Shown here piece by piece: positions 1 through 64,000 of a stretch of 64,000 nucleotides of DNA (its first letter is position 1; each line of letters opens with the position of its first letter). The notes below the pieces were generated by a model. That model did not search any database. It worked only from the letters and a program-made list of their open reading frames with translations, and was not told the DNA's origin. The stretch comes from Atribacter laminatus (lineage in GTDB: Bacteria > Atribacterota > Atribacteria > Atribacterales > Atribacteraceae): the NCBI RefSeq assembly GCF_015775515.1, contig NZ_CP065383.1, positions 1,488,001 to 1,552,000 of the forward strand, given 5' to 3'. Made by a program: the position numbers and the translations under genes.

Positions 1-1073
1 TTCAGGTCTTGATTCTTGAATTTTTAATGTATAAGATAATTTAAATACTCAATATTTGGCAAACTAAAGTCCCAGTACTCCTTATTTAATTAATGGTTTA
101 AACTTGAATGTTTAGAACGATAACTCTTTCCAGTTAACAGTAAAAAATGACAAAGATGGATTTTCTGGATTTAGAACATTAGGATGGTCTCGACGCTATC
201 AAGAAAGAGTTATCTTCAAGTTATTACAATCAGCGTATTTTCATAGCTCCGATATCATGATTGGTACTTTTAGCAATTATATGAAGTGATTTCTCATTAA
301 AACTATTAAATATTGTTTGATATGATCAATTTATAATCATTTTGAGCATCTTTTCTTTTTCTCTTTTTTCTCATCCTTGCTGTGAACAAGCAAAAGGGTA
401 GACAATTTTACATAGTACTGGTAATGGTTGTTTTTATTTTAAAGTAACTCCCTAATTTTTTTACTTACCATTTGCTGTTTTATTTGGCTAATTGATTGTA
501 TTCATAGTGAATTCAATTTAGTTTTCTTCAGTCTTCCAAAAACCCTGTATGTAGAATATTAATATAGAAGATTTTATAGTTTTGAAAGCGCTTGGATACC
601 ATCAGAAATTCAAGTGTTTCTATTAGGGCCTATTGACAGGGAAAGTAGTTAGCTTTATTATTTAGTGGTAAAGACAATAATACCTTTTTATGTTTTGCCC
701 AGAAGACAGGGTGTGTCTAGCTTCAATTATTAGGTTTTGGTATCAAACATTTAAAATGTGATTCCTTATCAAGATATAAATTTAATTTGTTTTAAACGTA
801 AGACTAAAAAATGTTTTTATTAATCCACAAACTGGGACTGTATCAGCCCCGGATATAAAAGTTAAATTAATAAAATAGAAGTGCTTAATTGGTAAATCAA
901 TCCAGGTATTCAATATGGTAACCTCATTTTTTTAAGTTATGGTGAGTTGTTGAGTCGTAGAATATTTTAAGCAGGGGAGAAAATATTATAAAATGATATC
1001 TAGCATTTTTAATTCCAAAGCTCCAAAATTCCTCACAAGCATCTTACAATAAAAATGAAGATTTAACATCTTT

Positions 1074-1105
1074 AGCCCTGAATATGTTTTTCAGGGCTAT
1101 TTTTG
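1074..1105 (+). terminator. Rho-independent terminator-like hairpin
   Basis: A perfect 9-bp stem AGCCCTGAA / TTCAGGGCT with a 7-base loop is followed by ATTTTTG. No gene is seen immediately upstream inside the window, so the transcript it ends is unknown; it may belong to a gene left of the window or to a small RNA. Confidence 0.6.
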
Positions 1106-1284
1106 AATGTTTATATTGTGTTTTTTCTATCAGCATAAATTTTCAAACTCAGCATGTCAAAATTTATTTTAATTGTCATTTTTGAGACTTTTTATTAACT
1201 TTATAAGATGGATCTTCATGCTGCTTAGCATTATAAGGCAATGAAAAGCATGAGTTTCTATCCTTATCAGTTTTTTATTTTATT

Positions 1285-1308
1285 TATTTTTAACTTTTCA
1301 ATCTTACG
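1285..1308 (+). repeat. 24-bp motif, copy 1
   Basis: An exact 24-bp sequence containing AACTTTTCAATCTTACG is found here, about 335 bp before the first permease, and again at 3411-3434, about 126 bp before the binding-protein gene. Partial similarity continues past both copies (TGT..GNTGTTA). Its placement before two parts of the same transport locus suggests a regulatory or processing element, but function is not shown. Confidence 0.5.
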
Positions 1309-1642
1309 CTGTAGGCTGTTAAATTATGTAGCTTTCAGGATAGAAAATCGAATAGCTTAACGGTAACATATAATGATGAAAAATTAGGATTCTATTCTTT
1401 TGTTTATTATTCTTTTTAAATATTTCTATTTTGGAATGTATTCCGGAGACCCGCTGTAATTTACTGAATAAAGCCATCAATAAAAAGATCCTTGAAATAT
1501 CTTTTTTTATTAATGGGTAAAAAAATTCACTTATTAAAAGTAAAACCAGTATTTTTTAGTTGCTTTTCTCAAATGCCAGATAAAAATATGAAATGAAGCA
1601 GTTTTTTATAGAAGTTTTTTAGAAAAGAGGGGGGACTTTTTA

Positions 1643-2515
1643 ATGCGAAAAGAAGCAGCACGAGGATGGGCTTTTTTACTCCCAACAATGTTATTTCTAG
1701 TAATATTAACCATATACCCTTTCATATTTACTGTTTCAGCTAGTTTAACAAACTGGTACTTACCAGAAACAAAAAGGACATTTATTGGGATACAAAATTT
1801 TATAAATTTATTCAAAGACCCCTGGTTCTGGTCTTCGTTAAGAATCACCCTAATATTTTTGTTTGGGTGTTTATTTTTCGAACATTTTTTTGGATTTTTA
1901 TTAGCTTTACTCCTCAGTCTTTTAGGAAAAGCAAAAAGCTATCTGCCATTATTTTTTATTGTTCCGATGATGTTACCGCCTATTGTTTCTGCCTTGATAT
2001 GGAAATTAATGTACAGACCCTTAGGACTTATGAATTGGTTTTTAAGCCTTCTTGGAATATCGCCCATAAATTGGGTAACAGATTCGAATCAAGTTTTACC
2101 CAGTATTATGATTACTGATATCTGGCAATGGACTCCATTTGTAATGCTGATACTCTTTTCAGGCATAAATTCTATACCAGAAGAATTATTCGATGCAGTT
2201 GATATTGATGGAGGAGGACTATTTGCGAAAATTAAACATTTAATCCTCCCACTAATTAAACCACTTTTTATCATCTCGTTTCTTTTGCGTTTTATCTTTA
2301 TTTTTACAACATTTGATATTATTGCTGGACTCAGTCGAGGAGGACCTGGGCATGCTTCTATGACTTTATACTACTATTCTTATTTAAAGAGCTTTGAATG
2401 GTTGAGAATGGGGGAAGGTGCATCTCTAAATATTTTTGTTTTTGCAATAACCATGGGAGTTGGTATGATTTTGCTGAATAAAATAATGAAGGGGAGTGTC
2501 GTATTATATGATTAG
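1643..2515 (+). CDS. Sugar ABC transporter permease, MalF/UgpA type
   Basis: This 290-residue inner-membrane protein is one half of the permease of a CUT1-type carbohydrate importer. It has about six hydrophobic segments, starting with one at residues 10-35, and the cytoplasmic EAA loop (EELFDAVDIDGGG, about residues 179-191) that docks the ATPase. The start is an ATG behind a purine-rich GAGGGGGGA. The second permease gene overlaps its 3' end by 8 bp and the binding-protein gene follows, so the three form one transport locus. No ATPase gene is present; such systems often share an MsmK-type ATPase encoded elsewhere. The family assignment is firm, the substrate is not known. Confidence 0.9.
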   Translation: MRKEAARGWAFLLPTMLFLVILTIYPFIFTVSASLTNWYLPETKRTFIGIQNFINLFKDPWFWSSLRITLIFLFGCLFFEHFFGFLLALLLSLLGKAKSYLPLFFIVPMMLPPIVSALIWKLMYRPLGLMNWFLSLLGISPINWVTDSNQVLPSIMITDIWQWTPFVMLILFSGINSIPEELFDAVDIDGGGLFAKIKHLILPLIKPLFIISFLLRFIFIFTTFDIIAGLSRGGPGHASMTLYYYSYLKSFEWLRMGEGASLNIFVFAITMGVGMILLNKIMKGSVVLYD

Positions 2516-3332
2516 AATTAGCAAAAAAGGCAAGATAGTTGTATATATCGCTTTGGGTATCGCTTTGCTGTTGACTTGGATCCCCCTTCTTTGGATATTT
2601 CTTACCTCAATTCGATCTCGAGGAGAAACATTAGCTTATCCACCCGTATGGTTTTTTAAACCTACATTAAGTAGCTTTTCTTACCTGGCATCTTCTACAG
2701 ATTTTTTAACTTCTTATTTTAATAGTATTTATGTAGGAGGGATATCAACAATTATTGTTATAGGGTTGGCTATACCAGCTGCTTATGCATTAGCAAGGCT
2801 AAAATTTGCAGGGAAAGACAATGTCGGTTTTTATATTATCTCAACAAAAATGACCCCTCCAATTGTCGTTTTATATGCATTTTATATTATGTTTTCTAAT
2901 TTAGGACTTTTAAGAACACTTTCAGGATTAATTATCTTGCATATAGCTATAAATCTTCCCTTAGCGGTATGGTTATTAAAAGGATTTTTTGAAAGTTTAC
3001 CCCAAGTAATAGAAGAAGCCGCAAAAATTGATGGTTGTAGTGATTGGAGTGTAATGTGGAAAATTACCTTCCCACTATCATTACCAGGAATTATGGTTAC
3101 TGGAGTTTTATGTCTTATGTTTTCTTGGATGGAATTTATTTTTGCTTCCACAATAACCGACCCCACTACTCGAACGGTGCCAGTCCTTATATATAGCTGG
3201 ATATCATATTCGCAAATATATTGGGAAAGAGTCGCTGCAGCAGGTATTTTATATATAATTCCGGTTTTCGTTCTTTCTATTGCAATAAGAAAAAATTTAT
3301 TAAGAGGTATGAGTTTTGGGCTTCTCAAATAA
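2508..3332 (+). CDS. Sugar ABC transporter permease, MalG/UgpE type
   Basis: This is the second membrane subunit of the CUT1-type importer, about 274 residues with six predicted membrane helices and the EAA loop EEAAKIDGCSDW near residue 170. I chose ATG 2508 rather than the upstream GTG 2496, because GTG 2496 lies inside the GAAGGGGAG ribosome binding site. With ATG 2508 the gene overlaps the first permease by 8 bp, implying translational coupling. It forms a heterodimer with the upstream permease. The substrate cannot be read from the sequence. Confidence 0.9.
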   Translation: MIRISKKGKIVVYIALGIALLLTWIPLLWIFLTSIRSRGETLAYPPVWFFKPTLSSFSYLASSTDFLTSYFNSIYVGGISTIIVIGLAIPAAYALARLKFAGKDNVGFYIISTKMTPPIVVLYAFYIMFSNLGLLRTLSGLIILHIAINLPLAVWLLKGFFESLPQVIEEAAKIDGCSDWSVMWKITFPLSLPGIMVTGVLCLMFSWMEFIFASTITDPTTRTVPVLIYSWISYSQIYWERVAAAGILYIIPVFVLSIAIRKNLLRGMSFGLLK

Positions 3333-3410
3333 AAAATATTTATAGACAACCATACTCCTACGCAGCAGTAAAAATTTATTAAAAATAAAGCGTTCTTTCT
3401 TAATAGTTTT

Positions 3411-3434
3411 TATTTTTAACTTTTCAATCTTACG
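3411..3434 (+). repeat. 24-bp motif, copy 2
   Basis: Exact second copy of the motif at 1285-1308, in the leader between the second permease and the binding-protein gene. Its position suggests that the binding-protein gene has its own regulated leader. Confidence 0.5.
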
Positions 3435-3482
3435 TTGTTGATTGTTATCCTGTTTCGTTTATAGGATAAAAAAAAGTTTTTT

Positions 3483-3493
3483 AAGGAGGTGAT
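3483..3493 (+). promoter_or_regulatory. Orphan full-length Shine-Dalgarno (standby site?)
   Basis: AAGGAGGTGAT (extending to TAAGGAGGTGATC) is a full complement to the 3' end of typical 16S rRNA, yet no ATG or open frame follows at usual spacing. It ends 66 nt before the start of the binding-protein gene, which has its own GGGGGG site. A near-identical AAGGGGGTGAT sits exactly 66 nt before the other binding-protein gene at 61532. A ribosome standby or leader function is inference. Confidence 0.5.
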
Positions 3494-3559
3494 CGCATAA
3501 CTACAATAGTTAATTATTTGAGAAATCCTTATTATTAAAAAAAAAGGGGGGTTTTCATA

Positions 3560-4933
3560 ATGAAGTTGAATGTAAAAAGTATACTAGTTACAATTTCAAT
3601 TTCAATAGCACTCCTATTAGCTTGTGCAGCTATAGGATACGGACAACATAATTTAGATGAATTTGAGGAGGCCAATATTAATTGGAGACAATTTGAAGGA
3701 AGATCAATAAGTATACTTTCTATTCCGCACGCATATGGTTTGGCTATTGAACCTTTTATACCAGAATTTGAGCAATTAACTGGTATTCGTGTAAATCTTG
3801 AATTTTTAGGTGAAGATGAATTGCGTAGAAAGAGAACAATAGATTTTTCAATGGGAACTGGATTATACGATATATCGAGTGTTGGTCTCTCAATTATTCC
3901 CCAATATGCCCAAGCAGGTTGGCTTGCTGATCTTAAACCTTACATTGACAATCCAAATCTCACAGATAATGAATGGTACAATTATGAGGGCATAGGAGAA
4001 CCATTTAGAAAGTGGAACTCTACAGAAGATGGAAGAGTCGTAGCAATACCCGTGAATTTTTCAGGACCGATTCTATGGTATCGATCAGATATACTTGAGA
4101 AATTTGGATTCACGCCTCCAGATACTTGGGAAGAGCTTGTAGAATTAAAAAATAATCTTCAGAAAAAATTGGATGAAGATCCAGAATATAAAAATGTCTA
4201 TGCATTTTCAAGTCGGGGTTGGACTGGACCTGGTTCAAATACTTGGACCATTTGTCCAACAATATTTAGTTATGGTGGACGCATCTTTGATGAAAACATG
4301 AAAGCTGTTTTTGATTCACCAGAAGCGGCTCGTGCTTTGGAAGTTTATAGAGATGCTCAAGTTGGATACGGCAACCCTCCAGGAAGTGAAGGAATCGACA
4401 TGTATACCATGGTCGACATGTTTGCTTCAGGTAATTTAGCAATGATGTACGAAGGAATTGATCATATTGTTTTCCTCGGTGATCCAGAAAAATCCACTGT
4501 TTCAGAACTATGGGATGCAACAATTCCACCTCAGGGACCAGCAGGAAGATATAGCTCACTATGGACTTGGGCGCTTGGTATGAACTTTGCTTCTCGCCAA
4601 AAAGAACCGGCTTGGTTATTCATTCAATGGGCTACTTCAAAACCAATTCAAGCAAGGTTAGGTCCTCTAGGAACGCCAACCCGTCTCCCATTATGGACAA
4701 CAGAACCTTTCCAAAAATTAAAGCAAAAAGGTTGGATTGAAGCTGCTCAATGGTATGTTGAAAATGGAACAGTAACAGAACCTCTAATGCCTGAATTTAG
4801 AGAAGTTGGAGAAGCTATGTCTGTTGGATTCAGCAATGTTCTAAAAGGTGAACCAGTACAAGAATCGTTAAGCGATGCAGTTAAAAAAGTTGATGAAGTT
4901 ATTGCGAAAAGGGCAATCATAATTGAAGATTAG
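3560..4933 (+). CDS. Extracellular sugar-binding protein, family 1
   Basis: This 457-residue protein is the solute-binding component of the CUT1 importer whose permeases lie just upstream. Residues 1-28 form an export signal; LLAC at 19-22 may be a lipobox, giving a lipoprotein anchored by Cys22, though Leu at -2 is not ideal. The mature part has the family-1 binding-protein pattern (FTPPDTWEEL, then an AMMYEG stretch). It starts at ATG 3560 after a run of six G. A 227-nt leader with a 24-bp repeat and an orphan Shine-Dalgarno separates it from the permease gene, which would allow higher expression than the permeases. The ligand is unknown but is probably an oligosaccharide. Confidence 0.92.
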   Translation: MKLNVKSILVTISISIALLLACAAIGYGQHNLDEFEEANINWRQFEGRSISILSIPHAYGLAIEPFIPEFEQLTGIRVNLEFLGEDELRRKRTIDFSMGTGLYDISSVGLSIIPQYAQAGWLADLKPYIDNPNLTDNEWYNYEGIGEPFRKWNSTEDGRVVAIPVNFSGPILWYRSDILEKFGFTPPDTWEELVELKNNLQKKLDEDPEYKNVYAFSSRGWTGPGSNTWTICPTIFSYGGRIFDENMKAVFDSPEAARALEVYRDAQVGYGNPPGSEGIDMYTMVDMFASGNLAMMYEGIDHIVFLGDPEKSTVSELWDATIPPQGPAGRYSSLWTWALGMNFASRQKEPAWLFIQWATSKPIQARLGPLGTPTRLPLWTTEPFQKLKQKGWIEAAQWYVENGTVTEPLMPEFREVGEAMSVGFSNVLKGEPVQESLSDAVKKVDEVIAKRAIIIED

Positions 4934-4994
4934 CTATCTTGAAGCTAAGATCAATAATTGGTTGGATAAAAATAGTTTTTAATTACAAGCGGGA

Positions 4995-5025
4995 AGGAGG
5001 CATATGATCGGTTCATATGCCTCCT
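4995..5025 (+). terminator. Strong hairpin after the binding-protein gene
   Basis: A perfect 13-bp stem AGGAGGCATATGA / TCATATGCCTCCT with a 5-base loop lies 60 bp past the stop codon. No T-run follows, so it may act as an mRNA 3' stabiliser or a Rho-dependent end rather than a classical intrinsic terminator. Confidence 0.55.
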
Positions 5026-5276
5026 ATGATAAGAAAGAAATATACTAAAAAATTGTGATTAAAAGCTATATGGTTTTTTTTGATGGAAATTATCTGCATT
5101 GGCCAATCAAGGAAGAAAAAGAATCATGAGATTATTATGCTAAGAATAAGTGGAGCTATGTTTTATGGTGTAACCAAAAAATAGAGCAGGATAGAATAGG
5201 ATCTTTGTTTCCGGTTCGGTTTAAAAAGTGATCCAATCGAAGATACTCCCTCTTTTTCTATTTGTATTTCGCTTCT

Positions 5277-7097
5277 TTATTCAACAGTGACACTTTTGGC
5301 TAAATTTCTGGGTTGATCGATATCTGATCCCTTTTCCAGAGCAACATAATAGGCAAACAGTTGAAGGGGGATGATCAGCAATAATGGAGCGAGAAATTCG
5401 CTGGTTTCAGGAATAACCAGAAGCTTTTCAACCGGAGGAATCACTTCAAGATGTTCAGGATGGGAAATGACGATGACTTTCCCTTTTCGAGCTTTGATTT
5501 CTTCAATATTTGCAAGAGTTTTTACTCCAGTTATCCCTCTTCCCAAAAGAACTACGCTGATCACATCCGGTTCGATGAGAGCAATTGGCCCATGCTTCAT
5601 TTCTCCGGCGCTTAGCCCTTCGGCATGGAGATAAGAAATTTCTTTGAGCTTCAAAGCGCCTTCCAACGCCAGTGGATAGCACACTCCCCGTCCCAAGTAA
5701 AGGAAGTCATGGTAGAGGTAATACTCTCGAGCGAGCTCGTGAATATGATCAGATATTTTCAGAAGTTCATTCATCTGGCGGGGGAGAGTAAGGAGGAATT
5801 GAACCTGGTAAAGAATACACTCATTTTCTATGGTTTTGCGTTGCTGTGCTAAATAGAGCGCGAGGAGAAACAAGACTGCCAATTGGCAGGTAAACGCTTT
5901 GGTAGAAGCGACACCGATTTCAATCCCAGCTCGGGTATAGAGAGTCCAATCGGCAATCCGGGTGAGGGAGGTTCCCATACTATTACAAATCGAAAGCACT
6001 CGAGCATGACTGTCCTTCGCGAGTCGTGCCGCTGCGAGGGTGTCGGCGGTTTCACCCGACTGGGAAATACAGATAACGAGGGTTTTTTCGTTCAAAAGAG
6101 GTTGACGATAACGAAATTCCGAAGCATATTCTACTTCTACTGGGACTTTTGCCAGATGTTCAATTGAATATTTTCCAATCATCCCAGCGTGGCAGGCAGT
6201 GCCGCAAGCGGTAATAATCACCCGTTCCACTGTTTCAAGAGAAAAGTTTTCGAGCTCGTCAAACCTTACCTGTCCGGTGATTCCATCAACTCGTCCTAAG
6301 ATGGTGTCTTCCAAGGCCTGGGGCTGCTCATGAATTTCTTTGAGCATAAAGTGTTTATATCCACCTTTTTCGGCAGTGAGAGGATCCCATGGAATAGAGG
6401 TAATGGTCTTGGAGGTTTTTGATTTTCCAGAAAAATCTTTCACCTCCCAAGAAGTAGGAGTTATCCGAGCAACCTCACCATCCTCCAGGTAAATCGCCTT
6501 TCTGGTGGTATCCAAAAAGGCTGGTAAATCAGATGCTAAAAAGCATTCTCCCTCACTAATCCCCATGATAAGTGGATTGAACATCCTTACCCCATAGAGG
6601 GTATTTAATTCATCGAGGAACAGAACGCAAAGGGCATAGGACCCTTGCAGCCTTTTAACCGCCTTTTGAATGCGCTCGAAAGGTGTTCCTTCTCCCTCTA
6701 AGAGATGAGCGATGACTTCGCTATCAGTTTCAGATAAAAACACGTGTCCTGATTCTTCCAGTTCCTTTCGAAGCTGTCGATAGTTTTCAATAATACCATT
6801 ATGAACTACTGCAATCCGTCGCTGACAATCAAGATGAGGATGGGCGTTTGTTTCTGAAGGAGCTCCATGAGTTGCCCAGCGGGTGTGACCAATTCCCCGG
6901 TAGGATTGTCCATGATGACCCTTACATAAGGTATCGAGCCCGGTAATTTTCCCGGTTTTTCGAAAGGTCTTCATTGTCCCATCTTCATCAACTGCAATTC
7001 CGGCTGAATCATAACCTCGGTATTCAAGATGTTTTAAACCATTTAATAAAATCGAAATAACTTCTCTTTGACCTACATATCCAATAATGCCGCACAT
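5277..7097 (-). CDS. glmS: Glutamine--fructose-6-phosphate aminotransferase
   Basis: GlmS makes glucosamine-6-phosphate from fructose-6-phosphate and glutamine, the first step to UDP-GlcNAc for peptidoglycan and lipopolysaccharide. The protein is 606 residues, the usual length. It begins MCGIIGYVG, so Cys2 is the nucleophile of the glutaminase domain. It has two SIS sugar-isomerase domains (CISQSGETADT near residue 350; LEGALKLKEISY near 487) and the conserved C-terminal end DQPRNLAKSVTVE. It stands alone, convergent with the importer. I did not recognise a glmS ribozyme in the 5' leader. Confidence 0.97.
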   Translation of the reverse strand: MCGIIGYVGQREVISILLNGLKHLEYRGYDSAGIAVDEDGTMKTFRKTGKITGLDTLCKGHHGQSYRGIGHTRWATHGAPSETNAHPHLDCQRRIAVVHNGIIENYRQLRKELEESGHVFLSETDSEVIAHLLEGEGTPFERIQKAVKRLQGSYALCVLFLDELNTLYGVRMFNPLIMGISEGECFLASDLPAFLDTTRKAIYLEDGEVARITPTSWEVKDFSGKSKTSKTITSIPWDPLTAEKGGYKHFMLKEIHEQPQALEDTILGRVDGITGQVRFDELENFSLETVERVIITACGTACHAGMIGKYSIEHLAKVPVEVEYASEFRYRQPLLNEKTLVICISQSGETADTLAAARLAKDSHARVLSICNSMGTSLTRIADWTLYTRAGIEIGVASTKAFTCQLAVLFLLALYLAQQRKTIENECILYQVQFLLTLPRQMNELLKISDHIHELAREYYLYHDFLYLGRGVCYPLALEGALKLKEISYLHAEGLSAGEMKHGPIALIEPDVISVVLLGRGITGVKTLANIEEIKARKGKVIVISHPEHLEVIPPVEKLLVIPETSEFLAPLLLIIPLQLFAYYVALEKGSDIDQPRNLAKSVTVE

Positions 7098-7471
7098 AGA
7101 GGAATCTCCTGAGTTAATGATTTTTAATCGGTCTCTATAATAATATATAAAAGGTAAAAAAGTGAATACGAATCCAGAGGATCAAGTCTTGATTCTTGAA
7201 TTTTTCTATCATTTACTTTAAGAAATAAAAAATATCCGAAGCCTATATTTTAAAGTTTTTATAGTTTTAACTGGTATATGAATGATAATTTTAGGCCAGT
7301 GATCGAGAAGTATCGGAGATAGAAAGTAAAACTATCAATGGGAAGGTGTATAATTTAATAAAAGAACGAGTGAGAAAATATAATATAGGATATGGGAGAT
7401 AATAAACCCATGCTATTTTGGGATAAAGTCACAAAGCAAAAGGTTTTAAATGATGAGGAGTGGGGGAAGTT
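7098..7471. other. Intergenic region upstream of glmS
   Basis: No gene is seen. The sequence near 7182-7205 repeats, with one mismatch, the first 24 bases of the window (core CTTGATTCTTGAATTTTT). The glmS promoter should lie in the right-to-left direction near 7110-7200, but no clear -35/-10 pair stands out. Confidence 0.4.
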
Positions 7472-7717
7472 ATGAATTATATGGGATGTCTCAAAAAAAT
7501 TAAAGGGATTTTTTATGAAGTTAAGTACTTTTTTGAAAACTCCTATAAAGCATTTATACCGGTTACGTTGAATGCAGATAGTGCTTTTTATACTGATTAC
7601 AAAAATGTTGGTTGTCCTTTTGGCGATTCAAAAAATGGTTTGAACTCATGGATAAGACTGCGTAAGAAAAGAGAAGAAAGAGAATTTTGGGCTTTTTATA
7701 AAAAGAATTCCGATTAA
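7472..7717 (+). CDS. Small hypothetical protein
   Basis: An 81-residue frame opens with ATG behind GAGGAGTGGGGGAAG, a fair ribosome binding site. The product is basic and aromatic-rich, with no membrane segment or motif I recognise. It lies between glmS and an IS256-type insertion. It could be a real orphan gene or the remains of one cut down during the insertion. Nothing in the context says what it does. Confidence 0.35.
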   Translation: MNYMGCLKKIKGIFYEVKYFFENSYKAFIPVTLNADSAFYTDYKNVGCPFGDSKNGLNSWIRLRKKREEREFWAFYKKNSD

Positions 7718-8095
7718 TGGTTTATGAGATAAGGGAAAATTGGTGTAACTGAGCTTAATGAATTCTTGTTGGCTAGGGCTTTACTTTGAAATTTCTAAAT
7801 ATTATCATTTGAATTCAATGAATATTTCTTCTTTTTCCATTACGATAACCTTCTTTTACCTTTAGAATTGTATGTGTCAAATAATGTTCGCAATTTACTC
7901 TTAGCAAACACCGGAGACTCTTTTTAAACACAGAGATGACCTTACTTGAATGAAAAGCCATCTCTCTTTGAAAAATGACTCGATTTATTCACCTCCTTTT
8001 TATGAATATGGAAAATAAACAAAGAGAAGAATACAATCTTTCTATTTGGTCAATTCTTTCTGGTATTTTAGTGAATAACTATTCATGAGTCGTCG

Positions 8096-8153
8096 GGCTG
8101 TGGATCCGTGGTCAACCCGCAGGGTTGTCCATCTATCCACAGCCTCTTTTTTT
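8096..8153 (+). terminator. Terminator inside the IS256 element
   Basis: A long stem with outer arms GGCTGTGGAT / ATCCACAGCC and inner arms CAACCC / GGGTTG is followed by seven T. It reads on the plus strand, against the transposase, so it would stop host transcription entering the element from the left. A short related sequence (GTGGACAACCC ... TCCACAGCCTC) occurs at the right side of the IS21 element near 48313-48363. Confidence 0.75.
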
Positions 8154-8174
8154 CTTTTGACTTTCTTTTTTTCC

Positions 8175-9332
8175 TTAGGCTATCTTTAGAAGCTCTACTT
8201 GTTGCTTGGTAATGGCTTCAGAACTAATGTACTTTTTACTACTCACCCAATCTTCAGTATACTCAATGAGATAACTGGTGACCAACCGGAGATAGGAATC
8301 AGTGGTAGGAAAGATCCCTACCACTCGGGTGCGGCGACGAATCTCTTTATGAACTCGTTCGAGCGAATTGGTCGAGGAGATCTTTCGTTGGTCAAGGTGA
8401 GGGAAAGCCAGGAATTGTAACGAGTCTTCCAGTCCTTCCTCTAAAAGAGCAATGGCCTGGGGGAAACGGTCTTGGTATTCCTGGATGATTAAATGGGCAT
8501 ATTGCTTGGCACACTCTTGGTCAGGCTGGTACCATATTTGTTTCAGTTTCGCGGCAAAAGATTCTTTTTCTTTATGAGGGATATGGACTAATATATTTCG
8601 CATAAAGTGTACTTTACACCGTTGCCAACTTGATCCTAGGAAACATTTCTGAATGGCATTTTTCAGTCCAGTATGAGCATCGGAGATGCACAGCCAGACT
8701 GTTTCCACTCCTCGTCTTTTAAGCTGTTCAAAGAGATGAGTGTAGGTGTCTTCTGATTCAGCAAACATGGGTTCGACCGCCAGGATCTCTCGGTTTCCCT
8801 CACTTGTCAGACCCTGAACGACAGCAATGGCCATGCTGATGATGTGTCTTTCACAGCGAACCTTTTCGTAGAGGGCATCAACCCAAATGACTGGGTACTC
8901 TTTTTCCAGAGGACGGGTACGGAACCATTCCACTTGTTCATTGAGGTCTTTGGTGATTTCTGATACTTGACCAGCAGAGAGGGACTCAATCCCTAAGCTT
9001 TGAGCAAGGCGCTCCATCTTTCGGGTGGAGACACCATTGATAAAGGCTTCTTGAACCACCTGGAGGAGGGCTTGCTCCGAGCGTTTCCTTTCGGTCACAA
9101 AAAAAGGAATATAGCCTCCTTTACGGAGTTTTGGAACTAGAAGGTAGATGGTTCCTAACCTCGTATCAAATCGTCTGACTCGGGTTCCAGAGAAATGAGT
9201 GGTTCGGGTGGGACAATGTTCTCCCTTGTGAGCTCCAACTTTGTTTTCAGCTTCCAGTTTCATGAGTTCATTGGTCAGCCATTCTAACATGGCATAGAGT
9301 GGATCAGGTTCAGTCATGAAACCAATGAGCAT
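8175..9332 (-). CDS. IS256-family (Mutator-type) transposase
   Basis: This 385-residue DDE transposase moves the surrounding element. Acidic residues fit the family: Asp in WVDALYEK (about residue 152), Asp in CISDAHTGLKNAI (about 218) and Glu in TNSLERVHKEIRRRTRVVG (about 325). The frame is intact, so the element may be active. The start ATG at 9332 lacks a clear ribosome binding site, usual for transposases kept at low expression. The gene points leftward, away from the ADP-ribosylglycohydrolase gene. Confidence 0.93.
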   Translation of the reverse strand: MLIGFMTEPDPLYAMLEWLTNELMKLEAENKVGAHKGEHCPTRTTHFSGTRVRRFDTRLGTIYLLVPKLRKGGYIPFFVTERKRSEQALLQVVQEAFINGVSTRKMERLAQSLGIESLSAGQVSEITKDLNEQVEWFRTRPLEKEYPVIWVDALYEKVRCERHIISMAIAVVQGLTSEGNREILAVEPMFAESEDTYTHLFEQLKRRGVETVWLCISDAHTGLKNAIQKCFLGSSWQRCKVHFMRNILVHIPHKEKESFAAKLKQIWYQPDQECAKQYAHLIIQEYQDRFPQAIALLEEGLEDSLQFLAFPHLDQRKISSTNSLERVHKEIRRRTRVVGIFPTTDSYLRLVTSYLIEYTEDWVSSKKYISSEAITKQQVELLKIA

Positions 9333-9544
9333 TTTTTAAAAGATATGGTGTATGATTATTTTGAGCCATCGGATATTCCTCCTCGATGAAGTTTTGTATT
9401 ATATGCAACCTTCATTTTGGAGTCTCCGGTGGCTTTTTTCAAGGTGCGAAATTGCGAACTTTAGTATACGTTATCTTAGAATTTTTTTCAAAATATAATT
9501 AGTAAAGAAATCAAGTCTTCTTTTCTTCAATTTGTTTTTTTAGT

Positions 9545-10522
9545 TTATTCCCTAAATAAGGTTAACTTTTCAGCCAACTCCAGCACATCGACTGGCCAGA
9601 AACATTCCGGACGAGGACGGAGTGCCTGAGGAAGTCCAGCAGCAGGTTGGCAGTTGAGCAAAGTTTTAAGCCATTGGTCAGGAATAGCATTACGGCCATA
9701 AACAGCCCCAAGTAAAGCGCCACAAATGGCAGCATTGGTATCGGTATCTCCACCCCTCATGACCGTATCTACCACGCCTTGTTCTAGATTGTGGGAATGA
9801 AGTAGTTGCCAAAGAGCATTGTGAAAAGCTATCAATACCCAACCTTGCTGAGATATATAGTCTTTTGGAGGAGATAGAGCAGCTCCATGGACAGTATCAA
9901 GTAGACTTTCATCAATTTTCATCTTTATAGACCAACCTTCGATTTGTTCATAAAGTTCTTGGTTCCCACATCCAGTACGAATAGCTTGAGAAATAGCCAT
10001 GGTGAATAGTGCATTGGTTTGCTGACAGACAGGGTGAGGATGGGTGATTGTTGCATCCTGTCTTGCCCATTCAGCGACCTCTTCCAGATCATAGTTCACT
10101 CCAAAAATTCCCAAAGGGCTAATCCGCATTAAAGATCCGTTGGCTTGGCTTTCATGATTGGGATATCCTTTTAACCCGCTTGATACAGTTCTTCCGCAAT
10201 CAAAGGGTTTTGACTGTAACCAATAAAGGTAGGCTATTCGAGCTTTATTAGGATCATATTTGCCTACACGGACCAGCATTCGAGCCAACATGAGAGCCAT
10301 CTCTGAGTCATCGGTTGGTTGACCGGCAATAGTGTTCCAGGTGCCTCCATCAGCAAGTTCATGGATACCATTAGGATACAGGAGTTTGATTTCCTCCGGT
10401 GATTGAAACTCAACCAAGCTTCCCAAGGCATCACCAGCAAGCTGACCGAGCAAACAGCCTTGGGCACGAGCAATGAAACCCTTATCTTTTCGTCCACTAT
10501 TCAATTCTTGGTGTTGAATCAT
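9545..10522 (-). CDS. ADP-ribosylglycohydrolase family protein
   Basis: Members remove ADP-ribose from proteins or small molecules (DraG, ARH1/ARH3). The 325-residue protein shows the binuclear metal site: GQLAGDALGSLVEF near the N terminus, QPTDDSEMAL (about residue 88) and GGDTDTNAAICGALLGA near residue 255. I chose ATG 10522, which has TGAGGAT upstream, over a TTG at 10573 without one. The gene sits alone between two insertion sequences, with no DraT-like ADP-ribosyltransferase beside it. The substrate is therefore unknown; it may act on ADP-ribosylated metabolites or proteins. Confidence 0.9.
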   Translation of the reverse strand: MIQHQELNSGRKDKGFIARAQGCLLGQLAGDALGSLVEFQSPEEIKLLYPNGIHELADGGTWNTIAGQPTDDSEMALMLARMLVRVGKYDPNKARIAYLYWLQSKPFDCGRTVSSGLKGYPNHESQANGSLMRISPLGIFGVNYDLEEVAEWARQDATITHPHPVCQQTNALFTMAISQAIRTGCGNQELYEQIEGWSIKMKIDESLLDTVHGAALSPPKDYISQQGWVLIAFHNALWQLLHSHNLEQGVVDTVMRGGDTDTNAAICGALLGAVYGRNAIPDQWLKTLLNCQPAAGLPQALRPRPECFWPVDVLELAEKLTLFRE

Positions 10523-10655
10523 TATTTTATCCTCAGCTTTTAATTCTATCCAATGCATCTGTGAATTATTCAATCTATTTATAATAGATTAGTTTGTACA
10601 TTTTATTAAATCTATCCTGAAAATACCAGAATGAATGAAAATTATCCAATTAGAG

Positions 10656-10687
10656 ATTGCCACGTCGCACAAAACGCTCCTCGCAAT
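10656..10687. repeat. Left half of a dispersed repeat split by an IS
   Basis: GATTGCCACGTCGCAC followed by a GCTCCTCGCAAT end is the left half of the family seen intact near 29585-29625 and 16515-16555. Its continuation, ATGACGGAGCAG, resumes at 12440 beyond the IS1182 element. AAT is present on both sides (10685-10687 and 12439-12441). Confidence 0.8.
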
Positions 10688-12438
10688 CAGACTGTGTCAC
10701 AATTATCGGTTTTTTTGAACAAAAATAATAACTAAAAACTCAATAAAATCCTTATTCTACAAGGCATTTAGCCCATAATATGGTACAATAAAAGGGTAAG
10801 ATAAAAGTATGAGAGTCAAGAAAGGATACCCCGATCATGGCATATCGATATGCGAATAGAAACCAACTCCAACTCTTCCCGTCGAGTATCGAAGACTACA
10901 TTCCTCTCGATGATCCGGTCAGAGCCTATGATGCCTTTGTCGAAGCACTCGATCTTGAAAAGTTGGGATTGAACCTGGATCCCCACCAAGCCGGGAACCC
11001 CCAATACCACCCCAAGGTGATGTTGAAACTTGTGGTCTATGGCTATGCCTATGGGATCCGGAGTTCCCGAAAATTGGAACGAGCGAACCATCATAACCTC
11101 TCCTTTATCTGGCTGACCTCAGGGCTCACACCCGACCATAAGACCATTGCTGAATTCAGAAGAAAAAACCGCTCTCAGTTAGCTGACATCTTAAAACAGT
11201 GTGCGAAGATGTGTATCCAGCTCAATCTGATCGAAGGCAACACTCTCTTTGTTGATGGCAGCAAATTCAAAGCCAATGCCTCCATCAAAAAGAGCTGGGA
11301 TAAGAAAAAGATTCAAAAAGTCCTCAACAACATCGATCAACGCATCGCCACTATCCTCAACCAGTGTGAGACGGTCGATGAGGCTGAAAAGGGGTGTGGC
11401 TCTTTGGTCAAAATGGATCAGGAATTACAAGACCAAGACGTCTTAAAGACCAAAGTCCAGGGTATCTTAAAAGAACTGGAAACCAAAAAGCAAACATCCC
11501 TGAACACCACTGATCCGGACTGTACCCGGATCAATAGTCTTGCTGGAACTCATGCCGGCTACAGCGTCCAAAGCGTCGTCGATGAAAAGCATGGTCTGAT
11601 TCTCTCCGCTGATGTCGTCAGTGAGAATAACGACCTCAATCAGTTCAGCCAACAGATCAACCAAGCCAATGCACTCTTAGAGCATAAGTGCCAGGTCGCC
11701 TGTGCTGATTCCGGTTATGCCTCGACCACGGAATTAGCGAAAATTGACCAGCAAGGGATCAAAGTCGTCGTTCCCTCCCAAAGACAGGCCTCAGAAAAAA
11801 TACCGTCTCCTTTTGCCAAAGACCAGTTTAGCTATGATAAGATCCATGATTGCTATATCTGCCCCGAAGGACACACACTCACCTTTTCTCATCTTAATAA
11901 GAATAAAAAAAACGGTCATAAACACTATCTGATCTCAGCCAAGAAAATCTGTTTAGCTTGTCCCCATTATGGGGTTTGTACTTCCTCTCAACACGGGAGG
12001 AAAGTCATCCGACTGGCGAATGAAGAACTCAGAGAAAAGTTCGAGGCCCAGTATAAAGAGCCTGAGTCCCAAGCAATTTACCGAAAAAGAAAAGCCAAAG
12101 TCGAGCTTCCCTTTGGACATATCAAACGTAACTTAGGTGTGAATGCCTTCCTCTTAAGAGGCCTGCCAGGAGTCAAAGCCGAAGCGTCACTCTTTGGGAC
12201 CTGTTTTAACCTGGTTCGGATGATCACCCTCCTCGGGGTAACCACCTTAGTGAGTCTCTTGAAAGAGATAGGAGGGAAATATCCCACCTCTTTAGGGGGT
12301 ATCGGATAAAAACCAACCAGAATTAGCTAAGATCGAGTCTAATACCAGCCGAGATCTATTCTTAGCTTAACTTTTATCTGAAATTTTTTGAATCTACGAA
12401 AGATTACGGCTAGATAGTGACAGATGTGACACAGCCTG
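10688..12438 (+). mobile_element. IS1182-family insertion sequence
   Basis: The 1,751-bp element has inverted ends CAGACTGTGTCACA (left) and the complement of CAGGCTGTGTCACA (right), 13 of 14 bases matching. It interrupts a dispersed intergenic repeat and is flanked by AAT on both sides, an apparent 3-bp target duplication. The uninterrupted repeat elsewhere reads GCAATGACGG, so the insertion point is well defined. It carries one intact transposase gene. Confidence 0.88.
10837..12309 (+). CDS. IS1182-family transposase
   Basis: This 490-residue DDE transposase has the family N terminus (an FPSSIEDYIPLDDPVRAYDA stretch near residues 14-33), a HHNLSFIWLTSGLTPDHKTI motif, the first catalytic Asp in LFVDGSKFKANAS (about residue 140), a CADSGYAST segment near residue 290, a cysteine cluster around residues 345-385, and a C-terminal KVELPFGHIKRNLG with the likely catalytic Glu. 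The frame is complete. It starts with ATG 10837 and fills the interior of the element. Confidence 0.95.
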   Translation: MAYRYANRNQLQLFPSSIEDYIPLDDPVRAYDAFVEALDLEKLGLNLDPHQAGNPQYHPKVMLKLVVYGYAYGIRSSRKLERANHHNLSFIWLTSGLTPDHKTIAEFRRKNRSQLADILKQCAKMCIQLNLIEGNTLFVDGSKFKANASIKKSWDKKKIQKVLNNIDQRIATILNQCETVDEAEKGCGSLVKMDQELQDQDVLKTKVQGILKELETKKQTSLNTTDPDCTRINSLAGTHAGYSVQSVVDEKHGLILSADVVSENNDLNQFSQQINQANALLEHKCQVACADSGYASTTELAKIDQQGIKVVVPSQRQASEKIPSPFAKDQFSYDKIHDCYICPEGHTLTFSHLNKNKKNGHKHYLISAKKICLACPHYGVCTSSQHGRKVIRLANEELREKFEAQYKEPESQAIYRKRKAKVELPFGHIKRNLGVNAFLLRGLPGVKAEASLFGTCFNLVRMITLLGVTTLVSLLKEIGGKYPTSLGGIG

Positions 12439-12736
12439 AATGACGGAGCAGTAAAAAACTCAAATCCCCCTCGCCCATTCTCCCCCTTTTCCCCTCAGTT
12501 TTTTTACATCCTCATCTGGTGTCATAATGTGTTATGAAAGTTTGTGGTTTATTTATAAAAAATGAAATATTTATATGGGTCATCAATTTTTTTGTTTAAA
12601 AGATGTATTAACAAAATTTAAAATTATGGTAATAAAATTAGATTACGATATAATGAACGGAGAACTGGAAACGAACTGCTAAATACCAATTCGAGAGATT
12701 ATCCTAATAATAAAATATACTTATGGAGAGAATAGA

Positions 12737-13504
12737 ATGGCTCAGGTTGTTCTGACACCAGCAGCAGGGAAAAGATTGATAGCCAAAGCCATAGCGGCTC
12801 ATCCTGATATACAATCAGCGCTTTACTCAGGTATGGTTGTGATTGTGGCTGGGACAACCAACGGATATGTTGCTGAGGAAATATTGGCGATGCTTGGGCA
12901 ATCCGATGGTTTTAATCGTAAATGCTTCTATCGAGGTATTGTACTTCCACCAGCTCAATTGATGTCAGAGACAGGAAGGCGGCTGGATGAAAGTGGATTC
13001 CCAGGCGATGTGGTTATTGTTCGTGGCAAATGGTTAAAAGGGAAAACCATTTCTGATGTCATTGATGAAATGAAGCAAGGAGATGTAATTTTAAAAGGGG
13101 CAAATGCCCTTGATGTTTTGGGAAAGCGAGCAGCAGTCCTTGTTGGTCACCCAGAAGGAGGGACTGCAGTTACTGCTTTGAAGGCAGTTATTGGCAAGCG
13201 AGTGCGCTTGATTATTCCAGTTGGTTTAGAAAAACGGATTTTTGGGAATCTGGATGAAATAGTTACCAGAATGAATGCTTCCGAATCGTCAGGACCACGG
13301 ATTTTAACGATCCCAGGAGAAGTTTTTACTGAAATAGATGCAATATCGCTCCTTTCGGGAGTAAAATGTGATCTGGTTGCCAGTGGAGGAGTTGGTGGGG
13401 CAGAAGGAGCCATTTGGTTAAATATCAGTGGTGACGTGGGGAAAGTGAATCATATTATAAGCCTAATTAGTTCTATTTTAAATGAGCCACCTTTTGAGCT
13501 CTAA
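12737..13504 (+). CDS. Conserved hypothetical protein, possible NagB/CoA-transferase-like fold
   Basis: This 255-residue soluble protein has no signal peptide or membrane segment. Glycine-rich stretches ([17 protein letters not shown] near residue 33, [12 protein letters not shown] near 115, [12 protein letters not shown] near 217) recall sugar-phosphate sensing and NagB/RpiA/CoA-transferase folds, in which a GTT segment binds a phosphate and a D-x-x-x-x-GANA motif follows. That is inference from pattern only; I cannot name the family. It starts at ATG behind GGAGAG. An MFS carrier gene follows after 70 bp on the same strand, so the two may act on the same compound. Confidence 0.7.
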
Positions 13505-13574
13505 GATCTTTCTTAATTAATAATCTCCTTAACTTTTAAAAGAATATAGTTGTCATAAGTAGGAATGATTTATT

Positions 13575-14735
13575 ATGACTTTCACTAAAACACACTTTGT
13601 TGGATATCTGGGATTTGTCTCATTAGGCCTTGCAAACACGATAATTGGTCCGGCTATTCCCAGTTTAATAAATGAATTTGGGATGAGCTTCTCGCTTGTA
13701 GGGGCTCTTTTTTTTGTACAAGGTGTATTTTATTTTATTTCGGTTTTATCGTCTGGAGTAGCGTCAGATTTTTTTGGTAAGAAACCTTTTCTGCTTATTG
13801 GTGCGACCTTGATGGCTTCGGGCTTAATAGCTTTTATTTTGGGGAGAAATGAAATCGCGCTCTTTTTTTCAATAGCACTTATTGGAACAGGAGTGGGAGC
13901 CTTAGATGGTGGATTGAATGGTTTGTTTATCGATATATCAGGAGATCAAAAAGGAATTGGTTTAGGGTTACTCCATATGTGCTTTGGAATTGGAGCGTTG
14001 AGTGGACCGCTCATTTTTACTTTTGCTTCTGCGTCTTTATTAAATTGGAGACTGGCCTTTCTCTTTACTGCGTGTCTTCCGATTCTATTTTTCCTTTTAT
14101 TATTTCCCATTCATCTATCAAAAGTGGGTAAAGAAGAAACAATGAGATTTTCAGATGTTACCATGTTATTGAAGAATAGGATTATTATCCAACTCTTATT
14201 GCTTCTTTTTGTCTATGTGGGAGCCGAACAAGTAATTGCTGGTTGGCTTCCTACCTATTTAATTAACACACGAAACGTATCTCATTCGATCGGATCGTTT
14301 ACTCTTTCTTTATTTTTTATCGGTTTAACAATTGGGAGACTTTTAACCGGTTTAATCTCAGATAAGGTGGGTTACTCGAGAACTTTGGTTTTGTTGAGTT
14401 TAGGTTCGGCAGTATTTTTTGCACTTGTTTTTACCATTCAAGCAATCAATCCAGTTGTAATAATCTTTATTTTGTTAGGTTTCTTTTTATCTGGGATCTA
14501 TCCAACCGTTATGGCTCAAGCCGGTTCTATTTTCCCTCAATATAGTGGCACAATCTCGGGCGTTCTAACTGCTGCAGGTGGAATTGGTGGAATGCTCATG
14601 CCTCTTGGTATGGGTTTGGTTTCTGAGTATGCCGGTTTACAAGTGGGTCTTTTCGTTCCCCTTATTTCCACAATCATCATGTTTTTCTTGTCAGTCTTAT
14701 CATTTAACTATTTAAAGAAAAGAATACAGGGTTAA
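13575..14735 (+). CDS. Major facilitator superfamily transporter
   Basis: This 386-residue protein has twelve predicted membrane helices in two halves and the inter-helix motif GVASDFFGKKP (about residue 60), with a matching GLISDKVGYSR in the second half. These are the MFS A-like motifs. It most resembles sugar or small-metabolite carriers of the FucP/YfkF-like type, but the substrate is not readable. It follows the unknown 12737 gene by 70 bp and probably shares its transcript. Confidence 0.88.
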   Translation: MTFTKTHFVGYLGFVSLGLANTIIGPAIPSLINEFGMSFSLVGALFFVQGVFYFISVLSSGVASDFFGKKPFLLIGATLMASGLIAFILGRNEIALFFSIALIGTGVGALDGGLNGLFIDISGDQKGIGLGLLHMCFGIGALSGPLIFTFASASLLNWRLAFLFTACLPILFFLLLFPIHLSKVGKEETMRFSDVTMLLKNRIIIQLLLLLFVYVGAEQVIAGWLPTYLINTRNVSHSIGSFTLSLFFIGLTIGRLLTGLISDKVGYSRTLVLLSLGSAVFFALVFTIQAINPVVIIFILLGFFLSGIYPTVMAQAGSIFPQYSGTISGVLTAAGGIGGMLMPLGMGLVSEYAGLQVGLFVPLISTIIMFFLSVLSFNYLKKRIQG

Positions 14736-14894
14736 TACTCTGGATTGGCTAGGGTTAAGCCATAAATCAGCTGCGTTAAATTGGTTTCTCGGCAGTCTAT
14801 TTTTTTTACTGGGAGTTGATTTATCAAGCCCGCAGCCATTTTATATAAATTAAATATTTACGATGTATTTTTGCAGATGAGTAGGTGAGTCAGG

Positions 14895-15416
14895 GTGTAT
14901 TCAATTTTTGCTTATGAAAACCAACCAGAACTTTGGGTAGAAGCGGCTCGGAATATCGAAAGACGCTATGGAATCACCAAGGCATTGGGCTATGTTATAG
15001 GAGAAAAGCTTTATAATCTTCTTATTACGCACAATAACTCACTTTTAAAACTTCAGCAGATTGAAGAGAAAAGAAGACGATCAGATTACAAACCACAACG
15101 AAAAGTTCATTCAGTTTTCGGTGATTATGGAATAGATCTGGATCAAGAATACCAGCGGTTAAAAAGAGTGATTGATGAAACCAATCGAGCCAAGCAGGAA
15201 ATGGTCAAAAGAATTTTAAATGTTTTCGATATAAACCAAATCCATGAATATTTTCAGTCCAATCCTCGTTTAGGAAGCTCTGGTCACATTCTAACAGAGG
15301 AGCAGCAACGATTTTGGTGGAAAATGGGAATAGAAGAACACACCCTTGAAGATGAAATACACGATGCATTATTGTTTGGTGAATTGCAACGATTGTTTTT
15401 TAAAGAAACTGAATGA
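14895..15416 (+). CDS. Hypothetical helical protein
   Basis: This 173-residue protein is charged and mainly helical, with a probable coiled coil around residues 45-100 (KLQQIEEKRRRSD, then an EYQRLKRVIDETNRAKQEM stretch). No signal peptide, membrane segment or known motif is visible. It starts with GTG 14895, preceded by AGGTGAG at short spacing. It stands between the MFS gene and the convergent TspO-like gene, only 7 bp from the latter's stop. I do not recognise its family. Confidence 0.65.
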   Translation: MYSIFAYENQPELWVEAARNIERRYGITKALGYVIGEKLYNLLITHNNSLLKLQQIEEKRRRSDYKPQRKVHSVFGDYGIDLDQEYQRLKRVIDETNRAKQEMVKRILNVFDINQIHEYFQSNPRLGSSGHILTEEQQRFWWKMGIEEHTLEDEIHDALLFGELQRLFFKETE

Positions 15417-15423
15417 ATGTTTA

Positions 15424-16236
15424 TTATTGGGAGTGATGAATTTCCGCTTTCTTCTTAGAAAATAACAAATAGAGGATAGTTATTGCAAAAATAGCTATGC
15501 AGGTAATAACGGTATACATAACTGCCGGGTATTGATTAGAAAATCCGCTCATTGATGAATGTTTAATGTATATTCCCAAATAAGCCCATATCAAAACGAG
15601 ACCATAGGCAATGTCTCTATTCTTGAATAAAGTAACTGATCCAATCAGCATCCCGATAATGATAACCAAAACTGCCCAAATTGACTCTGATATTCCGAAT
15701 CCCTTCCAACCAAAATCAACAAGAAGAGTTGTAGCATTGGCAATAGTTGCTACAGTAATCCAGCCAAAATAAACACTGAAAGGAATCCTGATAAGTATCT
15801 TTTCTTTTGATGTAAATTTTTCTTGGCTGGTCATCTGATTAATACGGATTAGACAAATGAGAATAACTACAATCAAAAATAGTGAAAGTGGAATTAAAAA
15901 ATAATGCCAAGAAAAAATCCATAATACATTGGCAATTGAAGAAACTGTAAACAATATATTTATTTTTTGCAGTAATTCGAATTTGATGGTCTTTTTATCA
16001 CCTTGAAATAAGCCAATTTGATAAAGTGTGTAAAGTGCCAGCAAGACATAAATCAAACCCCAGATTGAAAAAGTGAGACCTGCTGGAGCAAAAAGATTCG
16101 GGTAGGAATCGGATACCTGACCGGTATTTACTCGGTTTATGGGCAGAATATTGGCCAGGGCGTTAGTAATGACCATGAGCAAGTAAGTGATACTTGTAAT
16201 AATCTTCATTGAATTCCTACTTTGAATGGCTTCCAT
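15424..16236 (-). CDS. TspO/MBR-related membrane protein
   Basis: This 270-residue membrane protein has about seven or eight hydrophobic segments. The N-terminal part carries NALANILPIN and NLFAPAGLTFSIWGLIYVLL, the signature of the long TspO-related proteins often annotated as tryptophan-rich sensory proteins. True TspO binds porphyrins and is about 160 residues; this longer family has no established role. The start ATG 16236 has AAGGAGGG at good spacing. It converges with the 14895 gene and borders a repeat-dense gap upstream. Confidence 0.75.
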   Translation of the reverse strand: MEAIQSRNSMKIITSITYLLMVITNALANILPINRVNTGQVSDSYPNLFAPAGLTFSIWGLIYVLLALYTLYQIGLFQGDKKTIKFELLQKINILFTVSSIANVLWIFSWHYFLIPLSLFLIVVILICLIRINQMTSQEKFTSKEKILIRIPFSVYFGWITVATIANATTLLVDFGWKGFGISESIWAVLVIIIGMLIGSVTLFKNRDIAYGLVLIWAYLGIYIKHSSMSGFSNQYPAVMYTVITCIAIFAITILYLLFSKKKAEIHHSQ

Positions 16237-16319
16237 TTTAAACCCTCCTTACTTTATGTTTTGCTCTATTATTATTTCACATTTTATTAAAATAGGTAAG
16301 AGCTTCATGTTCTGTAAAG

Positions 16320-17175
16320 CATCTGATGGGGGTTAAAAAACCGAGAGGGCGAGGGGGAGAAAATGAGAAGGGAAAAGGTTTCAGGATGACCGATTAAAGG
16401 CACACCCCCCTTTATCCCCCCTCAATGGGGGAATTTATAAGATGGTATTTTCAGGATAGACCGTCATGCTGCTTTGCAGCACCAGATGAGAATGAAAATA
16501 CCTATCTAAATCCGTCATTGCGAGGAGCGTCTTGTGCGACGTGGCAATCTCTACCATCCACTTAGTCATTCTGAGGAGTCCGGTGTTTTTGCCGGACGAC
16601 GTAAGAATCTCATCATTTAAAGTATTTATGAAGAAAAAACTTAAAAGATGAGATCCTCACGCCCTCAAAAAGCGAGGGCTCAGGATGACCGATTAAAGGC
16701 ACACCCCCCTTTAACCCCCCTCAATGGGGGAATTTATAAGATGGTATTTACAGGATAGACCTTCATGATGCTTTCGCAGCACCAGATCACAATGAAAAAA
16801 TTGTATGTCGATCAATTTCCCCCTTTAGAAAAGGGGGTTAGGGGGATCTGATTTTTTTACTGCTCCGTCATTGCGAGGAATCTAACCGTCTTTTGGTTAG
16901 ACGACGTGGCAATCTCATTTAGTAATAACCAAAAGATGAGATCCTCACGCGGAAATGCACCGCTCAGGATGACGCCTGCAGCATCAGATGAGATCCTTAC
17001 GCCCTCGAAAAACGAGGGTTCAGAATGGTACCTGCGATTTCAGATGAGGATCAAAGCCCAAGATTCGATATGCCATGGCATATCGCTACATTATATAAAC
17101 ATAGGGTACAATACATTGTACCCTATGTTTATATAATCTTTTGTAGGGGCTTGATTTATCATGCCCGCATGAAAT
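16320..17175. repeat. Cluster of dispersed intergenic repeats
   Basis: No gene lies here. The stretch is a mosaic of at least four repeat families: ACACCCCCCTTT/CCCCTCAATGGGGG blocks ending in TATAAGATGGTATTT (16400-16455, 16695-16750), CGTCATTGCGAGGA...GACGTGGCAATCTC blocks (16515-16555, 16866-16917), GAGATCCTCACG...CTCAGGATGAC blocks (16650-16690, 16937-16975), and a palindromic ATGCCATGGCAT block (17065-17170). Part (16443-16768) is an inverted near-copy of 29375-29695. Open frames here, such as 16906-17136, are repeat sequence. Confidence 0.85.
17090..17137. repeat. Perfect 23-bp inverted repeat (hairpin)
   Basis: Two 23-base arms separated by the two bases AC pair perfectly; the arm core is ACATAGGGTACAAT. 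It is preceded by the palindrome ATATGCCATGGCATAT and followed by GTAGGGGCTTGATTTATC. Related, less perfect copies of the whole block occur at about 23118-23195, 29215-29340, 34536-34645 and 56041-56115. The arms differ in sequence between copies but keep pairing, which suggests that structure is what is conserved. Confidence 0.8.
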
Positions 17176-17359
17176 TTTTAAGTTTGATAAAATGAATGTT
17201 TTACGAATTCCAACCAAGATCAGTAATAAATTGGAATGAAAAATAATTTCCTGCCTGAAGAGTAAATTCAGCTTTTTAACTCGAGTTTTTAAAGCCTTTC
17301 GTTTTTAAGCAAGCATGAAGGTATATAACATAATCCAAAAATATTGAAAATTAAAGCAT

Positions 17360-17782
17360 TTATTGAGCGAAAGTATCAAACACTACGATTTTTTTTGCAG
17401 TAGCTTGAACCGGATAGGATTCTAAAACAGGCCCTGTGAATGTCACTTCAACAATCATCCCAGTTTGCAGTTCAATAAATGGAATAGGAATGAATTGACT
17501 ACTAGAAGAAAGTAGATTGTCAATTTTAAAAATTTGGGTTGAAGAGGTGATTGATATATAAGCTTTATCGTAAGAAGTATCTTCATAGAGAGGGCCTTCC
17601 ACATATATAGTTCCTAAAATATCAGATTTAACTTGAGTAGGAACAATATTGAGAATAGTTCCACGAATATCAACTTGGTCATCTGAATTGGGTGGGAATT
17701 GTTGGTTTGGACAACAACCGGTAAAAAGGAAAATAGAAAAAAATAGTATAATATAAAGAGCAATATGTTTTTTAGAGTTCAT
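17360..17782 (-). CDS. Small lipoprotein
   Basis: This 140-residue exported protein has a signal peptide ending in FTGC (Cys23), a likely lipobox. The mature part is a compact beta-rich domain with IRGTILNI, ILGTIYVEG and TGMIVEVTFTG segments, resembling the YobA/DUF3221 small lipoprotein type; the function of that type is not known. ATG 17782 has AAGGAGGA in front. The upstream 350 bp to the divergent HTH gene are gene-free. Confidence 0.72.
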   Translation of the reverse strand: MNSKKHIALYIILFFSIFLFTGCCPNQQFPPNSDDQVDIRGTILNIVPTQVKSDILGTIYVEGPLYEDTSYDKAYISITSSTQIFKIDNLLSSSSQFIPIPFIELQTGMIVEVTFTGPVLESYPVQATAKKIVVFDTFAQ

Positions 17783-18134
17783 AACAAATCCTCCTTAATA
17801 TTAGCTATGATGGGTTGAAACCCTAAGTTAATTTATTTATCTTTAAGCTATTGCAATGGTTTAAACATACAAATTGATGAATCATTTAAAAAAATATAAG
17901 ATAATATAAAATTTTGATTAATACTTTGAGCTTTATAGAGCTTGTTATTTAACTTTAACAAATTTCCCCTACAAAGTCTAATCTATTAACTGTGTGTTAT
18001 TAAATGTTGAAAGAATCTTAGTAAATCTTCTCCTATTTTAATAATTTAGTACTTACTAAAACATATGTTTCTTAACCCTATTGACTAAAAAGTTAAAGAA
18101 AGTTATTTTATAAAAAAAGGAGGGAGAATATCAT
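17783..18134. other. Divergent intergenic region
   Basis: This AT-rich gap separates the divergent lipoprotein and HTH genes and carries no gene. A possible plus-strand promoter is TTGACT at 18081-18086, a 17-bp spacer and TATTTT at 18104-18109, directly before the HTH gene's AAGGAGGGAG site; support is only moderate. Confidence 0.4.
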
Positions 18135-18521
18135 ATGGCAAGTTATACCATACGAGAAGCTGCAAAAGCTACTGGTGTATCGGAAGGAACAGTAAGACGC
18201 TTAATAAAAATTGGAAAGCTATCGGCTGAAAAAGAAAAGGGTGTATATCGTATTCCCGTAGAGGCTGTACAGAGTTACCTGGCTGATAAGGGTAAAAGCG
18301 AGACGAAGGCAGAAGCTCCTAAAGTTATCAAACCAAAACCAGTGGATGACAAGCTATATCAGGAAATGAAAGACCGAATTTCATTTTTAGAAGAAGAATT
18401 GAAAAACTGCCGAAGTTTGGTTGAGAAATTAACTTCCAAAGCTTTTCCTGAGGATAAACCACCAGATAATCGTGGTGCCGTAAAAAGGATGGTTGAATGG
18501 TTTGTAGGGAAAAAAGAATGA
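18135..18521 (+). CDS. Helix-turn-helix DNA-binding protein, excisionase/MerR-like
   Basis: This 128-residue protein starts with a winged HTH of the excisionase (HTH_17) type: YTIREAAKATGVSEGTVRRLIKIGKL at residues 4-29 and YRIPVEAVQSYL near 40-51. A linker rich in Lys and Pro leads to a short helical coiled-coil segment (residues 75-105) that could mediate oligomerisation. It begins with ATG after AAGGAGGGAGAATATC. No integrase is nearby, so a chromosomal regulator is as likely as a phage relic. Confidence 0.75.
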   Translation: MASYTIREAAKATGVSEGTVRRLIKIGKLSAEKEKGVYRIPVEAVQSYLADKGKSETKAEAPKVIKPKPVDDKLYQEMKDRISFLEEELKNCRSLVEKLTSKAFPEDKPPDNRGAVKRMVEWFVGKKE

Positions 18522-18601
18522 ATTGATTTTTTATCCTATTCTAAATAATCCAATCATCGAAAAGAAGTTTCATTTGTTAAACAGAGACAGTTGAATGAAT
18601 T

Positions 18602-19261
18602 TTATGGCAATCCACTAGCAGCTATGATTTCCAGGTTTGGAGAGTTAGCGGTTGTGAATTCCATATTATAATCGATTTTGACTCCATACACATATCGTAC
18701 CGCTGCTACCATTATTTCTGGAATTACACAGGTTGATGCTGTGTATCCCATAATATCATTGTCGCCAATGGTATGGTTATCAAAACCAATTACATGGCCG
18801 AATTCATGCAGGTAAACGTTAAATTTGTTGTATAACAAATTTGGATTGGAATTGATGATAACTTTGGTTTCGCGGTTCCAACCATTGATGCAATTTTGGT
18901 CAATGGTTAACGCACATACTTCTTCACCTTCATAAAACACTCCGTTTTGATTCAATATATGGACTGGGCTATTAGGATTTTCACTTAGTTGAAAAATAGT
19001 CGAACCCCCAATTACTTCGTTCCAAACCTGCAGTACATCCGGTATCCTTTTATAGTTAGTTTCATCGTAAACATCAATGTAGCCATCATTCCACCTGGTT
19101 ATTTGACCGCAATTATAAAAGTGTTTTTTAACATATTCCAATATTTCTGGCGAAGCATTTTGGGTATTTGGCGGGAACCCAAAGTAGTAAACTGAACAAC
19201 TGGATAGAGTTGTCAAGAGGGATAATGCCATGATGATAATTAAAATGCACTTGTTTTTCAT
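18602..19261 (-). CDS. Matrixin-like zinc metalloprotease lipoprotein
   Basis: The 219-residue protein has a signal peptide with lipobox LSSC (Cys22), so it is likely anchored outside the cytoplasmic membrane. HEFGHVIGFDNH at residues 152-163 is the metzincin HExxHxxGxxH zinc site, and DIMGY (Met171) is the Met-turn, placing it near peptidase family M10. Its targets are unknown; a role in processing surface proteins or scavenging peptides is inference. It is a single gene, 80 bp from the convergent HTH gene. Confidence 0.85.
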   Translation of the reverse strand: MKNKCILIIIMALSLLTTLSSCSVYYFGFPPNTQNASPEILEYVKKHFYNCGQITRWNDGYIDVYDETNYKRIPDVLQVWNEVIGGSTIFQLSENPNSPVHILNQNGVFYEGEEVCALTIDQNCINGWNRETKVIINSNPNLLYNKFNVYLHEFGHVIGFDNHTIGDNDIMGYTASTCVIPEIMVAAVRYVYGVKIDYNMEFTTANSPNLEIIAASGLP

Positions 19262-19833
19262 AAGAACACAACCTTAATAAAGTTTGGATGCTTTTTCCAG
19301 AGTGATTATAAAGGTTGATTTAAAGCATTAAGAGAGTTTTGTATGCTGAGAATAGTTAGTAAAAACTTTTTTGTCATAGCCTTCTCCTACCAAGGGAGAA
19401 GGAGTATGAAGACATCATTGCAAGGAGCCTCGTGATGTTTCAATCTCATGGGTTATCATCCTGAGGCTTCGTTTTTTGAAACCATGAGGATCTCATCTGA
19501 CACCACATTCGTCATCCTGAGCGGTGCTTTTCCGCGTGAGGATCTCATTTTTTTCTTTTTTTAATTCAATATTCTTTTTAAGAATGAGACCTTTAGGTCT
19601 TTCAGAAAAGAAACACCAGATTGTCGTTTTTATCATCACTTGTTTTTTCTTTTGTTCGACTTACATCTCACTTCTAACGACTCATTGATTAAGATAACTA
19701 TCTACTCTATTTTATAAAGTAAAGAGAGTATTTTAATAGGACTTTTAGATTGTTTTGATGAGCTTTAAAACCCAAATGATTTTTGTAAAGTCCCAGATTG
19801 AAGACTGTAAAAAATGAACCTTAATTAAGTTGA
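19262..19833. repeat. Gene-free gap with dispersed repeats
   Basis: This 570-bp gap carries degraded copies of the intergenic repeats: a CTCCTACCAAGGGAGAAGG palindrome near 19384, CATTGCAAGGAGCC...CAATCTCAT near 19414-19446, and two GTCATCCTGAG...GTGAGGATCTCAT hairpins near 19455-19550. No coding frame is convincing. The right part is AT-rich and featureless. Confidence 0.6.
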
Positions 19834-20916
19834 TTAGAATTGGTAAAAGTGCTGAAGACGTTTAATGGCATTGGTAATTTCCTGATTACCTAAACGAGAT
19901 TGTTCAACTGCCCGCTTCATTATTTCTATGGAACGATCATAATTAGGGCGATCAACGGGATAGGGATAACCATCTTTCCCTCCATGGGCAAAGCTGTACC
20001 GTGCCGGATCACGGGTACTAATTGGCGTACCATAGAGAAGTTCGGCGATGAGTGCCAAAGCTCGAATAGTTTTGGGTCCAACGCCTTCAATTTCCAATAA
20101 ACTTTGGAAGTTTTTTGGTTGACGCTCGTAGGTTTTAAGAAGTATTTTATGAAAATAGCGAGGGTTAAGATCTCCAAGAGTAACTGGATGCCGGCGAGTC
20201 AAATTACATTCAATTATGTTTTTGGCTTCAGCTTCAATTTTTTCAGGTTTTTCCTTAGAAAGATGAGCAACTGCTCGACGATTCGACTCGGCTTCGCCAG
20301 CAACCATATTCAGAAGAATGTTTCCACGGTGGTCAGCACAAACAGCCGCGTGTGGATCGTTAATAAAGGATGAGAGGGTAGGTGAATACCAATGATAGCG
20401 ACGAGCCCAACCGTTGGTATCATTCATTCCCTGTTGGACGACTGTCCAGTCGCCTTCTTGGTTGAAAAGAAAGGTGTGATGGTATAGCTGGTAGCCGTCT
20501 TGTACTGCGGTATTGTCAACTTTTGCTGACAATTTGCTATTATATACTAATATTTCAGCATCGGAAATCAGAGATATTATTTCAGCTGATTGACGAATAT
20601 CATCAGGAGTACGGCGTGATGCAGCCCCTTTCCCTCCGGCTACTACTAATTTGAGTTCCGATTGGAGTCCTCGTAGCCCCTCTTTAACCGCTCCGCAAAC
20701 CGTGGTTGTAACACCTGAACTATGCCAGTCAAAGCCCAAAACACAACCGAGGGCTTGAAACCAATAAGGATCGGAAAATTTTTTTAAAGTTTCACGAGTT
20801 CCGAATTCATATACCATGAGAGTGATGATTTCCCGAGAAAGTTTCACCATTCTTTGAAATAGCCAGGCTGGGGCTTTCCCTGAGTGAAGCGGTAAATTGG
20901 CTACCCCGGTTCGCAT
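19834..20916 (-). CDS. DUF763 domain protein
   Basis: The 360-residue protein begins MRTGVANLPLHSGKAPAWLF, the DUF763 signature, and keeps the family layout, including a helix-hairpin-helix-like segment (LLEIEGVGPKTIRAL, about residue 272) that suggests DNA or nucleic-acid binding. The family's function is not established. It is a stand-alone minus-strand gene flanked by repeats on its 3' side. The ATG start matches the family N terminus exactly. Confidence 0.9.
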   Translation of the reverse strand: MRTGVANLPLHSGKAPAWLFQRMVKLSREIITLMVYEFGTRETLKKFSDPYWFQALGCVLGFDWHSSGVTTTVCGAVKEGLRGLQSELKLVVAGGKGAASRRTPDDIRQSAEIISLISDAEILVYNSKLSAKVDNTAVQDGYQLYHHTFLFNQEGDWTVVQQGMNDTNGWARRYHWYSPTLSSFINDPHAAVCADHRGNILLNMVAGEAESNRRAVAHLSKEKPEKIEAEAKNIIECNLTRRHPVTLGDLNPRYFHKILLKTYERQPKNFQSLLEIEGVGPKTIRALALIAELLYGTPISTRDPARYSFAHGGKDGYPYPVDRPNYDRSIEIMKRAVEQSRLGNQEITNAIKRLQHFYQF

Positions 20917-21141
20917 AATTTATATAATCTCCCTTCAAAATCCTTGAACTAAAACCTGGAACTAGTAATTATTATATCTTCCTCCTTGCCTCCTCACGTC
21001 AAGAGAAAAGAACAATCCAAACTCTTAATAATTATAATCTCAAAATGGTTGAGGGGAGGAATCTGATCCCTTCTCCCTCACTACTATTTGACAGGAAAAG
21101 ACAAGAAGGAAATATTACCTTTATTACTATTTAATAATTAA

Positions 21142-21570
21142 TTAGTTTTCGAGGCGAGCATTAAGAGTAATTTTGATGTTAGAGAGTAAAACGCTCACCG
21201 GGCATCCTTTTTTTGCATCTTCGGCGATAGCCATGAATTTTTCCTGACTTATGTTTGGAACTTTTGCAATACAATCGAGGTGACTAGCGGTGATTTTGAA
21301 ACCGTCATCAACTTTTTCCAAACTCACTTTTGCTGTAGCCGAAACCCGTTCAGGGGTAAATCCAGCTTCGGCCAGCATATGGGATAAAGCCATGGCGAAA
21401 CATCCGGAATGGGCAGCAGCAATTAATTCTTCAGGATTGGTGCCTTTGCCATTTTCAAAACGAGAGGCAAAAGAATAATTTCCTTTGAAAGCGCCTCCTC
21501 CGAATTCCATGGTTCCCCGTCCATCTTTAAGGTTTCCTTCCCAGATTGCTTGAGCTGTTCTATTTAACAT
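21142..21570 (-). CDS. OsmC/Ohr-family peroxiredoxin-like protein
   Basis: OsmC proteins reduce organic hydroperoxides using two cysteines. Both are present in this 142-residue protein: Cys57 in AAAHSGCFAMAL and Cys123 in KKGCPVSVLLS. The N-terminal AIWEGNLKDGRGT is typical of the OsmC branch rather than Ohr. I chose ATG 21570, because the GTG nine bases upstream overlaps the AAGGAGTGA ribosome binding site. It is monocistronic and likely belongs to oxidative stress defence in the cytoplasm. Confidence 0.92.
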   Translation of the reverse strand: MLNRTAQAIWEGNLKDGRGTMEFGGGAFKGNYSFASRFENGKGTNPEELIAAAHSGCFAMALSHMLAEAGFTPERVSATAKVSLEKVDDGFKITASHLDCIAKVPNISQEKFMAIAEDAKKGCPVSVLLSNIKITLNARLEN

Positions 21571-21723
21571 TTTGATCACTCCTTAACTTTAGGTTTTATT
21601 AGGTTAAACACTAAAAACTGATGATTATTTCACTCTTTGAAGCTGAAATGAATTTCCAAATTTTATTCATATGAAAATCATTAAAAAAGAAATTTTTTGA
21701 AAAAATGAGATAAACAGTAATAT

Positions 21724-22806
21724 TTAGCGATATTCCAAGATCAACTTGTCTAAAACCTGATCATTCTCACCAACATATTTTTGGAATATTTGAGTTAGTC
21801 CAGCATTTTCTTGAACTCGCATATTGGTATTATGAGCAGGGTCATCATCATTTTCCCAGGCCTCATTCCACCAGGAAAAACCAATCACTGCTGGCCAGCG
21901 ATTCAGGCAAAGGTTTTCCAAAGCACCTTTTGTCCATTGAGCTTGGTTACCATGGGGATGCCCAGAAGTCATAGCAAATTCAAGAATTACAATCGGTTTA
22001 TCTGGAGCAAGTTCAACCAATCGCGGATAGACCGCATCCAATGCTTTTTGAAATATTGGCCAATCATCGGACAGGGGTGTTTGAGCTCCATATATACTTA
22101 CACCAATCCAATCAATGTAATCATTACCAGGATAATATTTTTCCAAACGATTCCATTCCTCATCAGGTAAGTCTAAGTTGTTGACGTGGTAAACCCAGGT
22201 TATGTTGTAGGCTTTTTCATTTCTCATTACGTCGATAATATGACGATAGGCTTGCTTAAATTTCTCAGCTCCCTTCTTTTTTCCATACCATTTAGCATTC
22301 CAGGGGAACCACTCACCATTTATTTCGGTTCCATATTCGACGATTAGTGGATCCTGATAATTAAGAGCAGCAATAGCCCAAGCTTGCAGAGTTTCATCAA
22401 AGTCCCCTTGAATTATTTTATCGAGGGTATAAACTCTTTCTTTGATATTTTGTTGTGGTTTATAACGAAGCATGAGTCGTATAAAGGGAACCGATCCGTG
22501 TTCTTGAATCCAGGAAATAGTATCAACGGGGAAATCCTCACCTTGAGACCATTCGTGAGAAAAATATATCCAGGCCGCTTTTTTCCTCACCGCTGTTTCG
22601 TAAAGCTCCAAACTTTTCAGTGTAATAAGATTTTCTTCTCCACTTAAGTCCTCGGGGCCGGGATAGACACCATGATATAAATAGCCTGAAGGGGGAAGAC
22701 TAATTTTTGCTGGTTTTTGAGCAAATCCTTCGTTAGCGAAGTTGAAGAAAAGAAAAGTAATCAAAAGGAATCCAAGCAAACGGGAATGTTTATAAATCAA
22801 TCCCAT
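21724..22806 (-). CDS. Exported glycoside hydrolase, GH26-like
   Basis: A signal peptide (residues 1-29, ending FANEGFAQ) precedes a TIM-barrel-like domain of about 320 residues. EYGTEINGEWFPWN (about residue 160) fits the acid/base Glu of GH26 (E-x-NG-x-W), and KPIVILEFAMTSGH (about residue 275) fits the nucleophile strand, followed by IGFSWWNEAW. GH26 enzymes cut beta-mannans or mixed-link beta-glucans; which one applies here is unknown. The ATG start has an AAGGAGGGC site. It stands alone, with a repeat cluster upstream. Confidence 0.8.
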   Translation of the reverse strand: MGLIYKHSRLLGFLLITFLFFNFANEGFAQKPAKISLPPSGYLYHGVYPGPEDLSGEENLITLKSLELYETAVRKKAAWIYFSHEWSQGEDFPVDTISWIQEHGSVPFIRLMLRYKPQQNIKERVYTLDKIIQGDFDETLQAWAIAALNYQDPLIVEYGTEINGEWFPWNAKWYGKKKGAEKFKQAYRHIIDVMRNEKAYNITWVYHVNNLDLPDEEWNRLEKYYPGNDYIDWIGVSIYGAQTPLSDDWPIFQKALDAVYPRLVELAPDKPIVILEFAMTSGHPHGNQAQWTKGALENLCLNRWPAVIGFSWWNEAWENDDDPAHNTNMRVQENAGLTQIFQKYVGENDQVLDKLILEYR

Positions 22807-22917
22807 ATTTTTGCCCTCCTTTTAAATATGCTCTCACCTTATTCTACTCCCATTAAGAGGAAAAAGACCAAGCGGCTCTATTAAGTATTATTAAACTTTT
22901 AATTGAATGAACTCTCA

Positions 22918-23195
22918 TGCCGTAAAACGGCACCAATTGAGGACGAAAAGACCGAGGGGGCGAGGGGAAGAAGGTGAAAAAATCAAAGGAAAATATTAAA
23001 GGATGAGATCCTCACGCGGAAAAGCACCGCTCAGGATGACGCCGGCAGCGTCAGATGAGATCTTCACGGCTTCACCAGGTGAAGCCTTAGAATGACTACG
23101 GCGGTGTCAGATGAGCATCAAAACCCAGGATTCGACATACTATGGCATATCGCTACATTAGTCGGGTGTAATTTATTACGCCCCTACAGAAAAAA
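22918..23195. repeat. Dispersed repeat cluster
   Basis: This stretch holds a GAGATCCTCACGCGGAAAAG...CGCTCAGGATGAC hairpin block (23002-23045), a diverged GAGATCTTCACG block (23056-23095) and a palindromic block with ATACTATGGCATATCGCTACATTA (23130-23160) and GGGTGTAATTTATTACGCCC (23164-23183). It is the same composite as at 16.9-17.17 kb. No gene is present from here to about 23470. Confidence 0.75.
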
Positions 23196-23470
23196 ATACT
23201 AAAGTAGGGATTTGATTTAATTAGCTCTTGTTTTTGGAAGATAAGAAAAGTGTTTAAGCGGGATTTTTTAGAAGGATGTTTTTTTGTGATACAAGAAAGC
23301 ACTAAGGGTTAAAAAATACACTCTGATATCTGACTCATTATCTCAATAATGAATATTTACGCAAAGTTTGTGAGCCTTGAATCTCAGTTTATTAATAAGT
23401 TGAGAGGTAAAAAATCAGTTCTTCAAAGCTTAATGGATTTAATGAAGGATGAAAAATCTCTTAAATTGAT

Positions 23471-23650
23471 TTATAAATATTCAAAGTTATAGCTATTAAT
23501 GGAGTAGTCATTTTGAAAAAAATCAATACGATAAACTATCTTCCCGGTATTGTCTCGATCTGGAATCACTTCAAAATCAATGAGATTCATTGCAATAGCA
23601 TTCGATAAGGCTTCCCCTTTGGTTTTAAAAACCTTATTTTCCAATTTCAT
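23471..23650 (-). CDS. Small hypothetical protein, 59 residues
   Basis: A short minus-strand frame starts with ATG 23650 behind TAAGGAGGGGAGAGACA, a strong ribosome binding site, and codes 59 residues: MKLENKVFKTKGEALSNAIA followed by a beta-rich part with KIVYRIDFFQND. A substrate-less 'F-x-T...A..L..........V.F.F' pattern recalls DUF5659-type small proteins, but this is a weak resemblance. It sits between a repeat cluster and the IS481 element. Its length, start site and codon pattern make it a probable real gene. Confidence 0.62.
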   Translation of the reverse strand: MKLENKVFKTKGEALSNAIAMNLIDFEVIPDRDNTGKIVYRIDFFQNDYSINSYNFEYL

Positions 23651-23884
23651 TGTCTCTCCCCTCCTTATAATATAGATTAACTGAATGAAATAATATTTCT
23701 ATAGGAAAGAATTCCCATTTTTTGCTCCTAAGAGACTATTTTTTGAAGTCGAATATGAGGAATAAGACCTAAAAAATAATGGAAAAATGTAGGTTTAGTA
23801 TATATTTTGTTATTCTAATCTGGAAAATAGAGTGAGAAGTGAGTGGTGAGAGCTTATAATTACCCCTCACCTTCTCCCATCAAG

Positions 23885-25188
23885 GTATGATCCGGACACA
23901 TAGGTAACAGAAAGTTCCTGACACATAGGTAACACTTTGTATACTACTGGCATAAGGAGGAATGCCTTATGCCATGGACGGAGGTACACAAAGTGGATCT
24001 CAGACAAGAATTGATTTATCGTTATCTCAACAAGGAAAAGGTGACAGATTTGTGTCGAGAATATGGAATCTCTCGAAAAACCGCCTATAAGTTTATTCAT
24101 CGTTTTCAAGCCTTTGGTTTGGATGGACTTAAAGATCAATCCCGACGTCCTCATCACCTGGCGGGTCAAACTGATGCCCTGACCGAGCAAATGATTCTGG
24201 ATACCAAATTCAAGCATCCCAGTTGGGGAGCTAAAAAGCTCAAGCCCGCCTTGGAAAGACAGTATCCCGATATTGTCTTTCCAGCAATCAGTACCATCAG
24301 TGCCATCTTATCTCGCCATGGACTGGTGAGATCACACCCTCGTCGATTGAGAAGAAGTGTGCCAACCAGTCAACTTCGAACCAGCCATGAACCCAATGAG
24401 ATCTGGTGTGTCGACTTTAAAGGACAATTTCGAACCCAAGATCGGAAATACTGTTATCCTTTAACCATCACCGATCACTATAGCCGGTATCTCCTTGCCT
24501 GTGAAGCTCTTTCCTCTCCCAGCATTCAAGAATCCCTTCCGGTCTTCAAAGAGTGCTTTTCCACATATGGTCTTCCCCAGGTGATCCGCAGTGATAACGG
24601 GAGTCCCTTTGCTTCTCTTCACTCTCCCTTTGGACTCACTCAACTCTCGGTGTGGTTAGTGAAACTCGGCATCATCTTAGAGCGCATTGATCCGGGACAT
24701 CCAGAACAAAATAGCCGTCATGAACGGATGCACCGCACCTTAAAAGAAGAGGCCTGTCAAAAACCAGCCACCAATCTTTTCACCCAACAAGACCGCTTTG
24801 AAACCTTTAAAACCATCTATAACACCGTACGACCCCATGAAGCAATCAACCAAGAAACCCCAGCTTCCTGGTACCACAAAAGTGACCGGCCCTATCCAAA
24901 AACCTTAAGTGATTGTGAATATCCTCATCATACGCTCACTCGTAAAGTCGATTCCTCAGGACGGATTTCTCTTTATGGCAACCGTCTGATCAGAATCAGT
25001 AAAGTCTTTGCTGGTGAACTTCTCGGATTCAAAGACTATACTCATTCCTGGTTAGTTAGTTTCTCTACCTATGATATTGGTATAATTGATAAAAAGACCC
25101 TTACTTTTGAATCAACGGAGATTCAAGATGATTAAAAAGTGTTACCTATGTCCTTAGACTAAAGTGTAACCTATGTCCCCGTTCGTAC
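23885..25188 (+). mobile_element. IS481-family insertion sequence
   Basis: The ends are imperfect inverted repeats: GTATGATCCGGACACATAGG on the left and the complement of GTACGAACGGGGACATAGG on the right. Each end also has a second ACATAGGTAACACT box about 20 bp inside. One intact transposase gene fills the element. It appears to sit in a CTTCTCCC...GAGAGAAGG intergenic palindrome. CAAG is near both junctions, but a clean target duplication is not proven. A truncated relative lies at 35514-35682. Confidence 0.8.
23969..25135 (+). CDS. IS481-family transposase
   Basis: The 388-residue protein has an N-terminal helix-turn-helix (residues 22-50, VTDLCREYGISRKTAYKFIH) and a retroviral-integrase-type DDE core: Asp in NEIWCVDFKGQF (about 148), Asp in VIRSDNGSPFAS (about 212) and Glu in HPEQNSRHERMHRTLKEE (about 250). 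It is complete and starts with ATG behind AAGGAGGAATGCCTT. The gene fills the element between its terminal repeats. Confidence 0.94.
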   Translation: MPWTEVHKVDLRQELIYRYLNKEKVTDLCREYGISRKTAYKFIHRFQAFGLDGLKDQSRRPHHLAGQTDALTEQMILDTKFKHPSWGAKKLKPALERQYPDIVFPAISTISAILSRHGLVRSHPRRLRRSVPTSQLRTSHEPNEIWCVDFKGQFRTQDRKYCYPLTITDHYSRYLLACEALSSPSIQESLPVFKECFSTYGLPQVIRSDNGSPFASLHSPFGLTQLSVWLVKLGIILERIDPGHPEQNSRHERMHRTLKEEACQKPATNLFTQQDRFETFKTIYNTVRPHEAINQETPASWYHKSDRPYPKTLSDCEYPHHTLTRKVDSSGRISLYGNRLIRISKVFAGELLGFKDYTHSWLVSFSTYDIGIIDKKTLTFESTEIQDD

Positions 25189-25290
25189 ACAAGAGAGAAG
25201 GATCTAAGCACCGTCGTGGCGAGGAGTGGAACGACCTGGCAATCTCTTCAATTCAACCAATAAAAAATTTCCTCATTAAGGTTAAATAGA

Positions 25291-26415
25291 TTAAGGAGTA
25301 ATTGAGGAAACCGGTTTTATATTTCCAGAAATGGTAATTTTAGAAGAGCATAGACCGTTTGCCCCAAGAAATTCTATTGTTAAGTCAATAGGTGTTTCTT
25401 CATTTACTTCAGGAGCGATAAAAGAAATTGTAACTTGTCCTGAGATATTGGTTATTGCTGATGATTCGTTCAAATTATCGATATTTGAAGACCAATAAAG
25501 GGTTCTGTCGCTGATTGGGTTACCGCAAGTATCCTGAAGGGTTACTGTAAATTGAATATTTTCTCTAGGTTGAGAAGAAAAACTCGAAGGGCTTACAATG
25601 ATTTCAGTAGAACGAGTCCTACTTGTAATATTCACTATTGCTTTCGCGCTTGTAGGCGGTATTCCAGCATGACCAGGTGAAAAAGCCGTTATGACAGCGG
25701 TTTTTATTTGGCTTGATTCGGGAGCTTGGTAAGTGACCTTAGCTTTGCCGTTATTATCTGTTAGATTGGATTTGGTATTCAGCGTTCCATAGTCGGTTGA
25801 CCAATCCACAGGGCTATTTTGAACAGGTTGACCGTTGTGAAAGGTAAGTTGGGCGGTTATGTCATAGCAAGAACCTGGTTCAATGATAAATTGAGAAGGT
25901 TCAAGAGTTATATTTGGGGCTCGTGGATTCCGATCGGCAACATTGAAATGGGTATGGTTTACGAATGAAAGAGGAAAATATCGGTTACTCTGGTGAGGTG
26001 ATTCGATAAATACTTTTAATTCATTTTCCCCAACTGGTTTTGGGGTGAAAAGGATTATCAATCGTTCAATACCCGTTGGTCCTTTAACTTTTCTATTCAA
26101 TATTAAATTCGAACCGGCAATGATTTCCTGGTTTTTTACTAACAATAAAACACTTCCATCGGGAGAGTAATCAAAAATATTAATATAACCAGTTTTTCTT
26201 GCTCCATAGCGAATTATGATTGGATCATCAATAAAATAAGTTGAATCTTGTCCTCGATCAATCGAAATATTCACCGAATGAGATCGGGGAATAGAAAGAT
26301 ATATATCGGAATTTAAATTAAATTTTGTTTGGGCAAAAATTGATTGAGTGGTTAATAAACAAACCACTAAAGCTACAACCAAAATTCCAGTGAGTAAAAT
26401 TTTTCTTCTACTCAT
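25291..26415 (-). CDS. Exported Ig-like (Big_1) surface protein with DUF4384-like domain
   Basis: This 374-residue protein is secreted, with a signal peptide of about 29 residues ending SIFAQ. Residues about 35-150 look like a DUF4384 domain (YINIFDYSPDGSVLLL). Two Big_1/invasin-type Ig-like domains follow, each with a ...TDNNGKAKVTYQAP or TNISGQVTISFIAP strand. Two or three cysteines in the Ig part could pair. ATG 26415 has AAGGAGG upstream; the ORF's first start, seven codons earlier, lacks a site. It is likely a cell-surface structural or adhesion protein; this is inference. Confidence 0.78.
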   Translation of the reverse strand: MSRRKILLTGILVVALVVCLLTTQSIFAQTKFNLNSDIYLSIPRSHSVNISIDRGQDSTYFIDDPIIIRYGARKTGYINIFDYSPDGSVLLLVKNQEIIAGSNLILNRKVKGPTGIERLIILFTPKPVGENELKVFIESPHQSNRYFPLSFVNHTHFNVADRNPRAPNITLEPSQFIIEPGSCYDITAQLTFHNGQPVQNSPVDWSTDYGTLNTKSNLTDNNGKAKVTYQAPESSQIKTAVITAFSPGHAGIPPTSAKAIVNITSRTRSTEIIVSPSSFSSQPRENIQFTVTLQDTCGNPISDRTLYWSSNIDNLNESSAITNISGQVTISFIAPEVNEETPIDLTIEFLGANGLCSSKITISGNIKPVSSITP

Positions 26416-26692
26416 TGGTACCTCCTTGCTCTTCAAAATTGGATTATAATAAACAGTGATATATAAGCATCCTCATGTTTTTCTATTAAAAGATTACCTC
26501 TATCGAAAAAATATCATTATATAAATATACTATAAGTCGTTTTCTTACTTAAAGATCTTTCCCTCCATTATTTTAACTCAATAGCTTAACAATATAAAAT
26601 TCCTTTTCTCAGAAGCTGGCTTATGGTTTTGGGAAAAAAAGGGAGTAATCCGTACAATTTCTCTTCAGTCAATTTATTCACAGGTTTTAAAA

Positions 26693-28750
26693 TTAGAGTT
26701 TAATACGTTTTAGCAATTGAGCATTAATTGAAACTATCACAGTACTCAACGACATGAGTACTGCACCAATTGCCGGAGCCAGGATAATCCCAGCCCAGGC
26801 TAAAACTCCTGCAGCAAGCGGAATGGCAATAATGTTATATCCTGCCGCCCACCAAAGGTTTTGGTTCATCTTCCGGTAGGATGCTTTACTGAGGGTTACA
26901 ATTCGTGGGACATCACGAGGATCAGAGCGAACCAGTACCACGTCACCGGCTTCGACGGCAACGTCAGTTCCAGCACCGATAGCGATTCCGACATCAGCGG
27001 TTACCAAAGCTGGCGCATCATTTACGCCATCTCCCACCATGGCAACTCTTTTCCCTTGTTTTTGTAAGTCTTGGACTTTCTTGGCTTTGTCTTCGGGAAG
27101 AACTTGGGCAAAAACCAGGTTAATATCTAATTCCTTGGCCACTGTTTCAGCAACCGCCTCGGAATCTCCGGTTAACATCGCTGATTGAATACCCAACTGG
27201 TGTAGATTGTGAATAGCCTCATACGATTCGGGACGAATGGCGTCGGCTATGGCAAATACCGCAAGAATTTTTTCTCCTTCAACCAAGTAAATTGCCGCTT
27301 GCCCAGATTCACCGAAATGAATAGCTGCCTCATTGAATTCTTTCGGAATATTCAAATTATTATTCTTTAAAAGTGATGGTCCTCCAACCTGAATTTCGCG
27401 GCCTTCTACTTGAGCTTGCACCCCCTGTCCTGGAATGGCTCGAAAGTTTTGAGAACGAGGAATTTCAACCCCAATTGCTTCGGCACTTTTTTGAAGAGCT
27501 CTGGCAATAGGGTGTTCGGAATCTCTCTCGACTGCTGCCGCAAGGCGCAGAGCTTCTTCGTTGCCTATACTTTTATCGGTTACGGTTTGGACTACCCGAT
27601 GCTCACCCATTGTTAAAGTACCGGTTTTGTCGAATACCACAATGTCAAGATTTCTGGCTTCTTCTAATCCTCGACGGTCACGAACCAAAAGACCATTGCG
27701 AGCTCCCAGAGTTGTGGAAATGGCAATCACCAGTGGGATCGCTAATCCCAGAGCGTGGGGACAAGCAATAACTAACACAGTCACCACGCGAGTAATCGTA
27801 AAATCGAGGCTGGTTCCAGAGAGTAGCCAGCCAATGAGGGTGATCAAACCTGATCCAATTGCCACTAAAGTGAGATAAAAAGCTGCCCGATCAGCTAACG
27901 CTTGAGCACGAGAACGGGAAGATTGCGCCTGTTCAACAAGCCGCATGATTCCAGCGAGAGTTGTCTTTTCGCCAATTCCAACAACCTTCACCCGAAGAGA
28001 GCCTTCACCGTTTACCGTACCGGCGATGACCTTATCGCCTTCCTTTTTTCCGACCGGTTTCGATTCACCGGTAATCATGGCTTCATTGACTGAGCTCTTA
28101 CCGCTATGTACCATCCCGTCGACAGGGATGCTCGCTCCAGGGCGAATTAATATGAAGTCTCCTTCTTGTAATTGTTCAACTGGTACTTCTTGAGTCGATT
28201 CATCATCAGTGAGAAGAACCGCGGTATCCGGTAATAGTTTGGCTAATTCTTGGAGTGCCCCCTGAGCTTGAGAGATTGACCTCATTTCAATCCAGTGCCC
28301 GAGAAGCATAATCGTGACCAGGGTTGCCAACTCCCACCAGAGAGTATGCCCTTTCAAACCCAACATCACCGCTATACTGTAAAAAAACGCAACATTGAGA
28401 GCCAGCGCAATAAGGGTCATCATTCCCGGGGTCTTCCTTGAGAGCTCACCAAACGCTCCCTGGAGGAACACCCAGCCACCATAGATAAAGACGATGGTTC
28501 CAAAAAGAGCAGGAATAAAAGTGGAACCAGGAAAAGAGGGTGATTGATATTTAAACCATTGTTGGATCATTGGATCCCATAGAAGTGCTGGTATGGAAAT
28601 GATTAGACTTACCCAAAATTTATTCCGAAACATTTTCACATCATGACCAGCATGCTGATTGTGGTTGGTGTGATGAGTAGGAGACGATTGGCTAAATTTT
28701 TTATTATTTGGCCATTCTGTTGAAGAAAGATGGTGATTTCTATGGTTCAT
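26693..28750 (-). CDS. copB: Copper-translocating P-type ATPase, CopB type
   Basis: This 685-residue P1B-type ATPase pumps copper or silver out of the cytoplasm. It has a His-rich N terminus (HHTNHNQHAGHD) in place of a CxxC metal domain, eight membrane helices, the TGES loop, the CPH channel motif at about residues 330-332, DKTGTLT with the phosphorylated Asp at 374-380, and GDGVNDAPAL in the hinge. CPH rather than CPC marks the CopB (P1B-3) branch, linked to Cu2+ or Ag+. ATG 28750 follows GGAGGTGA; the earlier GTG lies within that site's leader. It has no CopZ or regulator beside it. Confidence 0.92.
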   Translation of the reverse strand: MNHRNHHLSSTEWPNNKKFSQSSPTHHTNHNQHAGHDVKMFRNKFWVSLIISIPALLWDPMIQQWFKYQSPSFPGSTFIPALFGTIVFIYGGWVFLQGAFGELSRKTPGMMTLIALALNVAFFYSIAVMLGLKGHTLWWELATLVTIMLLGHWIEMRSISQAQGALQELAKLLPDTAVLLTDDESTQEVPVEQLQEGDFILIRPGASIPVDGMVHSGKSSVNEAMITGESKPVGKKEGDKVIAGTVNGEGSLRVKVVGIGEKTTLAGIMRLVEQAQSSRSRAQALADRAAFYLTLVAIGSGLITLIGWLLSGTSLDFTITRVVTVLVIACPHALGLAIPLVIAISTTLGARNGLLVRDRRGLEEARNLDIVVFDKTGTLTMGEHRVVQTVTDKSIGNEEALRLAAAVERDSEHPIARALQKSAEAIGVEIPRSQNFRAIPGQGVQAQVEGREIQVGGPSLLKNNNLNIPKEFNEAAIHFGESGQAAIYLVEGEKILAVFAIADAIRPESYEAIHNLHQLGIQSAMLTGDSEAVAETVAKELDINLVFAQVLPEDKAKKVQDLQKQGKRVAMVGDGVNDAPALVTADVGIAIGAGTDVAVEAGDVVLVRSDPRDVPRIVTLSKASYRKMNQNLWWAAGYNIIAIPLAAGVLAWAGIILAPAIGAVLMSLSTVIVSINAQLLKRIKL

Positions 28751-28990
28751 AGTTAACTCACCTCCAATCACTCATGGTGTGAGATACATCCAGTAGAACT
28801 ATTTAAATTAAATAACCCAAAATGAGCAGCATTATTCTGATAAAAGTTATAAGCAATTGTTAAATTATATTTTTTTTTACAATATTACATTTAAAAAGTC
28901 TTTTGGTTTCATGCTTTTCTTATTAAATGTAATAATGGTTTCGTGATATATATCTCCATTGTTGAAAAACCTTTGTATTGATTAGTGAAA

Positions 28991-29131
28991 ATGGAGTTGG
29001 CAATTTTTATCGCCTTAGCAGTTGGTGTTTGTTTAGAACTCATTCTCATGCGCTTACTCCGCTATGGGATGGGTTTGAAAAACATTCCTGGTCAAGTGAT
29101 GATGGTGATTATTGGAGTTATACTATTTTGA
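28991..29131 (+). CDS. Tiny membrane protein (possible)
   Basis: A 46-residue frame MELAIFIALAVGVCLELILM... has a strongly hydrophobic first helix, a basic middle (RLLRYGMG) and a second hydrophobic helix, so it could be a two-helix membrane peptide. There is no good ribosome binding site, only GTGAAA just upstream. It may be a real small gene divergent from copB or the remnant of a longer membrane-protein gene. Confidence 0.35.
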   Translation: MELAIFIALAVGVCLELILMRLLRYGMGLKNIPGQVMMVIIGVILF

Positions 29132-29214
29132 ATATTTATGAATCCTGACTTTCTTGCCTCTTGAAAAAAGCCGAAATAGGTAAGTAAAATCCAAGTATAA
29201 TTAGGGAATTCTAT

Positions 29215-29345
29215 CCTGAAAACCAACGGGCATGATAAATCAGGCCCCTATAAATAATTATAAAATATAGGGGCACAATGAATTGTGCCCATTCTTTAAT
29301 TAATGTAGCGAGATGCCATGGCATGTCGAGTCTTGGTTTTCATCC
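29215..29345. repeat. Palindromic dispersed repeat block
   Basis: Minus-orientation copy of the composite at 17.06-17.17 kb: GGGCATGATAAATCAGGCCCC, GGGGCACAATGAATTGTGCCC and ATGCCATGGCATGTCG. Each segment is itself near-palindromic. Confidence 0.75.
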
Positions 29346-29374
29346 TCATCTAATACCACACAACTGGCATGAGG

Positions 29375-29695
29375 GTCTATCCTGAAAATACCATCTTATA
29401 AATTCCCCCATTGAGGGGGGATAAAGGGGGGTGTGCCTTTAATCGGTCATCCTGAGCCCTCGCTTTTTGAGGGCGTGAGGATCTCATCTTTTAAGCTTTT
29501 TCTTCATAAATACTTTAAATGATGAGATTCTTACGTCGTCCGGCAAAAACACCGGACTCCTCAGAATGACTAAGTGGATGGTAGAGATTGCCACGTCGCA
29601 CAAGACGCTCCTCGCAATGACGGATTTAGATAGGTATTTTCATCCTCATCTGGTGCTGCTAGGCAGCATGAGGGTCTATCCTGAAAATACCAGAA
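29375..29695. repeat. Inverted near-copy of 16443-16768
   Basis: About 320 bp read, in reverse complement, almost identically to 16443-16768, including the shared CCGGTGTTTTTGCCGG hairpin, the GAGGGCGTGAGGATCTC hairpin and the ATGGTATTTTCAGGATAGACC blocks. The copies are 13 kb apart and inverted, so recombination between them could invert the intervening genes. Confidence 0.85.
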
Positions 29696-29876
29696 TGATT
29701 TTTTATAGGTAACTCATATTAAGTAACTCACCAGGATCTTATCCTGGGCTCTCACCCTCATCCTCATCTTCTCTCATTTAGGGAGAAGGAACTCTGAATC
29801 GTCATTGCGAGGAACGAAGTGACGTGGCAATCTCTCATGCTCAATCTTAGTTAATCCTCTCCCTTTGGATAAAGGG
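29634..29876. repeat. Direct repeat, copy 1 of 2
   Basis: A 243-bp unit starting GTATTTTCATCCTCATC is repeated with a period of 327 bp at 29961-30203. The unit includes a CATTGCGAGGAACG...GACGTGGCAATCTC element and a CTCTCCCTTTGG end. It overlaps the end of the 29375-29695 inverted copy. Confidence 0.88.
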
Positions 29877-29960
29877 AAATTAAGAGGGATTCAATTAGTT
29901 ACTAAAAAATTCAAATCCCCCTCACCCCCTTTTCTAAAGGGGGAAACGATTTCTGGGTAA

Positions 29961-30203
29961 GTATTTTCATCCTCATCTGGTGCTGCTAGGCAGCATGAGG
30001 GTCTATCCTGAAAATACCAGAATGATTTTTTATAGGTAACTCATATTAAGTAACTCACCAGGATCTTATCCTGGGCTCTCACCCTCATCCTCATCTTCTC
30101 TCATTTAGGGAGAAGGAACTCTGAATCGTCATTGCGAGGAACGAAGTGACGTGGCAATCTCTCATGCTCAATCTTAGTTAATCCTCTCCCTTTGGATAAA
30201 GGG
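29961..30203. repeat. Direct repeat, copy 2 of 2
   Basis: Second copy of the 243-bp unit at 29634-29876, essentially identical by eye, separated from it by an 84-bp spacer that carries a CCCCTTTTCTAAAGGGG block. No gene is present. Confidence 0.88.
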
Positions 30204-30239
30204 GGAGAAGTTGGTTTCTGAGTTTATATTTCTATCCTC

Positions 30240-30852
30240 ATTTGGTGCAAACGAATGGCATGGAAACCTAGAAAAATTCAATTGGAGTATAAACCACTTT
30301 TGATTTAAGGTTTCAATTTTTACTGATATAATATTCGATAGAATTGCTTCAATATCTTGGAATAATCAATAATATCGAAGCTTAACCATTGGTCTGTTTC
30401 TTTAGCTTTAAAAGCCACGGTTTTTTACCCGGTCATCAAACCAAATAGATAATATCTTCGGATATTGAAAAATATCCATGGACAAAGAAATTAACCAAAT
30501 TGATGAACTAAATATCTTAATCCAGAAGGTTTCCGAGTAAAGAGAAGTTAGAGCCGTAATACCTTCATCAAGAACTTCTGAAAATATTAGCCCGGATTCA
30601 CCGTGATAATCCTAATGGGTCAGGTTTAAAGTCAAAATAGTGGTGAATTTACTGATTCATCAATATAGAAATCAGAAGAGGAGAATTCGAAGACTAAGAA
30701 GAAGATAAAAATATAAAAAATAATAATATTTTTGACAAGGTAACTATTATTATCTATTGAATTACCAAAGCTTTTTTATTCACTAATTTATAGTTATAAG
30801 AATAACTATTTTCTTTTTTCTCTTATTAATTAATTTAAAGGAGGTGATCAGG
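30240..30852. other. Gene-free region upstream of mgtE
   Basis: About 600 bp without a convincing frame. The 30440-30700 part is less AT-biased than its surroundings and could be decayed coding sequence, but I could not assign it. I looked for an M-box magnesium riboswitch and did not recognise one. Confidence 0.4.
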
Positions 30853-32217
30853 ATGCTCACCGGGATGATGAACGAAATGGAAGAATTGCAACAGAAGATA
30901 AATGAGCTATTGGAGCAGAAGAATTTTTTCGAAATAAAAGGCCTTATTAACGATCTCCATCCAGCAGACGTGGCAGAGTTAATGACTTTTTTTGATCGGG
31001 ATGACCAGGTCGTTCTCTTCCGCTTATTAAAAAAAGATGTGGCAATTGCTGTTTTCGAGCAATTGGACTTTGAGCATCAAGAAAACCTCCTTAATAGTTT
31101 CACTGATGATAAAGTTTCTGAAATTTTAAATGTAATGTCACCCGATGACCGAACGGAACTTTTTGATGAGTTGCCGGCTAAGGTGGTCAGAAAATTGCTT
31201 TTTCTTTTAAATTCCGATCAACGAGAAATGGCGAGTATTCTCCTCGGTTACCGGGAAAATTCAGCCGGCCGAATTATGAACCCGGGGTATATCGACTTAA
31301 AAGAACATTATACAATTGACCAAGCTTTAGAGCGGATACGAAAACTCTCCCCCCCTGAAGATATGATTTATACCGCATACGTGACCGATTATCAGCGACA
31401 TCTCATTGGTAGTGTTACCCTTCGAGACCTGGTTCTTTCTCCACCAGAGAAAGTGGTGGATGATATCATGGATACCGATATCATTTTTGTGAAAACTGAT
31501 GATGATCAGGAACTGGTTGCTCGGACCATCCAAAAATATGATTTATTATCTCTGCCGGTGGTTGACCATGAGCAACGTTTAGTGGGAGCTGTTACTGTAG
31601 ATGATGCTATTGATATCATTGAAGAAGAAGCCACTGAAGATATCCATCGTTTGGCTGCAATTCAAACTCCTGAAGATGAGTATCTCCATTCCAGTGTCGT
31701 GCAAAAAGTTCGGGACCGATTATTCTGGTTGGTTGCTTTGCTTCTAGGAGGGATGGTAACCAGCTTTGTTATTCAAAATCAATCGGTACTCATTCAGACA
31801 GTCGTATCACTCTCTTTTTTCATACCAGCATTAATTGATACCGGAGGAAATGTTGGAAGTCAATCCACCACAATAATGGTTCGGGGAATTGCTCTCAACG
31901 AGGTTGATTCTAGGAATATTTTTAAAATAATCATAATGGAATCGTTAATTGGTAGTCTTTTGGGTGGTATGCTCGGATTAGTTGGCTTTTTTAGAGTAGT
32001 TCTTCTACGTGAACCAGTTTTAATTGGTATTATTGTGGGACTGGCAATTTGGGTGGTAGTTTTTATTTCGAACTTATTAGGAATGATTCTTCCTCTTTTA
32101 CTTAAAAAATTAAAATTTGATCCCGCTTTATCTGCAACACCAGTGATTACTACCATTGTGGATGTAATTGGAGTTTTTCTCTATTTTCAAATCGCTCGAA
32201 TATTCATGAAGTTTTAA
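30853..32217 (+). CDS. mgtE: Magnesium transporter MgtE
   Basis: MgtE is a dimeric Mg2+ channel gated by cytoplasmic Mg2+. This 454-residue protein has all parts: the MgtE_N superhelical domain (to about residue 130), two CBS domains (about 135-260, with MDTDIIFVKTDDD and DAIDIIEEEATEDIHRLAA), the plug helix and five membrane helices with the pore motif PALIDTGGNVGSQSTT. ATG 30853 follows AAAGGAGGTGATC, a full anti-Shine-Dalgarno match; the frame also allows a GTG inside that site, which I reject. It is monocistronic. Confidence 0.96.
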   Translation: MLTGMMNEMEELQQKINELLEQKNFFEIKGLINDLHPADVAELMTFFDRDDQVVLFRLLKKDVAIAVFEQLDFEHQENLLNSFTDDKVSEILNVMSPDDRTELFDELPAKVVRKLLFLLNSDQREMASILLGYRENSAGRIMNPGYIDLKEHYTIDQALERIRKLSPPEDMIYTAYVTDYQRHLIGSVTLRDLVLSPPEKVVDDIMDTDIIFVKTDDDQELVARTIQKYDLLSLPVVDHEQRLVGAVTVDDAIDIIEEEATEDIHRLAAIQTPEDEYLHSSVVQKVRDRLFWLVALLLGGMVTSFVIQNQSVLIQTVVSLSFFIPALIDTGGNVGSQSTTIMVRGIALNEVDSRNIFKIIIMESLIGSLLGGMLGLVGFFRVVLLREPVLIGIIVGLAIWVVVFISNLLGMILPLLLKKLKFDPALSATPVITTIVDVIGVFLYFQIARIFMKF

Positions 32218-32477
32218 CCAGAATAGGTTCTCAAGTTATTAAGGAGCACCAGACGAGGATGAAATTTATTGATCACCTTACATTTATCACAGTATTTTTA
32301 AAGTAGTCCTGAACTATAGTTATAGGAGAAAGTCATATTTTGTAAAAAAGAAGTTTTCCAATTCTGGAATATTTATACTTCATTTAGCGTTATTTCATAA
32401 TATGAAATTTTTTGTGCTAATGAAATTCCCTTTTTTTAGATTTCAATTTCAAATATTATAGAAAGGAGATGAATATT

Positions 32478-32714
32478 ATGGATTTTATAAAAAAGACGAA
32501 AGATACCGTTACTGACAAGGCTAAAGACGTAAAAGATGCTGTTAGTGGTGCTGCCAAAGACGCAAAGGATAAAGTTACCGATACCGCTAAAGACGCAAAG
32601 GACAAAGTTACTGATGCCGCCAAAGACGCGAAAGATAAAGCGACCGATACGGCCAAAGATGTAAAAGATGCAGTCACTGACAAAGCCAAAGACATCAAGA
32701 AAAAACTGCTGTAA
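32478..32714 (+). CDS. LEA-like 11-residue repeat protein
   Basis: This 78-residue protein is almost wholly built from 11-residue units of the form AKDAKDKVTDT, about five in a row, starting near residue 22 and preceded by two looser units. The pattern (Lys/Asp-rich, Ala at fixed positions, no Cys, Trp or Pro) is that of group-3 LEA proteins, which form amphipathic helices on drying or membrane contact. The underlying DNA is a 33-bp tandem repeat with silent changes. ATG 32478 has AAGGAG at 9-nt spacing; an ATG nine bases earlier touches the site. A stress-protective or envelope role is inference. Confidence 0.8.
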   Translation: MDFIKKTKDTVTDKAKDVKDAVSGAAKDAKDKVTDTAKDAKDKVTDAAKDAKDKATDTAKDVKDAVTDKAKDIKKKLL

Positions 32715-33018
32715 GGAATAAAGCAACATTTTTTTAAGAACCAAAAGCACGAACGGACACCTAACGACTGGCTTTTTAAGGTTGATGGCTGGAGAATGAA
32801 AAACTTTTTGAACTTACTTAAAAAAACTTAAAATACTCTAATTTAAATTGGAGACGAATGGCCAAGGTGTCCGAGTTTACTACAAAAAGAAATCATCATT
32901 GGAAATTATCTTTATGAAATTTTAGTTAATAAAAGCCGCTTGAACTTAAATTTGTAATTCTGCTGTGTACTATTGCCGCTCGAGCATGGAGCATATTAGC
33001 CCAATAAGGAGGGATACG

Positions 33019-33936
33019 ATGAAAGTGACCAAACAAAAGATCGTTCCACACCTGTGGTTTGACAGAGAAGCGAAAGAAGCTGCTAAATTCTACTGTTCTG
33101 TCTTTCCCGATTCAAAAATAACCAGCATCACGACGCTGCATAACACACCCTCGGGAAACACCGATATCGTGTTGTTTGAATTCTGGGGGTACAAGTTTCA
33201 AGCTATTAATGCCGGGCCGCTTTTTAAATTCAACCCCTCGATTTCTTTTATGATTAATTTTGATCCATCACAGGACAAAGAAGCAAGGCAACGTATAGAT
33301 AAAGTCTGGGCTAGCCTTATGGAAGGCGGCAAAGCATTCATGCCGCTTGATAAATATCCATTCAGTGAACGTTATGGGTGGGTGCAGGACAGATATGGAC
33401 TTTCCTGGCAGCTTATCTATACCAATCCCGAAGGTGAGGAGCGGCCATTGATCATCCCCTCGCTTTTGTTTGTTGGAGACAGCTATGGCAAGGCTGAAGA
33501 GGCATCAGATTTTTATCTTTCAGTATTTAAAAATACCAAGCGCGGCACAATTGCCCGTTATCCTGCTGGCATGGAACCAGACCAAGAAGGAATGGTTATG
33601 TTTACTGATTTTAAACTTGAAGGACAATGGTTTGCTGCTATGGATAGCGCACGCGAGCACGGTTATAATTTTAATGAAGCAATTTCGTTTATGGTGTTCT
33701 GTGAAGACCAAGAAGAGATTGATTACTATTGGGATAAACTTTCCGCTGTTCCAGAGGCCGAGCAATGTGGCTGGCTTAAAGACAAGTATGGTCTCTCATG
33801 GCAGATCGTACCGGCTGTCATGGATAAAATGATGCAAGATCAGGACCCTGAAAAAATTAACCGAGTTACTCAAGCATTTCTCAAGATGAAGAAATTCGAT
33901 CTCGCTACCCTGCAAAGGGCATATGATGGTAACTAA
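33019..33936 (+). CDS. Tandem VOC (PhnB-like/3-dmu-9 3-mt) domain protein
   Basis: This 305-residue protein holds two consecutive vicinal-oxygen-chelate domains of the PhnB type: the first starts [20 protein letters not shown] and ends [15 protein letters not shown], the second starts [20 protein letters not shown] and ends [15 protein letters not shown]. Such proteins are annotated as 3-demethylubiquinone methyltransferase-like, but they are glyoxalase-fold proteins of unknown substrate. ATG 33019 lies behind AAGGAGGGATACG; upstream residues of the frame are not needed. Its codons look slightly more GC-rich than its neighbours, which may hint at transfer. Confidence 0.85.
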
Positions 33937-34035
33937 TCAAGAGAAAAGTTATCATGGTTAACAACAACATACAGCGGGCGGAGCTGCTTGCCACCGTTAA
34001 TGATGAGCGTTAGAAATACCGAGGAAATTTTAGCG

Positions 34036-34434
34036 ATGAGTGGAATAGTTGAATTAGAACAATTGCTATTTTCAATGAACCCCAAACTCATGGACGAAGA
34101 GTTCGTGTTTTGTACGGTATCGAATGATGTTTCTGATTATATCGAGCTAAATCCATTAGCAACATTTCGAGAAAACGAAGGTTTAACCTTAGTTTTAACC
34201 AAAGAAGCAGCAATTGATGCTGGCTTGTCGTTTGAAAACACCTTCAAACAAATTACTTTGACAGTGCATTCAAGTCTTGATGCAGTAGGTTTAACCGCAG
34301 CGGTTGCTTCAAAGTTGGCTTCAAAAGGCATTAGTGCAAATATAATAGCAGCCTATTATCATGATCATATTTTCGTACCAACAGAAAAGGCAGCTCATGC
34401 CTTATCTGCTTTAAAAGAGTTCATCAGTGCTTAA
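34036..34434 (+). CDS. ACT-domain protein
   Basis: This 132-residue protein carries tandem ACT-like segments: EEFVFCTVSNDVSDYIELNP, TLVLTKEAAIDAGL, then a second with QITLTVHSSLDAVGLTAAVA and HDHIFVPTEKAAHALSALKE. This layout matches the stand-alone ACT family (DUF2241-type), thought to bind amino acids. I chose ATG 34036 after CGAGGAAA, matching the family N terminus (xLEQLLFSMNPKL); earlier starts read into junk. It follows the VOC gene by about 100 bp. Confidence 0.82.
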   Translation: MSGIVELEQLLFSMNPKLMDEEFVFCTVSNDVSDYIELNPLATFRENEGLTLVLTKEAAIDAGLSFENTFKQITLTVHSSLDAVGLTAAVASKLASKGISANIIAAYYHDHIFVPTEKAAHALSALKEFISA

Positions 34435-34535
34435 CTGCTTAACGTGTGATTATTTCTAACAAACTACTCAAGTAGACTGCCAACACCTGCTATTCTTAGT
34501 ATTTGGCAGTTTGTTGATTTGATGACTTTCCCAAA

Positions 34536-34770
34536 ATTCGTCATGCCATGGCATGCCACTACAATAAATAAAGATCGGGTGCAATTCATTGCACCCCTTC
34601 GGTTTTTTAAATATTTTTGTAAGAGCTTGATTTATCATGCCCGTAGGTTTTCAGGATAGACCCTCATGCTGCTTTGCAGCACCAGATGAGGATGAAAATA
34701 CCTATCTAAATCCGTCATTGCGAGGAATCTAACCGTCTTTTGGTTAGATGACGTGGCAATCTCATTTAGT
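34536..34770. repeat. Dispersed repeat cluster
   Basis: It contains the palindromic block (GTCATGCCATGGCATGCC, GGGTGCAATTCATTGCACCC, CTTGATTTATCATGCCCG at 34540-34650), then TTTTCAGGATAGACC...GCAGCACCAGATGAGGATGAAAATACC and the CGTCATTGCGAGGAATCT hairpin block (34713-34765). This is the last member before the integrative element; none was seen within it. Confidence 0.8.
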
Positions 34771-35139
34771 AATTTTTTTAAAAAATAATTAAAAAACGAG
34801 ATCCTTCTTCCACAACTTATGTGATTCCCCTTAGCACTTTTTCTTAAATTTACTTTTGCTTTTTAAATGGTACATACTCCCTTCGGGGATCAAGGTTATT
34901 TCTTATTGATATTTATACTTCATTTGAAGATATTATCTCTTTTTTTATTTGACTTCCTATGCCTTTTGAGTAGATATTCATAGTACATGCTATGTATATG
35001 TATAACCAAACTATCAAACACAACCAAAAAGATGATAACCAAAAGTTATCTTTGTGAGATTCAAGAGTAAAGAACAAAAGGGTAGAACCTATAGGCGAGA
35101 TAAATCCCAATTTATCAAGAGAAATTCAAAGCAGCCTTC

Positions 35140-35412
35140 CTAATTTTTCAATATGAATTGTCCAGTTACATATTGCCGGATCAACATTGCAATATGAGTC
35201 TGGTATGGAATACCGGATTCAATTGATTTGGCTTTTAATCGAATCAAGTCACTATCTGAAATACGAATATTAATTCTCTTATTCTTTTTCAAAGGGTTTT
35301 TTGCCTGCTTGGCATAGTATTTTTTCTAACTATCAAATTCTTTTGCCAAGGTCCATTCTCCATCCTCATAGGATTGAAAAATATCTTCTTCGTATTTTTC
35401 CAAATGATCCAT
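35140..35412 (-). pseudogene. Broken CopG-type antitoxin gene
   Basis: Starting at ATG 35412, the minus-strand frame reads MDHLEKYEEDIFQSYEDGEW..., meets a TAG at 35326-35328 after 28 codons, then continues in the same frame to a stop at 35140-35142. The second part (KNKRINIRISDSDLIRLKAK then GIPYQTHIAMLIRQYV) is a ribbon-helix-helix antitoxin domain of the CopG/BrnA kind. A single base change would restore a 90-residue protein. It lies directly downstream of a truncated RelE/Gp49-type toxin relic, the usual toxin-antitoxin order. An amber readthrough is possible but unlikely. Confidence 0.75.
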
Positions 35413-35426
35413 GTTTTACCCTCTTT

Positions 35427-35513
35427 TTAAATAGAATTTGGTTGCCTTCTCTTTTTTAAGTTTTTTAAGACCACAAAATAGTGTGAAGCATGACAATGAA
35501 AGAACAATTCGGG
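35427..35513 (-). pseudogene. C-terminal fragment of a RelE/Gp49-like toxin
   Basis: The minus-strand frame ending at 35427 codes LPELFFHCHASHYFVVLKNL followed by KKRRQPNS, which looks like the C-terminal strand pair of phage Gp49/HigB-RelE toxins (xxFYFxxxxxxVLLHGFxKKTxKTP). Its 5' part is missing and the frame joins, near 35514, to IS481 transposase codons. The broken CopG-type antitoxin follows 15 bp downstream. The toxin assignment rests on a short match. Confidence 0.55.
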
Positions 35514-35682
35514 TAAATCCATGACTTTTCCTTTGCGAAGATGGTGATAAATCAATTCCTGCCTAAGATCCACTTTATATGCCACCACCCACGGCATACA
35601 GAGCATCCCTCCTATCTGAGTCTCATACAAAGTGTTACCTATGAGTCTGGAACTTTTTGTTACCTATGTTTCCAGTTCGTCC
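35514..35682 (-). mobile_element. Truncated IS481-family element
   Basis: The sequence corresponds, on the minus strand, to the left end of the IS481 element at 23885: terminal ACATAGGTAAC boxes (35640-35675) and the first 28 transposase codons (MPWVVAYKVDLRQELIYHHL). Homology stops abruptly at GATTT near 35514, where toxin-like sequence begins. It is a deletion or one-ended-insertion scar, clearly diverged from the intact copy. Confidence 0.8.
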
Positions 35683-35906
35683 CCCCAAGATTAATTTGAG
35701 ATATAATGCTCGCTATCGAAGAGGTATTCCTGATGAGTATCTCGTGTTCGGTCAGAAATTCCTGGAAATGAGAAAAGCTTGATGGAACATACCGATCTGC
35801 ATTTTACAGGGTAACGATAGGAGTTTATCAAGATTTTACGTGATTCAATTCGAATGATGGTTTTTAATAGAGGGCATGGGGTATAATAAATTTGGAGGTG
35901 CTGGAT

Positions 35907-36107
35907 GTGAGAACTTACCCTGTTATTATTGAGCAGGATGACACTGGCTATGTTGTATCATGTCCTTCTTTTCATGGATGTTATTCTCAAGGAGATACGA
36001 TAGATGAAGCCCTGAAAAACATAAAAGAAGCAATTGAATTATGCCTTGACGATGAAGAAATTCCAATTGGCAGTGTTATAGTTGGTAATGTGGTGTTAGA
36101 AAGATGA
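35907..36107 (+). CDS. hicB: HicB-family antitoxin
   Basis: The 66-residue protein starts (M)RTYPVIIEQDDTGYVVSCP and contains PSFHGCYSQGDTIDEALKNI then KEAIELCLDD, the partial RNase-H-like HicB fold that blocks HicA. No separate C-terminal DNA-binding domain is present, as in the short HicB type. I chose GTG 35907 because GGAGG lies 8-9 bases upstream, while an earlier TTG overlaps it. The stop overlaps the hicA start (ATGA), so the pair is translated together, with antitoxin first. Confidence 0.9.
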   Translation: MRTYPVIIEQDDTGYVVSCPSFHGCYSQGDTIDEALKNIKEAIELCLDDEEIPIGSVIVGNVVLER

Positions 36108-36331
36108 CTCCTAAGCTCCCGGTAATTTCTGGTAGGGACTGTGTTAAAGCTCTTGAAAAAATTGGTTATAAAGTGGTAAGACAAAGAGGCAGTCATTTAA
36201 GACTAAAGGATACGAACGGGAAGCTGCTTCCAGTAACAGTGCCAGACCACAAAGAACTACGTCCGGGGTTAGTTAAAAAGATATTAAACGATGCAAACCT
36301 AACTGTGGAAGAATTAATTAAATTATTGTAA
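36104..36331 (+). CDS. hicA: HicA-family mRNA interferase toxin
   Basis: HicA cuts mRNA as a small double-stranded-RNA-binding-fold protein. This 75-residue protein has the family core: SGRDCVKALEKIGYKVVRQR and GSHLRLKD, including the catalytic His in RGSHLRL (about residue 31), then VPDHKELRPGLVKKILNDAN. It overlaps hicB by four bases. The module is intact and sits between a destroyed toxin-antitoxin pair and a tRNA with an integrated element. Confidence 0.93.
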   Translation: MTPKLPVISGRDCVKALEKIGYKVVRQRGSHLRLKDTNGKLLPVTVPDHKELRPGLVKKILNDANLTVEELIKLL

Positions 36332-36446
36332 GAATTGTAAAAAACCGACTCCGAAGATGATAACTCAAGTTTAATCAAATTATGTTTTGGTTTGCATTCT
36401 CAGTGATTTCCTAAAATAACTTTGGGATGAGGCGAACATAACATAG

Positions 36447-36680
36447 GCTACATGGTACGAACTCCCTTTTGAAAGTTTCCTGAAGCCAGTGATTGCTTTT
36501 GCCAAAATGCTCAAAAATTATGCTTATGGTATTTACAATCATTGTCTTTATCCGCTCCATACCAGTCGATTGGAAGGGATCAATAACAAGATTAAGGTGA
36601 TAAAACGAAGAGTATTTGGTTATCATGATCTTGGATATTTCTCCTTAATCATTCAAGACTCCTTTTCCAGATGCAATTAA
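36447..36680 (+). pseudogene. ISL3-type transposase, C-terminal fragment
   Basis: The frame codes ATWYELPFESFLKPVIAFAK, then HTSRLEGINNKIKVIKRRVF and [12 protein letters not shown], the characteristic C-terminal end of ISL3-family transposases (N/RxEGxNxKIKxIKRxAxGY). The N-terminal three-quarters are absent and a stop precedes the frame. No terminal repeats were recognised. Confidence 0.8.
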
Positions 36681-36789
36681 ATTGGAGAAGAACCTTATTT
36701 TTAAAAAAAGGACCAAATCGATCAATCCGTCATTCAGAAGCAACAAAAATTGAGAAAAGAGTTACAATAAGCATTGAAACATTTTGCTG

Positions 36790-36866
<77 letters not shown>

Positions 36867-36938
36867 GAGGATGAAACTTTCATTAAGCCAAATTTCCCTC
36901 TCTTCATTTTCCCTAACCTCTCCTTTGCCCTCCCAAGA

Positions 36939-36980
36939 GCAGCGGACTCATGAATTTTTAAGTTGAAAGCAACGGACTCA
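36939..36980. promoter_or_regulatory. Candidate integrase arm-type sites, left end
   Basis: GCAGCGGACTCA at 36939-36950 and GCAACGGACTCA at 36969-36980 are direct repeats 30 bp apart, about 65 bp inside the left attachment repeat. The same 12-mer occurs at 55145-55156, 60 bp inside the right repeat. They share ACGGACT with the tRNA anticodon arm. An integrase-binding role is inference. Confidence 0.5.
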
Positions 36981-37811
36981 TTTTAAGCCCTTTTCTTCTT
37001 TACAAATAATTTCATTTATAGGGTTAACATTAATTGTATGAGCTTCCCTTTTTCTCTGTTGGGCTTTGTTAAATTTGTTTCTTTCCTTAGTCCGTAAGTA
37101 TCGGCAATTAGGGCAAAATGGTGACCGTTCTCTCCTCTCTGTAGCTATATCATAAGGGGAGAAAAATTCCCCACACATTGGGCATAATTTTAAATCCCCT
37201 TTGCTTATAAGATACCAAGCTATGGTTAAATTATCTGGGCAATCAATATAAATAATTCCCCTAGAATTCATTTGAGGATTGGCTCTCCTTAAATATTTAT
37301 TGGCTAAATCCGGGAGTTTTTTCTTTTTTCCTTCATAACCCTTACGAGCTTTTATGGCCTCATAAAGTTCAAAAAGAATCTTGAAATATTCCATCTCCGA
37401 CATCCCCCCAGGACGATATTGCAAAAGTTCCTGTGCTTGAGGACTCACTAAGAACAATCTCCGGGGGTTATTCACCATTACCTTTTTTATAAGACTTTTA
37501 GCCGCTTTTTCTTCAACCAGCGGAGCATTTGGAGGAGATGGGGCAGGCTCGAAGAGTTTATACAACCTTGATAGACAACAGAAGGTAGCTTCCCGCTCTG
37601 TAAGGTAACCCCGGATAGGTTGTATTGCTTCATACATTTCATTTCCCCATCTATTCAATAAGGGTGCAATCCTTCCAAGTGCCTGGGCAAAAGATGAAGT
37701 AGAATCCTGGACTTTTTTATAAAAGTCTATTTCATCACTTATCATTCTGGGAATTGTTGAAGGGAAAGAAAATTTTTGAAGATTTTTTTCAACTTTTTCT
37801 GATGTCACCAT
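36978..37811 (-). CDS. Hypothetical protein with C-terminal zinc ribbon
   Basis: The 277-residue protein has a helical N-terminal two-thirds and a C-terminal zinc-binding segment LCPMCGEFFSPYDIA...SPFCPNCRYLRTK (about residues 210-245), two CxxC pairs as in zinc ribbons of phage and mobile-element proteins, followed by a basic tail KERNKFNKAQQRKRE. DNA or RNA binding is likely, but no family is recognised. It diverges from the XRE regulator gene and its frame ends at an arm-type repeat near the left element end. The ribosome binding site of ATG 37811 is weak. Confidence 0.68.
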   Translation of the reverse strand: MVTSEKVEKNLQKFSFPSTIPRMISDEIDFYKKVQDSTSSFAQALGRIAPLLNRWGNEMYEAIQPIRGYLTEREATFCCLSRLYKLFEPAPSPPNAPLVEEKAAKSLIKKVMVNNPRRLFLVSPQAQELLQYRPGGMSEMEYFKILFELYEAIKARKGYEGKKKKLPDLANKYLRRANPQMNSRGIIYIDCPDNLTIAWYLISKGDLKLCPMCGEFFSPYDIATERRERSPFCPNCRYLRTKERNKFNKAQQRKREAHTINVNPINEIICKEEKGLK

Positions 37812-37884
37812 TTTGTCACCGAGTTTAATTTATCTCATTTGCTATTCTACGTCAAGACTTAGAATTGGAAAGGGGGAATATGCT

Positions 37885-38079
37885 TTGTTGACCGTTTTAA
37901 AGCGTAAGAGATTGGCAAGAGGATTGAAAAATATGGATGTTGCGGTAAAAGTTGGCGTAAGCGAAACGTATTATTCAAAAATTGAAAATCTAACGACCCA
38001 ACCAAATACACAAGTGATTAAGCGGCTTGAAAAGCTTTTTGCTACATCAGCGGATGAGTTGTTTAAAATTGAGGAGTAA
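37885..38079 (+). CDS. Small XRE-family transcriptional regulator
   Basis: The protein (about 64 residues) is a lone Cro/C1-type helix-turn-helix: LKRKRLARGLKNMDVAVKVG, VSETYYSKIENLTTQPN and VIKRLEKLFATSADELFKI. A TTG start at 37885 (or 37888) lies right after AGGGGGAA; the longer upstream frame has no start signal. It is divergent from the zinc-ribbon gene and leads the operon-like run to 39196, so it probably controls the element's early genes. Confidence 0.78.
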   Translation: MLTVLKRKRLARGLKNMDVAVKVGVSETYYSKIENLTTQPNTQVIKRLEKLFATSADELFKIEE

Positions 38080-38081
38080 AA

Positions 38082-38165
38082 ATGGAAAAACAACAAGAAA
38101 ATTCCTGGCAGTCACTTTCCCAGCCAAGAGAAGCGGTGGCTACCAGGAAACCAAAAGGAGATTGA
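38082..38165 (+). CDS. Tiny ORF between XRE and 38169 genes
   Basis: A 27-codon frame (MEKQQENSWQSLSQPREAVA...) begins three bases after the XRE stop, behind GAGGAG, and ends four bases before the next ATG. Its own 3' end AAAGGAG is the next gene's ribosome binding site. It may be a true micropeptide or simply a translational-coupling leader. Confidence 0.4.
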   Translation: MEKQQENSWQSLSQPREAVATRKPKGD

Positions 38166-38168
38166 AAA

Positions 38169-38534
38169 ATGCAAAACACTCTCAAACCCCAATATGGCTA
38201 TAGAATTATAGAAAATGGTGATGTTTTATTCAAGCGGTGTTTCGAGTCCCGTCATTTTTTGAGAATACCTGAAGCTATAGCCGTTGACGCTGAAATTTTA
38301 AATGAAGCCATAGCCCAGGGAGTTAAATATGTCCAGATTTTTGGAAAGGAATCACAAATGTATTTCACAACATCTATAAAAACATTTAAAGCCCATTGCC
38401 TTGAGTTGGATAGAAAATTTGGCTTACAATATGCTCTCATTTTTCGCTACTGGACAAATTCAAGGGATAAAAAGATTCCTCGAAAATTAACTATCATTCA
38501 GAATTCTCTCCCTTTTTTCAGTGTGGCAAAATGA
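38169..38534 (+). CDS. Hypothetical protein of the element
   Basis: A 121-residue, mixed alpha/beta soluble protein with no recognisable motif. It starts with ATG behind AAAGGAG and overlaps the next gene by four bases (ATGA), so the two are co-translated. Given its place between an XRE regulator and a replication-type HTH protein, it may belong to the element's replication or regulatory module. I do not recognise a family. Confidence 0.65.
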   Translation: MQNTLKPQYGYRIIENGDVLFKRCFESRHFLRIPEAIAVDAEILNEAIAQGVKYVQIFGKESQMYFTTSIKTFKAHCLELDRKFGLQYALIFRYWTNSRDKKIPRKLTIIQNSLPFFSVAK

Positions 38535-39196
38535 TATTCAGAGTAGCGAAAAGCCGAGAAATCCCCTATGTGATGTTGAACAAATGTGCCATATATGATA
38601 ACTCCCTTAGTTTTAAGGCTAAGGGAGTATTGGTGTATCTCCTAAGTCGGCCTGATGACTGGCAAATATATGAAAGCGAGATTGTGAAACATTCAACCGA
38701 TGGCAAGGCCTCAGTTAGGGCAGGAATCAAGGAATTAATCACTCATGGTTATGTAATACGTCAAAGGAGAAGGACTGAGAAAGGAAAATTTCAGGGTTAC
38801 ATTTACAATGTCTATGAAGTACCTCCTCAAGCCTTGGAAGCAATGGAAGAAAGAAAATATACGAATGATTCAGCCTTGGAAAACAGCGAATATTTTAGTT
38901 TTGAAGAAATAAAAGAAATAGCGGAACATTATTGCAAAGCATATCAAGAAAAATTCGGGGAACCTCATCCACCTATTGATGATGAATGGAAAAAAAGATG
39001 GGTGAATGAACTGGGCAATTTTTCTGAATTGTGCTCATTATCAGTTGTTGATGTTTTACAAATGATTGATGAGCATTTTGCCCGGGAACTTGGCGAAGGT
39101 TATGATTACAACATCCGGCATTTTGCATCAACAGGAATATTGAAAAATTTGGCCTTTCAAATTGGAGTAGATTCGTTCCTAATGGATGTTATTTAA
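38531..39196 (+). CDS. Replication-initiator-like winged-helix protein
   Basis: This 221-residue protein opens with an HTH_36-type winged helix as in phage replisome organisers and plasmid initiators: VMLNKCAIYDNSLSFKAKGV, LVYLLSRPDDWQIYESEIVK, SVRAGIKELITHGYVIRQRR. The C-terminal part (after residue 120) is helical and acidic, possibly for helicase-loader contact. It overlaps the upstream gene by four bases. A near-palindromic AT/GC motif with two TTTTCCGAAAACGG units follows 80 bp downstream and could be its binding site or an origin. Function is inferred from domain type. Confidence 0.72.
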   Translation: MIFRVAKSREIPYVMLNKCAIYDNSLSFKAKGVLVYLLSRPDDWQIYESEIVKHSTDGKASVRAGIKELITHGYVIRQRRRTEKGKFQGYIYNVYEVPPQALEAMEERKYTNDSALENSEYFSFEEIKEIAEHYCKAYQEKFGEPHPPIDDEWKKRWVNELGNFSELCSLSVVDVLQMIDEHFARELGEGYDYNIRHFASTGILKNLAFQIGVDSFLMDVI

Positions 39197-39273
39197 TTCG
39201 AATACTGTTCAAGGATAGTATCTATGACGATAATATTTCATATTTTTCTTATAATAGAGCGATTTTCACCGAA

Positions 39274-39318
39274 GTCCGATTTTCCGAAAACGGTTTTTCC
39301 GAAAACGGATAATCGGAC
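39274..39318. repeat. Palindrome with tandem TTTTCCGAAAACGG units
   Basis: GTCCGATTTTCCG at 39274 and the complement of GTCCGATTATCCG at 39306 form 13-bp arms with one mismatch. Between and overlapping them are two tandem units of TTTTCCGAAAACGG. Such iterated, dyad-symmetric DNA beside an initiator-like gene resembles an origin or operator. Confidence 0.55.
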
Positions 39319-39374
39319 ACTACTAAATAATGATTTAACTAATTATTGAAGGAACTAAATATTTAAAAGGAATG

Positions 39375-39399
39375 GTGCGCCATTAAAAAGCTGGCGCAC
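39375..39399 (+). terminator. Hairpin, possible terminator
   Basis: GTGCGCCA and TGGCGCAC form a perfect 8-bp stem with a 9-base loop, followed by CTTCCCCCTTTATTTT. It lies about 180 bp after the initiator-like gene and could end that operon. Confidence 0.45.
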
Positions 39400-39435
39400 T
39401 TCCCCCTTTATTTTAAAAACAATATAAAAATTTTT

Positions 39436-39618
39436 ATGGTTTTTAAAAGCAACTATATTGATGATGACGTAAAGATAATGACCCTTCAAAATATCCAAAT
39501 TGGAAACGAAAATAACCCGGCCATTAATCTGGGCGGGTTTAGTGAGAGTAGCCGAGGGGGAGAACCCGGGATTTTCCATTTATTGGAATTTTTTAAAGAT
39601 AAAAATGAAAGCGAGTGA
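39436..39618 (+). CDS. Short hypothetical ORF (weak)
   Basis: A 60-residue frame ends six bases before the next gene. The product is polar, with a Gly-rich middle (LGGFSESSRGGEPGIF). No ribosome binding site is visible at either ATG (39436 or 39478), so coding is doubtful; it may be leader DNA of the following small HTH gene. Confidence 0.25.
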   Translation: MVFKSNYIDDDVKIMTLQNIQIGNENNPAINLGGFSESSRGGEPGIFHLLEFFKDKNESE

Positions 39619-39624
39619 AAATAA

Positions 39625-40011
39625 ATGGAACCGAAAAGCGGAAAATTGAACCGAAAAATGGAAACGGCCATTGTGGCCCTCCTCAACCAACCTACCATCA
39701 CCCTGGCTGCTGAGGACGCCGGAATATCGGAAACCACCCTTTGGCGGTGGTTGCAACGTGGGGATTTTGCCAAAGCCTATAGAGAAGCCCGGAAACAAGC
39801 GGTCAACCAGGCCATAGCCCATATTCAAAGAATATCAGGTGAAGCGGTGGACACCCTCCGGGAAGTGATGAACGATGGAAAGAAGGAAACAGCCCGAGTG
39901 ACAGCAGCCCGGGCCATCTTAGAACTTACCCTCAAGGCTTATGAAATTGAGGACCTCGAGGAACGCTTAGAAGCCCTGGAAGAAAGGATGAGGAACAATG
40001 AACACCATTGA
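39625..40011 (+). CDS. Phage-like HTH protein, terminase-small-subunit type
   Basis: The 128-residue protein has an N-terminal helix-turn-helix (ITLAAEDAGISETTLWRWLQ at residues 25-44) of the phBC6A51 type often found in phage terminase small subunits and transposon-borne repressors, then an ISGEAVDTLREVMNDGKKET helical part and a C-terminal coiled coil (EDLEERLEALEERM). No large terminase follows, so a packaging role cannot be assumed. The next gene overlaps by 14 bases. Confidence 0.7.
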   Translation: MEPKSGKLNRKMETAIVALLNQPTITLAAEDAGISETTLWRWLQRGDFAKAYREARKQAVNQAIAHIQRISGEAVDTLREVMNDGKKETARVTAARAILELTLKAYEIEDLEERLEALEERMRNNEHH

Positions 40012-40273
40012 GCGAAGACTCAAAAATTTGGAATCTCAAATTCCAATACCCAGAATGAAGAGAGATGATGATTTTGCTGAGGTTATATCCTCAGACCCGG
40101 TTTTTCTTGAAATGGCATTTAAAATACGGGAATTTATCCGGAAGAACCCGGGGAAGAAAATTCCTGATGAACTCCCCCAAGACCTTATTGAGGCCTGGGA
40201 AAGGGAAACATCAAAAGTATTGATTACTCTCCCAGAGGAAAAAATCAAAGCCCTGGAAGAGGGAGTAGACTAG
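39998..40273 (+). CDS. Small hypothetical coiled-coil protein
   Basis: A 91-residue acidic protein whose start overlaps the upstream HTH gene by 14 bases, with that gene's GAAAGGATGAGGAA stretch as ribosome binding site. It begins MNTIERRLKNLESQI, a short coiled coil, and ends in a helical EEKIKALEEG. It is likely co-expressed with, and may bind, the HTH protein. No family is recognised. Confidence 0.6.
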   Translation: MNTIERRLKNLESQIPIPRMKRDDDFAEVISSDPVFLEMAFKIREFIRKNPGKKIPDELPQDLIEAWERETSKVLITLPEEKIKALEEGVD

Positions 40274-40289
40274 GAATTATAAGCTTAGA

Positions 40290-40415
40290 GTGAAGCAGTT
40301 AGAAAAAAGAATCAAGTTAAACCAAATTTGCAATCCGGAAATGCTGATATCAGATAACTACCCGGATATTGAAAGTTATAAACAGAAAATTAAAGACCTA
40401 AAAGAGCAAAGATAA
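40290..40415 (+). CDS. Tiny coiled-coil ORF (possible)
   Basis: A 41-codon frame with a GTG start codes VKQLEKRIKLNQICNPEMLI and ends SYKQKIKDLKEQR, again a Lys/Glu-rich helix. It follows the 39998 gene by 16 bp. There is no clear ribosome binding site. The codon pattern looks coding, so it may be a small third member of this run or a fragment. Confidence 0.35.
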   Translation: MKQLEKRIKLNQICNPEMLISDNYPDIESYKQKIKDLKEQR

Positions 40416-40446
40416 TCCCCAGTTGTGGCGGTTCAATTTATTGACT

Positions 40447-40653
40447 CTAAGGAAGATGTGAGATAAATCGGATTAATTCCCGAAGCGAAGCCCGATATTT
40501 CTTTTGACGCTTTCTATGTTCGGCTAACAGTTTCTGCATATATACCGGAAACACAATTCGCCTTTTGTTGTCGGTGGTTTTCGTTGTTTGACGTACAAAC
40601 TGCTCGTTATATGCTACAAGGGCGTTGATTATGATATTAGCGGGTAGACTCAT
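40447..40653 (-). CDS. Small basic hypothetical protein
   Basis: A 68-residue, strongly basic protein (VYMQKLLAEHRKRQKKYRAS). I took ATG 40653 as start; the frame extends further upstream only with TTG or GTG codons, and no start has a good ribosome binding site. It converges with the small-gene run and diverges from the restriction-modification cassette. It may be a nucleic-acid-binding protein or a fragment. Confidence 0.4.
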   Translation of the reverse strand: MSLPANIIINALVAYNEQFVRQTTKTTDNKRRIVFPVYMQKLLAEHRKRQKKYRASLRELIRFISHLP

Positions 40654-40843
40654 TCGAGGGGGGACAAGAACGACATAACGATATATGCGAAAAAGAGAGT
40701 GTGAGGTATATATAATGATACCTTGCACTATCAACTATATATCAAGCAATAATCACGATATTATAACCTTTTTTTGATATTTTTACTTACGTTTTGGTAT
40801 AATAATATAGGTTATTTGTAACATGGTGCAGGAGGTTAGCGAA

Positions 40844-41065
40844 GTGGCTATAAGCTATAACAAACTATGGAAATTGTTAATAGATAAAGGTATCAAAAAA
40901 ACAGAACTAAAAACGCTGGCGGGAGTCAGCACAAACGTAATCGCCAAGTTGGGCAAGAACAACCCTGTTTCAATGGAAACGCTGGCTAAAATTTGTACCG
41001 CCTTAAATTGCGATATATCCGACATCGTAGAAATGACGGGTGACACAGGAAACGGGGGTAAATGA
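40844..41065 (+). CDS. XRE-family regulator of the restriction-modification cassette
   Basis: This 73-residue Cro/C1-type protein (NKLWKLLIDKGIKKTELKTL, AGVSTNVIAKLGKNNPVSME, TLAKICTALNCDISDIVEM) is of the YozG/short HTH_26 type. GTG 40844 follows AGGAGGTTAGCGAA; the ATG 21 bases earlier lacks a site. Its stop is one base before the methylase start, so the genes are coupled. It may act as a controller protein that delays nuclease expression after entry into a new host; this is inference. Confidence 0.82.
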   Translation: MAISYNKLWKLLIDKGIKKTELKTLAGVSTNVIAKLGKNNPVSMETLAKICTALNCDISDIVEMTGDTGNGGK

Positions 41066-41066
41066 C

Positions 41067-42116
41067 GTGGCAGGTAACAGCAACTTGAACGATTCCGCAA
41101 GGAACAAACAGGACGAGTTTTATACTCAATTATCGCTTATTGAGAGTGAACTAAAATATTACAAGGGACATTTCAAGGGCAAAGTCGTTTTGTGTAATTG
41201 TGATGACCCCTTTGAAAGTAACTATTTCAAATATTTTGCAATGAACTTTAATTCGTTAGGATTGAAAAAGCTGATTGCGACTTGTTATGCAACGTCGCCG
41301 ATTATCTATACACAGCTGGATATATTCGATACTGAAACTGTTGCCGGTAAAGAAAGTAGCAAGAGAAAACCATACAAGATTGAAATCACAGAGGTTACAG
41401 ACGAAAACCAAGACGGGCGTGTTGACCTTTCCGACGTAGAATACCTTTTAAGAAATCATAAAAACGTCCTTACCCTATTGGAGAGTGACGGTGATTTTCG
41501 TTCCCCTGAATGTGTCGAACTTTTGAAGCAATCTGATATTATTGTAACTAACCCGCCCTTTTCGCTGTTCCGCGACTATATAGCACAACTAATGGAACAT
41601 GGAAAAGAGTTTTTAATAATCGGCAATTTGAACGCCGTTAAATACAAAGAGATTCTGCCTTTGTTTATGACTGACAAAATATGGCTTGGCAATAATAGCG
41701 GGCATTACTGGTTTAGGGTTCCCGACACATACGAAGAAAAGGCGACAGATTTTAAGATTGATGAAACAGGGCAAAAATGGCGCAGAATGGGTAATATCTG
41801 TTGGTTTACTAACCTTGATATGGAAAAACGTCACGAAGATATGACCCTTTTTAGGACGTATTCTCCCGATATTTACCCGAAATATGATAATTACGACGCA
41901 ATAGAGGTTAGCAGAACTGCCGATATACCTTGCGATTATCACGGTGTTATAGGTGTGCCAATTACATTTATGACAAGGCATAATCCGGCACAATTTTCTA
42001 TTGTCGGAGTGTTAAATAGCGGTAGTGGCAATGAGTATGATTATGCGAAAGCGATACTAAACGGCAAACAACTATATGCAAGAATTCTAATTCGCAGAAA
42101 GCAGGGGGAAATATGA
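41067..42116 (+). CDS. Adenine-specific DNA methylase, EcoRI family
   Basis: The 349-residue protein matches the EcoRI-methylase family (PF13651): N-terminal KQDEFYTQLSLIESELKYYK, FKGKVVLCNCDDPFESNYFK and the catalytic NPPF at residues 162-165 (IIVTNPPFSLFRDYI), then WLGNNSGHYWFRVPD. It uses S-adenosylmethionine to make N6-methyladenine at its recognition site, protecting DNA. GTG 41067 directly follows the regulator's stop with GGGGGT upstream and matches the family N terminus. The nuclease gene overlaps its stop by four bases. The recognition sequence is unknown. Confidence 0.9.
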   Translation: MAGNSNLNDSARNKQDEFYTQLSLIESELKYYKGHFKGKVVLCNCDDPFESNYFKYFAMNFNSLGLKKLIATCYATSPIIYTQLDIFDTETVAGKESSKRKPYKIEITEVTDENQDGRVDLSDVEYLLRNHKNVLTLLESDGDFRSPECVELLKQSDIIVTNPPFSLFRDYIAQLMEHGKEFLIIGNLNAVKYKEILPLFMTDKIWLGNNSGHYWFRVPDTYEEKATDFKIDETGQKWRRMGNICWFTNLDMEKRHEDMTLFRTYSPDIYPKYDNYDAIEVSRTADIPCDYHGVIGVPITFMTRHNPAQFSIVGVLNSGSGNEYDYAKAILNGKQLYARILIRRKQGEI

Positions 42117-43207
42117 AAATCAAATTACATGAAATACCCGTTAGCGAAGTTGTTGAGGGTTACATAGACAGCGCGGAAAATGGCGTAGTCGGTTACAACG
42201 GCCGCTTAAATATTCGCCCTGCATTTCAGCGTGAGTTTATCTATAAGGACAAGCAACGTGATGAAGTCATTCGCTCGGTGAAAAAAAACTTTCCGCTCAA
42301 TGTTATGTATTGGGTAAAGAGCGACGACGGTAATTTTGAGCTTCTTGACGGGCAACAGCGCACAATGAGCCTTTGCCAATATGTGAATGGCGATTATTCC
42401 ATAGACCATATGGGCTTTGATAACCTGACACAGACGGAAAGACAACAGATTTTAGACTATCGCCTAATGATTTATATTTGTGAGGGGACGGACAAGGAAA
42501 AATTAGACTGGTACACAATCATAAACATAGCGGGCGAGCGGTTGACTGCGCAGGAGTTACGCAACGCCATTTATACCGGGGAGTGGCTCACAGAAGCAAA
42601 GAAATATTTCAGTAAAACAGCCTGCCCTGCATACGCCATAGCAAGTGATTATTTGAACGGTTCGCCAATCCGTCAAGATTACCTTGAAACGGCTATCCGC
42701 TGGCTTGCGTCGCGCGACGGCAAGGAAATTGAAGATTATATGGCAGAACACCAGCACGACACTAATTGTAATGAACTATGGCTTTATTTCCAGGCTGTCA
42801 TAAATTGGGTAAAAGCAACTTTCACCGAATACCGAAGCAAGGAAATGAAAGGGCTTGAATGGGGTATTTTCTACAACAAATACAAAGATGATAAGTACGA
42901 CCCGAAACAACTTGAAGCTCGAATTGTTGAACTTATGGATGATGAAGATGTAACAAAGTATTCCGGCATATATGAATATCTGCTTGACGGGGACGAACGA
43001 CATTTAAGCATAAGAGCGTTTACCCCGAAAATGGCACGGGTAGCATATGAGCGGCAAAAAGGTATTTGCCCGAAGTGCAAAAAGCACTTTGAAATTGCCG
43101 ATATGCAGGCAGACCACATAACCCCATGGAGCAAGGGCGGCAAAACAATAGTTGAAAACTGTCAAATGCTATGCGCTGATTGTAACAGACGCAAAAGCAA
43201 CGTCTAA
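42113..43207 (+). CDS. DUF262-HNH endonuclease, likely restriction enzyme
   Basis: This 364-residue protein has an N-terminal DUF262 domain with LDGQQRT at about 78-84, a ParB-like fold that in GmrSD/BrxU enzymes acts as an NTP-dependent sensor. A C-terminal HNH nuclease follows: CPKC at 319-322, ADH at 333-335, ENCQMLCADCNRRKS. The four-cysteine frame binds zinc and His335 is the likely catalytic residue. It overlaps the methylase by four bases, which strongly suggests it is the partner restriction enzyme. A methylation-sensitive target is inference. Confidence 0.85.
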   Translation: MKIKLHEIPVSEVVEGYIDSAENGVVGYNGRLNIRPAFQREFIYKDKQRDEVIRSVKKNFPLNVMYWVKSDDGNFELLDGQQRTMSLCQYVNGDYSIDHMGFDNLTQTERQQILDYRLMIYICEGTDKEKLDWYTIINIAGERLTAQELRNAIYTGEWLTEAKKYFSKTACPAYAIASDYLNGSPIRQDYLETAIRWLASRDGKEIEDYMAEHQHDTNCNELWLYFQAVINWVKATFTEYRSKEMKGLEWGIFYNKYKDDKYDPKQLEARIVELMDDEDVTKYSGIYEYLLDGDERHLSIRAFTPKMARVAYERQKGICPKCKKHFEIADMQADHITPWSKGGKTIVENCQMLCADCNRRKSNV

Positions 43208-43948
43208 TGCGATTATCGCGGGTTATCTTCAAGTATCCTTTTATGGATATAAGCGACAAACAAGGAACTAGCAAACAATAGATGATAAACCCTGTAATAT
43301 CAAGTTTTATCGCCTGTTATATATTTTCTTCTCGGAAGATACCACAACCAAAACCTGCTTTTCTTCTCGAACCAATTTATACCATCACACGCTATATGAT
43401 GATATCAGTTTAAATGGCCAATGTTAAGTTATACACGCAATAGGAAGCCCTACAAGCCCTCATATAATGGTGAGCGGTGGTTTTATATGCCTTTGAAAAA
43501 TGAGGGTAGCTTATGCAGCCTTAAAATGAAAGATAATAAGTAGATGGTTCATGTAGGTTTATACAAGAGAGGAAAAACTATATAGGTTCCTAAAGTAGAG
43601 AATAACCCTCCATTTTTTTCCTCCACAAATTTAAAATATTACAAAACTATGAAAATACTTATCAAAAGTATGGTAAAACAGCATAATTTAAGAGCATTAT
43701 TCACTGTTAAATGTGTTAATAAATATAATTTTCTACCACCTAAAATATAGCTATATATCAATATAAATTATATCCTCTCATTAATGAAATGCTAAAAAGT
43801 GGATGGTATTTATTTTACATTGGTTCCTATAACCGACATTATGTAAAGAAAAAGAAGGTGGTGGTGGGGAAAAAGAAGAATATCTATAAGTTTTAGAACG
43901 CTATGATAAAATAATTATAACATATTTTAAGTGATATGGGGTGAGGGT
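43208..43948. other. Gene-free region
   Basis: About 740 bp without a coding frame of note. The right half is very AT-rich (near 43600-43770). I saw no strong hairpin terminator after the nuclease gene, no repeats shared with the chromosome, and no promoter that stands out. Confidence 0.5.
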
Positions 43949-44155
43949 ATGCCAAAAGTTGTATTTGGGAAAGAGTATTATAACATCAAGGAAATATCAG
44001 AAATGCTTGGTATTACAGATGTCACTATCCGGAGTTATTATTCATCCGGGAGAATGAAAGGGGTTAAATTGGGGAATGCTTGGTATTCCACCCAGGAAGA
44101 TATCGAGGATTTCTTAAACACCAGGACCAAACCGAGGAATAAAAGAAAAAAGTGA
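43949..44155 (+). CDS. Excisionase-like HTH protein
   Basis: A 68-residue winged HTH of the MerR/excisionase type: YYNIKEISEMLGITDVTIRS, YYSSGRMKGVKLGNAWYST and EDIEDFLNTR, followed by a basic tail. ATG 43949 lies just behind GGGGTGAGGG; a GTG 18 bases earlier has no site. It precedes the probable nuclease gene by 64 bp on the same strand and may regulate it, or act as a recombination directionality factor for the element. Confidence 0.78.
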   Translation: MPKVVFGKEYYNIKEISEMLGITDVTIRSYYSSGRMKGVKLGNAWYSTQEDIEDFLNTRTKPRNKRKK

Positions 44156-44219
44156 GAAATCAAGGGAGATTTTTTGTTTTTTTTATAAATACTAAACAAG
44201 ATTGGTTACTTGAAATTAT

Positions 44220-45407
44220 ATGAAAAAACCAGATTACCTTGTTTTGAACAAACCACAAAAATACCCATGGAATATAGCCTCTGGATATTGGGGTAATTAC
44301 TTAATTGAAAATGAGCTCGATGATTTTCAAAAACAAAGAAGAGATGAATGGCTAAAAAATATTTTTAGACTCTCAAGAACAAAATTAAATGAATTTATAA
44401 GTAATAATTTTAGAAATTCTGAGGATAAAACACTAATAAAAAATCTCCTTAAAGAGCATGGTATTTTTGTTGAAACTTTTTTTATTAAATCAATAAAAGA
44501 TAGGATTATAAGTGAATGTGGGAAACATGACTTTGCCGTATCGGAATTTCAGAATATTTTGTCTGAAGCCTGGGGATATGATGTAAAAGTTAGAGATAAA
44601 TTTGATATGGTTTATCGAATCTCATACCATATTTATGAGCAAGAGGTATTAATTAGTTTATGTGATTCACAAATATTTCACGATTTATTAAATTGGTATG
44701 AAAATTATAAAGAATATGTATTATGCAAACTTTGTAGAAGCAATTTTCGAATTATAGATTTACCAGAATGGGTTTATTTAGGTTCAAATGGATGTAAGGA
44801 ATGTTGTTTTTGTTGTAAGGTTTTGATGTCTCCAAACAAGAAGGAATTATATGAATTAATACCATTATTTATATCTAAATGTGGATTTATACCTGATTCA
44901 AAAGCAAGTCCAGTAAATATTTCTTTTACTTCAAGAATACAAAAAGGCAAGTTGATTGATGTATTTCGAGCTTACGCAAACATGGGAGGCATAAAGCATG
45001 TTAAAAGTAAATTTGGTTCATGGTTTAAAGCTTTAGTCATTACAAAAACTTTACCCAATGGAGTTTTAATCACTCCCAGGGGTATTAGATGTATAGCATC
45101 TGATGGCCACGTTTGTCATTCCATCGAGGAACAATATATAGATAATTGGTTAACCAATCATAAAATAAAACACGAACGTGAACCATTTTACCCAAAGCAC
45201 TTTATATACAATCCATCTGGGAAAAGAAGAGCGGATTGGATAATAAATGGTAAATATATTGAATATTTCGGATTATCAGGGGACAAAATATATGACAGAA
45301 AAGTTGAAGAGAAACTGCTTTTATTAGCAGAAAACAAGATTGATTATATTGCTATTTATCCAGCCAACCTAAGCGGATTATCGACTGTATTTAAAGATTT
45401 TTTATAA
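44220..45407 (+). CDS. Probable PD-(D/E)XK nuclease with cysteine cluster
   Basis: This 395-residue protein has no obvious close named family. Residues 165-200 hold a cysteine-rich knuckle (C169, C172, C192, C195, C196, C198, C199) likely to bind zinc. Residues 230-300 carry repeated WFKALVITKTLPNGVL-like motifs typical of DNA-binding modules of restriction or homing-type enzymes. The C-terminal 95 residues look like a PD-(D/E)XK fold: E303/E304 in SIEEQYIDNW, D339 in KRRADWII, E348 in KYIEYFGL, K361/K365. It is AT-rich and flanked by two excisionase-like genes. A DNA-cutting defence or mobility function is inferred. Confidence 0.7.
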   Translation: MKKPDYLVLNKPQKYPWNIASGYWGNYLIENELDDFQKQRRDEWLKNIFRLSRTKLNEFISNNFRNSEDKTLIKNLLKEHGIFVETFFIKSIKDRIISECGKHDFAVSEFQNILSEAWGYDVKVRDKFDMVYRISYHIYEQEVLISLCDSQIFHDLLNWYENYKEYVLCKLCRSNFRIIDLPEWVYLGSNGCKECCFCCKVLMSPNKKELYELIPLFISKCGFIPDSKASPVNISFTSRIQKGKLIDVFRAYANMGGIKHVKSKFGSWFKALVITKTLPNGVLITPRGIRCIASDGHVCHSIEEQYIDNWLTNHKIKHEREPFYPKHFIYNPSGKRRADWIINGKYIEYFGLSGDKIYDRKVEEKLLLLAENKIDYIAIYPANLSGLSTVFKDFL

Positions 45408-45517
45408 TTTTAAAAACATCTTAACAAAAAATTATCTAAAAAATAAAATGGCTAGGAGCTCATTTGGAGGTCTTATGATTTAGCAGAACAAAAAAACTTC
45501 CGAGTTCCCAGCCAAAA

Positions 45518-45691
45518 CTATTTTACCATAGAACTTTTGATAAATTCTTGTAAATCAGATTCTGAAATTCTATACTCACCACCAAATTTATAAGCCCGCA
45601 ACCTTTTTTCTTTAATTCTCCTTTTTATTGTAAATTCTGATACATTTAGTTTTTGAGCCACTTCTTTGACCGTCAAAAAATCTTTATCCAT
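45518..45691 (-). CDS. Excisionase-family DNA-binding protein
   Basis: A 57-residue HTH_17 protein: FLTVKEVAQKLNVSEFTIKR, RIKEKRLRAYKFGGEYRISE and DLQEFIKSS. It starts at ATG 45691 with AAGGAG nine bases upstream; an ATG nine bases earlier abuts the site. Convergent with the nuclease gene. Small proteins like this often serve as excisionases (Xis) of tyrosine-recombinase elements; the integrase itself lies 8.5 kb away. Confidence 0.82.
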   Translation of the reverse strand: MDKDFLTVKEVAQKLNVSEFTIKRRIKEKRLRAYKFGGEYRISESDLQEFIKSSMVK

Positions 45692-45952
45692 ATGTATCAT
45701 CTCCTTTATTTATTATAAAAAGTATTCATAAATAAGTCAAAGTATTATAACATAACTATTGACAAAGCAATATATAGCAAATATAATAAATTCATAGTTG
45801 AGTAATATTTTGGGATAGACCCACTCGTATACTCAAAAAGGTCCACCATGAGTATCAAATAGGCCCACCTTGGTCATGGAGCGATCCACCTGACATATAA
45901 TGAGGAAATACACTGTAAAGTGTAAATCTTCATTAGGAGGCTGATCAAATAA

Positions 45953-47506
45953 ATGATCAAGTATCGAGAAATTCTTCGGCTTCACAGCCAAGGTGTGAGT
46001 CAACGTGGCATTGCTGCCAGTTGCCAGTGCTCATGGACCACAATCCGTAATGTGGTTGAACGGGCAGAAAGGCATGAGATTTCATGGCCTTTCGATAAAA
46101 ACATGTCGGATGCAGATCTTCAGGAACTCCTTTTTCCGGAAAAAAGGAGTCAGTCCAATCGAAAAATACCGGATTGCGAATATGTTCATAAAGAAATGGC
46201 CAAAAGTGGTGTCACCTTAAGTTTGTTGTGGCATGAGTACCATGAACAATGCCGCTTCAATGGTGAAATCCCACTCATGTACAGCCAATTCTGTCGGTAT
46301 TATCATAAGTATGCCAATACCACCAAAGCCACTATGCGCATTAAGCGCAAACCCGGTGAAATGCTGGAAGTGGACTGGGCTGGAAAGACTGGTTTTATTG
46401 TTGATAATCTAACCGGTGAACTTATTCCAGCCTATATCTTCGTAGCGAGCCTATCTTGCAGCCAGTATGCCTATGTAGAAGCCTTCCTGTCAATGGATAT
46501 GGAAAGCTGGGTCAATGCTCATGTTCATGCGTTCAAATACTTTGGTGGAGTGGCCAGAATCCTCGTGCCAGACAATTTAAAAACCAGTGTAGATAAAGCC
46601 TCTCGACCAGATCCCAAGATTAATAGAACCTATCAAGAAATGGCCGAGCATTACGGGACAGCAGTCATTCCAGCCCGAGTCAGGCGCCCCAAAGACAAGC
46701 CCCATGCCGAAAGTACGGTGGGTATTATTTCCACCTGGATCATTGCCTCTTTGCGAAACCAACAGTTCTTTTCATTACACGAACTGAATAGCGCCATCCG
46801 TCTTAAGCTGGAAGAATTCAACCAGAAACCTTTTCAAAAGAAGCCGGGAAGCAGGAAAAGCGCCTTCCTAGAAGAGGAAAAAGCACTGCTTTTGCCTTTG
46901 CCTACTTCCCCATACGAGCTTGCCACCTGGTCAACGGCGTCCGTACAGTACGATTATCACATAATTGTGGATAAAAATCACTACTCAGTGCCCTATGAGT
47001 ACATCCGGCATCAAGTGGAGGTACGTATAACCAGCAAAACTGTTGAAGTTTTTTACCACAATCATCGCATTGCTTCCCATATTCGGATTCGCGGTCAGGA
47101 AGGCCAGATTGTCACGGTACCGGATCACATGCCAGAGAAACATAAACAGTACCTGGCTGTAAATGCTGATCATTTTAGGAATTGGGCTGCTTCCATTGGA
47201 CCTCATGCCGTCATTGTGGTGAATGCTCTTTTGTCAGCATCAAGAGTTGAGAAACAAGGTTACCGTTCTTGTACATCGCTTATGAAACTCGCTGACAAGT
47301 ATTCTTTATCCCGCTTTGAAGAAGCGTGCCAGCGGGCACTTTGTTACACGCCCAGTCCGAGTTTCAAAATCATCCAGACCATCCTCAAAACCGGTCAGGA
47401 TAGAATATCAGTCCAATCAGATCGACAAAAAGCGACAAAAGACAATCCCAACATCTACGGATTTGTCCGGGGTGCCGGCTACTATGGAGGAAAAGACAAT
47501 GATTAA
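45953..47506 (+). CDS. istA: IS21-family transposase IstA
   Basis: IstA is the DDE transposase. The 517-residue protein begins with HTH regions (LHSQGVSQRGIAASCQCSWT near residue 11), then the rve core: Asp in MLEVDWAGKTGF (about 142), Asp in ARILVPDNLKTSVDK (about 206) and Glu in KDKPHAESTVGIIS (about 243), followed by a C-terminal beta-barrel. The frame is intact. Its end overlaps istB by eight bases. Confidence 0.95.
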   Translation: MIKYREILRLHSQGVSQRGIAASCQCSWTTIRNVVERAERHEISWPFDKNMSDADLQELLFPEKRSQSNRKIPDCEYVHKEMAKSGVTLSLLWHEYHEQCRFNGEIPLMYSQFCRYYHKYANTTKATMRIKRKPGEMLEVDWAGKTGFIVDNLTGELIPAYIFVASLSCSQYAYVEAFLSMDMESWVNAHVHAFKYFGGVARILVPDNLKTSVDKASRPDPKINRTYQEMAEHYGTAVIPARVRRPKDKPHAESTVGIISTWIIASLRNQQFFSLHELNSAIRLKLEEFNQKPFQKKPGSRKSAFLEEEKALLLPLPTSPYELATWSTASVQYDYHIIVDKNHYSVPYEYIRHQVEVRITSKTVEVFYHNHRIASHIRIRGQEGQIVTVPDHMPEKHKQYLAVNADHFRNWAASIGPHAVIVVNALLSASRVEKQGYRSCTSLMKLADKYSLSRFEEACQRALCYTPSPSFKIIQTILKTGQDRISVQSDRQKATKDNPNIYGFVRGAGYYGGKDND

Positions 47507-48242
47507 TTCTACGACCATGAACAAGCTGCATGACATGCGACTCTCCGCTATGGCGGATGCTTTCAAACGCCAACTGTCTGATGAGAAATATCAGGAGCTA
47601 TCGTTTGAAGAACGGGTTGGTATTCTTGTTGATGTGGAATGGGCTAAACGCAGAAGCAATAAACTGCTCCATCTCATTAAAAAAGCAGATTTCCGCTATC
47701 CTCAGGCTAGCATTGAAGATATTGAATACCATGCCGACAGGAAACTAGATAAGGCACAAATCCTACGGCTATCTGGGTGCGCTTACATCCAGGAGAAACG
47801 CAACCTCATCATCATGGGTGCCTCTGGAAACGGGAAATCTTATGTTGCCTGTGCTTTTGGTATGGCGGCTTGTCGCAACTATTATACCGTTAAGTATATC
47901 CGACTACCGGATCTTCTGGATGAACTGTCAGTGGCTCGAGGTGAAGGTGTCTATCAGGTGGTGATGAAGAAGTACAAAAAGGTTGGCTTACTCATTTTGG
48001 ATGAATGGCTCTTAACTCCACTTAAAGACACCCAGGCAATGGATCTCCTTGAGATCGTTGAAGCAAGACATCAGAATGCTTCTACTATTTTTTGCACCCA
48101 ATTTGCTCCACGTGGGTGGCATGAAAAGATCGGCGAAGATACACTAGCAGATGCCATTCTTGATCGTATTGTCCATGATTCCTATACCATCCTTATTGAC
48201 GGCAAAGTGTCAATGAGGGAACGACATGGGATTAAAAATTGA
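47499..48242 (+). CDS. istB: IS21-family helper ATPase IstB
   Basis: IstB is the AAA+ ATPase that selects target DNA and activates IstA. The 247-residue protein has Walker A MGASGNGKS, Walker B GLLILDE and the DnaC-like IstB fold. I start it at ATG 47499 behind GGAGGAAAAG, overlapping istA by eight bases; the longer upstream frame is a shadow of istA. It is intact, so the element may be mobile. Confidence 0.95.
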   Translation: MINSTTMNKLHDMRLSAMADAFKRQLSDEKYQELSFEERVGILVDVEWAKRRSNKLLHLIKKADFRYPQASIEDIEYHADRKLDKAQILRLSGCAYIQEKRNLIIMGASGNGKSYVACAFGMAACRNYYTVKYIRLPDLLDELSVARGEGVYQVVMKKYKKVGLLILDEWLLTPLKDTQAMDLLEIVEARHQNASTIFCTQFAPRGWHEKIGEDTLADAILDRIVHDSYTILIDGKVSMRERHGIKN

Positions 48243-48633
48243 GCCAGAACTAAGTAATTAAGAGTGTATTTATGTCTGCCGGTTAAAGAGGCTGATGGAT
48301 AGTACCGACCTCTTGTGGACAACCCTCCGACCAAAACATGTTGTTCACGCTCTCCACAGCCTCGGCATCTGGTGTTCTATAGAAATCTTAATCTTGTTCC
48401 TTCAAACTACCCATCAAAGAGTACTATTCTCAGAACAGTAAAACTCATGATTCGGAAAAGTGGGCTTATAGCTATTGTGGTTCATTTAAACCGTCATATA
48501 TAGCTATGGAGTTAACGTATGCACCTAGTGGATTTATTTGGTGCACTCGATGGGTCTAAAACATCATACTACTGGGTTTATCATAAGACAATAAACACAT
48601 AGCAGAACAAATTAACAAAGGGAGGTCTTCCAC

Positions 48634-48972
48634 ATGTTAAAAGCAATGCTCAACACCACTACCGAGGACCGGGTAGAAAAAGCTCTGTTCGGCCTTCTCC
48701 ATCAGGACTACAAAGTTAAGTTTATCAATAACCACCTAGCCCGGATTAAGAATCACAAAGGGTCATATCTGGTGGACTACGTTGAAGGCGTGTGCAGCTG
48801 CCCGGACAGCATTTATCACGGCCAGGTTTGTAAACACGTGGTCCAAGCGAGAATCATGGCCGAAATGCACAAGCTCATTATCCAACACCAAGGCGTTTTG
48901 GCCAAAGTAAAAGAGCCGGCCGAAGTAAAAACCGAAAATCCACAGGTTTATTTAATGAAAGGCCTGAAGTAA
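48634..48972 (+). CDS. SWIM zinc-finger protein
   Basis: The 112-residue protein consists mainly of a SWIM domain: KVKFINNHLARIKNHKGSYL, then the zinc site CSCPDSIYHGQVCKH (CxCx(n)CxH, residues about 54-68) and a short helical tail. SWIM domains bind DNA or proteins, and stand-alone SWIM proteins are common on plasmids and phages. It starts at ATG behind AAAGGGAGG. It leads a small pair with the 49005 gene, right after the IS21 element. Confidence 0.82.
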   Translation: MLKAMLNTTTEDRVEKALFGLLHQDYKVKFINNHLARIKNHKGSYLVDYVEGVCSCPDSIYHGQVCKHVVQARIMAEMHKLIIQHQGVLAKVKEPAEVKTENPQVYLMKGLK

Positions 48973-49004
48973 TCCGGGCCCTTCCCTTTTAAGGAGGAAA
49001 GAAA

Positions 49005-49289
49005 ATGATGAGCCTTAATGAAATCCTCAATCAAATAGCCTTGGAACGGATACCGGGAAAAAAGGGATGCTATGGCAAGGAATATGACGGACTTCAAGGG
49101 AAAGAGCACATTCTTTCAGAAAAGCTAAAAAATAATCTCCCCAAAGAATCCGTTCAGTTGTTTAACGAAATTTCCAACACCAGCTGTGACATGGGAGCCA
49201 TTATGGAAGAAGTAAGTTACAAGTTGGGATTTGCCGATGGGATACGGTTTTTACTTGTAACGGTAATTGAGTGGATGCCCAGGGGATAA
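49005..49289 (+). CDS. Small DUF6809-like protein
   Basis: The 94-residue helical protein follows the SWIM gene by 32 bp, with AAGGAGGAAAGAAA before its ATG. The order of helices ending SYKLGFADGIRFLLVTVIEW resembles DUF6809-type proteins of Firmicutes mobile elements; the resemblance is by memory and the role is unknown. A good terminator 50 bp downstream closes the two-gene unit. Confidence 0.65.
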   Translation: MMSLNEILNQIALERIPGKKGCYGKEYDGLQGKEHILSEKLKNNLPKESVQLFNEISNTSCDMGAIMEEVSYKLGFADGIRFLLVTVIEWMPRG

Positions 49290-49337
49290 ATTAAAATTTT
49301 TAAGAAATAGTAGTAGAGTTTGTACTATAAAAAATAT

Positions 49338-49368
49338 AAGGTCAGGGTTCATCTCCCTGGCCTTTTTC
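49338..49368 (+). terminator. Rho-independent terminator
   Basis: AAGGTCAGGG and CCCTGGCCTT form a stem with one G-G type mismatch around a seven-base loop, followed by TTTC. It lies about 50 bp after the 49005 gene and ends the SWIM-DUF unit. Confidence 0.75.
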
Positions 49369-49695
49369 ATTAGAGAAATAATCATTAAGCGTGAATAATT
49401 CAGCATATATTTGGTTATAAAATTATAATGTTCATTTAGAAATTATATTAAATTCTTTGGAAATGAATTACCCCAGAATAACCACACACCATGACAATTC
49501 TTAATTAACTTACTTCCACCTTTACAAAACTGAAATGTTTTATTTCGTCAAAGAAAAATTCCTCGAGCAAAGATTGAGATAGGTTAATCTATCTTTGGAA
49601 GAATATATAAGAATTACCCTAATGGAAGGAATGTGATATCTTCATTTTATCGCTATTCCTTCCAGGATGGGAATTTTAATAGAGGAGGGAGAATC
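49369..49695. other. Gene-free stretch
   Basis: About 330 bp between the terminator and the next gene. The sequence is AT-rich with no coding frame, repeat or clear promoter. Confidence 0.4.
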
Positions 49696-49968
49696 ATGTT
49701 ATTTGTTGTGTTGTGTAACGCCAAAGGTGGGACGAGCAAAGAAAGAACCGAGCGTCGGATGACCTGGAAAGCTCCGGAAGGAACAAAGTTAATCGGTGAA
49801 TATTGGCTCACGAATGAATACCCCAATGTGGTCCAGATTATTGAAGCCGATAACGTGCAGTTAATGTTAAATGCCATTTCAGATTGGGATGATTTTTTTG
49901 ATATCAGTATTTATCCTGCAATTACTGCGGAAGAAGGGATGAAAAATATCCAGGAGATGATGAAATAA
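49696..49968 (+). CDS. DUF3303-like small protein
   Basis: The 90-residue protein starts MLFVVLCNAKGGTSKERTER and continues with APEGTKLIGEYWLTNEYPNV and IIEADNVQLMLNAISDWDDF, the pattern of DUF3303 ferredoxin-like-fold proteins of unknown function. I chose ATG 49696 behind AGAGGAGGGAGAATC; the upstream part of the frame is not conserved in style. An IS4-family element begins 24 bp past its stop. Confidence 0.8.
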   Translation: MLFVVLCNAKGGTSKERTERRMTWKAPEGTKLIGEYWLTNEYPNVVQIIEADNVQLMLNAISDWDDFFDISIYPAITAEEGMKNIQEMMK

Positions 49969-49991
49969 GCATGTAAATAATAAATAGTTAC

Positions 49992-51509
49992 TAACTCAAC
50001 TTTCGCACTAAAATAAATGCTGAAAAACCTTGATTTTAAAGGGTTTTTTAATGAAAACACCCCTCCTTTCTGGTAGAATTGACTTAAGGAAAAAAACCAA
50101 TCACCACAAAGAGAGAGGTGTCTTCATGACTATCCTACCAGAAAATTTGAAAAATGAAAGGACCTTGTTACCCATGTTTTCCTCCTTTATGAAGGAGTTT
50201 AAAGTGAACCAACTGTTTCGAAAATGCCATATGAACAAAAAGAAAGGGTTCCCAGTCAAAGACGTCTTTCAGATGATCTTTCTCCTAGTCTTTACTCAGA
50301 AAAACGTTGCTGGTCTTCTCCAATCTCGACATCCCCTTTTCCAAGGAAAGAAAGACACTCTTTACCGTTTCCTCCACAAGACCAGTGGGAGCTGGCGAAA
50401 ATTGCTCTTTCTTTTGAGTACCAAAGTAGTCTCTGAAGCGCTCCTTCCTTTTACCAGTTTGAAACGCTACACCTGGGTGGTGGATGATTCCCCCTATGAA
50501 CGGCCTCGGAGCTTGAAAGTTGAAGGGCTCTCTCGATTCTATGATCACGCCCAAGGACGGTTCAGTCGGGGTTTCAGAATGCTCACTTTAGGACTCACCG
50601 ATGGTGCTACATTCATTCCCTTTGCTTTTTCATTGTTAAGTTCTCACCAAAAAGAAAACCAGCTCTGTCCCATGGATGCCTCCGTTGATGGACGAAACAA
50701 AAGAGCTCGTCTTCGGAAAGAATCCCAAGAAAAAGCTCCAGATGTCTTCTTCAACCTCCTGGATGGAGCCTTGAAACACTGTCCTTTGGTCTCAACTATT
50801 CTCTTTGATAGTTGGTTCAGTTTTCCAGCCCTCATCCGCAAATGTGCTCTTCGCGGATTATCAGTGGTGTGCATGCTCAAAAACACCCCAAAAATTTACT
50901 ATTCTTTTGGTGGAAAAGTTCTTTCTCTTTCCTCTCTTTTCACCAGAATTCAGAAAAGACCACACGGCAATATCATTGGATCGGGTGTCGTGAATCTCAA
51001 TCTCACTGGGAAACCACTTTTAGCTCGGATTGTCTTTGTCCGAAGTGAAAAACAAAAATCTCAATGGTTGGCACTGCTTTCAACTGATCTGTCTCTTTCT
51101 GAAGACGAGATCGTCACCCTCTATGGGAAACGCTGGGATATCGAGGTTTTCTTCAAGATGGTGAAATCGGTCTTGAAACTCACTCGGGAATTTCAGGTTC
51201 GATCCTATGATGCTCTGGTATCCCATACCAGTATCGTCTTTATCCGCTATATCATGCTCGCGGTTATTGCCCGGAGAAACACCGATCCCCGAACCTTTGG
51301 CGAGCTTTTCTATGCCTGCTATGATGAAATTCAGGATATCACTCTTATGGAAGCACTCACTCTTCTTCTTGAGCTCCTGAAGACGACCATCAAACAGATT
51401 CTTGTCCTTTCAGAAGAAAAAGTCAAAGAGCTACTCATCTATTTTGTAAATAGTCTTCCAGCATGGTTGAGAGAAAAAGTGCTATTATTGAACTGCGAAA
51501 GTTGAGTTA
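49992..51509 (+). mobile_element. IS4-family insertion sequence
   Basis: The 1,518-bp element has perfect 16-bp terminal inverted repeats: TAACTCAACTTTCGCA at 49992-50007 and its complement at 51494-51509. The flanks (AAATAGTTAC and TAATAATTAC) agree at 8 of 10 positions, compatible with a decayed 10-bp target duplication. It contains one transposase gene whose stop lies inside the right repeat. Confidence 0.9.
50126..51505 (+). CDS. IS4-family transposase
   Basis: The 459-residue DDE transposase shows Asp in KRYTWVVDDSPYER (about 115), Asp in STILFDSWFSFPALI (about 228) and the IS4 Y-R-E-K signature YGKRWDIEVFFKMVK (about 333-347). I chose ATG 50126 behind GAGAGAGGTG; the upstream extension crosses the terminal region and has no start signal. 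The frame is complete. Confidence 0.93.
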   Translation: MTILPENLKNERTLLPMFSSFMKEFKVNQLFRKCHMNKKKGFPVKDVFQMIFLLVFTQKNVAGLLQSRHPLFQGKKDTLYRFLHKTSGSWRKLLFLLSTKVVSEALLPFTSLKRYTWVVDDSPYERPRSLKVEGLSRFYDHAQGRFSRGFRMLTLGLTDGATFIPFAFSLLSSHQKENQLCPMDASVDGRNKRARLRKESQEKAPDVFFNLLDGALKHCPLVSTILFDSWFSFPALIRKCALRGLSVVCMLKNTPKIYYSFGGKVLSLSSLFTRIQKRPHGNIIGSGVVNLNLTGKPLLARIVFVRSEKQKSQWLALLSTDLSLSEDEIVTLYGKRWDIEVFFKMVKSVLKLTREFQVRSYDALVSHTSIVFIRYIMLAVIARRNTDPRTFGELFYACYDEIQDITLMEALTLLLELLKTTIKQILVLSEEKVKELLIYFVNSLPAWLREKVLLLNCES

Positions 51510-51682
51510 CTAATAATTACCTCCCGGGACAGAGAAATCGTTCCGGGGGATATTTTCGTTTCAACCCTTTTGAAGTGAAGCCAATTTTTTATAATTCATT
51601 ATAATTATCTGATTATTTCTATAATTATCTGATTGAATTTAAAATGAAAATAATCTATTATTTATATGAGGGGGGTGTTTAA

Positions 51683-52123
51683 ATGGTTAGTGTGTTTGAT
51701 GTAGCTGCTTTTATTATTGACCAATTGGGACCAATAACTGCAATGAAGCTTCAAAAACTTGTCTACTATTGCCAAGCTTGGTCTCTGGTGTGGGACGATA
51801 CTCCTCTATTTGAAGAAAGAATTGAGGCCTGGTCAAACGGTCCGGTGGTACCTGCACTTTTTGAATTTCACAAGGGACAATATATTGTTGATTCAATACC
51901 GAATGGGGACCCAGAAAAACTTAATAAAAATCAAAAAGAAACAGTAGAGGCTGTATTAGTTTATTATGGAAAAAAGTCTTCCCGATGGTTAAGCGATTTA
52001 ACTCACATGGAAGACCCTTGGAAAAATACCCGAGCTGGTATTTCTAATGACGAAAGAAGCAATAGAGAAATAACTCTTGAATCAATGGCAGAGTATTATA
52101 GTAGCTTGTCACCAGATTTTTAA
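51683..52123 (+). CDS. Panacea-domain (DUF4065) antitoxin
   Basis: The 146-residue protein is a Panacea (DUF4065/SocA-like) domain: ITAMKLQKLVYYCQAWSLVW, ERIEAWSNGPVVPALFEFHK, SSRWLSDLTHMEDPWKNTRA and ISNDERSNREITLESM. Panacea proteins neutralise many unrelated toxins, often encoded next door. It starts with ATG behind GAGGGGGGTG. A 145-residue gene begins 12 bp downstream on the same strand, making a two-gene toxin-antitoxin operon likely. It lies immediately after the IS4 element. Confidence 0.9.
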   Translation: MVSVFDVAAFIIDQLGPITAMKLQKLVYYCQAWSLVWDDTPLFEERIEAWSNGPVVPALFEFHKGQYIVDSIPNGDPEKLNKNQKETVEAVLVYYGKKSSRWLSDLTHMEDPWKNTRAGISNDERSNREITLESMAEYYSSLSPDF

Positions 52124-52135
52124 AAAATCGTTTCT

Positions 52136-52573
52136 ATGAGAAAAAAACCATCAAGAAAATTTAACCCTCCTGAAGGAAAATCACCAAGGAACGAACAAGA
52201 ACCAGAAAGTATTATTAGTAAGTTGATAACTTGGCATATTAGAACTATGGATAAAGAAGGTCTTTGGCATTGGAAAAATATTAGTTTAGATATTTTTTGG
52301 GATAAGGTCCATAAGATTTTGTCATGTTATGAAATGATGACATGGGGAGAAGTTTTAAATAACAGAAATAACCATTTCATACCTGTAAATAATTTATGTA
52401 AAAAGGCTCAGCAAAGGTTACAGGTATTAAAACAAGACGACATTGATGAAGTGGTTTCTTTTCATATAAACGGTAAAGGCCGCATTTGGGGAATTCAAGA
52501 CCGGTACATCTTTAAAATATTGTGGTGGGACCCTAACCATCAGGTCTGTCCTTCACATAAAAAACATACTTAA
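52136..52573 (+). CDS. Putative toxin partner of the Panacea antitoxin
   Basis: The 145-residue, basic protein starts KKPSRKFNPPEGKSPRN and contains KEGLWHWKNI, EMMTWGEVLNNRNNHFIPVN, DDIDEVVSFHINGKGRIWGI and the C-terminal ILWWDPNHQVCPSHKKHT. This Trp-rich ending, with an IWGI strand, looks like a compact mRNA-interferase-type fold, but I cannot name the family. Position and operon structure (12-bp gap) make it the probable toxin. Its start has only a weak site, fitting translation coupled to the antitoxin. Confidence 0.65.
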   Translation: MRKKPSRKFNPPEGKSPRNEQEPESIISKLITWHIRTMDKEGLWHWKNISLDIFWDKVHKILSCYEMMTWGEVLNNRNNHFIPVNNLCKKAQQRLQVLKQDDIDEVVSFHINGKGRIWGIQDRYIFKILWWDPNHQVCPSHKKHT

Positions 52574-52850
52574 CTGTTACTCCTTTCTCTTTTTTTCCGT
52601 GTAAATATATTAAAAGGTTTGCCTCTTTACTCACCTTCTTTGTATTTTCCCTTATAAGCACCCAATACCTTTTTTGAGATTTATAATATCCTGCTCGTAG
52701 TTGAAAAAAATATTTGATATTTTTTCTATTCGATTCTAATCATGAATGAAATTATTCAATTAGAAAGTAATTAATTGAGAAATATAGCAATTTAATTATA
52801 ATCTATAGTAAATTAAGAATTTTTTTCAAATTTTAAGAATGAGGATAAGT

Positions 52851-54164
52851 ATGGAAGAAAAAAAGGGAAATCAATGTCCAATATGCGGAAGACCTTCCTT
52901 GTATACTTCAACAGAGGGAAAATGTATCTTTCATGCAAAAGCAGAGGAAAAAGACGAAGATGAATTTAAGGAAGAATTAAGGCTATTGCTTAAAGATAAG
53001 AACTTTGATTTTAATTTTAATGGATTTGTCTTTATAGGTGATATAGATTTTAATAGAGATTACAATATTAAGAAATTTATAAATGCTTCATTTGAAAAAG
53101 CAGTTTTTAATGGAAAAATGACCTTTTATGATATTCAGTTTAATGAATCAACTTCTTTTGACGATACTGTCTTTTATGGAGAATCTTATTTCATTGGGAG
53201 TCATTTTAATGGATACACTGCTTTTTTTGGAATTATATTCAGCAAAAAAACATCTTTTGACGGAACAAAATTTAATGAAAAAGTAGATTTCTATTTTGTA
53301 TATTTTTATGGAGAAACAATATTCACAGAAGTAAGATTTGAGAAAGGAGCAATTTTTGACAATGTTGAATTTAATCAATATGGTAACTTTTTTGATACTC
53401 ATTTCTCTGAAGGTACAAACTTTTCAAATATCTTTTTTCAAGGCAATATAAACTTTACATATGCTTATTTAGAAAATGTCAATATGAGTGGGATATTTTT
53501 AAGCGATAATACTCAGGTCTGTTTTAATGGAACCAGATTAAGAAATACATGGATTATAAAGGGAAACATTGAAAAACATATTCAAGCTGAAAATGAAAAA
53601 AAATATGGTGAAGCGAGAGAAACTTATTTACTGCTCAAGAATAATTTTCATTCAATAGGAAGATATGAAGACGAGAGTTGGGCATTTAAAAAAGAAAAGG
53701 ACATGGAAAGGAAAGACTTCTGGGAAAAATTTTGTAAAGGCAAAAACTACGAGCAGGAAGAGATTAAACAAGCAACAGAGGAGTCAAAAACTACAGGAAA
53801 AAAGAATAAACGAGAATGGAAGTACTTTAAAAATTGGCTTTGTTCCTGGTTTATCAATCTACTTTATGGATATGGAGAAAGACCCGGTAATGTGATTATA
53901 GTTTCAGGAGGAATAATCTTACTTTTTACGTTTCTTTATACCTATTTTGGTATTGTAGATAACTTGATAAATAATGGAACCAGTAAAAATATTTTCAATT
54001 GCCTTTATTTCAGCATTGTTACATTTACCACTCTAGGGTTTGGTGACCTTTCCCCTCAACCAATTCCAACACTTAGGTTATTAACCAGTATTGAAGCATT
54101 TATTGGAGCATTTATGATGGCTTTGTTTATTTACACATTTGCCCGAAGAACTGGAGGAAGGTAA
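52851..54164 (+). CDS. Pentapeptide-repeat K+-channel-like protein
   Basis: The 437-residue protein begins with a zinc-knuckle-like QCPICGRPS...GKCIFHA motif, followed by about 25 five-residue repeats with a Phe at each turn (residues 60-225), a right-handed beta-helix. A coiled-coil linker (225-310) leads to a two-helix ion-channel domain: GGIILLFTFLYTYFGIV, the pore TFTTLGFGDLSPQ near residue 395 with GFGD selectivity filter, and a final helix. ATG 52851 follows GAGGATAAGT. The architecture suggests a sensor-gated membrane channel; a role in abortive infection is only a possibility. Confidence 0.85.
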   Translation: MEEKKGNQCPICGRPSLYTSTEGKCIFHAKAEEKDEDEFKEELRLLLKDKNFDFNFNGFVFIGDIDFNRDYNIKKFINASFEKAVFNGKMTFYDIQFNESTSFDDTVFYGESYFIGSHFNGYTAFFGIIFSKKTSFDGTKFNEKVDFYFVYFYGETIFTEVRFEKGAIFDNVEFNQYGNFFDTHFSEGTNFSNIFFQGNINFTYAYLENVNMSGIFLSDNTQVCFNGTRLRNTWIIKGNIEKHIQAENEKKYGEARETYLLLKNNFHSIGRYEDESWAFKKEKDMERKDFWEKFCKGKNYEQEEIKQATEESKTTGKKNKREWKYFKNWLCSWFINLLYGYGERPGNVIIVSGGIILLFTFLYTYFGIVDNLINNGTSKNIFNCLYFSIVTFTTLGFGDLSPQPIPTLRLLTSIEAFIGAFMMALFIYTFARRTGGR

Positions 54165-54200
54165 TCTCTTCTATTTAGTAATAAATTCGTTATCTAACTA

Positions 54201-55124
54201 TTATATATTCTTCACTCTCTTCTTATTAAACAGATTTACCGGTGATGCGGTTTTATGCTCCCTCTTCAAATCCTCCCCATTTAACGCCAAATACCGTTTG
54301 GTCATATTTAAATCAGCATGGCCCATGGTTCTTTGTAATGTAAACACATTTCCACCATTGCGAAGGTATAGAAGAGCAAAAGAATGGCGCAAGGAATACG
54401 GAGTAATAGAATGGCCAAGTTGATGGCTATATTGTTTTAACCGATGGGCCCAAGAAGTTTCATGAAGAGGTCTTCCTTCATAGGAACAAAAAACCGGTAT
54501 ATTATCATTCCAGGTGGAAAGGCGGACCTTTAATAATTTCTGAATATAGGTAGCGGTCAAGGGTGAAATGGGAACGGTCCGAGTGGCTTTGGTCTTGGCT
54601 ATTTCCTTTCTGATGGTGACTTCAAGGCCGGGAAGGTTAAAATCTTGAGGAAGCAGCGATAACCCTTCCTGGGGACGTATTCCGGTATCCAAGGTTAAGA
54701 GAATAATGCAGTAATCCCGGAGGCCGGCAAAGGTTTTCTTATCGGGGAGTTTTAAAAGCTCAATTAAAACATCCTGGGAAACATTCCGAGCCTTCCCCTC
54801 ATCCTTTCTCTTGGAGAAGTCAATGGGGTTTTTAGGAAGAACTCCAATTTTTACCAGGTAGGAAAAGAAGGACTTGAGGTAAGCCCTCCGGATGTTAAAA
54901 GTAGAGGGGGCGATATTAGAAGTTGAAAAATATTCCTTAACCTTATTGCAAATTGAATGGTAATCGTCAACATCCCCCTGAAAATTCCTAAAGAAGTAAG
55001 AAACGTGAAGCCGATAATCCTTGATAGTTCTTTCCCGGCACCCCTGGACCTTCTTTTCCGTGAGAAACTCAGAGAGATATTCCATCCAGGATAAGATGAT
55101 GAGCAATTTTAGCGTTTTTCCCAT
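54201..55124 (-). CDS. int: Tyrosine recombinase (site-specific integrase)
   Basis: This 307-residue XerC/D-like integrase has an N-terminal SAM-like core-binding domain (residues 15-95) and a catalytic domain with R150 (DTGIRPQE), K179 (AKTKATRTVPIS), R246 (YSLRHSFA), H269 (MGHADLN) and Tyr278 (TKRYLAL). The usual His of the HxxR box is Tyr243, as in many XerC-like proteins. ATG 55124 follows AAAGGGG. The gene sits 93 bp from the right attachment repeat and points away from it. It most likely integrates the element at tRNA-Arg. Confidence 0.93.
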   Translation of the reverse strand: MGKTLKLLIILSWMEYLSEFLTEKKVQGCRERTIKDYRLHVSYFFRNFQGDVDDYHSICNKVKEYFSTSNIAPSTFNIRRAYLKSFFSYLVKIGVLPKNPIDFSKRKDEGKARNVSQDVLIELLKLPDKKTFAGLRDYCIILLTLDTGIRPQEGLSLLPQDFNLPGLEVTIRKEIAKTKATRTVPISPLTATYIQKLLKVRLSTWNDNIPVFCSYEGRPLHETSWAHRLKQYSHQLGHSITPYSLRHSFALLYLRNGGNVFTLQRTMGHADLNMTKRYLALNGEDLKREHKTASPVNLFNKKRVKNI

Positions 55125-55144
55125 TTTAAAACCCCTTTCTAACA

Positions 55145-55156
55145 GCAGCGGACTCA
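55145..55156. promoter_or_regulatory. Candidate integrase arm-type site, right end
   Basis: GCAGCGGACTCA, identical to the box at 36939-36950, sits 60 bp inside the right attachment repeat and upstream of int. It may be an arm-type binding site of the recombinase and an autoregulatory site; this is inference. Confidence 0.5.
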
Positions 55157-55216
55157 GAGGTTTTTAATGGAAAAATGAAGAATTTTGAAAATGGATTTTT
55201 GGCTTTACGAAGCTTT

Positions 55217-55293
<77 letters not shown>

Positions 55294-55423
55294 GAGGATG
55301 AATTGCGAAATTATTCTAAAGCCTTATGAGCTGCGCGTCAAGTTTCAAATGAGATAAACTTTTCAGCTGGATAAGAAATAGTATAATAGAACGAAGATAT
55401 TATTGAGTAAGGGGGATAATGGT

Positions 55424-55858
55424 TTGGATAGAAGACTTTACCGTTCGCGAACTGATAAAATTTTAGGTGGAGTATGTTCTGGAATAGCCAAATATTTTGA
55501 AGTCGATCCGACAATCATTCGATTAGTTGCTGTTGCTCTCATTTTTGCCGGTGGATCAGGAATATTAGCGTATATTATTGCCTGGATAATCGTTCCCGAA
55601 GAGCCATCAGGTGAGGTAGAGCAGGATGATAAAACTATTGAGGTGACTCCGGAAAAAAAAGAGGAAGATGAGAAAAAGCGAGCAAAAAATCTCGAGCTTC
55701 TTGCCTGGGTTTTAATTGTGATTGGGATCATCTGGGTGGCACGCTATGCCTTTTCTTGGTGGTTCCCAATTTTCCCCTGGTTTGGTAAGGTAGCTTTTCC
55801 AGTCATTTTAATTTTCTTGGGTATTTTGCTGGTCATTACTTTAAGGAAAAAATCTTAG
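55424..55858 (+). CDS. PspC-domain membrane protein
   Basis: The 144-residue protein starts (M)DRRLYRSRTDKILGGVCSGI, the PspC domain, followed by a membrane helix (IIRLVAVALIFAGGSGILAY), an acidic-basic linker and two further helices (LLAWVLIVIGIIWVARYAFS; FPVILIFLGILLVITL). PspC proteins sense envelope stress in phage-shock systems; in many bacteria they act without PspA. I chose TTG 55424 after AAGGGGG, which matches the family N terminus; the frame's earlier TTG does not. It is the first chromosomal gene right of the element. Confidence 0.85.
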   Translation: MDRRLYRSRTDKILGGVCSGIAKYFEVDPTIIRLVAVALIFAGGSGILAYIIAWIIVPEEPSGEVEQDDKTIEVTPEKKEEDEKKRAKNLELLAWVLIVIGIIWVARYAFSWWFPIFPWFGKVAFPVILIFLGILLVITLRKKS

Positions 55859-55924
55859 CGGATAGGTTACCTTGTTACTTTGCAGCATTAAATGATAATG
55901 AAGCCAATTATTTAGGAAAAATTT

Positions 55925-56115
55925 CCCCCTCACCTTAATCCTCTCCCACCAGGGGAGAGGAAAGGAAAGAAGGAAATCTCTCCAACCAGGAGAGAGGGAA
56001 AAAAAAGAAAAAATGGGAGAAGAGAAGATGAGGGTGAAAACAAAGATTCGATATGTCATGACATGTTGCTAGATTAAATAAGGAACGGGCGCAATAAATT
56101 GCGCCCCTACAAAAG
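55925..56115. repeat. Dispersed palindromic repeats
   Basis: Contains CTCTCCCACCAGGGGAGAGG (55944-55963) and the palindromic block with CGATATGTCATGACATG (56049-56065) and GGGCGCAATAAATTGCGCCCC (56088-56108). These match the backbone families and mark the return to chromosomal sequence right of the element. Confidence 0.78.
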
Positions 56116-56132
56116 GCTTGTCGTTTAGATTC

Positions 56133-57938
56133 TCATTTTACAAATTCGAGAATGCCAAAGAATGATGGTGCGTGAAAGGTCCCAGGTGTTGGTGACCACC
56201 CGCTAAATTCCCCCAGAATGATATCGGTTCGATTGAAGTTGATTCTCCACCGATCTCCCGGTTGAGGAGTTGAGATTTCCAATTCGGAAAAAGGAATTGC
56301 AATTTCTACTGTCCAGCCGTTGGTTTTTTCCTGTGCGGCGACTTCCCAGTTAGCATTCCAGGAAGGTCCAGATCGAGAAAAACTATCATATTGAGTTCCG
56401 ATTGAGTTCAGGGATAAATGGTAGTAAAAGCTGCTGCTAAACCAGGGATCAATAAAAACCTCAACCGAATCATCATAAAAAACTGGTCCATCCTTTTGGT
56501 AAATAGTGATTTTGCGATTTTGAGAAGGAGAATCATCTATCTGGAAAGCGACATAAAGATGAGTAGATGAAAAAAGACAAGCTACGGTGGTTTGGCTTCT
56601 GGCCAACCCTTCTCCGGTGATAAGGGAAAATTCATTTTGAAAATCAGCATTTTCCCATGATTTTTCAAGAAGTAATCCATCGACCTGGATTTCTTCTTGA
56701 ATGAGTTGAGCTTTTATGGTTCGGGGATTGGGGTGAGAATATCGAACGACTTGGACTTTCTCAGCTGGAACCAGAGAATTGAGGTGTTTTCGGGATGGAG
56801 CTTCGGCTTTTTCTTGGAAGGGTCCTTGTTTTAAGGAATCGAGTATTTCGCTGTTTAGATAGGGGTATGCAAAGATGACTGAACCTTGAAATTGAGCCAA
56901 ACGTGAGAATTCGACCATTTGGGAAAGGTTTTCAATATCGGGAAGGTTAAAGGCTTGGATCCCGGCAAAAGCCGGTAGATTTCCTAATAAAAAAGTATTG
57001 ACCCAAAAGGTTAATCCTTTCATCTCATTCACCCTTGAGCTGTAAGTCATAGGGATCAATACATCCAAGTAATGATTTTCTGCCCAGGAAGGCCAGTTTT
57101 GCAGAAATCCGGGATTGAGCTCGATTGGCATCCCTCGGGGTTGAACGGCTACTGAAAGGATGATGTTCGGTTTAATTTGGTGAACTCTGGTATTTATTTC
57201 TGCTAGGAGGTTAGTGACCGATTGGGCTCGGTAATTATTCCAGAGACGATAGATATCCGGTTGGGTGAAAGGATCGATTGCAATTGGGTCTATACCGTAT
57301 TGTGATAAAAAATGCTCCCGATGTTCCTGAGCGTAACAGGTATCGGCAATGGTTGTATCCGGGAATCGCAGATAATCAAGATGAATTCCATCTAAATTAT
57401 AATTTTGGAGAACGTCGATAAGAAGTTCGGTATAAAATTCTTTGACTCCCTGGTGGAGAGGACATACCCAATAAAAGTGATTTTTCCCCTGTTTATATCC
57501 AACCGTTCCATTGCGCTGAATGGATTGCCAAGCAGGAAACTTTTCCAGAAGTTCTCCGGGTTGGTTAAGACCGACATAAAACATGTCAAACCAGGCATGC
57601 ACCTGCACATTGTAACGGTGAGCCGATTCGATAAAGACTGCAAGAGGATCAAGATTAGATTTTTCATATACTTCCATTTGACGGGCGAGCCCCTGTTGAG
57701 CTAAAAAATCTGAAGGATAAATGGTTTTACCCAGATAAAAAGATTCAACCAGAATAGCATTGAAATGAGCTGATGCCAATTCTTTGACCATGGCTTCAAT
57801 ACCATCGCGGGTATTGGGGATGCTTCTCACATCGATCCATACCCCGCGAAATTCAGGGAGAGCATGGGTCAAGGTTGAAGTAGACAGGATAGTAAAAAGG
57901 ATCAATAAAATACAAAATAGAAGGCCTTTTTTTGGCAT
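56133..57938 (-). CDS. Exported glycoside hydrolase-like protein (GHL10) with CBM9-like domain
   Basis: The 601-residue protein has a signal peptide (residues 1-26), then a GHL10/DUF187 TIM barrel: FRGVWIDVRSIPNTRDGI, HFNAILVESFYLG, HAWFDMFYVG, NLDGIHLDYLRFP with the likely catalytic Asp pair near residue 188, and LIPMTYSS. From about residue 410 a CBM9/DOMON-like carbohydrate-binding module follows (QVDGLLLEKSWENADFQNEF, YDDSVEVFIDP, WTVEIAIPFSEL). Such proteins act on peptidoglycan-linked or other polysaccharides outside the cell; the substrate is unknown. It is divergent from the LacI operon. Confidence 0.85.
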   Translation of the reverse strand: MPKKGLLFCILLILFTILSTSTLTHALPEFRGVWIDVRSIPNTRDGIEAMVKELASAHFNAILVESFYLGKTIYPSDFLAQQGLARQMEVYEKSNLDPLAVFIESAHRYNVQVHAWFDMFYVGLNQPGELLEKFPAWQSIQRNGTVGYKQGKNHFYWVCPLHQGVKEFYTELLIDVLQNYNLDGIHLDYLRFPDTTIADTCYAQEHREHFLSQYGIDPIAIDPFTQPDIYRLWNNYRAQSVTNLLAEINTRVHQIKPNIILSVAVQPRGMPIELNPGFLQNWPSWAENHYLDVLIPMTYSSRVNEMKGLTFWVNTFLLGNLPAFAGIQAFNLPDIENLSQMVEFSRLAQFQGSVIFAYPYLNSEILDSLKQGPFQEKAEAPSRKHLNSLVPAEKVQVVRYSHPNPRTIKAQLIQEEIQVDGLLLEKSWENADFQNEFSLITGEGLARSQTTVACLFSSTHLYVAFQIDDSPSQNRKITIYQKDGPVFYDDSVEVFIDPWFSSSFYYHLSLNSIGTQYDSFSRSGPSWNANWEVAAQEKTNGWTVEIAIPFSELEISTPQPGDRWRINFNRTDIILGEFSGWSPTPGTFHAPSFFGILEFVK

Positions 57939-58079
57939 GGGAGCGTTCTCCTTCAGCTTGAATTGGAATTTTATTCATTATTCCAAAGCCATAACTGAAA
58001 TGCAATAGTTTGAGAAAATAGAGTAAGGGGACGAGAAAAGACTGAGGGGGAGGGAGAGAGGAGGAGTTAAAGCAGAAGG

Positions 58080-58160
58080 GAAGAAGGCTCAGTATGGCTG
58101 ATTAAAGGCACACCCCCCTGTTTCCCCCCTCAATGGGGGAATTAATAAGATGGGATTTTC
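58080..58160. repeat. Dispersed repeat
   Basis: GGCACACCCCCCTGTTTCCC and CCCTCAATGGGGGAATTAAT, followed by AAGATGGGATTTTC, is a diverged member of the family seen at 16400-16455, 16695-16750 and 29395-29445. It sits directly before the operon promoter. Confidence 0.7.
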
Positions 58161-58170
58161 CGTTTAGATA

Positions 58171-58200
58171 TTGACATATTTTGTATTTATTAGTTAAAAT
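58171..58200 (+). promoter_or_regulatory. Sigma-70 promoter of the LacI operon
   Basis: TTGACA at 58171-58176, an 18-bp spacer, and TAAAAT at 58195-58200. This is a near-consensus housekeeping promoter placed 58 bp before the deacetylase start. A LacI-type operator begins in the next base. Confidence 0.75.
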
Positions 58201-58213
58201 GGTAACGGTTACG
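58201..58213 (+). promoter_or_regulatory. LacI-family operator, primary site
   Basis: GTAAC-G-GTTAC at 58202-58212 is a perfect dyad with 5-bp arms around one base, just downstream of the -10 box where the transcript should start. A second half-site, GTTTAC, follows near 58219. Its position would let the LacI-family repressor encoded two genes on block transcription. The binding itself is inference. Confidence 0.65.
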
Positions 58214-58258
58214 TATTCGTTTACAATTATTCATTTTTGAAAGAAAAGAGGGTAAAAG

Positions 58259-59158
58259 ATGGATATTTCAGTTGTCATTGGAGTAGATACCGAAACTGAT
58301 ATAGGAAGTTTTACACCTTTTTATAATGGAGTCAAAAAAGGAACACCGCTTTTGATGGATTTGTTTGAAAAAAAAGGAATACCTGCAACTTTTTTTATGG
58401 TTGCCGAAGCAGCACAAAAATTCCCGGAACTCACTCGTGAAATTAAACAAAGAGGTTTTGAAGTCGGTTGCCACACTATTCATCACGAGACGATTGGTGA
58501 TCCGCTTTTTGAGATTCCGTTGGTCAAACCGATTTTACCCGAAGAAGTGCCCCATCGACTTGAAGTGGCTACGGCAATGATTGCTGAAGTTATTGGAGAA
58601 ACTCCCCAATCTTTTCGAGCCCCCAGGCTTTGGGGAAGTACTATTATGGTGAATACCTTAGAAAAATTGGGCTATCTCGCCGATGCTACTTATCCGCTTT
58701 ATTACTTTCAAAAAAGAGTTACTCCTTATTATCCATCAGCGAAAGATTGGACTCAGGAGGGAAACCTTTCCATTCTTGAAATACCAAATTTTGCTGATCT
58801 CACCATAGAAAGCCATGATCAATATGGAAGGGATCGAGATCAATGGCCTCTTTTCCGAACCGAAGGTGCTGAATCATTGATGAAGCATGTCAATAATATG
58901 ATTACTTACTGTGACGAAAGAGATAAACCGGCGGTATTTTGTTTCTACATACATCCCTGGGAATTTATTGAAATGCCTTCTCGCCTTTCATATGGAGAGG
59001 CCACCGTTGAGCCGCTTCCTTTTATAATCCAAAACTGTGGACCTCGAGCCTTGACTGAACTATCTAGTGTTATTGATGCATTTAAAAATAAAGGTGCAGC
59101 TTTTTATTCAGCAGCAGGGCTGGCTCGACAGTGGAGAGAAAGAGTGAAGAAAAGCTGA
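58259..59158 (+). CDS. NodB-type polysaccharide deacetylase family protein
   Basis: The 299-residue cytoplasmic protein (no signal peptide) has the NodB homology fold: GVDTETDIG with the metal Asp (about residue 10), FFMVAEAA, GCHTIHHE with the His pair (about 72-76), SFRAPRLWGS (about 121) and FCFYIHPWE (about 226). Lack of export and the long insert resemble PuuE/allantoinase-like or cyclic-amide hydrolases more than cell-wall deacetylases. As first gene of an operon with a creatinase-like protein and an importer, it may hydrolyse an imported amide or N-acetyl compound. It follows GAGGGTAAAAG. Confidence 0.82.
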   Translation: MDISVVIGVDTETDIGSFTPFYNGVKKGTPLLMDLFEKKGIPATFFMVAEAAQKFPELTREIKQRGFEVGCHTIHHETIGDPLFEIPLVKPILPEEVPHRLEVATAMIAEVIGETPQSFRAPRLWGSTIMVNTLEKLGYLADATYPLYYFQKRVTPYYPSAKDWTQEGNLSILEIPNFADLTIESHDQYGRDRDQWPLFRTEGAESLMKHVNNMITYCDERDKPAVFCFYIHPWEFIEMPSRLSYGEATVEPLPFIIQNCGPRALTELSSVIDAFKNKGAAFYSAAGLARQWRERVKKS

Positions 59159-59159
59159 A

Positions 59160-59170
59160 AACGGTTACAA
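59160..59170 (+). promoter_or_regulatory. Secondary LacI-type operator
   Basis: AAAACGGTTAC around 59158-59168 matches 9 of 11 positions of the primary dyad and lies between the deacetylase and the lacI-type gene, about 25 bp before the latter's start. It could serve DNA looping or autoregulation; this is inference. Confidence 0.5.
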
Positions 59171-59192
59171 AAATAAGTCTAAAGGAGAGACT

Positions 59193-60224
59193 ATGCCACC
59201 AACCATTCGAGATGTAGCACGAGAAGCTGGTGTAAGTGTTGCAACGGTTTCTCGGGTAATTAATGGCTCTGAAGCCGTCAGTGATGAAATCAAAGACCGG
59301 GTTTTGAAGGCAATCAACCTTTTAAACTATCAACCCAATCTGTCCGCTCGGTTTTTAAGCCAGAAAAAGCATCCCTTTTCCGATAATACCAAATATGTTG
59401 GTGTGCTTTTTGGTGAATACGTTCATTCTGATCATTATTTTTTTTCCAGTGTTATTTCTGGGATTGAAAAAACCATGTTTGAAAAACGGCTTAATGTAGT
59501 GATTTCTTCAGTTTCCCAACGTGACAATTACACCCCTCTCGATCTTCCCCTTTTTATCGCTGAAAAAAGTTTGAAATACCTGATCGTTATTGGAGAAACC
59601 GATCCAAAATTTCTTTTTTATTTGAAAGAAAACGGTTTTATTGTGGTAATGGTAGATGATATCGGTCCAACTGGCTTTGATTGTGTTCTTTGTGATTATA
59701 AAAGGGGAGCTCTTGAAGCAGTCGAATATCTGGTAAATTTAGGTCATAAAAATATTGGCTTGATAGCCGGCGCGGAACATCATTATTTTTCTCGAGCTCT
59801 TGAAAACAGCTACCTAAAAGCTTTGCAATCAAACGGTATTCCAATTCGCCGTGAATATATTGTTTACAATGAGGATTTTAATGTTGATGGAGGGGCACGG
59901 AGCATGGAAAAACTTTTTTCGCTTTCCCATCCACCTACTGCCATTTTGACCAATGATGAAATGGCAGTTGGGGTATTACAAAAAGCAAGTGAAATGAATA
60001 TAGTTATTCCAGAAAAACTTTCGGTTATGGGATTTGATGATATTGAGATGGCGCGGTTTTTTCACCCTCCGCTTACTACTATGAAAATCCCAGGATCAGA
60101 AATGGGACGTTTAGCGGCTAAACTAGTTATTGATAAGATGCAGGAAGGCGAATCCCTTCCTGCTCAAAGAATTGAGTTGTCTCCTATCCTTGTTGAGAGA
60201 AAGTCATGTATTTCCTTCAAATAA
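59193..60224 (+). CDS. LacI-family transcriptional regulator
   Basis: The 343-residue protein has the canonical N-terminal HTH (IRDVAREAGVSVATVSRVIN at residues 4-23) with hinge helix (NYQPNLSARFLSQKK), then a periplasmic-binding-protein-like effector domain: SHPPTAILTNDEMAVGVLQK and LSVMGFDDIEMARFFHPPLT. It is encoded within the operon it most likely represses, after the deacetylase gene and behind AAAGGAGAG. The inducer is probably the substrate of the RbsB-type importer downstream. Two GTAAC-type dyads are candidate sites. Confidence 0.93.
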   Translation: MPPTIRDVAREAGVSVATVSRVINGSEAVSDEIKDRVLKAINLLNYQPNLSARFLSQKKHPFSDNTKYVGVLFGEYVHSDHYFFSSVISGIEKTMFEKRLNVVISSVSQRDNYTPLDLPLFIAEKSLKYLIVIGETDPKFLFYLKENGFIVVMVDDIGPTGFDCVLCDYKRGALEAVEYLVNLGHKNIGLIAGAEHHYFSRALENSYLKALQSNGIPIRREYIVYNEDFNVDGGARSMEKLFSLSHPPTAILTNDEMAVGVLQKASEMNIVIPEKLSVMGFDDIEMARFFHPPLTTMKIPGSEMGRLAAKLVIDKMQEGESLPAQRIELSPILVERKSCISFK

Positions 60225-60248
60225 AAAATATTATTTAAAAGGAGAGAA

Positions 60249-61424
60249 ATGAATATGCTATTACCGGAATATGAAATGAAATCTCGCTTAAAAAAAGTAC
60301 AAGATCTTCTTGTCGCAAAAGACCTTCCTGGGACTTTAGTATATTACGATGAACTCAACATAGCTAATGGGTGGTATCTATCCGGTTGGTGTCCACAATT
60401 TGAAAGCGGCTGTCTGTTTGTTCCTCGTCAAGGTGAGCCGATGATTTTGGGAGGCCCAGAATCAGAACCTTTTGCCAAGACCGACTCAGCGATTAAAAAG
60501 ACCAAAAATATACCGGTTTTTATGGTTCCCGAAGAAGAATACCCGAACGCTACCATATCTTCTTTTGCCGAAGTTTTTGATGAAATTGGCATTAAAGGGA
60601 AAAACCAAAAGCTGGGTGTGGTTGGACTGGATAAGATGCCCTTCGGAGTCTATCAGCTACTCAAAAAAGATTTATTGGGAATTGGCCTGATTGATATTAC
60701 CACTGAATATGAACAATTTCGCAAGATTAAATCACCATGGGAACAAGAACAAGTCAGAAAAGCCTTTGCCATCGCTGACCAAGCTTTCCAAATGATGAAA
60801 CCTCTGGTTCGAGAAGGTATCTCGGAGATCGAAATTGCTGGTGCTGGAGAAGGGAAGGCTCGTTCCTTAGGAGCAAATTGGTTTGCTTTTAAAGCGATCG
60901 TTGCTAGCGGGGAACGAACCAGTGGAGTAGTTCCTACTGCATCGGATAAAAAATTGCAAATCGGTGAGACGGTGATGATGGGACTTAGCCCTCGATATAA
61001 TGGTTATGCAGGGGTATTTGGCTATACCATGGTAGTTGGAGGGAAACCAAGCGAAGCACAACGCCACTGCATCAATGATATGGTTGAAGCCTATCGGATT
61101 ACTAAATCCAATTTGAAGCCGGGGATGATTGGAAAAGATATTAATGCTGTAACCCATGAATTTGTAACCAAACAAGGATATGGAAAAAATATCGTTTGCC
61201 CTTTTGCTCATACCATAGGACTTATGGAGGCTGAAGCTCCCTTTTTTGGACCAAATAGCAACGATGTTTTACGGCCCGGAATGACAGTCTGTGTGGATGT
61301 GAGTGTCTTTTCAGTCCCGGATGTAAATGGAGTTCGGTTCGAAAGCGCTTTTCTCATTACCGATAAAGGTCCTGAGCCTCTTTCGCCCTATATGGATCAA
61401 CTGATATTGAATACCAAAGTTTAG
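60249..61424 (+). CDS. Creatinase-like M24-family protein
   Basis: The 391-residue protein has the creatinase_N domain (residues 8-150) and the pita-bread M24 domain. In metal-dependent aminopeptidases two Asp residues lie in a 'D-x-G...D..R' stretch; here that place reads MGLSPRYNGYAGVFGYTMVV with no Asp, whereas the His of FAHTIGLMEAE and the Glu of NGVRFESAF are kept. This pattern is that of creatinase and other metal-free C-N hydrolases of the fold, not of Xaa-Pro peptidase. It follows the lacI-type gene by 24 bp behind AAAAGGAGAG. A substrate like a creatine-type amidino compound is inference. Confidence 0.82.
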   Translation: MNMLLPEYEMKSRLKKVQDLLVAKDLPGTLVYYDELNIANGWYLSGWCPQFESGCLFVPRQGEPMILGGPESEPFAKTDSAIKKTKNIPVFMVPEEEYPNATISSFAEVFDEIGIKGKNQKLGVVGLDKMPFGVYQLLKKDLLGIGLIDITTEYEQFRKIKSPWEQEQVRKAFAIADQAFQMMKPLVREGISEIEIAGAGEGKARSLGANWFAFKAIVASGERTSGVVPTASDKKLQIGETVMMGLSPRYNGYAGVFGYTMVVGGKPSEAQRHCINDMVEAYRITKSNLKPGMIGKDINAVTHEFVTKQGYGKNIVCPFAHTIGLMEAEAPFFGPNSNDVLRPGMTVCVDVSVFSVPDVNGVRFESAFLITDKGPEPLSPYMDQLILNTKV

Positions 61425-61454
61425 TATTTAAGTTTGGTGAAAGTTTTTCTTTCT

Positions 61455-61465
61455 AAGGGGGTGAT
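61455..61465 (+). promoter_or_regulatory. Orphan Shine-Dalgarno-like site, second copy
   Basis: AAGGGGGTGAT ends exactly 66 nt before the GTG of the RbsB-type gene, which has its own AAAGGAGGAG. Its spacing to the gene is identical to that of AAGGAGGTGAT at 3483-3493 before the other binding-protein gene. Only a short GTG-initiated frame (11 codons) overlaps it. Confidence 0.45.
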
Positions 61466-61531
61466 ATTAAAACTGATCAAAATGATATTTTAAATAACTA
61501 AAGGATACATTTTATAAAGGAGGAGTAAGCT

Positions 61532-62572
61532 GTGAAAAAAAGATTAGTATTTTGCATTTCAATTTTGGTGATTGCTTTTATTCTTTCGGTAGGATTTTAT
61601 GCTGGAGCCCAAGATAAGTTAGTAATAGGCCAAGTATTTTGGGGTTTGCACGATTCCTACCAACAAGCTCATCAGGTGGCAGCGAAAGCCTATTGCGAAT
61701 CCTTAGGAATTGAGTATATCTCGATGGATGGGCAAATGAAGCCAGAAGTCCAAGCGGCAGCGATGGAGGATCTCATCGCTCGTCAGGTTGATGGAATCAT
61801 TTGCCAAGCCTACGATCAGGCAGCTATGGAAGTGTCGATTGATGCTGCTCAACAAGCTGGGATTCCAGTGGTTTCATTCGTAAATGTGAGCTCGGGAAAC
61901 GTGAAATATCCAACTATGCAAATCGATGAAAAACAGGGAGCTATTGCTATGGGAGAATTGGCAGCTAAGAAGATTATGGAATATTTCCCTGGGAAAAAGA
62001 TAAAAGTTGCCACTATTAGCGATGCCTCCATCGAATGGGCTCATGAGCAGAGAACCAAAGCTTTTATTCAAGGAGTGCAAAATGTTGCTCCAGATATGGA
62101 ATGGGTATTCAATGGTGGGAAGAGTAATCGAGAAATCGCTTATAGCACTGCAGAAGATATACTCCAGAGTTTCCCTGATGTCAATATTATGTTTGGTTAT
62201 GATGCAGAAAATGTCTTGGGATCATTAGCGGCTTTTGAAGCGGCAGGGCGGGGAAACGCCAAGGATAGAATTCCAGTATCAGAGATTTTTGCCGGTGTGG
62301 ATGGTTCGGTTCCCGAATTGGTAAAAGTTGCTGATCCAAACTCAGCTTTTAAACTCACTCTGGCTTTGCAACCAAAGAGCAACGCCAAAAAATGTATTGA
62401 TATGCTGCTTAAAATAATTAATGGGGAATTGGATATGCATGCAACTGATAAAAACGAAGCCGTAGTATCTTTTGTTGTTAATGGATGGGATATGAGCAAG
62501 GAAGAAATCGAACAATTCGTGAAAGATGAATGGGCATTGGAAGTTGATTTAGCTAAGGAAATAGGAGAATAG
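61532..62572 (+). CDS. Sugar-type ABC transporter binding protein, RbsB-like
   Basis: The 346-residue periplasmic binding protein has a signal peptide (residues 1-27, ending YAGAQ) and a type-I fold: KLVIGQVFWGLHDSYQQAHQ, AYCESLGIEYISMDGQM, MEDLIARQVDGIICQAYDQA (about 80-99), AQQAGIPVVSFVNVSSG, IMFGYDAENVLGSLAAFEAA. This is the CUT2 class, which imports pentoses, hexoses, autoinducer-2 and also some non-sugar compounds. GTG 61532 has AAAGGAGGAG in front. An RbsA-type ATPase gene follows; the permease must lie beyond the window. Confidence 0.9.
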   Translation: MKKRLVFCISILVIAFILSVGFYAGAQDKLVIGQVFWGLHDSYQQAHQVAAKAYCESLGIEYISMDGQMKPEVQAAAMEDLIARQVDGIICQAYDQAAMEVSIDAAQQAGIPVVSFVNVSSGNVKYPTMQIDEKQGAIAMGELAAKKIMEYFPGKKIKVATISDASIEWAHEQRTKAFIQGVQNVAPDMEWVFNGGKSNREIAYSTAEDILQSFPDVNIMFGYDAENVLGSLAAFEAAGRGNAKDRIPVSEIFAGVDGSVPELVKVADPNSAFKLTLALQPKSNAKKCIDMLLKIINGELDMHATDKNEAVVSFVVNGWDMSKEEIEQFVKDEWALEVDLAKEIGE

Positions 62573-62583
62573 AAATGAAGTCT

Positions 62584-62619
62584 TAGGGAGACGGGAGAAG
62601 GTACGCTCCCATCTCCCTA
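62584..62619 (+). promoter_or_regulatory. Hairpin between binding-protein and ATPase genes
   Basis: TAGGGAGACGGGAG and CTCCCATCTCCCTA pair over 14 positions with one mismatch around an 8-base loop. No T-run follows. Such hairpins usually stabilise the abundant upstream mRNA and reduce read-through to the less needed ATPase gene. Confidence 0.6.
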
Positions 62620-62638
62620 CTTTAGGAGAATTAATCCT

Positions 62639-64000
62639 ATGGAAGAAATCATTCTTGAGGTTCGTGAACTTTCTAAGAATTATCCTGGAGTTGCTGCATT
62701 AAAAGGAATCAATTTGAATATAGGTCGCAATACCGTTCATTGTATCGTTGGGGAGAATGGAGCGGGGAAGTCAACCTTCATTAAGATATTGACTTGCGCT
62801 GAAACCAGAAGTTCAGGGGAAATTATTTTTAATGGAAAAGAATTTAAGCCTCGATCGATACGTGAAGCGATGGATTTGGGGATTAGTACATTATTTCAAG
62901 AACTCAACGTAGTAAACCAACTCACCGTTGAAGAGAATCTTATTTTAGGAAGAGAACCAAATCGATGTGGTGTCATTCAAAGAAGTGATCCCTCCGAAAG
63001 AGTTTTCCAGCTCATGAAAGAGTTTGCTCCCGATATTCCACTCAAGAAAAAAGTTGCTCAGCTTAGTTTTGCTGAAAAACAAGTCATTGAAATTGTCAAA
63101 GCTATTGCCGTGGATGCAAGCCTGTTAATTATGGATGAACCAACTGCTGCGGTTTCAGAGAATGAAACCAAACGTTTATTTGATATTATTCGTTTCTTGA
63201 AGGAAAAAAATATCACGGTAATTTATATCAGCCACATATTAGATGATATTTTTACTATAGGAGATGTGGTTACGGTGTTTCGCGATGGTGAAATTGTTGG
63301 AACAAAAAATGTGGTGGACATTGATCGGGATGAATTGATCCGAATGATGATTGGTAAAGTAACCGTGGATAAATATGTACCACGAACGGTTGAATATCAA
63401 AACAAGGTTTTGGAAGTAAATAATCTGACAACTCACAAGCTTAAAAATGTGAGCTTTCATCTGTATAAGGGTGAGATATTGGGGTTTTATGGTTTAAGAG
63501 GAGCGGGAAAAACTGAAATTGCCTTGGCTCTTTTTGGGTTAGACCGAGCATTGAATGGGGATATCCGGATTGAAGGAAAAAGTGTTTTATTTGATATTCC
63601 TCAAGACGCCATGATGAACGGTATATCCATGGTACCGGAAGAACGGCTAACTGAAGGATTAATTATGAAGCTTCCAGTGCGACCAAATATATCGATTACC
63701 AATCTAAGAGCTCTTTCCAATTTTGGAGTCATCCATAGCCAGGAAGATCGTAAAGTAGCGAGAAATTATGTTGATGCAATGAATATCAAGGTAAAACATA
63801 TTGAGCAAAAAGTAGCGACTCTCAGCGGTGGAAACCAACAGAAGGTTGTGGTTTCAAAATACCTGCATGCCGGTTCTAATATTCTATTGATGGATGAACC
63901 CACCCGGGGAGTGGACATTGGTGCCAAGGAAGAAATTCATCGTATTATAAGAAGTTTAGCCGAGAAGAGAAAGTCAATCATCGTTTTTTCTTCAGAATAT
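62639..64000 (+). CDS. Sugar-type ABC transporter ATPase, RbsA-like (partial)
   Basis: The gene runs off the right edge, so at least 454 residues are visible. It holds two ABC domains. In the first: Walker A GENGAGKST, Q-loop TLFQELNVV, a degenerate signature LSFAEKQ, Walker B LLIMDEPTA. In the second: degenerate Walker A GLRGAGKTE, signature LSGGNQQKVVVSKYL and Walker B ILLMDEPTRGVDIGAKEE. This asymmetry is normal for RbsA/MglA/AraG of CUT2 importers. ATG 62639 follows TAGGAGAATTAATCCT. It powers import of the ligand bound by the preceding protein. Confidence 0.93.
   Translation, partial: MEEIILEVRELSKNYPGVAALKGINLNIGRNTVHCIVGENGAGKSTFIKILTCAETRSSGEIIFNGKEFKPRSIREAMDLGISTLFQELNVVNQLTVEENLILGREPNRCGVIQRSDPSERVFQLMKEFAPDIPLKKKVAQLSFAEKQVIEIVKAIAVDASLLIMDEPTAAVSENETKRLFDIIRFLKEKNITVIYISHILDDIFTIGDVVTVFRDGEIVGTKNVVDIDRDELIRMMIGKVTVDKYVPRTVEYQNKVLEVNNLTTHKLKNVSFHLYKGEILGFYGLRGAGKTEIALALFGLDRALNGDIRIEGKSVLFDIPQDAMMNGISMVPEERLTEGLIMKLPVRPNISITNLRALSNFGVIHSQEDRKVARNYVDAMNIKVKHIEQKVATLSGGNQQKVVVSKYLHAGSNILLMDEPTRGVDIGAKEEIHRIIRSLAEKRKSIIVFSSEY

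Follow-up and report, generated by a model that had tools for sequence, protein, structure and literature searches.

P0001, a 395-residue protein of Atribacter laminatus, represents a family of about 60 loci in many phyla that has no name in the libraries searched, and its predicted architecture consists of a zinc knuckle, a degenerate homing endonuclease associated repeat (HEAR), and a C-terminal nuclease. We consider, with a probability of about 0.5, that P0001 is a single-gene, homing-type, sequence-specific endonuclease that has spread as defence or anti-mobile-element cargo. The gene lies in a stretch of 64,000 nucleotides that was analysed as a whole (hereafter the window), and the positions in Table 1 are counted from its first letter. 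The ORF is real and intact, and an earlier note, made from the letters of the window, had given its position exactly.

Table 1 Features of the P0001 gene and of the island around it, with window positions.
Feature	Position	Strand	Basis
CDS of nuclease P0001, 395 aa	44220..45407	+	ORF; family by homology
Predicted zinc knuckle, aa 169-199 (C169, C172, C195, C198)	44724..44816	+	Cys conservation
HEAR-like DNA-binding repeat, aa 207-277 (P225 ... FGSW268FKAL272)	44838..45050	+	PF18780 in homologues
Nuclease domain, aa 288-390, restriction-type fold	45081..45389	+	AlphaFold, Foldseek, sequence profile
E304 codon, putative catalytic Glu (T7 endonuclease I E20)	45129..45131	+	40/40 homologues
D339 codon, putative metal-binding Asp (T7 endonuclease I D55)	45234..45236	+	40/40 homologues
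E348 codon, putative metal-binding Glu (T7 endonuclease I E65)	45261..45263	+	40/40 homologues
K361 codon, other candidate for catalytic Lys	45300-45302	+	K in 35, R in 5 of 40
K365 codon, candidate migrated catalytic Lys	45312..45314	+	40/40 homologues
Left copy of 86-bp tRNA-Arg(tct) repeat, putative att site of island	36790..36875	-	
EcoRI-type adenine methyltransferase (island context)	41040..42116	+	PF13651 E 1.5e-138; PADLOC MTase_II
GmrSD_N + HNH restriction enzyme (island context)	42113..43207	+	PF03235, PF01844; PADLOC REase_II E 3e-147
HTH_17 regulator/excisionase-like gene, upstream of P0001	43931..44155	+	PF12728 37.7 bits
Excisionase-family HTH gene, convergent with P0001	45518..45700	-	TIGR01764 60.3 bits
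Tyrosine-recombinase-type integrase of island	54201..55124	-	Read by eye; adjoins right tRNA copy
Right copy of 86-bp tRNA-Arg(tct) repeat, putative att site	55217..55302	-	

Cys169, Cys172, Cys195, and Cys198 are each present in 26 of the 28 aligned homologues, and the knuckle that they form is predicted to bind zinc. The cysteine knuckle had been drawn earlier from Cys169 to Cys199; the four conserved residues uphold it, whereas Cys199, like Cys192, is not conserved in these homologues. Behind the knuckle, the HEAR signature residues are kept in P0001 (Pro225 in 26, Trp268 in 24, and Leu272 in 26 of 28 homologues). The corresponding Pfam model, PF18780 (HNH_repeat), matches 14 of 26 homologues with a best E-value of 1.8e-10 and has no match to P0001 itself. 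The WFKAL and ITPRG motifs, once taken for repeated elements, occur one time each: WFKAL is part of the HEAR signature ("FGSWFKAL"), and ITPRG lies in the linker before the nuclease. AlphaFold modelled residues 160-395 of the full-length protein well and most of residues 1-165 poorly. A weak MYB/SANT-like similarity (E ~0.4) was seen at positions 30-89 of the A4 profile, in the conserved N-terminal ILxWW...D region of the homologues, and may mark an additional DNA-binding domain. The full-length profile also matched PRDM9/zinc-finger and MYB entries, which were discounted as due to the Cys pattern or to chance.

The nuclease domain alone was modelled by AlphaFold with a pLDDT of 93.9 and a pTM of 0.83. 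The order of its DSSP elements (H20-31, short strands, E58-60, E63-67, H74-89, and E94-97, in domain numbering) is the alpha-beta-beta-beta-alpha-beta order of the PD-(D/E)XK core fold. The best PDB fold match found by Foldseek was the catalytic domain of the homing endonuclease I-Bth0305I (3r3p; probability 1.00, E 0.029, TM 0.57/0.65, rmsd 3.0 over 94 columns), followed by TnsA (probability 0.97), and BglII and VRR_NUC were also among the matches; these E-values are modest (0.03) and establish kinship of fold, not membership. With the full-length model, the fold matches in the PDB were weak, and the domain model was needed for this comparison.

The sequence profile of the family, searched against the PDB, gave T7 endonuclease I entries as its best match (E 0.0034). 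In this alignment, the known catalytic residues Glu20, Asp55, and Glu65 of T7 endonuclease I lie over Glu304, Asp339, and Glu348 of P0001. These three residues are invariant in the 40 aligned nuclease cores, together with Cys299, Ser301, Gly351, Tyr358, and Lys365. The PD-(D/E)XK-like core proposed in the earlier note thus keeps Glu304, Asp339, and Glu348, and Lys361 is well kept, with Lys giving way only to Arg; it loses Glu303, which is Glu in 1 of the 40 homologues, and gains Lys365, which had not been listed. The position of the ExK lysine, Lys67 in T7 endonuclease I, is occupied by Phe350 in P0001 and by Phe, Leu, Ala, or Trp in the homologues. Judged by conservation, Lys365 in the next helix may be the likeliest replacement. 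The call of a nuclease thus withstood both checks that had been named for it, a structure prediction with a restriction-type core and retention of the listed acidic residues, three of them, in homologues, and we hold with considerable confidence, greater than for any particular role, that P0001 is a nuclease at all.

The earlier note could match the composite to no named restriction or homing family. A match to known kinds is now available module by module, since the modules are the HEAR and a nuclease of the type shared by I-Bth0305I, TnsA, and T7 endonuclease I. I-Bth0305I, an EDxHD/Vsr-type homing endonuclease, resembles P0001 in the fold of the nuclease domain and in the joining of a nuclease to DNA-binding modules. 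P0001 differs from it in lacking the xHD part of the motif, in place of which it has Glu348, Tyr358, and Lys365, and no intron was found at P0001. The EDxHD signature is absent, as P0001 has no His after residue 339; in Vsr, the His of the xHD part is His69, which is paired with Asp51 (PMC11879112). T7 endonuclease I shares the aligned acidic residues, differs in the lysine replaced by Phe in P0001, and has no zinc or HEAR modules. The nearest published description of the family is that of an unnamed, unrecognised outgroup of EDxHD/Vsr HEGs in phage introns, with thousands of unannotated relatives (PMC12350094, 2025). Compared by description only, both have a C-terminal EDxHD/Vsr-like nuclease of ~100 aa behind small DNA-binding domains, whereas the outgroup has CapR/DUF4379/DUF723-like repeats and resides in introns, and the P0001 family has one zinc knuckle and the HEAR and is free-standing in bacterial genomes.

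A nuclease domain of ~90 aa is also held in common with the PADLOC candidate PDC-S69 (and with HEAT_CxxC_PDDEXK, PDC-S68), and 25 of 26 homologues match PDC-S69. The match is not full-length: it spans only model positions ~179-282 of 289, at the C-terminal end, so that only about 100 of the 289 positions align, and the N-terminal parts differ. This match may count in favour of a defence reading, with the reservation that the domain is also common to homing proteins. Neither PDC-S69 nor the HEAR phrase was found in the literature searched.

The sequence of P0001 alone had no match in Pfam, NCBIfam, or PDB sequences, and single-sequence scans of genome contigs and viral contigs with it returned nothing. 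tblastn with P0001 found six actinobacterial plasmids, down to E 7e-27. An alignment-based scan with the core alignment A2 identified 52 genome loci in Actinomycetota, Chloroflexi, Firmicutes, Acidobacteria, Proteobacteria, a Nanoarchaeota MAG, and others, and the corresponding viral scan identified three viral contigs, two of which are identical over the compared stretch. No relative above ~33% full-length identity to P0001 was found in these searches, and most genomes carry one copy.

Comparison of closely related loci reveals how the bacterial branch moves. Of the 71 pairs that are >75% identical across >80% of the ORF (75-93% DNA identity), a set that is non-independent and includes many Streptomyces, 57 showed <10% similarity in both 3-kb flanks. 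In most pairs with unrelated flanks, similarity stops within tens of bases of the ORF edges. Since the flanks are unrelated and the similarity ends with the ORF, the gene moves alone and lands at different places. The pair L020/L021 crosses phyla, with an ORF identity of 83.7% and unrelated flanks, subject to the caveat of possible MAG mis-binning. The pattern fits shuffled cargo better than site-specific homing.

On the other hand, the distant phage members resemble homing genes, since they split tape-measure genes, which are a known homing hot spot (PMC10448857). In the viral contig L060, the gene lies between two tape-measure pieces, which match residues 430-696 and 687-961, respectively, of the intact Perkons protein. 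In L061, the upstream tape-measure piece ends at Perkons residue 684, and the insertion point in the tape-measure gene is thus the same in the two contigs (Perkons TMP residue ~684-696). The behaviour expected of a homing gene, which sits at its target or in an intron of it and shares the site with its relatives, thus agrees with L060 and L061 and not with P0001 or with most close pairs of the bacterial branch. Rfam at gathering thresholds found no known intron class in the tape-measure region of L060 or L061. Intron-encoded homing was also considered for P0001 and was rejected, as Rfam found no intron there. Two further observations were made by eye or on reading frames in these contigs: a GIY-YIG-like ORF lies just downstream in the tape-measure region of L060 (7287-8201, by eye), and the homing ORF of L061 reads further upstream through an in-frame TAG (7100-7540), which may mean a recoded phage.

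P0001 is carried as cargo by an 18.4-kb tRNA-Arg island (36790-55302) with two complete, identical tRNA-Arg(tct) genes at its ends. The gene is flanked by a Type II R-M pair on one side and an IS21-type element on the other, within an AT-rich segment at 43-46 kb with a GC content of ~31% versus ~39% on both sides. An island with other anti-phage genes, as the earlier note had described it, is thus confirmed by the R-M pair and by the identical repeats at the boundaries. The same genome encodes paralogues of the island integrase at other places (88% and 76% identity), which suggest sibling islands. In a congener, the right-hand tRNA flank is present beside a decayed integrase of the same kind, and the tRNA-Arg site therefore seems to have been used repeatedly. 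The HTH genes on the two sides of P0001, both previously called excisionase-type, are real; the upstream gene falls below the curated excisionase cut-off (22.2 versus 28.8 bits) and above that of HTH_17. Clustering of neighbouring genes found no gene common to the P0001 locus and homologous loci, and hence no conserved partner, so that the two HTH genes are probably neighbours of P0001 and not partners.

The island holds several other genes of interest. The R-M pair (41040-43207) joins an EcoRI-type MTase to a GmrSD_N (DUF262)-HNH restriction partner, a seemingly unusual combination. Two insertion sequences were read by eye: the IS21-type element (istA/istB, 45953-48242), which lies directly behind the convergent excisionase-family gene, and an IS4-like element at 50030-51505. 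A gene with a Panacea (SocA-like antitoxin) domain is directly followed by an unassigned ORF of 145 aa (51683-52573), possibly as a toxin-antitoxin pair. Adjoining the integrase, a 441-aa protein read by eye (52839-54164) seems to have pentapeptide-type repeats and then two membrane segments that carry an ion-channel-like pore motif, TTLGFGD.

Defence genes are also found around some relatives. An N4/N6-type MTase and a probable REase lie directly upstream of L020, Fic, C5 MTase, and REase genes lie near L057, and the plasmid members L004 and L005 adjoin an N6 MTase and a Pycsar effector. Matches to Avs3a, AriAB (PARIS), BrxL (BREX), RmrA, and UzuA occur near other family members; the two Avs3a matches can probably be assigned to L008 and L015, a pair with shared flanks. 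Two neighbours that had been taken as BrxL candidates were rejected, since PDB searches gave no BrxL and one of them is a serine integrase. In twenty control stretches taken from the same genomes, kinase- or helicase-type matches predominated among the top 25 families; this comparison, on a small sample and read from those families only, is an association and no proof. The survey of neighbourhoods proposed earlier thus yields defence genes at some loci, whereas many homologous loci have no defence gene in reach and clustering gave no conserved partner. The phrase "defence or mobility nuclease" in the earlier note named the right pair of options: single-gene mobility and the defence neighbours at some loci lean towards defence or anti-mobile-element cargo, and the phage relatives point to homing use.

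In the reading we prefer, the zinc knuckle and the HEAR-type repeat would read a DNA site, probably a long one, and the C-terminal metal-dependent nuclease would then cut, with Glu304, Asp339, and Glu348 assisted by Lys365 or Lys361 in place of the missing ExK lysine. The family does not behave as if fixed to a site and spreads as single-gene cargo among genomic places, some of them beside anti-phage systems. The most likely target of P0001 would be a fixed site carried by a competing phage, plasmid, or rival island, as for the origin-directed nuclease Odn of phage ICP1, a stand-alone enzyme that takes the place of CRISPR-Cas in the sequence-specific attack on a rival element (PMC8263062). Odn is the closest precedent for interference by a stand-alone nuclease; the likeness is one of function only, and Odn differs in belonging to another nuclease family and in being phage-encoded.

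Several of these observations would also suit a free-standing selfish homing endonuclease gene, which cuts the alleles that lack it, enters them through repair, and benefits neither host nor island. The HEAR modules of the homologues, the closeness of the catalytic-domain fold to I-Bth0305I, the phage relatives within split tape-measure genes, the patchy spread with a single copy in most genomes, and the end of DNA similarity at the ORF edges are all in keeping with such a gene. However, homing is site-specific, so close relatives should share an insertion locus, and most pairs at 75-93% identity have unrelated flanks. In addition, P0001 has no detected intron and is neither inside nor directly beside a conserved host gene. 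We consider selfish homing of P0001 rather unlikely.

The R-M genes beside P0001, L020, and L057 and the N6 MTase beside L004 and L005 raise the alternative of an ordinary restriction or R-M accessory enzyme that acts with neighbouring MTases, as an orphan REase or a modification-dependent nuclease. The neighbouring R-M pairs, however, already own a REase and differ in type (EcoRI-like m6A, N4/N6-type, and C5); no methyltransferase was recognised near most relatives, and the family has no conserved MTase neighbour. A cognate MTase of its own, as expected of a Type II REase, is likewise lacking for P0001, the adjacent MTase being already paired with a REase, and such a role appears improbable. 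Slightly less probable still is a repair or recombination nuclease (Vsr-, resolvase-, or TnsA-like) that serves the islands themselves, for example in mismatch nicking or element excision. TnsA among the fold relatives, T7 endonuclease I as the profile match, and the location of P0001 in an integrative element speak for it, whereas an integrase is already encoded on the island, neither a TnsB/TnsC-like partner nor a conserved neighbour was seen, and the HEAR and zinc modules point to sequence reading.

The preferred reading of P0001 as an anti-mobile-element cargo nuclease can be extended to its relatives, although we hold the extension only tentatively and think it doubtful: the family may be a widespread form of single-gene immunity, made of former homing endonucleases that are now fixed-specificity anti-mobile-element nucleases shuffled among islands across phyla. 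If true, a single nuclease family with both life-styles, namely the phage members in split tape-measure genes and the island-shuffled bacterial members, would connect homing endonucleases with bacterial defence and would provide a testable case of selfish-to-defensive conversion. It would possibly also provide a collection of natural nucleases with long sites and a lysine-shifted active site, and would define the architecture of a group that may form part of the large unannotated EDxHD/Vsr-like outgroup (PMC12350094).
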